38,885 nucleotides of DNA, from contig JAAVHY010000049.1 of NCBI GenBank assembly GCA_014799485.1, positions 1 to 38,885 of the forward strand, in the 5' to 3' direction. The notes beneath the pieces are model-generated. The model was not told the DNA's origin. It did no database searches and was given only the letters and a program-made list of their open reading frames with translations. Every line of letters begins with the position of its first letter. The first letter of the stretch is position 1. This DNA comes from Clostridiales bacterium (GTDB taxonomy: Bacteria > Bacillota_A > Clostridia > Oscillospirales > Oscillospiraceae). Shown here piece after piece: positions 1-38,885 of this stretch. Both the position numbers and the translations under genes were made by a program.

Positions 1-1130
1 CCGCCGTCGATGGTCTTGGCGAAGTTCTCCTCCTCCACCCGGATGACCTTGGTGATATAGTCCTGCCGCTCCCGCAGCTCGGGGTAGTGGCCCTCGTTCT
101 CGTGGATGACGGTGTCGCACACCTGGTACAAGAAGGGCTCGTTGACGCCCAGCAGCTTGCCGTGGCGGGCGGCCCGGCGGAGCAGGCGGCGCAGCACATA
201 GCCCCGGCCCTCGTTGGAGGGCAGCACGCCGTCGCAGATCATAAAGGTGGCGGAGCGGATGTGGTCGGTGATGACCCGCAGGGATACGTCCTTCTCCCGG
301 CTCTCCCCGTAGTGGGCGTGGGTGATCTCGGACACCTTGTTGGTGATGTTCATGACGGTGTCCACATCGAACAGGGAGTTCACCCCCTGGCACACACAGG
401 CCAGACGCTCCAGGCCCATGCCCGTGTCGATGTTCTTCTGCTTCAGCTCCTCGTAGTGGCCCTCCCCGTCGTTATCGAACTGGGAGAACACCACGTTCCA
501 CACCTCGATATAACGGTCGCAGTCACAGCCCACGGTGCAGCCGGGCTTGCCGCAGCCGTGCTCCGGGCCGCGGTCGTAGTAGATCTCGGAGCAGGGGCCG
601 CACGGGCCGGAGCCGTGCTCCCAGAAGTTGTCCTCCTTGCCGAACTTGAAGATGCGCTCGGCAGGGATGCCGATGACCTTATTCCAAATCTCAAACGCCT
701 CGTCGTCGGCGGGGGTGGTCTCGTTGCCCGCGAACACGGAGGGGTACAGCCGGTCAGGGTCCAGCCCCACCCACTCGGGGGAGGTCAGGAACTCCCAGGC
801 AAAGGGAATGGCTTCCTTTTTGAAGTAATCGCCGAAGGAGAAATTGCCCAGCATCTCGAAGTAGGTGCCGTGACGGTCGGTGTGGCCGATGTTCTCGATG
901 TCGCCGGTACGGATGCACTTCTGGCAGGTGGTGACGCGGTGGCGGGGGGGCTCCTGCTCGCCGGTGAACCAGGGCTTCATGGGGGCCATGCCGGAGTTGA
1001 TGAGCAGCAGGGACGCGTCGTTCTGGGGGATCAGCGAAAAGCTGGGCAGGCGCAGGTGGCCTTTGCTCTCAAAGAACTTCAGGAACATCTCCCGCAGTTC
1101 GTTCAGGCCGTAGGGCTTGGGATCACGCAT
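1..1130 (-). CDS. alaS: Alanine--tRNA ligase (5' part only)
   Basis: AlaRS attaches alanine to tRNA-Ala in the cytoplasm. The window holds the first 376 codons; the rest (end of the tRNA-binding part, editing domain, C-Ala domain) lies beyond base 1. The N-terminus ([20 protein letters not shown]) and the class II stretches typical of AlaRS are clear: [36 protein letters not shown], and [19 protein letters not shown]. The later [15 protein letters not shown] block also matches the family. The ATG at 1128-1130 has a GGAGG site 8 bases upstream. A T-box leader and a good sigma-A promoter precede it, so expression should respond to uncharged tRNA-Ala. The family identity is certain; the only defect is truncation by the window edge. 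Confidence 0.97.
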
Positions 1131-1170
1131 GGGAATTACCTCCAATTTTTTATTTTATCAATCAATGATT

Positions 1171-1206
1171 TCACCGTGGATACAGACTCTGCCCCCATCG
1201 GGGCAT
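1171..1206 (-). CDS. Possible 11-aa leader ORF between T-box terminator and alaS
   Basis: On the minus strand an ATG (1204-1206) follows a perfect GGAGG (1214-1218) by 7 bases. It opens an 11-codon frame, MPRWGQSLYPR, ending in TGA at 1171-1173, 40 bases before the alaS ATG. It lies just after the T-box terminator, so it would be translated only on read-through transcripts. It contains no alanine codons. A hairpin TGCCCC-GAT-GGGGCA overlaps its start, so the SD-like sequence may be coincidental. This is an inference from SD spacing only. Confidence 0.3.
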   Translation of the reverse strand: MPRWGQSLYPR

Positions 1207-1222
1207 CTCAGCACCTCCAAAC

Positions 1223-1257
1223 AAAAACCGCCCCCGGCATTGGCCAGGGGCGGAAAA
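1223..1257 (-). terminator. T-box-controlled intrinsic terminator before alaS
   Basis: Read on the minus strand, a stem of CCGCCCC with GGGGCGG (plus three inner pairs after one mismatch) is followed by TTTTT (1227-1223). It starts right after the T-box core, as expected for the mutually exclusive terminator. Confidence 0.9.
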
Positions 1258-1436
1258 ACCGCGGTACCACCCTGATTTACGCCGAAACGGCGCATCTCAT
1301 TGCGTCCTTAACGCGGACCCACGTCCCGGTCATCCCGGGAGCGCTCAGGAGCGGCGCGTCCATCCGCTTGGCGCGAGGGCTTTCACTCTCCCCTCTCGCT
1401 TTTGCGCGGCGGGTTGGACTTGACTCCGTCACAGCG
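1223..1436 (-). promoter_or_regulatory. T-box riboswitch leader of alaS
   Basis: The minus strand carries the diagnostic T-box core GGGTGGTACCGCGG (bases 1272-1259), directly followed by an intrinsic terminator. Upstream are the usual leader landmarks: an AGAGTGAAAGCC segment in the stem I region and an ATGAGATGC segment about 30 bases before the T-box core. T-boxes bind uncharged tRNA: the NCCA end pairs with the T-box bulge and favours the antiterminator. Given the downstream gene, the cognate tRNA should be tRNA-Ala. I could not place the specifier codon with confidence. Confidence 0.93.
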
Positions 1437-1441
1437 GGTCT

Positions 1442-1469
1442 ATTTTATCACATTTCCGCCGCTTGTCAA
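1442..1469 (-). promoter_or_regulatory. Sigma-A promoter of alaS
   Basis: On the minus strand: -35 TTGACA (1469-1464), 16-base spacer, -10 TAAAAT (1447-1442). Transcription would start near 1435, at the 5' end of the T-box leader. Confidence 0.8.
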
Positions 1470-1561
1470 GCGGTGAACGTGAAAATACCGTCCATCCAGA
1501 CGACCCGACTTTTTTCGACTGTTCCCGGGACGCGAACCGCCCCATGCGCATAAGCTGGATT

Positions 1562-1576
1562 GACGGCTGAGCCGTC
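1562..1576 (+). other. Small 5'-leader hairpin upstream of cotJ
   Basis: GACGGC-TGA-GCCGTC forms a perfect 6-bp stem 15 bases before the GGAGG site of the cotJ operon. Nearby at 1550-1557 is CATAAGCT, which fits the CATANNNT pattern of a sporulation-sigma -10 box. I see no convincing -35, so the cotJ promoter is not assigned. Between 1470 and 1602 nothing else stands out. Confidence 0.3.
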
Positions 1577-1602
1577 GCACTCTGATCGAAGGAGGGATTC
1601 CC

Positions 1603-2061
1603 TTGAATCCTGATACCGGAATCACTACCCGCCCCTGCGGCGATGCCTGCGGCACCATGCCCGCCTGCGCGCCCCTGGCGGTACCATATGTACCCTTCCA
1701 GCAGGAGGGCAGCCAGAAATATGACCAGTCCAACGCCCTGGCCAACGGCACCATCTTCCCCGGGTTGAACCTGCCCTTCCATCTAAAGGTGGACGCCGCC
1801 TCCCTGCCGGCCAATACCTCTACTCAGCTCCAGGCCCTTTTGTTCGTGGTCACCGAACTGGGGATGTACCTGGACACCCACCCGAACGACGCCGAGGCAT
1901 TCCAGCTGTTCCAGCAGTACACCGAGCTGGCCCGGGAGGCCAAGCGGCAGTATGAGGAGCAGCATGGCCCGGCAACCCAGCTCAGCGCCGGCCAGGGCAA
2001 GACCTACCGCTGGCTGGACGATCCCTGGCCCTGGGACTTCAAAAAGAGCGAGGGGGACTGA
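1603..2061 (+). CDS. Spore coat protein: CotJA-CotJB fusion
   Basis: This single 152-codon frame joins two proteins that are separate in Bacillus subtilis (CotJA about 82 aa, CotJB about 87 aa). Residues about 28-60 carry the CotJA signature (YVPFQ, then ALANGTIFPGLNLPF). Residues about 66-152 carry the CotJB signature (LLFVVTELGMYLDTHPNDAEA, then YEEQHGPAT and WLDDPWPW). CotJ proteins are spore coat components made in the mother cell. The start is TTG at 1603, chosen because GGAGG lies 7 bases upstream and no ATG gives a better match. The stop is 2 bases before cotJC, so the two are co-translated. There is no frameshift at the junction, so the fusion looks genuine rather than a sequencing artefact. 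Confidence 0.9.
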   Translation: MNPDTGITTRPCGDACGTMPACAPLAVPYVPFQQEGSQKYDQSNALANGTIFPGLNLPFHLKVDAASLPANTSTQLQALLFVVTELGMYLDTHPNDAEAFQLFQQYTELAREAKRQYEEQHGPATQLSAGQGKTYRWLDDPWPWDFKKSEGD

Positions 2062-2063
2062 CC

Positions 2064-2660
2064 ATGTTTGTCTATGAGAAGAAGCTGCAATACCCCGTAC
2101 GGATCAAAAACTGCAACCCCAAGCTGGCGGCAGTCATCATTTCCCAGTATGGTGGTCCAGACGGTGAGTTAGGCGCGTCCCTGCGCTACCTGTCCCAGCG
2201 GTACGCCATGCCCTACCCCGAGCTGAAGGGCCTGCTCACCGATATCGGTACTGAAGAACTGGGCCATCTGGAAATGGTAGGCACCCTGGTTCACCAGCTC
2301 ACCCGCAATCTGAGCGAGGAACAGATCAAGACCGCCGGGTTCGACACCTACTTCGTGGATCACACCACCGGCGTATACCCCCAGTTCGCCTCCGGCTATC
2401 CCTGGTCTGCCTCCACCATGCAGGTCACCGGCGACGTCATCGCTGATCTGACCGAAGATATGGCCGCGGAGCAAAAAGCCCGCCTCACCTACGACAACAT
2501 TCTCCGCCTGTCCGATGACCCGGATGTGAATAACGTCATCCGCTTCCTTCGCGAGCGTGAAATCGTCCACTTCCAGCGTTTTGGCGAGGCCATCGCCCTG
2601 GCCAAGGAGCGGCTGGACCAAAAGAACGTGTACTTTACCAACCCCGCTTTTGACAAGTAA
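2064..2660 (+). CDS. cotJC: Spore coat protein CotJC (manganese catalase family)
   Basis: The 198-aa ferritin-like four-helix protein is close in length to B. subtilis CotJC (189 aa). All five ligands expected for a dimanganese catalase centre are present: E35 (GELGA), E65 and H68 (EELGHLEM), E136 (AEQKARLTY) and H169 (REIVHFQRF). It should therefore be catalytically competent in peroxide breakdown, not just structural. It follows the CotJA-CotJB fusion after 2 bases and is followed by a bidirectional terminator, giving a compact two-gene sporulation operon. Family knowledge puts its assembly in the coat of the developing spore. Confidence 0.96.
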   Translation: MFVYEKKLQYPVRIKNCNPKLAAVIISQYGGPDGELGASLRYLSQRYAMPYPELKGLLTDIGTEELGHLEMVGTLVHQLTRNLSEEQIKTAGFDTYFVDHTTGVYPQFASGYPWSASTMQVTGDVIADLTEDMAAEQKARLTYDNILRLSDDPDVNNVIRFLREREIVHFQRFGEAIALAKERLDQKNVYFTNPAFDK

Positions 2661-2663
2661 CCT

Positions 2664-2699
2664 AAAAACGTCCGCCCCAAGCCCGGGGCGGACGTTTTC
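2664..2699. terminator. Bidirectional terminator between cotJC and the nuclease gene
   Basis: AAAACGTCCGCCCC (2665-2678) pairs with GGGGCGGACGTTTT (2685-2698) around a 6-base loop. T tracts lie on both sides, so it serves the plus-strand cotJ operon and the long minus-strand operon that converges here. Confidence 0.9.
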
Positions 2700-2704
2700 T
2701 CTGT

Positions 2705-3469
2705 TCATTCTTCCCAGCTTTCGCCTGTAGCATAGTCAATGACAATCCCGGGCTGGACATTGTAAACAAAAACATTGAAGCATACACCCTCTCCCTCGTC
2801 CTCCACAGAGAACGCCTCCATCTGGACGCCGCTGGCTACCAGGTTATCCCCGTCGAAGACAGGTGTCACCCGGTAGAGCACGTGGTTTTCCGTCTCCTCC
2901 ACGTAATCGTCCACCATATTCTCAAAGGGCAGCATCCCGGTGACGTTCATGTACCGGGTGCCGGTGATCAGGTTCTGCTTGTTGGCGTTCTCCCCGGCCA
3001 GTTGATAGCCAATGAGATGACAGCGGTTGTAGAGATATTTGCCGTCCACGCAGTCGTATTTCGCCGTCTGCCAGCCAGAGGGCTTTACCTGGCCGATATC
3101 TCCCCGCGGCTCGGTGGGCATGATTTCCAGGCAGATGTTGGCGTAGGCCACGCCGCATCGGCCCAGACTGTCCAGCTCGCTATAGTTCTCAAAAGGCTCC
3201 AGCGTCAGGTCCTCCAGGCCAAAATCCGGCTGGTTATCCTGGAGCACTACGTAGGCCTCGCCGGAATACTCCGGGATGTCGTCTATGTTGATGGTGACTG
3301 CCGCCGGTTCCTTGAGTCCCAGCTCCACCAGCAGGTTGTCCAGCGTCAGGGAGCCTTTTGAATGCAGCCACAGGGCGGTCAGCCCCACCCCTGCGATGAC
3401 CACGATCAGCGCCAGGATCAGCCGCTCCTTACTGATCCCTTGCCGCCGTTTTTCTGCGCGGGCGCTCAT
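2705..3469 (-). CDS. Membrane-anchored DNA/RNA non-specific endonuclease (EndA/NucA type)
   Basis: The 254-aa protein has a short basic N-terminus and one membrane helix (residues about 17-35), then an extracytoplasmic nuclease domain. The beta-beta-alpha-metal signature is clear: NRCHLIGYQLAGENANKQN around residues 148-166, with H151 as the general base, and GTRYMN with N175 as the metal ligand. Relatives such as streptococcal EndA degrade extracellular DNA or process it during uptake. The usual DRGH is NRCH here, a variant that is common in Firmicutes. Its ATG overlaps the stop of the upstream aminotransferase gene by 4 bases (ATGA), so they are translationally coupled. It is the last gene of the minus-strand run. 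Its physiological role (nutrition, competence or defence) cannot be decided from sequence. Confidence 0.9.
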   Translation of the reverse strand: MSARAEKRRQGISKERLILALIVVIAGVGLTALWLHSKGSLTLDNLLVELGLKEPAAVTINIDDIPEYSGEAYVVLQDNQPDFGLEDLTLEPFENYSELDSLGRCGVAYANICLEIMPTEPRGDIGQVKPSGWQTAKYDCVDGKYLYNRCHLIGYQLAGENANKQNLITGTRYMNVTGMLPFENMVDDYVEETENHVLYRVTPVFDGDNLVASGVQMEAFSVEDEGEGVCFNVFVYNVQPGIVIDYATGESWEE

Positions 3470-4644
3470 CGGCCGCCTCCCAGGATGCCGCCGGCTTTCA
3501 CCGCCGACACGATCTCATTGATCACCGAAACAGGCCGCACCAGGGCAAACCGCACGTGCCCCTCCCCCAGCGGTCCAAAGGCGGAGCCGGGGGTACACAG
3601 CAGCCCGGTGCGCTCCAGCAGTTCAAAGCAGAACTCCACCGAGTTTGAATATCCCGCTGGAAGCGGTGCCCAGACGAACATACTGCCCTGGCTGTCCGGC
3701 ACGTCCCAGCCGATGGAGCGCAGCCCGCCGCACAGGGCGTCCCGCCGGGCCTGGTATTCCGCCCGGTTCCGGGCCACGCTGTCCTGGGGACCGTTGAGGG
3801 CGGCTGCCGCCGCGTGCTGGATGGGCAGGAACATCCCATAGTCGATTTGGGAGCGCAGACGCTTGAAAGCCCCCACCACCTCCCGGTTGCCCAGCATAAA
3901 GGACACCCGGGCCCCGGTCAGGTTGTAGGTCTTGGACAGGGAGTTGAACTCCACCCCCACCTCTTTGCCCCCCTCAAAGGCCAGGAGGGACTTGCCCACC
4001 CGTCCGTCAAAGATGATATCGGAGTAGGCGTTGTCGTGGACGATAACGATGTGATGCTTTTTTGCAAACGCGATGAGCCTGGGGTAGAACTCGTCAGGGG
4101 CCGCCGCGCCCAGGGGATTGGCCGGATAGGAAACCACCATAAACCGGGCTTTCTCCGCCAACACGGGGTCAAAATGCTCCAAATCCGGCAGATAATCGTT
4201 CTCCGCCAGCAGCGGATAGTAAACGCACCGCGCCCCGCACAGGTACGGCCCCAGCTCGAAGATGGTATAGCCCGGGTCGGGCACCAGCACCACGTCGCCG
4301 GGGTCGCACAGCGTCCAGCCGATGTGGGTCAGCCCCTCCTGGGAGCCGTATACCGCCATCAACTCATCCGGGGCCAGCTCCACGCCGTACCGCCAACTGT
4401 ACCAGTTCTGCACCGCCGCCGTCAGCTCAGGCGTCTCGCCCAGGGAGTAGCGATAGTTGCTCGGATCGGACGCGGCCTGGGCCAGCGCCTCCACGATATG
4501 GGGCTCGGGCAGGAAGTCCGGCGTCCCGATGGACAGGTTGTACACCGGCTTCCCCTGGGCCAGACGTTCGTTTTTCCTGTCGTCCAGCACATTGAAAATG
4601 CCGGGCTGGAAGCCGTCCATCCGTCCCGCGAACTTGATCTCCAT
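3466..4644 (-). CDS. PLP-dependent aminotransferase, LL-diaminopimelate aminotransferase-like
   Basis: The 392-aa fold-type I class I/II aminotransferase has the PLP Schiff-base lysine at K238 (SLSKTYNLTGAR), D204 (VHDNAYSD) and a YPANPLGA substrate/PLP loop. Its N-terminus (MEIKFAGRMDGFQPGIFNVL) and overall pattern resemble DapL-like enzymes, which make LL-diaminopimelate directly from tetrahydrodipicolinate, but substrate cannot be read from the motifs alone. The ATG at 4642-4644 is chosen because of an AGAGGGG site about 8 bases upstream. The frame stays open further upstream, but that part lies inside ligA. It lies 20 bases after ligA and overlaps the nuclease gene by 4 bases. If it supplies DAP it would fit the wall-precursor theme. 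Confidence 0.85.
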   Translation of the reverse strand: MEIKFAGRMDGFQPGIFNVLDDRKNERLAQGKPVYNLSIGTPDFLPEPHIVEALAQAASDPSNYRYSLGETPELTAAVQNWYSWRYGVELAPDELMAVYGSQEGLTHIGWTLCDPGDVVLVPDPGYTIFELGPYLCGARCVYYPLLAENDYLPDLEHFDPVLAEKARFMVVSYPANPLGAAAPDEFYPRLIAFAKKHHIVIVHDNAYSDIIFDGRVGKSLLAFEGGKEVGVEFNSLSKTYNLTGARVSFMLGNREVVGAFKRLRSQIDYGMFLPIQHAAAAALNGPQDSVARNRAEYQARRDALCGGLRSIGWDVPDSQGSMFVWAPLPAGYSNSVEFCFELLERTGLLCTPGSAFGPLGEGHVRFALVRPVSVINEIVSAVKAGGILGGGR

Positions 4645-4664
4645 GGGCCATCCCCTCTTTATCT

Positions 4665-6683
<2,019 letters not shown>

Positions 6684-7352
6684 TCAGCCCATCCCCTTTT
6701 CCAAATTCAAATAGGTATCCGGCGTCTCGCCCACGATGACCGTTTCCGCCACGCACACGCTGCTGGCAACGGTCACGGGAAGCACCTCACCCGGCAAAAA
6801 CAAATATATCGTGGCGGTGATATCCAGGCAGACCCGGTGCAGGGTCTGGTTCACCCCGGCGGAAGTGAAGGAATTGGCGTAGTCAGCAATAACCTCCCCC
6901 ACCGAGTCCACCTTCACTCGCACGGACGGCCCCGCGCCGGCCAGAAGCGGCTGGTCAGTAAGCGTCCCCAGCGGAACCCCCAAAGCGTCACTGTCCAGGG
7001 TGCTCAGCTGCCGGGTGACCGCCTCCACCACCTGCCGCTTGAAGCGGCTGTTAGCCGCCGTGTTGCTGGTGAGGGAGGTCACCTTTCCCGACACGTCCGT
7101 CTCCATTGTGACAAAATCGGCGTAATTCATGTCGTTTTCCTGGAGACAGTTGTCCACCGCCGTGTCGATGGCCTGGGTCATCAGGTTGGTGGCCCGGCTG
7201 GAGGCCGCGGTCTCCAGGACAGGGCGCAGCCGCCCGTTCAGCGTGTGAAGGATCAGCCACGCCAGCACCAGGGCCGCCAGCACCGGCAGAAGCACGGCCA
7301 GCGGTCCCTCCCGCCGCAGATATGCAGACAAGCGTTTCAGCTTTACAGGCAT
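6684..7352 (-). CDS. yunB: Sporulation protein YunB
   Basis: The 222-aa protein has one N-terminal membrane helix (residues about 17-37, LAVLLPVLAALVLAWLILH) and an extracytoplasmic domain. It matches the YunB family in length and in blocks such as the central DVSGKVTSLTSNTAANSRFK and the C-terminal VASSVCVAETVIVGETPDTY. In B. subtilis yunB is sigma-E controlled and needed for normal spore formation; its biochemical role is unknown. The start ATG (7350-7352) has a GGGGGTGG site. The stop abuts the ligA ATG with no gap, and the upstream PLP-enzyme gene ends 55 bases away. Carriage in a probable vegetative operon suggests additional expression outside sporulation, unless an internal promoter exists. 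Confidence 0.9.
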   Translation of the reverse strand: MPVKLKRLSAYLRREGPLAVLLPVLAALVLAWLILHTLNGRLRPVLETAASSRATNLMTQAIDTAVDNCLQENDMNYADFVTMETDVSGKVTSLTSNTAANSRFKRQVVEAVTRQLSTLDSDALGVPLGTLTDQPLLAGAGPSVRVKVDSVGEVIADYANSFTSAGVNQTLHRVCLDITATIYLFLPGEVLPVTVASSVCVAETVIVGETPDTYLNLEKGMG

Positions 7353-7407
7353 ACAGCCACCCCCTACAGGGCACTGTATGCCGGAGACGGCTCGGCCTAT
7401 GCCAGCC

Positions 7408-8670
7408 TCACTCCCGCAGCAGCTCCTCTGCCGCCAGCATGATGCCGGTCTTGCCCGATTCGTAGGTCAGGCCGCCCTGGAGGTAAACCGTATACGGCTC
7501 CCGCATGGGCGCGTCGGCGGACAGCTCGATGGACGCCCCCTGGATGAATGCCCCCGCCGCCATGATGACCGGGCAGTCGTACCCCGGCATATCCCAGGGC
7601 TCCGGGGTGACGTAGGAATCCACCGGGGCCCCGGACTGGATGCCCCTGCAGAACCGCTTCACCGCTTCCGGCCCGCCCAGGTGGATCATCTGGATGATGT
7701 CATGGCGGACGGCGTCCGATTTCGGCTCTGCCTCATAGCCTAACCCCTCCATGAGCCGGGCGGCGAACACGGCGGTTTTCAGCGCCTGAGCCACGGTATG
7801 GGGGGCCAGGAACAGCCCCTGGTACAGCAGGCGGTTGTTGCCCAGGGTGGAGCCGCACTCCTTCCCGATGCCCGGGCAGGTGAGGCGCATGGCGGCGCCC
7901 TCCACCAGATCGTGCCGACCGGCGATGTACGCCCCGGTGGGGGCCAGCCCTCCGCCGGGGTTCTTGATGAGGGAGCCCACCACCAGGTCGGCCCCCACAT
8001 GGGTGGGTTCTTTCTCCTCCACGAACTCCCCGTAGCAGTTGTCCACTAGGATGGCGGCATTCGGGTTGTTCTCCCGCACGATGGCGCACAGTTCCCCGAT
8101 CTCGTCCACCGACAGGGACGCCCGGGTGGCGTACCCCTTGGAGCGCTGGATGAGCACCGCCTTCACCTTCGGGTCGCGGACGGCCTGGGCCAGCCCCTCC
8201 CGGTCGGGGGCATTGTCCTTCAGTTCCACCTGGCGGTATTCCACGCCGTAATCCTTCAAGGAACCGTGGCCCTTGTCCACCGCCCCCACCACACCCAGCA
8301 GGGTGTCGTAGGGCGCGCCCACGGCGGACACCAGCACATCCCCCGCCTTCAGCGCCCCAAACAGGGCGCAGGTGATGGCGTGGGTGCCGTTGACGAACTG
8401 GATGCGCACCAGGGCATCCTCCGTGCCGAAGAGCTCCGCGTAGATCTCGTCCAGCTTGTCCCGGCCCAGGTCATCGTAGCCGTAGCCGGTGGTGCCGGCG
8501 AAATAGCTCTCCGCCACCCGGTGCTTCTGGAACGCCGCCAGCACCCGCTGGGTATTGGCCTGGGCAGTGGCGTCAATGCGGGCAAACTGCTCTTCCAGCC
8601 CCCGCTCCACCTGGGCGGCAAGGGCCCTTACCTGTTCTGAGATGCGCAAAGGAGAATCCATATCATCCAT
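7408..8670 (-). CDS. Methionine gamma-lyase family PLP protein (YnbB/'aluminium resistance' family)
   Basis: The 420-aa fold-type I PLP enzyme belongs to the family annotated as methionine gamma-lyase-like (also 'aluminium resistance protein'). Visible signatures are SYFAGTTGYGYDDLGRDKLD near residues 55-74, D210 (AILVDNCYGEF) for PLP, and K236 (VVGSLIKNPGGGLAPTGAY) as the Schiff-base lysine. The true substrate of this family is poorly established; cysteine or methionine C-S lyase activity is the usual guess. The ATG at 8668-8670 has AGGA 5 bases upstream; a second ATG 9 bases inside is also possible. It lies 22 bases after an M42 peptidase gene, consistent with a peptide/amino-acid catabolic module. 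Confidence 0.88.
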   Translation of the reverse strand: MDDMDSPLRISEQVRALAAQVERGLEEQFARIDATAQANTQRVLAAFQKHRVAESYFAGTTGYGYDDLGRDKLDEIYAELFGTEDALVRIQFVNGTHAITCALFGALKAGDVLVSAVGAPYDTLLGVVGAVDKGHGSLKDYGVEYRQVELKDNAPDREGLAQAVRDPKVKAVLIQRSKGYATRASLSVDEIGELCAIVRENNPNAAILVDNCYGEFVEEKEPTHVGADLVVGSLIKNPGGGLAPTGAYIAGRHDLVEGAAMRLTCPGIGKECGSTLGNNRLLYQGLFLAPHTVAQALKTAVFAARLMEGLGYEAEPKSDAVRHDIIQMIHLGGPEAVKRFCRGIQSGAPVDSYVTPEPWDMPGYDCPVIMAAGAFIQGASIELSADAPMREPYTVYLQGGLTYESGKTGIMLAAEELLRE

Positions 8671-8692
8671 ACCGTCCTATCCTGATTTTCTC

Positions 8693-9691
8693 TTATCTCT
8701 CCAGCTTGCTGGCCGCAAAGGCCGCCGCCAGCTCCGCGCAGGCGCGCACGTCGCCCAAATCCGCCATCTCGGTGGGGGTATGGGTGTAGCGGCAGGGGAT
8801 GGAAATGCCCCCGGCATACACCCCGGCCCGGGTGGCCTGGATGGGGCCGGCGTCAGTGCCGCCGAACTGGAGCACGTCCCGCTGGGCGGCGATGCCCTTT
8901 TCCTCTGCCAAGGCCATCAGCCTGTCCACCAGCGCCGGAGTGCAGATGACGGAGCGGTCCATCACCTTGACCGCCGCGCCCTTGCCGCACAGGCTGCTGG
9001 CCGTATGCTTACTTCCCGGCTCGTCGTCCGCGCCGGTGACGTCTACCGCGATGCCGTAGTCCGGGTCGATGGCCCAGGCGGCGGTCTTGGCCCCCCGGCA
9101 GCCCACCTCTTCCTGGGCGGAGAACACGAAGTAGACGTCGTTGTCCGTCTTCTCCATCCGCTCCATCACCATGAGCAGTACCAGGCAGGACACCCGGTTG
9201 TCCAGGTAGGGGGAGATCACCCGGCCCGCCGCGGCCCGGGCGGGGGTGTCGTATACCGCCACGTCCCCCACCTTCACCAGCTTCTTGGCTTCCGCCTCAT
9301 CCGCCGCGCCTAGGTCGATCACCAGGCCGTCCACCTTCAGCTTGGCAATATCGGCGTCCTCCGGGGCGCAGACCAGCCCCCGGACGCCGCTCTGGAACCG
9401 CACGGGGGTGTACAGCACCTCCTTGGGGCTGACGCCGCCCACAGCGCCCACGTGGACGAAGCCCTTCTCGTCGATGTGGGTGGCCACCAGCCCGATGGAA
9501 TCCATGTGGGCGGAGAACATCACCCGCGGGCCGTTCCCCTTTTTGCGGCAGATGAGATTGCCCATGGTGTCCCGGGAAATCTCGTCCACATAGGGCGCGG
9601 CCAGCTTCTCAATTACCTGGGAAATCTCTTTTTCACAGCCGGAGGGGCCAAAGGCCCCCACCAGCTCGGTGAGCGTTTTCATCATATCCAT
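8693..9691 (-). CDS. M42 family metallo-aminopeptidase, copy 1 of 3
   Basis: The 332-aa cytoplasmic dizinc aminopeptidase belongs to the TET/FrvX/YsdC group, whose members assemble into dodecamers that trim peptides from the N-terminus. All metal and catalytic positions are present: SAHMDSIGL, SPYLDNRVS (bridging Asp), FSAQEEVGCRGA (catalytic Glu pair), AVDVTGADD (Asp ligand) and CRYTHTPTEM (His ligand). The ATG at 9689-9691 is set by GGAGG 8 bases upstream. It is the last and most diverged of three tandem paralogues. The spacing to copy 2 is 29 bases. Peptide specificity cannot be predicted. Confidence 0.95.
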   Translation of the reverse strand: MDMMKTLTELVGAFGPSGCEKEISQVIEKLAAPYVDEISRDTMGNLICRKKGNGPRVMFSAHMDSIGLVATHIDEKGFVHVGAVGGVSPKEVLYTPVRFQSGVRGLVCAPEDADIAKLKVDGLVIDLGAADEAEAKKLVKVGDVAVYDTPARAAAGRVISPYLDNRVSCLVLLMVMERMEKTDNDVYFVFSAQEEVGCRGAKTAAWAIDPDYGIAVDVTGADDEPGSKHTASSLCGKGAAVKVMDRSVICTPALVDRLMALAEEKGIAAQRDVLQFGGTDAGPIQATRAGVYAGGISIPCRYTHTPTEMADLGDVRACAELAAAFAASKLER

Positions 9692-9720
9692 GTCAAATTC
9701 CTCCGTATCAACCTGGGTTG

Positions 9721-10743
9721 TCAGCGCTCCGCCATGGCCCGGATAAACAGCCGGGCGAGGGCAAGCATCTGCTCTGCGTCGTTCAGGCTGCACACACTGC
9801 TGGGCGCGTGAAGATAGCGCACCGCCGCCGAGATGCCGGCCACCCGGACGCCCGCCTTGGTGCGCTGGACGGCCTTTGCGTCGGTGCCGCCGGACAGATA
9901 GTGCTTCATCTGCCAGGGCAGTCCGTTGTCCTCTGCCAAGGCGCGCAGCAGCTCGAACAGTTCCCGGTCGTAGATGGCGCTGTTGTCCATCCAGGACAGC
10001 ACCGGGCCCTTCCCCGGCCAGCACACCTGCCGCTCCGGCCCCAGGGCGGGAATATCGGCGGAGGTGGTTCCCTCCAGCACCAGGGCGGTCTCCGGGGTGA
10101 CGGAGAAAGTCGCGCCGAAGGCCCCCCGGGTGCCCACCTCCTCCATGGCGGTAAAGGTGAAGGTGCAGTCCATGGGCAGCTCCTCTTCCAGCAGCTTCAC
10201 CATGACGGCACAGCCCACCCGGTCGTCGATGGCCTTGGCCTTGAGCATCCTGTCGCCAAACTCCACCGCGTCGCTGACAAAGGTGCAAATATCCCCCAGC
10301 TCCACCTGGGCCATGGCCTCGTCCCTGTCCTTCGCGCCGATGTCGATATACAAATCGGCGAGTTTTGGCACCTTTTTGCGCTCCTCGGCGGTGGTCAGGT
10401 GGATGGCTTTCAGCCCGATGACGCCGGGTATCCCCTTCTCGCCCACGCTGACCCGCTTGCCCAGCAGCACCCGGCGGTCGATGCCGCCCACACAGCCGAA
10501 CTTGAGGCAGCCCGCCTCCGTCACCGACTTTACCATCAGCCCCACCTCGTCCATGTGGGCGCACAGCATCAGCTTGTTCCCCGTGGGCCTGGCCCCCCGC
10601 TTGAACACGATGAGGTTGCCCAGGGCGTCGGTGCGGATGTCGTCGGCATAGGGCTCCACCCGTTTGCGGATATAGTCCCGTACCTGGTCTTCATGGGAGG
10701 ACACGCCGGAGAGGGCGCACAGGGTTTTCAGGGTCTCGATCAT
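9721..10743 (-). CDS. M42 family metallo-aminopeptidase, copy 2 of 3
   Basis: The 340-aa TET-like dizinc aminopeptidase has the complete ligand set: LCAHMDEVGL, AKAIDDRVGC, FTAMEEVGTRGA, VLEGTTSAD (Glu where the other two copies have Asp; both occur in the family) and VRYLHAPSSV. The start ATG at 10741-10743 has AAAGGAGG 7 bases upstream and overlaps the stop of copy 3 by 4 bases. The Asp/Glu difference at the metal ligand and the different C-terminal His loop suggest a specificity distinct from copies 1 and 3. Co-translation with copy 3 would suit hetero-oligomer assembly, as known for some archaeal TETs. Confidence 0.95.
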   Translation of the reverse strand: MIETLKTLCALSGVSSHEDQVRDYIRKRVEPYADDIRTDALGNLIVFKRGARPTGNKLMLCAHMDEVGLMVKSVTEAGCLKFGCVGGIDRRVLLGKRVSVGEKGIPGVIGLKAIHLTTAEERKKVPKLADLYIDIGAKDRDEAMAQVELGDICTFVSDAVEFGDRMLKAKAIDDRVGCAVMVKLLEEELPMDCTFTFTAMEEVGTRGAFGATFSVTPETALVLEGTTSADIPALGPERQVCWPGKGPVLSWMDNSAIYDRELFELLRALAEDNGLPWQMKHYLSGGTDAKAVQRTKAGVRVAGISAAVRYLHAPSSVCSLNDAEQMLALARLFIRAMAER

Positions 10744-11771
10744 TGCGCTCCCTCCTTTCCCAGATCCACCGTAAAGGCGGCCAGCAAGCGGGCGCAGTCC
10801 TCCAGGTCGCCGCGCTCCACCACCTCCACCGGGGTGTGCATATATTTCAGGGGCACGGACAGGATGGCCGTGGCAATCCCCTCGTTGGCGATCTGCATCC
10901 CCCAGCCGTTGGTGCCGGTGCTCCCCTCCATGACCTCCTTCTGAACGGCCATACCCAGTCCGGCCGCCTTGTCCAGCAGCCGCCTGGTCATCCACCGGGC
11001 CATGTTGGGGCCGATACCCACCGCCGGGCCGCCGCCCATCACGAAGGTCTCGTCCTTGGGCGCGTCCGGGGTTCTGCCGTGGGTCACGTCCACCGCCACG
11101 CAGAAGTCCGGCGCCAGCCCCTGGGCCCCCACCTGGGCGCCCACGCCACCGACCTCCTCACACACGCTGCCCAGGATATACAGATCCACGTCCAGCTCCT
11201 GCCCCTTCAGCAGCTCCGCTGCCCGCAGCAGGGTGGCAAAACAGGCCCGGTCATCCAGCGACTTGGTACACACCTGCCGCTCCCCCAGGGGGGTGAAGTC
11301 CGTGCGGTAGGACACCGGCGTGCCGATGGGAATCAGCCGCCGCGCCTCCTCCTGGGACAGCCCGGTGTCAATGAACAGGTCCTTGACCTCCGGGGCCTTC
11401 TCCCGGTCCTCCGCCGACAGCACATGGGGCGGCAGGCAGGCCACCACCCCCAGCCTGGGCGGCTCGGTGAGGATGAGCACCTCCCGGTCGGGCAGCATCC
11501 GGGGGTCGACCCCGTTGGCCTTGAAGCGCAGGAAACCGTCCTTATGCCCGGTGACCACCAGCCCTACCTCGTCCAGATGGGCGTCCAGCAGAAGTTTTTT
11601 TGCCCCCGGCTTGCCGCAGCGGCGCAGGCCGATGAGATTGCCCAGCCGGTCGATCCGCACCTCGTCCATCAGCGGCTCCAGCAGCTCCTTCGCCGCCAGC
11701 GCCACCGGCCCCTCAAAGCCGGACGGGCCACAGGCGGAGCACAGGGTCCTTAATATCTCTTCCATCTCCAA
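10740..11771 (-). CDS. M42 family metallo-aminopeptidase, copy 3 of 3
   Basis: This third tandem TET-like aminopeptidase is 343 aa with the start used here. The ligand motifs are LLDAHLDEVGL, TKSLDDRACF, LGSVCEEVGGVGA, CVAVDVTHGR and LKYMHTPVEV. The start is uncertain. TTG at 11769-11771 has GAGG (11780-11783) at the ideal 8-base distance. The ATG at 11763-11765, two codons inside, aligns best with the N-termini of the other copies but is 14 bases from that site. The ribosome site overlaps the murD stop codon, so the peptidase is probably coupled to MurD translation. Confidence 0.94.
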   Translation of the reverse strand: MEMEEILRTLCSACGPSGFEGPVALAAKELLEPLMDEVRIDRLGNLIGLRRCGKPGAKKLLLDAHLDEVGLVVTGHKDGFLRFKANGVDPRMLPDREVLILTEPPRLGVVACLPPHVLSAEDREKAPEVKDLFIDTGLSQEEARRLIPIGTPVSYRTDFTPLGERQVCTKSLDDRACFATLLRAAELLKGQELDVDLYILGSVCEEVGGVGAQVGAQGLAPDFCVAVDVTHGRTPDAPKDETFVMGGGPAVGIGPNMARWMTRRLLDKAAGLGMAVQKEVMEGSTGTNGWGMQIANEGIATAILSVPLKYMHTPVEVVERGDLEDCARLLAAFTVDLGKEGAQ

Positions 11772-11781
11772 GCGTATCACC

Positions 11782-13170
11782 TCATTCGTGTAGTCCGTTG
11801 ACCAGCTCTTTGAATACGTTCCCCCGCTCCTCAAAGTTCTTGAAGCGGTCGAAAGACGCGCTGGCGGGGGACAGGATGACCACGTCCCCGGGCTTTGCCA
11901 GGGCGCGTGAGCGCTCCACCGCGTCCCTCAAATCGGCGCAGTCATAGACAGCGGGCTCCCCCTCCCGATAACCGGGGGCCGCCAGGGTGGCCGCCTTGAT
12001 CTTTTCGGCGGTGTCCCCGGTGAGGAACAGCGCCTTGACGCGCTCCACGATCTCCGGCCCCAGCACATCGTAGGGGATGTGCTTGTCATAGCCCCCGGCG
12101 ATGAGGATGACCTTTTGATCGAACGACCGCAGCCCCGCGATGGTACGGCTGGGGCTGGAGGCGATGGAGTCGTTGTACCAGCGCGCCCCGTCCAGCTCCC
12201 GCACCAGCTCGATGCGGTGGGCCACGCCGCCGAAGGCGCGGGCGTACTCCCGGATCACCTCATCGGGCACCAGGCCGTCCACCGCCGCGACAGCGGCCAT
12301 GTAATTTTCCAGGTTGTGCAGACCGGGCAGCAGGATATCGCTGGCGGCAAGCACCGGGCGCCCGCCGCACATCACTGTCTTATCCTTCAGCCAGACCCCG
12401 CCTTCAATGGGCCTCCTGCGGCTGAACAGGACGGCCGTCCCCCTGGCCTCCCTTGCAAACCCGGCGGTGATCTCGTTGTCAGCGTTGAGCACCAGCCGGT
12501 CGCCGGCGTCCTGGTAGGCGAAGATATTCCGCTTGGCGCTCACGTACTCGTCCATATCCTTGTGTACATCCAGGTGGTTGGGGGCCAGGTTGGTGACCAC
12601 GGCGATGCTGGGGCTCTGCCTCACCGTCATGAGCTGGAAGGAAGACAGCTCCAGCACCACCATATCGTCCGGCCGGATATCGTCTACCTGGCACAAAAGC
12701 GGGTGGCCGATGTTGCCCCCCACGAAGGTGCGGTAGCCCGCCGCCTTCAACAGCCCCGCGATGATGGTGGTGGTGGTGGTCTTGCCGTCCGAGCCGGTCA
12801 CCGCGATGACCCGGCAGGGGCACAGGTCCAGGAACGCCTCCATCTCGGAGGTGAGCTCTGCCCCCGCCGCCACCGCCCGGGCGATCTGCGGCACGTCGGG
12901 CCGCAGCCCCGGCGTGCGGAAGATCACGTCCGCCCCGTCCAGATGGTCCAGGTAGTCATGCCCCAGGGCGGCGGTCATGCCCCGGCGCTCCAGCCCCTCG
13001 ATGAGGCCGTTGAAGTCCTCCCTGCGCCGCTTGTCGCACACCAGCACCGGCACGCCCGCGTCCAGCAGGCCTTCCACCAGCGGCTGATTGGACACACCCA
13101 GCCCGATCACCGCCACTTTTTTCCCTTTTAACGATCCAAAATACCCTTCCAGCGCCGATTCCATGGGCAT
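11782..13170 (-). CDS. murD: UDP-N-acetylmuramoyl-L-alanine--D-glutamate ligase MurD
   Basis: MurD adds D-glutamate to UDP-MurNAc-L-Ala in the cytoplasm. The 462-aa product has family length. An N-terminal Rossmann-like UDP domain (VAVIGLGVSNQP) is followed by the ATP loop TGSDGKTTTT around K130, the central motif ELSSFQL, NLAPNHLDVHKDMDEYVSAK, and a C-terminal ligand-binding domain with YNDSIASSPSRT and LSPASASFDRFKNFEERG, which is diagnostic for MurD. The ATG at 13168-13170 (MPMESALE) has GGAGG 5 bases upstream; the ATG two codons later is the alternative. It heads the long minus-strand run. Its separation from the dcw cluster in this window is unusual. Confidence 0.97.
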   Translation of the reverse strand: MPMESALEGYFGSLKGKKVAVIGLGVSNQPLVEGLLDAGVPVLVCDKRRREDFNGLIEGLERRGMTAALGHDYLDHLDGADVIFRTPGLRPDVPQIARAVAAGAELTSEMEAFLDLCPCRVIAVTGSDGKTTTTTIIAGLLKAAGYRTFVGGNIGHPLLCQVDDIRPDDMVVLELSSFQLMTVRQSPSIAVVTNLAPNHLDVHKDMDEYVSAKRNIFAYQDAGDRLVLNADNEITAGFAREARGTAVLFSRRRPIEGGVWLKDKTVMCGGRPVLAASDILLPGLHNLENYMAAVAAVDGLVPDEVIREYARAFGGVAHRIELVRELDGARWYNDSIASSPSRTIAGLRSFDQKVILIAGGYDKHIPYDVLGPEIVERVKALFLTGDTAEKIKAATLAAPGYREGEPAVYDCADLRDAVERSRALAKPGDVVILSPASASFDRFKNFEERGNVFKELVNGLHE

Positions 13171-13231
13171 CCGCACCTCCATGCTTTGATTCCAGCGTTT
13201 CCCTCCAAAGCCAGATATTGCATACTGAGTT

Positions 13232-13260
13232 ATTATACCCCATTCAAATCCATTTGACAA
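13232..13260 (-). promoter_or_regulatory. Sigma-A promoter of the murD operon
   Basis: On the minus strand: -35 TTGTCA (13260-13255), 17-base spacer, perfect -10 TATAAT (13237-13232). The -35 overlaps that of the divergent rnpB promoter on the other strand. Confidence 0.75.
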
Positions 13261-13282
13261 TCGCAAAAAGATGAAGTACAAT
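13254..13282 (+). promoter_or_regulatory. Sigma-A promoter of rnpB
   Basis: -35 TTGACA (13254-13259), 17-base spacer, -10 TACAAT (13277-13282). The predicted start is at about 13289-13290, which coincides with the 5' end of RNase P RNA. Confidence 0.88.
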
Positions 13283-13288
13283 CAAATT

Positions 13289-13648
13289 CGCAAGTAAGCT
13301 GGACAGCCGCGCGGCCAGGCCGAAAGGCCGTCCGTGAGGAAAGTCCGGGCTCCGCAGGGCAAGGATAACGGGTAACACCCGCCGGGGGCGACCCCAGGAA
13401 AAGTGCAACAGAAATAGACTACCCCGCCGGACTTGTGCCGGCGAGGAAAAGGTGGAAAGGCGAGGTAAGAGCTCACCCAATGGCGTGCCAAGCGCCCATT
13501 GCTGTAAACTCTATCCGGAGCAACGCCGTGGGAACACACAAGGCCGGCCCGGCCGTGTTCAGGAGGCGGCTGGAGCGTACCGGCAACGGTACGTCGAGAT
13601 AGATGGCTGTCTTAAATGACAGAACCCGGCTTACAGGCTTACTTGCAC
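13289..13648 (+). ncRNA. rnpB: RNase P RNA (class A)
   Basis: This is the catalytic RNA that removes 5' leaders from pre-tRNAs. Conserved regions are visible in order: GAGGAAAGTCCGGGCTCC (about 13336-13353), GCAACAGAAA (about 13405), GGTAAGAGCTCACC (about 13464), and the terminal AGATAGATGGCTGTC and GACAGAACCCGGCTTA. P1 is formed by GCAAGTAAGC (13290-13299) and GCTTACTTGC (13637-13646). The P4-type pairing between the 5' and 3' conserved blocks is present. The exact 3' end is inferred from P1. The short open frames crossing this RNA are not genes. Confidence 0.97.
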
Positions 13649-13653
13649 CAAAA

Positions 13654-13679
13654 CGCGGGGCTCCCCCAGGGGCCCCGCG
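13654..13679 (+). terminator. Strong hairpin after rnpB, weak terminator candidate
   Basis: CGCGGGG pairs with CCCCGCG, with an inner CCCC/GGGG stem, 6 bases after the end of RNase P RNA. No T tract follows directly (GCTCATTAAAA). It may act as a 3' boundary or processing stem, with some read-through into the next gene. Confidence 0.45.
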
Positions 13680-13740
13680 GCTCATTAAAACAGCGCTATT
13701 TTATGGCGGACACGCAGCGAAGAGAAAGAAGGAGCTTGAC

Positions 13741-14880
13741 ATGACCACCATTTACCTCATCCGCCACGGCCAGGCCGAAGGCAATCTCTACCGCCGCTGC
13801 CACAGCTGGCACAACGGCCTGCTCACCCAAAAGGGCCGGGAGCAGGTCAAGGCCCTGGAAAAGCGGTTCGAGGGTGTCCATTTCGACGCGGTGTATTCCA
13901 GCGACCTCTACCGCGCCATGGCCACCGCCGGCGCCATCTACCGCCCCCGGGGCCTTACCCTGCGCGTCGACCCCGGCCTGCGGGAGATCGGCGCGGGGGT
14001 GTGGGAGGACGTCCCCTGGGGCCAGCTCCTCCACGACTTCCGGGACAGCCTCACCTCCTTCCTGTCCTGTGACGACAGCTGGCAGATAGAGGGCTGTGAG
14101 ACCTTCCCCCAGGTACGTGCCCGGATGGATCAGTCGATCCGGCGCATTGCCGCCGCCCACCCGGGGCAGACGGTAGCGGTGGCGTCCCACGGCTGCGCCA
14201 TCCGGTGCGGACTGTCCGTGTGGCTGGGGACGGCGACCAACCAGGTGCCCCTGCCTGACAACACCGGCGTGGCCAAGCTGGAGGTGGAGGACGGGCACGT
14301 CAGCGTGGCGTACTACAATGACAACAGCCACCTGGACCCCGAGGCGGCGGTCCCCAAGGCCAGCATCACTTACGGCATCCCGGGCATGGAGCGCAACGCC
14401 TTGCGCTTCGTCCCCCTGCCCTTGCCCCAGGAACGGGAGCGGTACATAGCCGCCCGACAGGAGAGCTGGCGGACTGTTTACGGGACGATGGACGGCTTTG
14501 ACGGGGAGCGATCCCTGGCGGAAGCGGAGCAAAACCGCGCCCGGGATCCCGGCTGCCTGCTGGCCGCCCAACTGGGGGACGTTTTCGTGGGCATCCTCCA
14601 GATGGACTGGGAGCGGGACCGTGAGCGGCAGGCGGGATGGGTTTCCCTCCTATATATAGCGCCGGAGTTCCGGGCCAAAGGGTTGAGCGTCCAGCTGCTG
14701 GGCCAGGCGGTGTCCGTCTACCGCGCCATGGGGCGGCAGTTCCTGCGGCTGTGCTGTCCCCCGGAAAGCCGGTGCGCAAAAGGATTTTGCCATTCCAACG
14801 GGTTTTACAAAATCGGTGAGGAACCGGGCGGCGCGGGCCGCCTGGACGTGATGGAAAAGTACATCGGCCTTGAGCTGTAA
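13741..14880 (+). CDS. Histidine phosphatase-GNAT acetyltransferase fusion
   Basis: The 379-aa protein has two enzyme domains. Residues 1-205 are a phosphoglycerate-mutase-like histidine phosphatase: IRHGQ with nucleophile H9, SSDLYRA at 53-59, E82, and ASHG with second catalytic H150. Residues about 225-379 are a GNAT N-acetyltransferase with a motif-A-like acetyl-CoA segment LYIAPEFRAKGLSVQLL (304-320) and a motif-B CHSNGFYKIG (350-359). No substrate can be assigned; phosphatases of this branch often act on small phospho-metabolites. AAGGAG 7 bases before ATG 13741 fixes the start. No clear promoter lies between rnpB and this gene, so it may depend on read-through from rnpB. A terminator follows directly. 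Confidence 0.9.
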   Translation: MTTIYLIRHGQAEGNLYRRCHSWHNGLLTQKGREQVKALEKRFEGVHFDAVYSSDLYRAMATAGAIYRPRGLTLRVDPGLREIGAGVWEDVPWGQLLHDFRDSLTSFLSCDDSWQIEGCETFPQVRARMDQSIRRIAAAHPGQTVAVASHGCAIRCGLSVWLGTATNQVPLPDNTGVAKLEVEDGHVSVAYYNDNSHLDPEAAVPKASITYGIPGMERNALRFVPLPLPQERERYIAARQESWRTVYGTMDGFDGERSLAEAEQNRARDPGCLLAAQLGDVFVGILQMDWERDRERQAGWVSLLYIAPEFRAKGLSVQLLGQAVSVYRAMGRQFLRLCCPPESRCAKGFCHSNGFYKIGEEPGGAGRLDVMEKYIGLEL

Positions 14881-14882
14881 AC

Positions 14883-14918
14883 AAAAGGACGGCCGGGAAA
14901 TCCCGGCCGCCCTTTTTG
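14883..14918. terminator. Bidirectional terminator after the phosphatase-GNAT gene
   Basis: AAAAGGACGGCCGGGA pairs with TCCCGGCCGCCCTTTT (one mismatch) with a two-base AA apex and T tracts on both sides. It also serves the convergent lipoprotein gene, whose stop lies at its edge. Confidence 0.88.
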
Positions 14919-15290
14919 TTACGGCATGGCCCTGCCGGCGCCGTTGGCCGCGTCACCAATGGCGTTGCCCGCGCCCCGGGCCGCGTCGCCCACGGCGTCG
15001 CCGATGTCGTCTATGACGTTGCCCGCGCCGGAGCGGGCCTTGCCACCCATCCCCGCGCTGTTCTGGGCGTCGTCGTCCACGTCAGCGCTGTTCTGGGCGC
15101 CGCCGCCCACGTCGGAGCTGTTCTGCGCGCCGCCGCCCACCTCCGCGCTGGGCCGCTCGTTCTGACCGCCGGACCCGCTGTCGGTATTCGTGACGGGCGC
15201 GGTGCTGTTGACGTCATTGTTGGCGGAACAGCCTGTCAGCGCCAGGGCCATCACACAGGCCATGGCAAGAGCGAAATATTTCAGCTTCAT
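14919..15290 (-). CDS. Small repeat-containing lipoprotein, function unknown
   Basis: The 123-aa protein has a type II signal peptide (lipobox LALTGC, lipidated C21), so it should be anchored on the outer face of the membrane. After an Asn/Ser/Thr-rich spacer come four 10-residue repeats (residues 51-90) of the form VGGGAQNSAD, the third being VDDDAQNSAG. The tail (91-123) is made of Gly/Ala/Asp-rich degenerate repeats (IGDAVGDAARGAGN, AIGDAANGAGR), which could form small amphipathic helices. I do not recognise the family. AGGAGG lies 9 bases before the ATG at 15288-15290. It is flanked by terminators and appears to be a single-gene unit. Confidence 0.75.
   Translation of the reverse strand: MKLKYFALAMACVMALALTGCSANNDVNSTAPVTNTDSGSGGQNERPSAEVGGGAQNSSDVGGGAQNSADVDDDAQNSAGMGGKARSGAGNVIDDIGDAVGDAARGAGNAIGDAANGAGRAMP
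15021..15140 (-). repeat. Four 30-bp tandem repeats in the lipoprotein gene
   Basis: Four in-frame 30-base units encode VGGGAQNSSD, VGGGAQNSAD, VDDDAQNSAG and MGGKARSGAG. Copies 1 and 2 are nearly identical at DNA level and the last is degraded. Such units readily change in number by slippage. Confidence 0.8.
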
Positions 15291-15452
15291 TTTTATCTGC
15301 CTCCTGCTTTTTCTTCATGATCCCCGTCACTCATTATGCGCCGGCGGATATGATTCAAAGCAGGTAGTTTTTTCTTTTTTATCGCGAAAACTCCTTTGGC
15401 CGTGCCGCGGGCGTTCGCGATCACGCAATCGCGTACCGGGCGCTTGCCGATC

Positions 15453-15488
15453 ATAAAAAGCTCCCCCGGCAGAGCCGGAGGAGCTTCT
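15453..15488 (-). terminator. Terminator of guaB
   Basis: On the minus strand, AAGCTCCTCCGGC pairs with GCCGGGGGAGCTT and is followed by TTTTTAT (15458-15453), 5 bases after the guaB stop. Between here and the lipoprotein (15291-15452) I see only a CGCGAT/ATCGCG inverted repeat at 15415-15432 and no clear promoter. Confidence 0.88.
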
Positions 15489-15492
15489 ATTT

Positions 15493-16971
<1,479 letters not shown>

Positions 16972-16998
16972 TCATCCTCCTACGATTTAATTTTTCCC

Positions 16999-17027
16999 AT
17001 TCTACGCTTTGTCAAGGTCGATGTCAA
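16999..17027 (-). promoter_or_regulatory. Sigma-A promoter of guaB
   Basis: On the minus strand: -35 TTGACA (17027-17022), 17-base spacer, -10 TAGAAT (17004-16999). The -35 overlaps the stop codon of gluQ (17024-17026). A second TTGACA inside the spacer has no matching -10. Confidence 0.85.
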
Positions 17028-17950
17028 GATGTATAAACCACAACGTCGCTTTTCGGCACTTTTGCCCAGGAGAACAGGGGGATCAGCTGGCTGGCTTGCA
17101 CACTTTGCGGCTTATCCAGCAGCCCCGCGTACCAGGCCAGCAAGCCCGTCAGCTCCTGGGGCGTGTACCGCTCCCGCAAAGCGCCCATGTCCAGGTCGCG
17201 GTCGCGCTTGGCCAGCCGCCGCCCGTCGGGAGCCAGCAGCAGGGGCGTATGGTAAAACTCCGGCGGCCGGTGACCCAGCACCTGGTGGAGCCACGCCTGC
17301 CGGGGGGCGGAGCACAGCAGATCCCGCCCCCGCACCACATGGTTCACCCCCATCAGCGCGTCGTCCACCACCACCGCCAGCTGGTAGGCGAACACCCCGT
17401 CGGAACGGCGGACGATGAAATCCCCGCAATCCCGGGCCAGGTTTTCCGTGTACGTGCCGCAGTTCCCGTCCTCCACGGTGACAGCCAGGTCGGGACACCG
17501 CGCCCGCCATGCCGGACGGCGGCCCTGGCGCTCCAGCTCCGCCCGTTCGGATGCCGTCAAACGGAAGCACTTCCCGCTGTACACCACCGCGCCGTCGTCC
17601 CGGTGGGGCGCGGAGGCGGCCATGCGCTCCGTCCGGGAGCAGTAGCAGGGGTATATCAGCCCCTTTTCCTCCAGCACCCGGAACGCTTCCTCATAGTAAG
17701 CGGTGCGGCGGCTCTGCATATAGGCCGGCTCCAACCCGCCCTCGTCCCAGTCCAGCCCCAGCCAGCGCAGGTCGTCCATGAGCTGAACAGCAAACTCCCG
17801 GCTGGTGCGCTGAGTGTCCAGATCCTCGATGCGCAGCACCAGCTCCCCCCGGTTGCTGCGCACATCCAGCCACGCCAGCAGCGCCGAGAGCAGGTTGCCT
17901 AAATGCATCCGCCCGCTTGGGGTCGGGGCAAACCGCCCTCTTACTTTCAT
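17024..17950 (-). CDS. gluQ: Glutamyl-Q tRNA(Asp) synthetase GluQRS
   Basis: This truncated GluRS-like enzyme (308 aa) glutamylates queuosine at position 34 of tRNA-Asp. It has the catalytic core only, with no anticodon-binding domain, which separates it from GltX (about 480 aa). The nucleotide-binding start RFAPTPSGRMHLGNLLSALL carries the HIGH-equivalent MHLG (15-18). Zinc ligands typical of GluQRS are present: C102, C104 (PCYCSRT), Y124 and C128 (VYSGKC). LAKRD (246-250) replaces KMSKS. The start ATG has GGAGG close upstream. It lies 15 bases after the radical SAM gene and is probably co-transcribed with it. Confidence 0.95.
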   Translation of the reverse strand: MKVRGRFAPTPSGRMHLGNLLSALLAWLDVRSNRGELVLRIEDLDTQRTSREFAVQLMDDLRWLGLDWDEGGLEPAYMQSRRTAYYEEAFRVLEEKGLIYPCYCSRTERMAASAPHRDDGAVVYSGKCFRLTASERAELERQGRRPAWRARCPDLAVTVEDGNCGTYTENLARDCGDFIVRRSDGVFAYQLAVVVDDALMGVNHVVRGRDLLCSAPRQAWLHQVLGHRPPEFYHTPLLLAPDGRRLAKRDRDLDMGALRERYTPQELTGLLAWYAGLLDKPQSVQASQLIPLFSWAKVPKSDVVVYTS

Positions 17951-17965
17951 GGCTCCTCCCCCCTG

Positions 17966-18856
17966 TCAGTCAAAAAAGGTGAGCTGGCGGTCCCCATAGC
18001 CCAGAGCGGCCGCCCGGATGATGGATTTCATATCGTACAAAATGCCCCGCTCCCGGCAAGCCGCGCTGAACGCCGTCCACAGCGCCCGCGCCCTGGGGCT
18101 GGCGCACTGGTAGCGGTCCCCGTACTGCCGCAGATACCGCTCCTTCAGCCCCTGGCCGGGAAAGGCCCGCTCCAAGCCGTCCAGAAAATACTCCCGCTGG
18201 CCCTGCCGCATGGTGACGCCCAGGGCGGGATAGATGAACCGGGCCCCCGCCCGTGCCGCGCTCTCCACAACCGCCAGCACGTTCTCGTCGCTGTCCTCCA
18301 AAAAGGGCAGCACCGGCATGAGCAGCACCCCGGCGAACAGCCCCGCTTCGCTCAATCGCTCCAGCGCAGCCAGCCGTTTGCTGGGCGGGGGCGCGTGGGG
18401 CTCGAGCTTTGCCGCCAGGGCGTCGTCCGTCGTGGTGACGGTGAGCTTGCAGATCACCGGGGAATGGCACTGGATGGAGGTCAAAATGTCAATGTCCCGG
18501 ACGATCAGATCGCTTTTGGTGGCGATGGCCACGCCGCAGTCATAGGCGTCGATGAGCTCCAGCGAATGGCGGGTGAGTTGAAGCTCCTCCTCAAAAGGGT
18601 TGTAAGGGTCGCTCATCGCCCCCATGCTGATGAACGCGGGCCGAACCTTCCGGGCCAGGTCGTCACGGAGGATGCGCAGGGCGTCCGCCTTGGCCCGCAC
18701 CCGGTCGAACTCCCCGACCTGGTAACAGTCGCTGCGGCTGTCACAGTACAGACAGCCGTGGCAGCAGCCCCGGTAGATGTTCATGGTGTGGTCGGTGCCG
18801 AACCACTCGGTGGAGCGGCTGCGGTGGAGCAGGTGTTTGGCAGGTATGTATTCCAT
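17966..18856 (-). CDS. SPL-family radical SAM protein
   Basis: The 296-aa radical SAM enzyme has the cluster motif CxxxCxxC at C31, C35 and C38 (RGCCHGCLYC; C32 is an additional neighbouring Cys). The segment MNIYRGCCHGCLYCDSRSDC and the later SMGAMSDPYNPFEEELQLTR are characteristic of the spore-photoproduct-lyase-like group (Rv2578c-type). True SPL repairs thymine dimers in spores, but the conserved SPL cysteine near the C-terminus is not evident, so another reaction is more likely. The ATG at 18854-18856 is the first with a purine-rich AGGAGG (12 bases away). The frame runs on upstream into ftsZ, but that part is out of frame with it and is rejected. No own promoter is visible. Confidence 0.85.
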   Translation of the reverse strand: MEYIPAKHLLHRSRSTEWFGTDHTMNIYRGCCHGCLYCDSRSDCYQVGEFDRVRAKADALRILRDDLARKVRPAFISMGAMSDPYNPFEEELQLTRHSLELIDAYDCGVAIATKSDLIVRDIDILTSIQCHSPVICKLTVTTTDDALAAKLEPHAPPPSKRLAALERLSEAGLFAGVLLMPVLPFLEDSDENVLAVVESAARAGARFIYPALGVTMRQGQREYFLDGLERAFPGQGLKERYLRQYGDRYQCASPRARALWTAFSAACRERGILYDMKSIIRAAALGYGDRQLTFFD

Positions 18857-18913
18857 GTCCGCTTCCCCCCTCCTTCCCTCACGCCGCACCGGCACTCCGC
18901 CAGATTGGCGCAA

Positions 18914-18942
18914 GCCCCTCCCGGCCTTTGGTCGGGAGGGGC
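18914..18942 (-). terminator. Strong hairpin after ftsZ
   Basis: GCCCCTCCCGACC pairs with GGCCGGGAGGGGC (one mismatch) five bases downstream of the ftsZ stop. On the minus strand only TTG follows, not a T run, so it may attenuate rather than stop transcription and let the radical SAM gene and gluQ be read at lower level. Confidence 0.5.
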
Positions 18943-18947
18943 GTTTC

Positions 18948-20099
18948 TCACTTTTTATTGAAAATGCGGAAAATGTCGTCGAAGGGATCGGCCTCAGGGG
19001 GCTCAGCGGCGGACTCCGACAGGGGCTTGGGGGGCGTGATGGGGCCCACCCCGGCGGGGACGCACGTGGGCTTGTCCTCCTGGGCGGCCTGGGGCTTGGC
19101 CTGGGCGGGCCGCTCCGCTTCCTTCTCCGGGACGGGGTTGTCCACCTCGCCGAAGCCGGTGGCGATGACGGTGACCCGCAGCTCGTCCTCCAGGGTGTCG
19201 TCAAAGGCGGTGCCCATCATGGACAGGGCGTCCGGGTCGGCCACCTGCTTGACCATCTCGGCGGCCTGCTCCACCTCCTCCAGACCCATGTCCATAGGCC
19301 CGGTGATGTTGACGATGATGCCCTTCGCCCCCTGGATGGAGGTCTCCAGCAGGGGGCTGTTGATGGCAATGCGGGTGGCCTCCTCCGCCTTGTTCTTGCC
19401 CGCGGCCCGGCCCACGCCCATGTGGGCCAGCCCCGCGTCCTTCATCACGGCGGTGACGTCGGCAAAGTCCAGGTTGATCAGGCCGGTGGTCTTGATCAGG
19501 TCGGAAATGGACTGCACCGCCTGACGCAGCACATCATCGGCGATGGCAAAGGCATTGGCAAAGGTGATCTTCTCGTCGGTGGCGTACTGGAGGCGGTCGT
19601 TGGGGATGATGACCAGGGAGTCCACCTTCTGCCGGAGCTCCTCAATGCCCCGGGCGGCCTGATCCATGCGGCGGCGCCCCTCAAAGTTGAAAGGCTTGGT
19701 GACCACGCCCACGGTGAGGATGCCCTTCTCCTTGGCCAGCTCCGCCACCACCGGGGCCGCCCCGGTGCCGGTGCCGCCTCCCATGCCGGCGGTGACGAAC
19801 ACCATATCCGCCCCTTCCAGCAGGGCGCTGATCTGCTCCTTGCTCTCCTTGGCGGACTCCCGGCCCACCTCGGGGTTGGCCCCCGCACCCTTGCCGCCGG
19901 TGAGCTTCTCGCCGATGGCCAGCTTCTGGGTGGCCTCGGAAGCGTTGAGACACTGGCGGTCGGTGTTTACGGCGACAAACTCCACACCCTGCATCCCCGA
20001 GCGAACCATGCGGTTGACCACGTTATTGCCGCCGCCGCCTACGCCAATGACCTTTAATACGTCCTCGTGGCTGGCGGCGGAATCCATTACAAATGCCAT
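18948..20099 (-). CDS. ftsZ: Cell division protein FtsZ
   Basis: FtsZ is the tubulin-like GTPase that forms the Z-ring. The 383-aa protein has [16 protein letters not shown] at the N-terminus, the GTP signature GGGTGTG at 107-113, and the T7 loop [15 protein letters not shown] (about 207-221) for GTP hydrolysis. A short Pro/Ala/Glu linker (about 315-370) is followed by the C-terminal peptide [13 protein letters not shown], which binds partner proteins. AGGAGG lies 8 bases before the ATG at 20097-20099. It is next to ftsQ but has its own strong promoter in the gap. ftsA, its usual upstream partner, is absent, as in many Clostridia of this group. Confidence 0.98.
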
Positions 20100-20166
20100 C
20101 CTGTGACCCTCCTATGTAAAACCAGTGATAGTCCAAACAATAAGACGCCAAACTACATCTTGTTAT

Positions 20167-20195
20167 ATTGTACCCTTTTTTCCCAAAGCGGTCAA
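20167..20195 (-). promoter_or_regulatory. Sigma-A promoter of ftsZ
   Basis: On the minus strand: -35 TTGACC (20195-20190), 17-base spacer, -10 TACAAT (20172-20167), leaving a leader of about 60 bases. It allows FtsZ to be made independently of the upstream dcw cluster. Confidence 0.85.
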
Positions 20196-20231
20196 TAGAA
20201 AATCGCAGTTTTTTGCCGTCCCTCCAAAACT

Positions 20232-21011
20232 TTACGATCTGTCCGGCCGGAAGTAGGCTTTCCCGTCCATCACCGTCAGGTCCAGCACGCCGCCCTGCCC
20301 CTCCTGGATCGTCCCATCCTCCAGGCCCCGGGTCAGGGCGCTCCGGGCCAGGTAGACGCAGTAGTCATAATCCCCGCCCCGGGGCAGCCGCAGGTGGTAG
20401 ATGCCGTATTCCAGCGTCATGGACGTGGCGGCGGTGCAGTCCAGCGCCGTGCACTGCGGCAGGATGCCGTATTCCTCCAGCGCGCCCAGCAGCTGCTTGA
20501 CGTAGTCCAGGGTGAGCGCTTCCTCCTCGGTTGTCTGGATCATCCCCCCGGCGTAGGGTCCCACCGCCGTGAGGCCGTCGACCCGGATCGTCTGGATGGA
20601 GCCGTTGTCCTTTTCCAGCAGCTTGCCCTGGGCGGAGATGAGCCAGCGCCCCTCGGCCGAGTCCACCGACGCCGCCGCCACCCGCTCCGTCACCCGGATG
20701 ACCAGCCCGTCCGGGTAGACCCGCTGGAGGGCCACCCCCTCCACATAGGGCAGCTGGGTGCGGATGGACGCCGACACCCGGCTGCCGGCCAGGGCAATGA
20801 GATTGTCGCCTGTCTTGATGCCAGACGCCTCGATGATCTCCTCGGCGGTATAGCGCACATTGCCCGTCACTTCGATGGTGTTTACCCGGAAAAAGACCAC
20901 ACAGGCCACGATGACCGCCGCGGAGATCAGCAGGACGGACAGCATTTTGTAAAGGCCGCCAAACCGGCCCCGCCGCTTTTTCGGCCTGCTGTGTCTGCGC
21001 TGTCGTGCCAC
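20232..21011 (-). CDS. ftsQ: Divisome protein FtsQ/DivIB
   Basis: This bitopic membrane protein links early and late divisome parts through FtsL and FtsB. The basic cytoplasmic tail (RQRRHSRPKKRR) is followed by one membrane helix (about residues 25-43), then a POTRA domain starting FFRVNTIEVTGNVRYTAEEI, then the FtsQ beta domain (about 115-230). Length is 259 aa from GTG at 21009-21011, chosen because GAGG lies 8 bases upstream. A GTG three codons earlier (21018-21020) lacks a ribosome site. The gap to murA is 28 bases from this start. Confidence 0.92.
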   Translation of the reverse strand: MARQRRHSRPKKRRGRFGGLYKMLSVLLISAAVIVACVVFFRVNTIEVTGNVRYTAEEIIEASGIKTGDNLIALAGSRVSASIRTQLPYVEGVALQRVYPDGLVIRVTERVAAASVDSAEGRWLISAQGKLLEKDNGSIQTIRVDGLTAVGPYAGGMIQTTEEEALTLDYVKQLLGALEEYGILPQCTALDCTAATSMTLEYGIYHLRLPRGGDYDYCVYLARSALTRGLEDGTIQEGQGGVLDLTVMDGKAYFRPDRS

Positions 21012-21039
21012 GGTCGTCACCTCGGTTCTGATCTATCTG

Positions 21040-22296
21040 CTATTCTTCCCTGCGTTCAACATTTGCCCCCAGGGCCCCGAGCATTTCCTCCAGCCCCTCG
21101 TAGCCCCGGTCGATGTGGTTCAGGCCGGACAGGACCGTGGTCCCCTCCGCCCCCAGGGCCGCCGCCGCCAAAGCGCCGCCCCCCCGCAGGTCGGACGCCT
21201 CCACCCGGGCACCGTGGAGCCGTTCCACCCCCCGCACCAGGGCCACCCGGCCCTCGGTGGTGATGTCCGCCCCCATGCGGATGAGCTCGGGCACGTGGCG
21301 GTAGCGGCTGTCGAACATGGTCTCTACGAACAAAGTGCATCCCCGGGACGCCGCCAGCGCCGCCATCACCGGGGCCTGCGCGTCGGTGGGGAAGCCGGGA
21401 TAGGGGGCGGTCCGGATGGTGGGCACACCCTTGAGCGGAACGCCCCCATCCCGCTCCAGCTCCACGTATTCCAGCCTGCTCTCCACCCGGCAGCCCGCCT
21501 GGTGGAACACGGACAGGACCGTGGCCAGGTGCCGCCAGTCCACCCCGCTCAGCCGCACCCTTCCCCCTGCCGCCGCCGTGGCGGACAGCAGGGTGGCCGC
21601 CACGATGCGGTCGCCCATGACAGTGTATTCCCCGCCGGACAGCGGGCGGCCCCCTTCCACAGTAATGGTGGAACTGCCCGCCCCCCGGACATCCGCCCCC
21701 AGGCTGTTGAGGAAGCCCTGGAGATCGCCGATCTCCGGCTCCCGGGCCGCGTTGGAGATGGTGGTGGCGCCTTGCGCCCCCACGGCGCACAAGATCGCGT
21801 TTTCCGTAGCGCCCACACTGGGCAGGGCCAGCTGTATCTCCCCGCCCCGGGGCCGTCCCTGGCAGTGGATGCCCCAGTCCTCCCGCACCTCGCACCCCAG
21901 GGCCCGGATGGCGCTGAGATGCAGGTCGATGGGCCTGGGGCCCAGCTCGCACCCGCCGGGGTAGGTCAGGTGGGCCTCCCCCGCCCGGGCCAGCAGCGGC
22001 CCCAGGAAAATGATGGACGAGCGCATGGAGCGCATCTGTTCCTCCGAGACCGTGTTCCCCGACGCCCCGGTGGGGTCCACCCAGACGGTGTGACCCTCCT
22101 GCTCTGCCCTGCATCCCAGGCGGCGGAGTATGCCCAGCGCGGCGGTCACATCGGTGAGTTTTGGGCAGTTGCGCAGCGTTACCGGCCCCCGTGCCAGCAG
22201 ACAGGCGGCTAAAATGGGCAGCACGCTGTTTTTTGCCCCATGGACGGCCAGCTCGCCCTCCAGCGGCATCCCGCCCCGAAGATACATTACACTCAT
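21040..22296 (-). CDS. murA: UDP-N-acetylglucosamine 1-carboxyvinyltransferase MurA
   Basis: MurA transfers enolpyruvate from PEP to UDP-GlcNAc, the first committed step of wall synthesis and the fosfomycin target. The 418-aa product has K22-N23 (HGAKNSVLP), a mobile loop TYPGGCELGPRPIDLHL with the catalytic C116 (so fosfomycin-sensitive chemistry is expected at this residue), and the conserved TDAQAPVMA and ETMFDSRYRHVPEL blocks. The loop reads GGCELG instead of the usual GGCAIG. ATG 22294-22296 has GGAGG 7 bases upstream. It lies between murG and ftsQ, a Firmicute dcw position. A second murA paralogue may exist elsewhere. Confidence 0.96.
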   Translation of the reverse strand: MSVMYLRGGMPLEGELAVHGAKNSVLPILAACLLARGPVTLRNCPKLTDVTAALGILRRLGCRAEQEGHTVWVDPTGASGNTVSEEQMRSMRSSIIFLGPLLARAGEAHLTYPGGCELGPRPIDLHLSAIRALGCEVREDWGIHCQGRPRGGEIQLALPSVGATENAILCAVGAQGATTISNAAREPEIGDLQGFLNSLGADVRGAGSSTITVEGGRPLSGGEYTVMGDRIVAATLLSATAAAGGRVRLSGVDWRHLATVLSVFHQAGCRVESRLEYVELERDGGVPLKGVPTIRTAPYPGFPTDAQAPVMAALAASRGCTLFVETMFDSRYRHVPELIRMGADITTEGRVALVRGVERLHGARVEASDLRGGGALAAAALGAEGTTVLSGLNHIDRGYEGLEEMLGALGANVERREE

Positions 22297-22356
22297 GGCA
22301 AAGCCTCCCCATAGAAAGAAATCTCGATCCATTCTATGCGGATAGGCTTTCAGCCG

Positions 22357-23469
22357 TTATTTTATGAGCGCAACGAGGTTTTCATAGATATCCTGGGCCG
22401 CATGGGGCGCGGCCAGCTCACGCAGGGCCTTCCCCATGGCCGCCCGGCGGGCGCCGTCGGCCAGCAGGTCCATCGCCGCTTTGTAGAGGTCTTCGCCGGT
22501 GCAGCCCTTCTCCTCCACCAGCTCCACCCCGCCCCGGTCGGCCAGCACCTTGGCGTTTTTGTACTGGTGGTTTGCCGCCACGAAGGGGGAGGGCACCAAA
22601 ATAGCGGGCTTGCCCAGGGCGGTGAGCTCCCCGATGGTGGACGCCCCCGCCCGGCAGATCACCAGGTCGGCCGCCGCCATCACCACCGGCATATCGTCGA
22701 TATAGGGCCGCACCTCTTTTTCATCCACCTTGATGTTCCGCTTGGCCAGCTCAGCGGTCATGCTTTTGTAGTCCCGTCCGGCGGCATGGATGTAGTGGAA
22801 GGGCTTCCCCTCCGCCGCCCAGCGCTCCACCAGGTCTACCGTGTGATCGCTCATATGCCCCGCCCCCTGGGAGCCCCAGAAGGACACCACCAGGGGGTGA
22901 CTGTCCGTCAGTCCCAGCTCCAGCCGGGCCTGCTCCCGGTCCAGGGAGAAGAACTCCCCCCGCACCGGGGTGCCGGTGACGGCCACCTTTTTCGCGTCCT
23001 TATAGTAGGCCGCCGCCTCGGGGAAACCGACCATCACCAGATCCACCTGGTTGGCCAGCGTCCGGGTGGTAAGGCCCGGGTAGGCGTTGGACTCGTGGAG
23101 GGCGCATGGGATATGCCGCCTGGCCGCCTCGTGGACGGCGGGATAGGAGGCGTAGCCCCCCGTGCCCACCACCAGGTCGGGCTTGAACCGCTTGAGGATG
23201 ACCGCCGCCTCGTGCTGCCCCACCGGCAGCTTGAAGACGCTGCCCACATTGTGCTTGATGATTTTCCAGCTCCAGGCGCGTTCGAAGGTGGACACCTTTA
23301 CCGTCTCGATGGGGTAGCCCGCCTGGGAAACCAGCCGCTGCTCCATCCCCCGCTCCGCGCCCACGAACAGGATCTCGCAGCCGGGGTGGCGGCTCTTGAA
23401 CTGCTGGGCCACCGCCAGGGCGGGGTTGACATGGCCCGCCGAGCCGCCGCAGGTAAATATCACTTTCAT
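22357..23469 (-). CDS. murG: UDP-GlcNAc:undecaprenyl-PP-MurNAc-pentapeptide GlcNAc transferase MurG
   Basis: This GT-B glycosyltransferase converts lipid I to lipid II on the inner membrane face. The 370-aa protein has the first glycine-rich loop CGGSAGHVNPALA (7-19; usually GGTGGH), the second GTGGYASYPAVHEA, the third SFWGSQGAG, and the UDP-GlcNAc binding segment CRAGASTIGELTALGKPAILVPSP. ATG 23467-23469 is preceded by GAGG at 5 bases. The 118-base gap from ftsW holds a double hairpin that ends just before this ribosome site. Confidence 0.97.
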   Translation of the reverse strand: MKVIFTCGGSAGHVNPALAVAQQFKSRHPGCEILFVGAERGMEQRLVSQAGYPIETVKVSTFERAWSWKIIKHNVGSVFKLPVGQHEAAVILKRFKPDLVVGTGGYASYPAVHEAARRHIPCALHESNAYPGLTTRTLANQVDLVMVGFPEAAAYYKDAKKVAVTGTPVRGEFFSLDREQARLELGLTDSHPLVVSFWGSQGAGHMSDHTVDLVERWAAEGKPFHYIHAAGRDYKSMTAELAKRNIKVDEKEVRPYIDDMPVVMAAADLVICRAGASTIGELTALGKPAILVPSPFVAANHQYKNAKVLADRGGVELVEEKGCTGEDLYKAAMDLLADGARRAAMGKALRELAAPHAAQDIYENLVALIK

Positions 23470-23496
23470 GTCGTCCTCACAAACTCCATTCCTCTC

Positions 23497-23570
23497 GCTT
23501 CCGCCCTTCGGCGAAAGCTCGCTCATTTCGTTGCTCGTCCTCTCCCCACGAAAGCTGAACGGCGCTTTCG
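23497..23570 (-). other. Double hairpin in the ftsW-murG gap
   Basis: Two stems lie between ftsW and murG: CGAAAGC (23549-23555) with GCTTTCG (23564-23570), and GCTTCCGCC (23497-23505) with GGCGAAAGC (23510-23518; one wobble pair). No T tract follows. GAGCG-type words resemble those in the elements at 24845 and 34807, but the order is different, so I do not call it a third copy. Confidence 0.5.
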
Positions 23571-23587
23571 CGGGGGCCCCTTACCTC

Positions 23588-24814
23588 CTATTCCGCCTTG
23601 GGGGCGGCGATTTGCCGGGACACACTTAATACCATGCCCATCTCCGCCAATTGGATGGCCAGGGCCGTGCCGCCGTAGCTGAAAAAGGGCAGCGAGATGC
23701 CCGTGGGGGGCAGGAAGCCCGTCACCACGCCGATGTTGAAGAAGGCCTGGAATGCCGTCAGCGACGTGATGCCCACCACCAGCAGGGTGCCGAAGCGGTC
23801 CCGGGCGTGGAGGGCCAGCCAGTAGCCCCGGATGATGAGCAGGGCGAACAGGGCGATGATGACGCAGGCCCCCACCATACCCAGCTCCTCGCAGAGAATG
23901 GGGAAAATATAGTCGTTGTGCTCCTCCGGCAGGAAGGCGTTTTTCTGCCGGCTGTTGCCCAGCCCCACCCCCAGCAGGCCGCCGGAGCCGATGGCGATCC
24001 TGGCCTGAATGGGCTGGAAGCCGTCCCCCAAGGGGTCGCTGAAGGGGTCATGCCAGATGGTGAGCCGCTTGGTCATATATTCCGTGTGGTTGGCGACCCA
24101 GTAGAGCGCCCCCCCCAGCACCGCCCCGCCGCCCAGGAACCAGTACAGCGAGACGCCGGACGCGAACAGCACCGACGCCGCCCCCAGCGCCACCAGGATC
24201 GTACCGGACAAGTGCTTCTGCAGCAGGATAATGCCCAGCACCACCCCCAGCACCAGCACATAGGGAATCAGCTCCAGCAGGCCGATGCGGTCCAGCCGCG
24301 CCGCCATCCGGCCCGTGAACGTGCGCTTGCTCCACTTTTTGGGCGGGCCCAGCTGGGTATTGCGTTTGGACAGCCGGGCGGCAAAAAACAGGATAACGCC
24401 CACCTTGGCGATCTCCGAGGGCTGGAAGCGGAGGCCGAATATGTTCAGCCACCGCCGCGCGCCGCCGCCGCTGCGCCCCAGGGGAGTGAACACCAGCAGC
24501 ATCAGCACCACCGAGCCCGCCAGCACAAAAATGGACATCCAGCGGAAGTGCTGGTAGTCGATCTTGGAGATGATGAACATGGCCACGACGCCCAGCACGG
24601 CGAAGCTGAACTGCCGCTTGAAATAATACAGGGGATCCCCCCCGGTGTTCACGCCCCGGTCCATGTCCAGCATAGCGGAGACGTAGGAAGCGGACAGTAC
24701 CATGATAAGGCCGATGGCGGTGAGCAGCATCACCAAAGCCAGAAAAGGCAGGTCGATGGGCCCCCGGGCCAGCTGCTGCTCAATGGTCAGGTCACGTTTG
24801 GCCTTTTTCCGCAC
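23588..24814 (-). CDS. ftsW: SEDS glycosyltransferase FtsW
   Basis: The 408-aa polytopic membrane protein (about 10 helices) belongs to the SEDS family, which polymerises lipid II with a cognate class B PBP. Signatures are RRWLNIFGLRFQPSEIAKVG (about 130-150), the extracellular loop GDGFQPIQARIAIGSGGLLGVGLGNS with the catalytic-region QARIAIGSG, LPEEHNDYIFPILCEELG, and the C-terminal LPPTGISLPFFSYGGTA. The start is GTG at 24812-24814, with GGAGG 7 bases upstream. SpoVE is a close paralogue and cannot be excluded by sequence. Location beside murG and the PBP supports FtsW. Confidence 0.95.
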   Translation of the reverse strand: MRKKAKRDLTIEQQLARGPIDLPFLALVMLLTAIGLIMVLSASYVSAMLDMDRGVNTGGDPLYYFKRQFSFAVLGVVAMFIISKIDYQHFRWMSIFVLAGSVVLMLLVFTPLGRSGGGARRWLNIFGLRFQPSEIAKVGVILFFAARLSKRNTQLGPPKKWSKRTFTGRMAARLDRIGLLELIPYVLVLGVVLGIILLQKHLSGTILVALGAASVLFASGVSLYWFLGGGAVLGGALYWVANHTEYMTKRLTIWHDPFSDPLGDGFQPIQARIAIGSGGLLGVGLGNSRQKNAFLPEEHNDYIFPILCEELGMVGACVIIALFALLIIRGYWLALHARDRFGTLLVVGITSLTAFQAFFNIGVVTGFLPPTGISLPFFSYGGTALAIQLAEMGMVLSVSRQIAAPKAE

Positions 24815-24844
24815 GGTGTTCCCTCCTTTGTCCTTGGGCTATTG

Positions 24845-24975
24845 TTGTCACGCTGCGAAGCGGCCAGGACGCTCGGTCGCTTTCCTTCCGACTCGGGCTG
24901 GTCTCTGGGGCCGATGGCCCCATCGCTCACCCTCGCTCCAGTCCAAGCTCCCTCGCTGACCGCTTCTCCACGCTC
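24845..24975 (-). repeat. Structured intergenic element, copy A (mraY-ftsW gap)
   Basis: This 131-base segment shares four separated blocks with 34807-34933: TGTCACGCT, TTCC(T/C)TCCGACTCGG(G/A)CTGGTCTC, CCTCGCTCC(A/G)GTCCA and ACGCTC (plus-strand reading). Stems: GAAGCGG (24857-24863) with CCGCTTC (24960-24966); GGGCTGG (24895-24901) with CCAGTCC (24938-24944); apical GGGGCC-GAT-GGCCCC (24907-24921). Its edge overlaps the mraY stop codon, and it ends about 20 bases before the ftsW ribosome site. Confidence 0.65.
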
Positions 24976-25963
24976 AGATCGCGTACCGATACATCACGCC
25001 CACAAACGCCAGCAGACAGAACGCCACCGTGATGCCGGTGAAGGTGAGCACGATGCGCACCTCGCTCCACCCGCCCAGCTCCAGATGGTGGTGGAGGGGG
25101 GCCATGCGGAAGATACGCTTGCCGTGGGTGAGCTTGAAGTAGCCCACCTGGATGATGTCACTCATGGTCTCGGCAATATAGATGATCCCCACCGGCACCA
25201 GCACCAGCGGCGTGTCCAGGGCAAAGGCCATGCCGCACACCGCGCCCCCCAGGAACAGGGAGCCGGTGTCCCCCATGAACACCTTGGCCGGGTGGAAATT
25301 ATATACCAGGAAGCCCAGCAGGCCGCCGGCCAGCGCGCCGGCGAAAATGCCCACCGCGCCGAATTCCCACCACTGGGACAGCGCCGCGAAGAACACCGAC
25401 ACCGCCAGGGTCACCGACCCGGCCAGGCCGTCCACCCCGTCGGTGAGGTTGACCGCGTTGACGCACCCCACCATGACAAAGGCGGCAAACACCAGGTATA
25501 CCCCCCAGGACAGGGGGATAGTGACGTTGACAAAGGGGATATACAGGTTGGGGGTGAGATGGTGGCTGCTCCGCAGCAGGGCCAGGAACGCGATGGCCGC
25601 CGCCAGCTGGAGCAGGAACTTCCATCCGGCGGTGAGGCCGGTGTTCTCGTGCTTGCGGATCTTGGCGGAATCATCCACAAAGCCGATGGCCCCGCAAACC
25701 AGGGCAAAGCCCAGCACGAACACCGCCTGCCAGCTTCCCTCCGCCATGTCCCGCCAGCCAAAGGCAATGACCACCGCGATCACCGCCAGGATGAACATGA
25801 TGCCCCCCATGGTGGGCGTGCCCTCTTTGATCTTATGCCAATTGGGGCCGATCTCCTTGATGGACTGGCCCGCGTGCAGGGCCCGCAGAACGGGGATCAA
25901 AAACCATCCCACCACCACCGAGATCACAAACGCGGTCAGCGCCGCCAACAGTATCCGTACCAT
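24974..25963 (-). CDS. mraY: Phospho-N-acetylmuramoyl-pentapeptide transferase MraY
   Basis: MraY moves phospho-MurNAc-pentapeptide to undecaprenyl phosphate, making lipid I. The 329-aa, 10-helix membrane enzyme has GTPTMGGIMFI, the Mg/catalytic aspartates in GFVDDSAKI, NAVNLTDGVDGLAGS, FMGDTGSLFLGG, and the histidine-rich loop MAPLHHHLELGGWSE. GGAGGAG lies 5 bases before the ATG at 25961-25963. It follows the small Mur-like gene by 43 bases, and its TGA stop is embedded in the edge of the structured element before ftsW. Confidence 0.97.
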   Translation of the reverse strand: MVRILLAALTAFVISVVVGWFLIPVLRALHAGQSIKEIGPNWHKIKEGTPTMGGIMFILAVIAVVIAFGWRDMAEGSWQAVFVLGFALVCGAIGFVDDSAKIRKHENTGLTAGWKFLLQLAAAIAFLALLRSSHHLTPNLYIPFVNVTIPLSWGVYLVFAAFVMVGCVNAVNLTDGVDGLAGSVTLAVSVFFAALSQWWEFGAVGIFAGALAGGLLGFLVYNFHPAKVFMGDTGSLFLGGAVCGMAFALDTPLVLVPVGIIYIAETMSDIIQVGYFKLTHGKRIFRMAPLHHHLELGGWSEVRIVLTFTGITVAFCLLAFVGVMYRYAI

Positions 25964-26006
25964 AGCTTCTCCTCCACACTCTCTTTCGTATTCCCTTGCT
26001 TCTCTC

Positions 26007-26537
26007 TCAAACACCCAGCCGGGCCGCCGCGTCATCCAGCGGCACCCCCAGGGCCAGCGCCCCCGCCAGGGCCGCCAGGTGGTCATACAGCCGGGGGCTC
26101 CCCCCCGCGGGCACCCGCACCCGGGTCAGCTCGCCCCGGGTCGTAAAAGCTTCGAATTCCAGCCGCTCCCCCCGGAGGCGGACGTTCTTGGCGGTGAGAT
26201 CCGCCTGGGGCCTGCCGTCGGAGTAGGCGTACACCGCCCCCGGCATAGCGCCGGCCAGGCGGCGGCCCTCCGGGTCGTCCAGCCCCACCACGGTGATCCC
26301 GGCCCGGCGGGACAACGCCCACCGCGCCGCGGCACAGCCGCTCAGCCCCCCCTGGGCGGGGGGCTCAAAGTTCTCCACCACCACCGCGCGGCAGCGGCCC
26401 TCGTACATCGCCGCCTGGCAGGGCGTCAGCTCCACCACCGGCCCGGGCAGCAGGACGCGCAGCAGCCCGGCGGTGAGTGTGCCCCCCCGGCCTACCACGG
26501 CCACAGGGTCCTTTATCGTACTCCTACTGGTCCCCAT
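26007..26537 (-). CDS. Small degenerate Mur-ligase-like protein
   Basis: The 176-aa protein sits where murE/murF normally lie. It looks like a stripped Mur ligase central domain. VAVVGRGGTLTAGLL (12-26) parallels the ATP loop but lacks the catalytic Lys (Mur enzymes: GT-N/D-GKT/S-T). A second part, ITVVGLDDPEGRRLAG (81-96), parallels the MurE NxDDPxG region, and RLYDHLAALAGALALGVPLDDA (149-170) parallels the end of the central domain. The N-terminal UDP domain and C-terminal amino-acid domain are missing, so ligase activity is very unlikely. The ATG at 26535-26537 overlaps the PBP gene by 14 bases with a weak AGGA site; a downstream GTG (26507-26505 region) is possible. The assignment is by motif pattern only. 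It is either a decayed remnant or a repurposed binding protein. Confidence 0.7.
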   Translation of the reverse strand: MGTSRSTIKDPVAVVGRGGTLTAGLLRVLLPGPVVELTPCQAAMYEGRCRAVVVENFEPPAQGGLSGCAAARWALSRRAGITVVGLDDPEGRRLAGAMPGAVYAYSDGRPQADLTAKNVRLRGERLEFEAFTTRGELTRVRVPAGGSPRLYDHLAALAGALALGVPLDDAAARLGV

Positions 26538-28929
26538 ATTCGATCCTGCTCTCAAACCTTACCTCCACCACTGTACCGGGGGACACCATGGTCCCGGCGC
26601 TCACCGACTGGGCGGAAGCGGCGCAGGTCCCATCGCTGGCCTCCACCGCGCCGGCGGCCCGCATGAACAGGCCCCGCTCCTCCAGCTTGACCTTGGCCGC
26701 CGTGGGGGTGAGCCCCTTCAGGTCGGGCGTCTCCACCTGCGCCTCCGGGGCCTCGCTGCCCAGATAGAGCACCACCTGGGAGCCGCCGGGGATGGATACG
26801 CCCGCCGCGGGCACCTGGTGGGTGACGGTGCTCCCCGCGCCCACGGTGCGGCAGTCGAAGCCCGAAGCCTGCAGCGTGCTCTGGGCCACGGACAGCTCCT
26901 GGCCCACCACATAGGGCATGGGGGCGTCCGCGCGCGCCAGCTCATCCGCGGAATACTGCTTCTCCACCCCGATGTAATCCAGGATCTTGGCGATGAGCTG
27001 CCCCGCCATAGGGGCGGCGATGTTGCCGCCGGAAATATACGTGCCGGACGCCGTGTAGTTGGAGCCGGGGGCGGAACGCTTGGGGCTGTCATAGGCCACC
27101 AGCACCAGCACCTGGGGGTTATCCACCGGGGCGAAGCCCATGAAGGAGCAGATCACGTCGTCGTTATCCAGCTCGTCCCGCTTCTCCGATGTGCCTGTTT
27201 TGCCGCCGATGCGGTAGCCGCTCCGATAGGCGTTGTGCCCGCCGCCGTTGGCGACGACGCTCTCCAGGATGGCCCGAAGCTTGTCGGAGGTGGACTCGCT
27301 GATGACCTGGCGCACCTCCTGGGTCTCGTGGTAAAACACGGCGTTGTCCTCCCCATCGCTGATGGACTGCACCACATAGGGCTCCAGCAGATGCCCGCCG
27401 TTGATCACCGAGGCGAAGGCGGTAATCATCTGGATGGGAGTGATCTTGAAGGTCTGCCCGAAGGAGGCAACCGCCAGGGAGATGGCGCCATAGGGCCCGG
27501 TAAAGGTGTCCTTGCTCCAGAACAGGCTCTTTTCCTCCCCGCCCAGGTCAATACCGGTCTTGTCAAACAGGCCGTAATCCTCAAAGTACTGCCACATGGT
27601 CTCCGCGCCGATCTTGCTGCCGATCTCCATCAGCGCCACGTTGCAGGAGTTCTCCACCGCCTGGGTGAGGGTCTGGTCCTTATGCCCGTTGCGGTTGTGG
27701 CAGCGGATGGGGCTTTCCAGGCCGGGGAAATTTTTGGAACCGCCGCAGTAGTAGTGGTCATCCAGGGAGATCAGACCCTCCTCCAGAGCCATGGCCACCA
27801 CCAGCGGCTTGAACACCGAACCGGGCTCGTAGGTATCGGACAGGGCGCGGTTCTTCATCTGCTTGTTCCACGCGGCCATCCAGGCGTCGTTGACCTCCTG
27901 GCTGTCCTCCCCCTTTTCTTCCGCCACCTGGTCGATCTCGGCCTGGAGGGTGTCGCTGAGGATGCTGTTCCAGTTGTTCGGGTCGAAATCCGGGGTGCTG
28001 GACATGGCCAGTATCGCCGCGGTGTTGGGGTCCATGACAATGCCGAACGCGCCGTTCTGCACGTCGTAGCTCTCGATCCCTTCGGCCAAAGTCTGTTCCA
28101 GCATGGCCTGCATCCGCTCGTCCAGGGTGAGGTGGACATTGTAGCCGTTCTGAGCGTCGAAGTACATCTCATAGCCGGAGATCATGTCCATGCTGTGGCC
28201 GTTGATGGAGGTGACCGCCCGGCCCAGTTCGCCGGACAGGGCGTCCTCATACCCCGCCTCAACGCCGGACTTCCCTACCTTGTTGTCGCCGCTGGTCTCG
28301 GTCTGGCCCATATAGCCCAGGATGTGGGAGCCAATGGAGGAGAAGGGATAGTACCGCTTGCTGCTGGGGGTGAGCTGCAGCCCGGCGGACAGCTTATTCT
28401 CGCTGATGAAGGTCCGGGCCCTTTCCGCGTCCTCCTCCTCCAGCTCGGAATACAGCACCTCATAGCCGGAGCTGGTGCGCTCGATGCGGGTCCACAGCCT
28501 TTCCTCGTCGTAGCCGAACAGGTCCACGATGCCGTCCACGATGGTTTTGCGCAGGTCGTACAGCGCCTTCTCATAGGCCGCCTCGTCCAGATTCCCGTCC
28601 TCGTCCTTATACTTTTCCTTGTTGATCGAACCCTGCACGCCCTTGGGGGAGAGCACCAGCTTATAGACCGTGGCGGACATGGCCATCGTGCGGCCCTCCC
28701 GGTCATAGATGGTGCCCCGGTTTGCGGCAACGGAAACGCTCTTGGTCTGCTGGTCGGCGGCCAGCTCCTCCCATTTTTCGTGCTCCACGATCTGGAGCTG
28801 GTAGAGCTGGACCACCAGGGGCACGAACGCGAGCACCCCCAGCAGCACCATCAGGAAAATGGTGCGGCGGAACAGGCTTCGGTTATTTTTACCCTCCGTG
28901 CGGCGGGGCTTTCGATTCGGGTCTTCCAT
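26524..28929 (-). CDS. Class B penicillin-binding protein with two PASTA domains (PBP2B/SpoVD type)
   Basis: This septal transpeptidase cross-links peptidoglycan together with FtsW. The 801-aa protein has a short basic cytoplasmic tail, one membrane helix (about 23-43), a pedestal dimerisation domain with RGTIYDREGR (71-80), and a transpeptidase domain with all three active motifs: SxxK at S371-K374 (PGSVFK), SCN at 428-430 and KTGT at 577-580. Two PASTA domains follow (about 671-735 and 740-801), which bind wall fragments or muropeptides. AGGAG lies 8 bases before the ATG. dcw location argues for the division enzyme; a sporulation paralogue (SpoVD) is the alternative. Its end overlaps the start of the small Mur-like gene. 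Confidence 0.95.
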   Translation of the reverse strand: MEDPNRKPRRTEGKNNRSLFRRTIFLMVLLGVLAFVPLVVQLYQLQIVEHEKWEELAADQQTKSVSVAANRGTIYDREGRTMAMSATVYKLVLSPKGVQGSINKEKYKDEDGNLDEAAYEKALYDLRKTIVDGIVDLFGYDEERLWTRIERTSSGYEVLYSELEEEDAERARTFISENKLSAGLQLTPSSKRYYPFSSIGSHILGYMGQTETSGDNKVGKSGVEAGYEDALSGELGRAVTSINGHSMDMISGYEMYFDAQNGYNVHLTLDERMQAMLEQTLAEGIESYDVQNGAFGIVMDPNTAAILAMSSTPDFDPNNWNSILSDTLQAEIDQVAEEKGEDSQEVNDAWMAAWNKQMKNRALSDTYEPGSVFKPLVVAMALEEGLISLDDHYYCGGSKNFPGLESPIRCHNRNGHKDQTLTQAVENSCNVALMEIGSKIGAETMWQYFEDYGLFDKTGIDLGGEEKSLFWSKDTFTGPYGAISLAVASFGQTFKITPIQMITAFASVINGGHLLEPYVVQSISDGEDNAVFYHETQEVRQVISESTSDKLRAILESVVANGGGHNAYRSGYRIGGKTGTSEKRDELDNDDVICSFMGFAPVDNPQVLVLVAYDSPKRSAPGSNYTASGTYISGGNIAAPMAGQLIAKILDYIGVEKQYSADELARADAPMPYVVGQELSVAQSTLQASGFDCRTVGAGSTVTHQVPAAGVSIPGGSQVVLYLGSEAPEAQVETPDLKGLTPTAAKVKLEERGLFMRAAGAVEASDGTCAASAQSVSAGTMVSPGTVVEVRFESRIEYGDQ

Positions 28930-28974
28930 GGGCTTCGCTCCTGCCTTCCAAAAATGTCGCGGATTCGTTATGGC

Positions 28975-29014
28975 AGAGGGGCGCGGGAACCCTGTGCGTT
29001 CCTCACGCCCCTCT
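28975..29014 (-). other. Long hairpin between ftsL-like gene and PBP gene
   Basis: AGAGGGGCG (minus strand) pairs with CGCCCCTCT; inside, GGAAC pairs with GTTCC. The stem is followed by GCCATAACG with no T tract, and the PBP ribosome site is about 35 bases further. It looks like an intercistronic mRNA stability or processing stem, not a terminator. Confidence 0.5.
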
Positions 29015-29053
29015 GATCTCTCTATGGGAAATGTATGTGCCGGGGCAGGTCCC

Positions 29054-29626
29054 TTATGACATCAGGCCGGCAAAAAACCGCTCCGCCCGCTGGAGGATGC
29101 CGGACAGCCCCTCCCCCGCGCCGTCATAGTATACCACGCTATCCCCGCCGGACAGGTCCAGGTACACCGTCTGTCCCGCCCCGGGGCGCACCATGGTGCC
29201 GTCGGAAAGGAACTGCTTCTCGATGGCCTCCAGGTCGTACACCAGCTCGTATTTGGCCTGGAGCGTGCGGTTTTCATCCTGAAGGTCGGCCAGGGTGGAA
29301 CGCATTTTCACGATGTCGTGGTTGGTCTTGGCCAGCTGGGCACAGCTGATCACCAGCATCAGCGCGCAGGCCAGCACCGCGAACAGGCCCACCACGGTGA
29401 AGGGGGCCACGGCGCCCTGGGGCCGGACCTCGATGCTGGGCCGGACCGCCGGACGCCGGCGGGGCCGGGGCACGGGGCGGCGGTGGGGCTCCGGGCGGCG
29501 GACGGTATTACCCTGCACCCGCTCCCGCCGGGCCGGGGCGCGGGCAGGCTCCTGCTCGAACTCCGGCTGGTAGGCAACGCTGCCGTAAGTGCGGTATCTT
29601 CTGTGATTCCTGCTCTCAGTCGCCAT
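29054..29626 (-). CDS. FtsL-like divisome protein
   Basis: The 190-aa protein lies between rsmH and the PBP gene, the standard ftsL position. It has a long Arg/Pro-rich cytoplasmic tail (about 1-72, pI very basic), one membrane helix (about 75-97, VVGLFAVLACALMLVISCAQLA), then a coiled coil (about 97-135) with LADLQDENRTLQAKYELVYDLEAIEKQFL typical of FtsL/DivIC. The C-terminal 50 residues are additional. FtsL proteins are short and divergent, so identity rests on architecture and position. AGGAGAG lies about 6 bases before the ATG at 29624-29626. The cytoplasmic tail is unusually long. Confidence 0.8.
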   Translation of the reverse strand: MATESRNHRRYRTYGSVAYQPEFEQEPARAPARRERVQGNTVRRPEPHRRPVPRPRRRPAVRPSIEVRPQGAVAPFTVVGLFAVLACALMLVISCAQLAKTNHDIVKMRSTLADLQDENRTLQAKYELVYDLEAIEKQFLSDGTMVRPGAGQTVYLDLSGGDSVVYYDGAGEGLSGILQRAERFFAGLMS

Positions 29627-29684
29627 GGGGCACTCTCCTCACATCTTCATCCATTCCCCACAATGCGATCCGCAGGGTCACGGT

Positions 29685-30617
29685 TTACAGCTTCTCCGCC
29701 AGGCGCAGCTTGGCGCTGCGGGCCCTCGGGTTATCCTTCACTTCGCCCTCGTCCGCCGTGATGGGCCGCTTGCCCACCAGCTTGACCTTGGGCGTTTTTC
29801 CGCACACGCACACCGGGAAGTCCGGCGGGCAGGTGCAGCCCTTGGCCCACTGGGCATAGGCGGTCTTGACCAGCCTGTCCTCCAGGGAGTGGAAGGAGAT
29901 GACCGCCAGCCTCCCGCCCGGGTTCAGCGCGTCCAGCGCGCCCGCCAGCAGCCGCTCCACCTCTCCCAGCTCATCGTTCACGGCGATGCGGATGGCCTGG
30001 AAGGAGCGTTTGGCGGGGTGCTGCTTCTCCCGCTTGGCCTTGGCGGGCATGGCGCCCCGGATGATCTCCGCCAGCCGGCCGGTGGTCTCGATGGGGGCCT
30101 GTTCCCGTTCCCGGACGATAGCGGCGGCGATGGGGCCGGAATAGCGTTCCTCGCCGTATTGCCACAGGATGCGCCTGAGCTCTTCCTGGCCCCAGCCGTT
30201 CACCACGTCCCTCGCGGTGAGGGGGGCGGACTGGTCCATGCGCATGTCCAGCGGCGCGTCCTGGAGGTAGGAGAAGCCCCGGCTTCCATCGTCCAGCTGG
30301 GGGGAAGACACCCCCAGGTCGAACAGCATCCCGTCCACCCCGCTGACCCGGAGGGAGGCCAGGATATCCGTCAGATTACCAAAGTTTCCCCGAACCAGGG
30401 TCACCTTATCCATATGGCCTTCCAACCGGGCGGGGGCGGCGTCCAGGGCCGCCTTATCCCGGTCAATGGCAATCAGCCGCCCCGTGGTGAGCCGTTTGAC
30501 GATCTCCAGCGAGTGGCCCGCCCGGCCCAGGGTGCCGTCTACATAGACGCCGTCTGGCCGGATGTTCAGGCCGTCCAGGCACTCGTTCAAAAGCACCGGC
30601 TTGTGGGTGTATTCCAT
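29685..30617 (-). CDS. rsmH: 16S rRNA (cytosine1402-N4)-methyltransferase RsmH
   Basis: RsmH (MraW) uses SAM to methylate C1402 in the ribosomal P-site. The 310-aa protein has HKPVLLNECLDGL, the SAM loop VDGTLGRAGHS (26-36), FDLGVSSPQLDDGSRGFSY, and the C-terminal KRSFQAIRIAVNDEL and VISFHSLEDRLVK blocks. The ATG at 30615-30617 follows the mraZ stop by 6 bases and has only a weak GGGGA site, so translation is probably coupled to mraZ. Second gene of the dcw cluster. Confidence 0.97.
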   Translation of the reverse strand: MEYTHKPVLLNECLDGLNIRPDGVYVDGTLGRAGHSLEIVKRLTTGRLIAIDRDKAALDAAPARLEGHMDKVTLVRGNFGNLTDILASLRVSGVDGMLFDLGVSSPQLDDGSRGFSYLQDAPLDMRMDQSAPLTARDVVNGWGQEELRRILWQYGEERYSGPIAAAIVREREQAPIETTGRLAEIIRGAMPAKAKREKQHPAKRSFQAIRIAVNDELGEVERLLAGALDALNPGGRLAVISFHSLEDRLVKTAYAQWAKGCTCPPDFPVCVCGKTPKVKLVGKRPITADEGEVKDNPRARSAKLRLAEKL

Positions 30618-30623
30618 ATCGCG

Positions 30624-31040
30624 TCAAATCCCCAGGTTCTTCATCAGGTTGGCGATGGTCTCCGGGTTGAGCTGCTGCCGGGTCTTGGCCTTCCAGTTGT
30701 CCGCGCTCCAGATCTGGGCCCGGTCGTTGTTGCCGGTGACCACCACGTCCCGGTCGATCTTCGCGTAGTCCTTTAAATAGGACGGCACCTGGAAGCGCCA
30801 CTGCTTGTCCGCCTCGCACAGCTGGGCGCTGGCAAAAAACAGATCCATGGCCGCCGCGTCGGTGGTGGACAGCTCGGACACCTTCGCCCGCAGCCTGTCC
30901 CACGTCTCCATCGGGTAAAGGGTGAGGTTCTCCTTCACGCCCACCGCCAGGTAAAAGGAGGAGCCCAGCTTGTCCCGCAGTTTGGAGGGCACGATCAGAC
31001 GGCCGGCGTTGTCGATGCTGTGCTCGTAAGTACCGGTCAT
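30624..31040 (-). CDS. mraZ: Transcriptional regulator MraZ
   Basis: MraZ is an AbrB-like DNA-binding ring protein that represses its own dcw operon in studied species. The 138-aa protein contains two SpoVT/AbrB-like repeats: the first with YEHSIDNAGRLIVPSKLRDKL (5-25), the second around QVPSYLKDYAKIDRDVVVTG. GGAGG lies 7 bases before the ATG at 31038-31040. It heads the cluster, directly behind a strong promoter with possible operator repeats. Confidence 0.96.
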   Translation of the reverse strand: MTGTYEHSIDNAGRLIVPSKLRDKLGSSFYLAVGVKENLTLYPMETWDRLRAKVSELSTTDAAAMDLFFASAQLCEADKQWRFQVPSYLKDYAKIDRDVVVTGNNDRAQIWSADNWKAKTRQQLNPETIANLMKNLGI

Positions 31041-31079
31041 CTCTTTTCCTCCATTCTCCTCCGTATATAAGCAGAATTA

Positions 31080-31124
31080 CTCCATTTCACTCCACTACGC
31101 TTCTCAGTATACTCTCCCGTCCCA
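31080..31124 (-). promoter_or_regulatory. Possible MraZ operator repeats
   Basis: On the minus strand, TGGAG occurs at 31094-31090 and again at 31084-31080, exactly 10 bases apart. TGGGA at 31124-31120 is in the same 10-base register inside the promoter spacer. MraZ operators elsewhere are direct repeats of TGGG/TGGN-type boxes with 10-base period at the mraZ promoter. Only two of the boxes are clear, so this is tentative. Confidence 0.45.
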
Positions 31125-31134
31125 CAAATTGCAA
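31106..31134 (-). promoter_or_regulatory. Sigma-A promoter of the dcw cluster
   Basis: On the minus strand: -35 TTGCAA (31134-31129), 17-base spacer, -10 TATACT (31111-31106). Predicted start near 31099, giving a leader of about 60 bases to mraZ. The rest of the gap up to 31270 is AT-richer and holds nothing else I can name. Confidence 0.85.
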
Positions 31135-31270
31135 GCACTTTTTTCCTCGCAATTTCCCTTTTTTCATGGCAAAATGCGCCATTTGTTCGCACAAACATCC
31201 GTTTTAACCCTTCGCCGCACATTTTGTGGGCCGCCCCTCCCCCGCCGGTTCCACATATAGTGGTGGGCGC

Positions 31271-31306
31271 AAAAAAGCCCCGCCGCGGTCTCCCGCGGCG
31301 GGGCTT
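31271..31306 (-). terminator. Terminator after the coiled-coil gene
   Basis: On the minus strand, AAGCCCCGCCGCGG pairs perfectly with CCGCGGCGGGGCTT around GAGA, followed by TTTTTT (31276-31271). It closes the uvrC-rsmD-coaD-coiled-coil unit ahead of the mraZ promoter. Confidence 0.93.
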
Positions 31307-31334
31307 CAAAATTATGATTTGTTCTCTTTTTCCT

Positions 31335-31859
31335 CTACTCGTCCGCCTCAGCGTCGTACATCCGGCTGGCCCCGGACTTGCCCGCGGCGGAGCTGCCGCT
31401 CCCCCCCATGCCGGTGCGGAACTGGTTGTGTACCTGGCGCATCTCCGCGTGGGCGGCGGCCAGGGCATCCTCCGTGCGGCGCAGCAGATCCACGCAGTAC
31501 TCGTTGGCCTCCCGGCAGGTCTTTTTGGCCTCCTCGTCGGCATGGGCCAGCACCTCCCGGGCCTTCTGCCGGGCCTGGTTCATCACAGGGGCCTCGCTCA
31601 CCATCTGGTTGGCCTCGATCTCCGCCCGTTTGCGGATCTCCTCCGCCTCCCGCTTGGCGGCGGCCAGGTACTCGTTCCGGGCGTTGAGGATCTTCCGGGC
31701 CTCGGCCAGATCCACGGGGAGCTGCTTCTTGGCGTCCTCGATGAGATCCAGGGCCTTGTCCCGCTCGATCACACACTTGTCCCCGCTGAAGGCGGCGTTT
31801 TTCGCCTCGTCGATCATATCAAACAGCATATCCAGCAGTTCGTCCACAGCAGTCGCCAT
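31335..31859 (-). CDS. Coiled-coil protein of unknown function, coaD-linked
   Basis: The 174-aa protein is mostly charged helix (residues about 5-140; heptad-rich, KREAEEIRKRAEIEANQMV) with a Gly/Ser-rich end (GMGGSGSSAAGKSG). No membrane helix or signal is visible. Similar proteins in Clostridia are often labelled as ATP-synthase-subunit-like or DivIVA-like because of the helix composition; I do not see true catalytic or DivIVA N-terminal features. AAAGGAGAG lies about 7 bases before the ATG at 31857-31859. It follows coaD by 35 bases and ends just before a terminator. Cytoplasmic scaffold is the most that can be inferred. Confidence 0.75.
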   Translation of the reverse strand: MATAVDELLDMLFDMIDEAKNAAFSGDKCVIERDKALDLIEDAKKQLPVDLAEARKILNARNEYLAAAKREAEEIRKRAEIEANQMVSEAPVMNQARQKAREVLAHADEEAKKTCREANEYCVDLLRRTEDALAAAHAEMRQVHNQFRTGMGGSGSSAAGKSGASRMYDAEADE

Positions 31860-31894
31860 GCGTTATCTCTCCTTTTGATGTAAAATCTGCTTTC

Positions 31895-32395
31895 TCACAG
31901 GTAGTCCTGTCCGCTTTCCGCCACCTTGGCCCTCACCCGCTCGATGATCTGCCGGGGTACAAAGTCGGACAGGTCCGCCCCATACCGGGCCAGCTCCTTC
32001 ACCACGGTGGAGCTGAGGTAGGCATATTTGGGCCGGGTATACAGGAACACGGTATCCAGCTTGGGATAAAGCTTGGCGTTGAGCATGGCCATTTGGATCT
32101 CCGACTCGTAGTCGGACACCGCCCGCAGGCCCTTTACCAGCACCCGGGCGCGGTGGCGCTTGGCATACGCCGCCACCAGCTCCTGGGAACAGTCCACCTT
32201 CACGTTGGGCAGGTCATCCGTCACCCGGCGGATCAGCTCCACCCGTTCCTCCGGGGAGAACAGCCCTGCCGGCTTGGCGGAGTTGACGCTGACGCAGACA
32301 ATCAGCTCATCAAAGATGGCGGAGGCCCGCTTGATGATATCCAGGTGGCCCAGGGTCACCGGGTCAAAGCTGCCGGGGTAGATGGCGCGTCTCAT
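31895..32395 (-). CDS. coaD: Pantetheine-phosphate adenylyltransferase CoaD
   Basis: CoaD transfers AMP from ATP to 4'-phosphopantetheine, the penultimate step of coenzyme A synthesis. The 166-aa protein has the nucleotidyltransferase motif GSFDPVTLGH (8-17), KGLRAVSDYESE, and the C-terminal YLSSTVVKE. The ATG at 32393-32395 overlaps the rsmD stop by 4 bases, with AGGAGG 8 bases upstream inside rsmD. The rsmD-coaD pair is widely conserved. Confidence 0.97.
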   Translation of the reverse strand: MRRAIYPGSFDPVTLGHLDIIKRASAIFDELIVCVSVNSAKPAGLFSPEERVELIRRVTDDLPNVKVDCSQELVAAYAKRHRARVLVKGLRAVSDYESEIQMAMLNAKLYPKLDTVFLYTRPKYAYLSSTVVKELARYGADLSDFVPRQIIERVRAKVAESGQDYL

Positions 32396-32943
32396 GGGTT
32401 CGCCCTCCTGCGGTACAGGGTAAATTTGATCTTGCCGTAGCGGTATTCCCTGCCCTTTTCATAGGGGACGGGGAGCTCCGGCAGCGTGTGGTCCGCCGGA
32501 CTTTCGCAAACCATTATACCATTTTCCATCACGATGTCAATCGCCGTGAGCAGATCCAGGGCCCGCTCCAGATTCCCCGAGGCGTAGGGCGGGTCCAGGA
32601 AAACAAGGCCGTACTTTTCCCTCCGCCCGCTGAGGAAGGCGGCAAAGTCCTTCCCGTGGCAGGCGGCGCGGTCCTCAAAGCCGCAGGTCTTGACGTTCCG
32701 CCGCACCACCTTCAGCGCGGCGGGGGCGCTGTCCACAAAGTCGCAGAAGGCCGCCCCCCGGGACAGGGCCTCGATGCCCAGCTGCCCGGTGCCCGCGAAC
32801 AGGTCCAGCACCCGCCGCCCCTCGATGTCGAACTGGATGGCACTGAACAGTCCCTCCTTTACCCGGTCGGTGGTGGGGCGGGTAGCCAGGCCGGGCAGTT
32901 CTTCCAAACGCCTGCCCTTTGCCGAACCTGTGATCACTCTCAT
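32392..32943 (-). CDS. rsmD: 16S rRNA (guanine966-N2)-methyltransferase RsmD
   Basis: The 183-aa SAM-dependent methyltransferase has the N-terminal MRVITGSAKGRRLEEL with RPTTDRVKEGLFS (22-34), SAM motif LDLFAGTGQLG (46-56) and catalytic DPPY (117-120). It modifies G966 of 16S rRNA near the decoding site. The ATG at 32941-32943 overlaps the uvrC stop by 4 bases, and its own stop overlaps coaD by 4 bases, so the three genes are tightly coupled. Confidence 0.96.
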   Translation of the reverse strand: MRVITGSAKGRRLEELPGLATRPTTDRVKEGLFSAIQFDIEGRRVLDLFAGTGQLGIEALSRGAAFCDFVDSAPAALKVVRRNVKTCGFEDRAACHGKDFAAFLSGRREKYGLVFLDPPYASGNLERALDLLTAIDIVMENGIMVCESPADHTLPELPVPYEKGREYRYGKIKFTLYRRRANP

Positions 32944-34787
32944 AACGTCTCATCCTTTCCCCGCGGTCCTTCCGCCTGATGGAAATGGGCATATACCGCC
33001 TGGGCCGTGTTTTTGGGCACCACAGCGGACAGTTCGTCCAATGATGCCGCCTTGACGGCCTTTACGCTCTTGAACGCTTTCAACAGCTGGGCCTTCCGGG
33101 TGGGCCCCACCCCCGGGATGTCGTCCAGCGCCGAGCCCTTCAGGTGTCCGGCCTGCTGCTGGCGGTGGAACTCAATGGCGAAGCGGTGGGTCTCCTCCTG
33201 GATGCGGCCCACCATGGCGAACAGGGCCTGGTTGGCCTGGATGCCAATCTCCCGGCCGTCCCCGGCCACCAGGGCCCGGGTGCGGTGGCGGTCGTCCTTT
33301 ATCATACCGTACACCGGGATGCCGTTCACCCCCAGCTTGGACATGGCCTCCCACGCCGCCTTCACCTGCCCCGCGCCGCCGTCCATCAACAGCAGGTCGG
33401 GCTTGGCGGCAAACTTCTCGTCCCCGTCCAGATAGCGCCGGAACCGCCGCTCCACCACCTGCTCCATGGAGGCGTAGTCGTCGGCGTGGGGCATATCCTT
33501 CAATTTGAAATGGCGGTAATCCCGTTTCAGCGGCTTGCCGTCAATGTGGACGGTCATGGAGGCCACGATGTCCGAGCTGCCCGTATTGGAGATGTCAAAG
33601 GCTTCGATCCTGTGGGGCGGCCCGTCCAGCCCCAGCAGCGCCCCCAGCGCCTCGGTGAGCTTGGAGCGGCGTTCCTCCGCCGTGGTGGCCCGGAGCACCT
33701 CCTCGGCGGCGTTCTCGTTGGCCAGCTTGACCAGCTCCATCTTGGCCCCACGCTGGGGGGTGAGCACCTCCACCTTACGGCCCACCGCCTCGGTGAGCAT
33801 ACGGGCCAGCTCCACCTGCTCGTCGATATCGCAGGGCAGCAGGATCTGCCGGGGCAGCTGGCCCCGCCCGCCGTAGTACTGGGCGGCTAACGTGGACACA
33901 GTGGTCTGCTCGTCCTCCATGGGTATGCCAAGCAGTTCCCAGTCCTTGGCGGCCAGCTCCCCGCCGATGTAGTGGAGCACCACGAAGCAGCTCTTGGCCT
34001 CCCCCCTGTGGTAGCCCACCACGTCGGTGTCCGCCAGCGACCCGGCCACCGCCTTCTGCCGCTTGGACAAAAGCTGGATGGAGCGGATGCGGTCCCGGAG
34101 CTGGGCCGCCTTCTCAAAGCGCAGCTCCTCCGCCGCCAGCTCCATCTCGGCGGTCAGCTCGTCCACCACCTCGTCCAGCCGGCCCTCCAGCAGACGCACC
34201 GCCTGGTCGATGGAGCGGCGGTACTGGGTCTGGTCCATCTCCACCCGGCAGTAGCCGTCGCACACGCCCATGTGGAAGTTGAGGCAGGGGCGCTCCTTGC
34301 CGATGTCTTTTGGGAACTTCCGGCGGCAGCTTGGCAGGCGCAGGGCTTCCCGCAGAGCGTCGATGATGCCCTGGCTGGCCCCCCGGCTGCCGTAAGGGCC
34401 AAAGTACCGCGCCCCGTCGTCCTCCGGCCTGGAGGCCAGGGAGAACCGCGGGTAGTCCCCCGGGGACAGGCGGATATAGGGGTAGCCCTTATCGTCCTTG
34501 AGCAAAATGTTGTACCGGGGCTGGTGGCGCTTGATGAGGGCGCACTCCAGCACCAGGGCCTCGAACTCCGACTGCACCACGATCACGTCGAAGTGGTCGA
34601 TCTGGCTGACCATGGCCCGGGTCTTTTCATTGTGGCGGGACTGGTCCTGGAAGTACTGGCTCACCCGGTTTTTCAGCGCCTTGGCCTTGCCCACGTAGAT
34701 GACCTCGCTGGCGGCGTTCTGCATGATGTAGACGCCGGGCTTCAGGGGCAGGGCATGGGCCTTGTCCCGCAGTTCGTCGAATGTCAA
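32940..34787 (-). CDS. uvrC: Excinuclease ABC subunit C (UvrC)
   Basis: UvrC makes both incisions in nucleotide excision repair. The 615-aa protein has an N-terminal GIY-YIG nuclease (GVY 18-20, YVG 31-33, then R40), a UVR domain for UvrB (AEELRFEKAAQLRDRI, around 205-220), an RNase H-like nuclease (FDISNTG and LLMDGGAGQ), and a C-terminal helix-hairpin-helix (LDDIPGVGPTRKAQLLKAF). The start is placed at TTG 34785-34787, because GGGAGG lies 8 bases upstream. A GTG three codons earlier would sit on the ribosome site itself. The structured element B lies directly upstream. Confidence 0.96.
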   Translation of the reverse strand: MTFDELRDKAHALPLKPGVYIMQNAASEVIYVGKAKALKNRVSQYFQDQSRHNEKTRAMVSQIDHFDVIVVQSEFEALVLECALIKRHQPRYNILLKDDKGYPYIRLSPGDYPRFSLASRPEDDGARYFGPYGSRGASQGIIDALREALRLPSCRRKFPKDIGKERPCLNFHMGVCDGYCRVEMDQTQYRRSIDQAVRLLEGRLDEVVDELTAEMELAAEELRFEKAAQLRDRIRSIQLLSKRQKAVAGSLADTDVVGYHRGEAKSCFVVLHYIGGELAAKDWELLGIPMEDEQTTVSTLAAQYYGGRGQLPRQILLPCDIDEQVELARMLTEAVGRKVEVLTPQRGAKMELVKLANENAAEEVLRATTAEERRSKLTEALGALLGLDGPPHRIEAFDISNTGSSDIVASMTVHIDGKPLKRDYRHFKLKDMPHADDYASMEQVVERRFRRYLDGDEKFAAKPDLLLMDGGAGQVKAAWEAMSKLGVNGIPVYGMIKDDRHRTRALVAGDGREIGIQANQALFAMVGRIQEETHRFAIEFHRQQQAGHLKGSALDDIPGVGPTRKAQLLKAFKSVKAVKAASLDELSAVVPKNTAQAVYAHFHQAEGPRGKDETL

Positions 34788-34806
34788 GCGTTTCACCTCC
34801 CTGGCA

Positions 34807-34933
34807 CTGTCACGCTCACGTTGGGCTGGCTTGACGGCCCGGCTTCCCTCCGACTCGGACTGGTCTCCGGCCCGCTGGCGCGGACCTGCGCTCGTCCTCG
34901 CTCCGGTCCATCCGGGCCTGCCAGCCTACGCTC
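34807..34933 (-). repeat. Structured intergenic element, copy B (ptsH-uvrC gap)
   Basis: Shares the four sequence blocks described for 24845-24975. Stems are different in sequence but occupy corresponding positions: GGCTGGC (34824-34830) with GCCAGCC (34920-34926); GGCCCGG (34836-34842) with CCGGGCC (34912-34918); GGACTGG (34857-34863) with CCGGTCC (34903-34909). The inner stem covaries with copy A (A-U to G-U, G-U to A-U). It follows the ptsH terminator and ends 4-5 bases before the uvrC ribosome site. Confidence 0.68.
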
Positions 34934-34945
34934 GCGCTTCTTAGC

Positions 34946-34975
34946 AAAAAAAGCGCCGCTTTTCGCGGCGCTTTT
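34946..34975 (-). terminator. Terminator of ptsH
   Basis: On the minus strand, GCGCCGC-GAAAA-GCGGCGC is followed by TTTTTTT (34952-34946). A shorter T run on the other side makes it weakly bidirectional. Confidence 0.92.
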
Positions 34976-34990
34976 CATGATGATTCGCTA

Positions 34991-35254
34991 TTACTCGGCA
35001 AACTCGGAATTGATGAGTTCCACCAGAGCGTTGATGGCAGCCTCCTCATCGGGGCCGTCGGCAATGAGGTTGATGGCCGTGCCCTTCACGATGCCCAGGG
35101 ACAGGACGCCCAGTAAGCTCTTGGCGTTGACGCGGCGGTCATCCTTCTCCACCCAGATGGAGCTTTTGAACTCGTTGGCCTTCTGGATAAAAAACGTAGC
35201 CGGACGGGCGTGCAGGCCCACCTGGTTGTTTACCGTAGTCTCTTTCATGAACAT
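34991..35254 (-). CDS. ptsH: HPr family phosphocarrier protein
   Basis: The 87-aa protein carries phosphate from enzyme I to sugar-specific EIIs and signals carbon status. The catalytic H15 is in GLHARPA, and the regulatory S46 is in NAKSLLGVLSLGI, both at the same numbers as in B. subtilis HPr when the first ATG (35252-35254) is used. That start has GGAGG 9 bases upstream. Both phospho-sites are intact, so it can act in transport and in HPrK/CcpA signalling; it is not a Crh type. It stands alone, with its own promoter and terminator and no ptsI alongside. Confidence 0.95.
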   Translation of the reverse strand: MFMKETTVNNQVGLHARPATFFIQKANEFKSSIWVEKDDRRVNAKSLLGVLSLGIVKGTAINLIADGPDEEAAINALVELINSEFAE

Positions 35255-35335
35255 GAGCGATTCCCTCCATCAAAAACCCGGCCCCGGGCACGCGGTCTGT
35301 ATGTCCGGCCCAGCCTGAATCTTTTTAACGCTGAT

Positions 35336-35364
35336 AGGATATCAAATTTCACTCTTACCGTCAA
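35336..35364 (-). promoter_or_regulatory. Sigma-A promoter of ptsH
   Basis: On the minus strand: -35 TTGACG (35364-35359), 17-base spacer, -10 TATCCT (35341-35336). No catabolite-responsive (cre) palindrome is evident around it. The 336-base gap 35255-35590 holds this promoter and the divergent ddl promoter; between them (35365-35486) I see nothing definite. Confidence 0.78.
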
Positions 35365-35486
35365 GAGTATTTTCACCAAATTCTTACTGCCATTGTCCAT
35401 GATATTAAGTGCGAAAGAGCGAACCGGCCCTCTTCCGAAAGGTTTTCTGCCCAAAATCCCGCTTGTCCGAACTTGGAATCATGCCC

Positions 35487-35515
35487 TTGTTTCCGGCGCC
35501 GGGTTGTGGTATAAT
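35487..35515 (+). promoter_or_regulatory. Sigma-A promoter of the ddl-murF operon
   Basis: -35 TTGTTT (35487-35492), 17-base spacer, perfect -10 TATAAT (35510-35515) with an extended TGG directly before it. The leader to ddl is about 68 bases. Confidence 0.83.
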
Positions 35516-35590
35516 TTACATTCAAGCATAAAATGGGAGCGGAATGGTCCCTATTACTATTTGTGCGCGGGCAAGCGCGTGGAGGTTGTT

Positions 35591-36652
35591 ATGAAAATCG
35601 TAGTCTTGGCGGGCGGGCTCAGCAACGAACGCAACGTGTCCCTGTCCAGCGGCTGCAAGGTGTGCGCCGCCCTGCGGGAGCGGGGGCACGAGGTCGCCTT
35701 TATTGATATGTACCTCGGTACGCAGGAGGTCCCCGAGGCCCTGTTCAGCGCCCCGATCCCGGCGGAGCTGACAAAGATCGGCCGGCAGGCCCCCGACCTG
35801 GAACAGCTGAAGGCTTCCCGCCCTGAGGGCGGGGACGGGCAGTTCGGCCCCGGCGTGCTGGCGCTGTGCCGCATGGCGGACGTGGTGTTCCTGGCACTCC
35901 ACGGCTCCTGCGGGGAAGACGGCCGGGTGCAGGCCGCGCTGGACCTGCTGGGCATCCCCTACACCGGTGCGGGCTACCTGGGCAGCGCCATCGCCATGGA
36001 CAAGGATCTGACCAAACGCATCGCGGCCCCCCTGGGGGTGACCACCCCCGCGTGGGAGCTGGTGCGGTACGCCGCAGACGATATCCCCGCCCTCACCGAG
36101 CGGCTGGGGACGCCCTGCGTGGTGAAGCCGGTGGCCTCCGGCTCGTCCATCGGCGTGTCCATCGCCCACGACAAGGAAGCGCTTTCCGCCGCATTGACGG
36201 ACGGTTTGGCCTTTGGCGGCGTGTGCGTGGTGGAGCAGTACGTCGCGGGGCGGGAGATCCAGGTGGGCATTCTGGAGGACCGCGCCCTGCCCTCCATCGA
36301 GATCATCCCCAAAGAGGGCTTTTACGACTACGAAAACAAATACCAGCCCGGAGCGGCGGAGGAGATCACCCCCGCCCCCATCCCCCCCGAGTGGGAGGAG
36401 CGGCTGGGCAAGGCCGCGCTCACCGTGTTCCGGGCCCTGGGGCTGTCGGTGTACTCCCGGGCGGATTTCATCGTCACGGAGGACGGCACCCCCTGGTTTT
36501 TGGAAATCAACACCCTGCCCGGCATGACCCCCACCAGCCTGCTGCCCCAGGAGGCGGCGGCGGTGGGCATCGGCTACGGCGAGCTGTGCGAGCGCATCAT
36601 CAACGCGTCTTTAGCGGCCCGGCCGTGCGTCCAATCGGAGCGTGACAAATAA
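35591..36652 (+). CDS. ddl: D-alanine--D-alanine ligase
   Basis: Ddl joins two D-alanines with ATP for the peptide stem. The 353-aa ATP-grasp enzyme has LAGGLSNERNVSLSSG (7-21), HGSCGEDG (104-111), VKPVASGSSIGVS (178-190) and the metal loop LEINTLPGMTPTSLLP. The omega loop reads YDYENKYQPG with K250-Y251, the pattern of normal D-Ala-D-Ala ligases, so it is not expected to make the D-Ala-D-Lac of VanA-type resistance. ATG 35591 is chosen by GGAGG 5 bases upstream; the frame is open further upstream but crosses the promoter. It is followed by murF, which uses its product. Confidence 0.96.
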   Translation: MKIVVLAGGLSNERNVSLSSGCKVCAALRERGHEVAFIDMYLGTQEVPEALFSAPIPAELTKIGRQAPDLEQLKASRPEGGDGQFGPGVLALCRMADVVFLALHGSCGEDGRVQAALDLLGIPYTGAGYLGSAIAMDKDLTKRIAAPLGVTTPAWELVRYAADDIPALTERLGTPCVVKPVASGSSIGVSIAHDKEALSAALTDGLAFGGVCVVEQYVAGREIQVGILEDRALPSIEIIPKEGFYDYENKYQPGAAEEITPAPIPPEWEERLGKAALTVFRALGLSVYSRADFIVTEDGTPWFLEINTLPGMTPTSLLPQEAAAVGIGYGELCERIINASLAARPCVQSERDK

Positions 36653-36695
36653 GGCCGGAAAATAACACCGCACGGAGCGGGAGAGGAGCGTCACT

Positions 36696-38087
36696 ATGGA
36701 GGCACTGACACTGAGGCAGCTGCTGGAAGCGGTAAACGGCACCCTGCTGGGGGATTTTGACGACCTGGACGCCGCGGTGTCCGAGGTGAGCACCGACAGC
36801 CGGAACATCCAGCCGGGGTGCCTGTTCATCCCCCTGGAGGGGGAGCGGTTCGACGGCCACTCCTTTATCAACCCCTCCCTGGAGGCCGGGGCCGCGGGAT
36901 GCCTGACCGCCCGGGAGCGGGAAAGCTACCTGCCCGGCAAGTTCTACATCAAGGTGCGCTCCACCCAGCGGGCCCTGTGGGAACTGGCCCGGTATTACAA
37001 AAAGCTCTTCCCCATCCCCTTCATCGCCATCACCGGCTCGGTGGGCAAGACCACCACGAAGGACATGGTGGCGGCGGTGCTGGGGGCCAGGTTCCGCGTC
37101 CATAAGACGGAGGGCAATTTCAACAACGACATCGGCGTACCCCTCACCCTGCTGAAGCTGGAAAAGGGGCATGAGGTGTGCGTGGTGGAGATGGGCATGG
37201 ACCACGCCGGGGAGATCGACTACCTGGGCAGACTGGTCGAGCCAGATATGGCGCTCATCACCAACATCGGCGACGCCCACATCGAAAACCTTGGCAGCCG
37301 GGAGAACATTTTTAAGGCCAAGTGCGAGATCTTCCCCCATCTGAGCAAGGACGGGCTGGCCGTCCTCAACGGGGACGACCCCATGCTGAGCACACTCAGG
37401 GGCACTTTGCCCCAACGCACCGTGTTCGTAGGGGGCGGCGAAGGGCTGGACTATGCCGCCTGCGACCTCTCCAGCGACAACGCCGCCCACCTGAACTGCC
37501 GCGTTAAGACCCCCCGGAGCCAGTTTGAGGCGGACATACCCGCCCTGGGCCGGCACATGATCTACCCCACCCTCATGGCCGCCGCCGTGGCCGAGGCGCT
37601 GGGCATGGCCCCAGACGAGATCGTCCGGGGCATCGGGGCCTTCCTTCCCACCAAGATGCGGATGAACATCATCCGCTGCAAAGGCGATATCGTCATCCTC
37701 AACGACGCGTACAACGCCAACCCCCAGTCCATGCGGGCCGCCGCCGCCGTGCTGGGCGACGCCGGTCAGAAGCGCCGCAAAGTGGCCGTAGTGGGCGACA
37801 TGAAGGAGCTTGGCCCCGGCTCCGAACAGTTCCACCGGGCGGTGGGGGGCTGCTTTGCCCAATCCGGGGCGGACCGGCTCATCGCCGTGGGCGACCTGGC
37901 CCGGTTCATGGCCGAGGGGGCCAGGGACGCGGGGCTGGAGCAGGCGGACTACTATCCCACCCTGGACACGGCCAAAAACGCCCTGTCCCGGGAGGTGCGC
38001 CCCGGGGCGACCATCCTGGTCAAAGCCTCCCGTTCCATGGCCTTCGAGAAGGTCGTGGACTTCCTGCTGGCCAACGTCCCCCAGTGA
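36696..38087 (+). CDS. murF: UDP-MurNAc-tripeptide--D-Ala-D-Ala ligase MurF
   Basis: MurF adds D-Ala-D-Ala to the UDP-MurNAc tripeptide, completing the pentapeptide. The 463-aa protein has an N-terminal MurF domain with VSTDSRNIQPGCLFIPLEGE, the ATP loop TGSVGKTTTK (113-122), EMGMDHAGEI, ITNIGDAHIENLGSRENIFKAK, and the C-terminal LNDAYNANPQSM and VGDMKELG. GAGGAG lies 7 bases before the ATG. It is 43 bases after ddl and forms a functional pair with it outside the dcw cluster, which lacks murF in this window. Confidence 0.98.
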   Translation: MEALTLRQLLEAVNGTLLGDFDDLDAAVSEVSTDSRNIQPGCLFIPLEGERFDGHSFINPSLEAGAAGCLTARERESYLPGKFYIKVRSTQRALWELARYYKKLFPIPFIAITGSVGKTTTKDMVAAVLGARFRVHKTEGNFNNDIGVPLTLLKLEKGHEVCVVEMGMDHAGEIDYLGRLVEPDMALITNIGDAHIENLGSRENIFKAKCEIFPHLSKDGLAVLNGDDPMLSTLRGTLPQRTVFVGGGEGLDYAACDLSSDNAAHLNCRVKTPRSQFEADIPALGRHMIYPTLMAAAVAEALGMAPDEIVRGIGAFLPTKMRMNIIRCKGDIVILNDAYNANPQSMRAAAAVLGDAGQKRRKVAVVGDMKELGPGSEQFHRAVGGCFAQSGADRLIAVGDLARFMAEGARDAGLEQADYYPTLDTAKNALSREVRPGATILVKASRSMAFEKVVDFLLANVPQ

Positions 38088-38127
38088 AGCCCCTCCTGCC
38101 CCAGCGCAGAAACTAAGGAGAATTTCC

Positions 38128-38885
38128 ATGATTGATATACAACTGACCGGCCTCGTCAAAGAGTTCGAGGTCGGCAAACGAATACTGGACGGCTTCTCCC
38201 TCCAGATCGAGGAGGGGGAGCGGGTGGGCCTGCTGGGCCGCAACGGCGCGGGCAAGACCACCATCTTCCGCATGATGACCGGGCAGGTCCACCCCGACGA
38301 GGGGACCATCGCCATCGCCCCTGGCAAGCGGCTGGGGCTCATCTCACAAATACCCGTCTACCCCGAGGGCTACACCGTCCGGGACGTGCTGGACACCGCC
38401 TTCGCCCCCCTCCACGCCATGGAAAAGGAGCTGGCCGAGCTGGCCGCCCAAATGGGGGAAACCACCGACCCCCAGGTGATGGCCCGGTACGACAAGCTCA
38501 CCGCCGCCTTTGAGCTGGGGGGCGGCTATGATACCGAAACAAGGTTAAATAAGGTCTGCAACGGCCTGGGCATCGGGGCCGATATGCGCTCGCGCCTGTT
38601 CGATGCCCTGTCCGGCGGGGAAAAGACCCGCATCAATCTGGCAAGGCTCATTCTGGAGGACACCGACATCCTCCTGCTGGACGAGCCCACCAACCACCTG
38701 GATCTGAACGCCACCGAGTGGCTGGAGGGCTATCTGGAGCGCTTCAAGGGCACCGTGCTGGCCATCTCCCATGACCGCTGGTTCTTGGACAAGGTGGTCA
38801 GGCGCGTGGCCGAGATCCAGGACGGCAAAGCGGAGCTGTACTCCGGCAACTACTCCTTCTATGTGGAGGAAAAGGAGCGCCGCTA
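38128..38885 (+). CDS. ABC-F family ATPase (5' part)
   Basis: The first 252 codons contain one full ABC domain: Walker A GRNGAGKT (37-44), signature LSGGEKTRINLARL (161-174), Walker B LLLDEPTNHLDL (182-193), H-loop SHDRWFL. DEPTNHLD and the absence of membrane parts mark the ABC-F group, soluble twin-ATPase proteins that act on ribosomes (Uup, EttA, or antibiotic-target protection types). The linker (PtIM) region would begin about where the window ends, so the subfamily cannot be decided. AAGGAG lies 7 bases before the ATG. It is 40 bases after murF, in the same direction, and may be co-transcribed. Confidence 0.93.
   Translation, partial: MIDIQLTGLVKEFEVGKRILDGFSLQIEEGERVGLLGRNGAGKTTIFRMMTGQVHPDEGTIAIAPGKRLGLISQIPVYPEGYTVRDVLDTAFAPLHAMEKELAELAAQMGETTDPQVMARYDKLTAAFELGGGYDTETRLNKVCNGLGIGADMRSRLFDALSGGEKTRINLARLILEDTDILLLDEPTNHLDLNATEWLEGYLERFKGTVLAISHDRWFLDKVVRRVAEIQDGKAELYSGNYSFYVEEKERR

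Follow-up and report, generated by a model that had tools for sequence, protein, structure and literature searches.

A short derivative of murE lacking the ligase motifs is retained between pbp and mraY in the dcw cluster of Oscillospiraceae

We find that the 176-aa frame lying between the PBP gene and mraY in the dcw cluster of a Clostridiales bacterium (contig JAAVHY010000049.1; the whole stretch of 38,885 nucleotides analyzed is called here the window) is, on both its position and its sequence, an ortholog of the dcw-cluster murE. Judged from nucleotide substitutions, the protein that it encodes (the mini protein) is under purifying selection of about the strength that acts on its fast-evolving neighbors. 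Genome comparison shows, at the level of alignments, that in those lineages of this group of gut bacteria that have a second MurE, here called E2, the MurE of the dcw slot has lost its catalytic residues, with one exception seen, and in most cases its N-terminal UDP-binding and C-terminal domains as well, and that this has happened more than once. The account we favor, and to which we give about half of our credence, is that E2 took over catalysis and that what remains in the slot encodes a non-catalytic pseudoenzyme, probably serving the cytoplasmic assembly for wall synthesis as a docking or scaffold component.

The cluster runs in one direction throughout, in the order mraZ, rsmH, ftsL, pbp, mini gene, mraY, ftsW, murG, murA, ftsQ, and ftsZ (Table 1). 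By eye, none of murC, murD, murE, or murF is recognizable among the window's genes from mraZ to ftsZ (murD, murE, and murF queries were run against related loci, the window itself being judged by eye). The minus-strand frame of 176 aa is genuine and conserved. It shares its first 14 bases with the end of the PBP gene, and 43 bases separate its stop codon from the start of mraY. An Rfam scan of window positions 24800-27000, the mini/mraY region, returned no RNA element at gathering thresholds. The plus strand of positions 18000-34000 carries very long antisense open frames, for example at 23651-26146 (831 aa) and 26293-29016 (907 aa), which most likely arise from the high G+C content of the minus-strand coding sequence. 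A 412-aa frame with a TTG start (17966-19204, minus strand) overlaps the end of ftsZ and ends in a radical-SAM-like protein, in which a CxxxCxxC motif is seen by eye and which is spore photolyase-like.

Table 1. Features of the window in and around the mini gene (residue numbers are those of the mini protein)
Feature	Position	Strand	Remarks
mraZ	30624..31040	-	
rsmH	29685..30617	-	
ftsL-like gene	29054..29626	-	
PBP gene	26524..28929	-	upstream of mini; FtsI/SpoVD position; PASTA-like C-terminus by eye
Mini pseudo-MurE gene	26007..26537	-	176 aa; ATG start
Dead P-loop remnant GRGGTLTA	26469..26492	-	residues 16-23; catalytic Lys replaced
DDPEG	26265..26279	-	residues 87-91; counterpart in intact slot MurE is NLDDEAG
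YSDGRPQADLTAKNV	26181..26225	-	residues 105-119; nearly invariant block; counterpart in intact slot MurE and most other relics is YSExKxxADLTAKNL
C-terminal half of Mur central domain	26010..26306	-	residues 78-176; retained
mraY	24974..25963	-	downstream of mini
ftsW	23588..24814	-	
murG	22357..23526	-	
murA	21040..22332	-	
ftsQ-like gene	20232..21020	-	
ftsZ	18948..20099	-	

The slot regions of other genomes have the same surrounding order with MurE as the slot gene, and MurE stands between pbp and mraY in all 24 of the shorter loci. A profile of the mini proteins, shallow at Neff 1.55, was aligned by hhalign to 12 full-length MurE (alignment A3, comprising seven slot proteins and five whose slot was not read) with E = 1.5e-23 and 42% identity over 113 columns, residues 64-176 of the mini protein falling on MurE 203-315. 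The same profile gave E = 1.6e-4 and 23% identity against MurF of the same genomes, and E = 2.2e-3 against E2. Of the two genes between which an earlier sequence-only reading had left the slot, murE therefore stands, and a murF origin is rejected on synteny and on the hhalign controls. Single-sequence profile scans of the mini protein (P0001) place MurF slightly above MurE, at 19.2 bits for TIGR01143 (cut-off 288.6) and 15.6 bits for NF001126 (cut-off 373), both below the cut-offs, as is the PF08245 score (16.5 of 24 bits). A sequence-based profile search of the PDB gave four weak matches, all to MurF (best E 0.011). An AlphaFold model predicts a compact Mur central domain whose top Foldseek match is a MurF.

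Its place in the cluster and its homology to the MurE central domain are accompanied by loss of the ligase motifs. Instead of the P-loop GTxGKT with its catalytic Lys, the mini protein has GRGGTLTA; the EVSSH His, DHLD, YAH, and the carbamylated Lys are absent, and so are the N-terminal UDP-MurNAc-binding domain and the C-terminal domain with its DNPR and KGHE motifs. EVSSH, DHLD, and the carbamylated Lys have roles toward Mg and substrate in the working enzyme. A Glu at or near that of EVSSH may remain, the alignment of the N-terminal half being unsure owing to deletions. The Lys-less P-loop segment, the DDPEG segment, and the Mur-like end that the sequence-only reading had pointed out are all present in the frame, and the UDP-binding and amino-acid-binding domains that it had reported missing are indeed so, the 176 aa comprising the central domain only.

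A protein search returned 373 mini homologs at E <= 1e-3, and 368 were returned with the mini protein of a related genome (G211) as second query. The best 120 of the 373 are all 155-183 aa long, none of them has an assigned Pfam domain, and the three names given among them are "hypothetical protein." At least 18 mini loci lie in named genome contigs, all from metagenome-assembled genomes, with hosts given as Oscillospiraceae, Clostridiales, Bacillota, uncultured bacterium, or Candidatus Enterenecus. Within the genus to which these loci led, we searched 42 genomes. The mini frame is complete and free of stops in 39 of them, so that 39 of the 40 congeners with a fully visible slot keep the gene. 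In one congener (G310, locus L129) the slot gene has been cleanly lost, and mraY comes directly after the PBP gene; in another (G336) the contig end falls inside the mini gene, and the assembly of a third (G324) has no match to the window's PBP.

The frame is full-length in all 24 aligned mini rows, which represent 23 distinct loci (L015 and L127 are the same contig, and L127 enters no pair). Pooled over nine close locus pairs, the pN/pS of the mini gene is 0.293, and 313 of its 521 differences (60%) fall at third codon positions. The neighboring genes, with seven to nine pairs each, have values of 0.354 (ftsQ), 0.326 (pbp), 0.276 (ftsL), 0.223 (ftsW), 0.202 (murA), 0.193 (murG), 0.157 (rsmH), and 0.066 (ftsZ). 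The constraint on the minis (0.29) is weaker than that on murG (0.19) or mraY, whose omega is <=0.17 in the seven mini pairs tested. The collection of orthologs and the dN/dS analysis that had been proposed as a check thus reveal an intact frame in nearly all visible congeners and selection on the protein. Together with the loss of catalytic residues in a fold that is predicted to be kept, this is the pattern of a pseudoenzyme.

The mini genomes are well supplied with related ligases: PF08245 has five to nine matches in each of nine of them. All 20 copies of E2 that we read have a GTKGKT P-loop and intact E(V/A)SSQ, DH(I/L), DYAH, DNPR, and KGHE motifs. E2 occurs in all 42 genomes of the mini genus (in one by a partial match) and in all six mini genomes among a set of 300, and from these congeners we infer its presence in the window's own organism. 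In 12 of the 20 loci it directly follows dapF (for example, L110 3806-6101 and L113 3684-5985), and in four genomes (L110-L113) the two genes overlap; dapF is a DAP epimerase by Pfam in both loci checked. This adjacency fits E2 as the meso-DAP ligase, in an arrangement that would join the making of meso-DAP with its addition. In a tree of 33 full-length proteins, slot MurE (E1) forms one clade (support 100) and a third paralog, E3, another (100). E2 is the remainder of that tree and not one clade: eight E2 rows join E1 at 94, and the tree does not show that the class arose only once.

E3 (L038 type) was considered as the replacement enzyme and rejected, as genomes whose slot MurE is intact carry it too, for example G086 (73% identity). 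It is a MurE-type ligase without DNPR, having approximately DSGEED there by eye (L103 2006-5517; also L104, L105, and L108), and it adjoins an Asp/Glu racemase gene (PF01177, checked in L103). In L103 it also lies beside a RelA/SpoT gene and a gene for a 405-aa protein without a Pfam match, just upstream of E2. E3 may act on an unusual residue of the stem or bridge.

The 20 E2 carriers were hand-picked from a ranked list over 300 genomes as those whose best match lies away from the slot; further carriers may rank lower or be among the 133 genomes without a match. Among the 20, the slot gene is intact in one, full-length with dead motifs in two (G035 and G100), truncated in seven, and about 175 aa long in nine, and the slot is empty in one. 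The intact case (G058; L123 8356-11164) has an intact slot murE followed by murF, and an intact E2 after dapF elsewhere, and is possibly the two-copy state before decay. The seven truncated genes (G055, G287, G143, G203, G064, G022, and G124) have lost the N-terminal domain, and their C-terminal domain is degraded or gone. Relics of about 175 aa are found in G222, G096, and G167 and in the mini genomes G008, G256, G294, G075, G211, and G154. In G249 (L124) the PBP gene is followed directly by mraY. Short slot frames in G059 (L125) and G115 (L101) were dropped as contig ends, and that of G027 (L126) is also partial. For comparison, 22 genomes have the slot gene itself as best E2 match (slot identity and pbp/mraY flanks checked by place), and all 22 of these slot genes keep all six tested motifs.

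A tree of seven dcw proteins (33 rows; a quick IQ-TREE run, with long branches) unites the minis, including that of the window, in one clade (100), with the full-length but dead G100 as sister (100). The G222 trio (100) and a group of G064, G249, G022, G124, G143, G203, G055, and G287 (100) are each separate from the minis. Provided that a lost domain does not return, at least two losses of the N-terminal domain and at least three of the C-terminal domain are needed. A full-length relative with an intact GKT loop had been expected to mark recent decay; G100 does have the loop, but its other motifs are dead, so this expectation cannot be applied as it stands.

Retention was counted in nine relic rows, which are not all independent, G022/G124 and G055/G143 being neighbors in the dcw tree. 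The count covers the 218 columns whose conservation reaches 90% or more among 23 intact slot MurE (a set that includes G058, four rows, namely three duplicates and the dead G035, having been dropped beforehand). The C-terminal half of the central domain keeps 288 of 405 conserved cells (71%), the N-terminal half 131 of 531, the P-loop 30 of 90, the N-terminal domain 47 of 225, and the C-terminal domain 205 of 711. Counting present cells only, the shares are 72% for the C-terminal half, 34% for the P-loop, 34% for the N-terminal half (where the alignment is unsure at deletions), 51% for the C-terminal domain, and 81% for the N-terminal domain, the last figure coming mostly from two full-length relics. 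The P-loop Lys is left in three of the nine rows, and the EVSSH His, DHLD Asp, YAH His, DNPR Asn, and KGHE His in none.

On the account we favor, the C-terminal half of the central domain of the old slot MurE would have carried a second role apart from catalysis, most likely that of docking to a neighbor in the cytoplasmic assembly for lipid precursors (MurG, MraY, the tails of PBP or FtsW, or another Mur ligase). Once E2 had taken on catalysis, the docking role alone would have been kept in the slot protein, making of it a non-catalytic adaptor produced co-translationally between PBP and MraY. It is from retention under selection that we infer such a role and a partner for it. The sequence-only reading had offered a decayed murE or a repurposed non-catalytic protein. 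Origin from the slot murE and loss of the ligase motifs are supported, and purifying selection and retention in the visible congeners favor the second option. Its arguments against decay hold as observations, the frame being clean and the packing tight, but they are weak ones. The slot gene is dispensable in some lineages, because the slot is cleanly empty in G310 and G249.

The main rival is passive erosion, to which these two clean losses and the weak constraint seen in one lineage give some scope. On this reading, E2 took over, the slot gene decays stepwise, the frame is kept for a time only for passage of ribosomes from pbp to mraY, and the protein is inactive. The graded series from intact to empty slots suits such a course, and translational coupling is plausible, the mini ATG lying within the end of pbp in 19 of 24 rows. 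Omega in the G222/G096/G167 trio is 0.45, 0.82, and 1.1, near neutral in two of the three pairs, and this trio may be eroding; the other relic pairs have values of 0.185 (G055/G287), 0.28 (G143/G203), and 0.44 (G022/G124), and in five of six relic pairs the relic has the highest dN among the compared genes. However, coupling alone does not need conserved amino acids, and the pN/pS of the mini gene, the share of its differences at third positions, its full-length frame across the distinct loci and visible congeners, and the nearly invariant block Y105-V119 all speak against erosion. So does the C-terminal half of the relics, which is 40-65% identical to the intact MurE of G278, a range about level with the intact outgroup MurE of G058 (46%; three nearer intact ones reach 63-68%). 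We regard erosion as unlikely, though with an appreciable chance of being right.

It is less probable again that the mini protein is a pseudo-subunit of E2 or MurF that stabilizes or tunes the ligase, or that its altered P-loop serves to sense a nucleotide or muropeptide. The presence of E2 in every genome of the mini genus and in the six mini genomes among the 300 agrees with this, as does the invariance of G16, T20, T22, and A23 of the old P-loop among the aligned minis despite the lost Lys; but the resulting GxxxTxTA pattern is not kept in the relics of other lineages, and G249 and G310 have E2 but no relic at all. It is very improbable that the mini protein is an active or independently acquired minimal ligase, or a murF remnant: The profile-scan scores and the Foldseek and PDB matches lean slightly to MurF, but the P-loop Lys, EVSSH His, DHLD, YAH, DNPR, and KGHE are all missing, and profile comparison and synteny point to the slot MurE.

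A wider form of the docking account, which we put somewhat short of an even chance, is that in these bacteria the C-terminal half of the central domain of dcw MurE carries a function, separable from catalysis, in docking to the lipid-precursor assembly, and that several lineages independently pared the old enzyme down toward this module after a second MurE took over the chemistry. If true, evolution would itself have dissected out a scaffold role within a Mur ligase, the structural roles of these ligases beside catalysis being an open question in wall synthesis. The 176-aa protein and its block Y105-V119 would then allow partner tests free of confounding enzyme activity. Annotations of murE in the dcw slot of this family may refer to dead proteins, with the working enzyme elsewhere, often beside dapF.

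Among the matches listed in a literature search of partial coverage (titles and the starts of abstracts), none names MurE relics or a mini MurE, and the portions available of two papers (PMC6420597, PMC9456514) describe no stand-alone central domain or non-catalytic Mur fragment. The same portions provide precedents in PAP11, a MurE-like protein acting beyond catalysis, and in Mur assemblies of MurG with MurE-MurF. MurE itself (UDP-MurNAc-L-Ala-D-Glu:meso-DAP ligase; TIGR01085 / NF001126) shares the dcw slot and fold of the mini protein and, in related genomes, 42% identity with its residues 64-176 over the C-terminal half of the central domain; the mini protein differs in having no UDP-binding domain, no C-terminal amino-acid-binding domain, no P-loop Lys, and no EVSSH, DHLD, YAH, DNPR, or KGHE, and in falling under the Pfam and NCBIfam cut-offs. 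In lipid II isoglutaminyl synthase, the ligase MurT binds ATP and has GatD as its partner; the mini protein differs from MurT in lacking an ATP site, and by eye no gatD was recognized beside the mini gene in the window. In the MurE-MurF complex and the MurG scaffold model, as far as the available text describes them, the ligases are active, whereas the mini protein is probably non-catalytic. PAP11, the MurE-like protein of the plastid-encoded RNA polymerase (PDB 8r6s_Q, 9epc_Q), is of full Mur-ligase size and is found in the plastid, outside a wall-synthesis cluster, whereas the mini protein is a stand-alone central domain.
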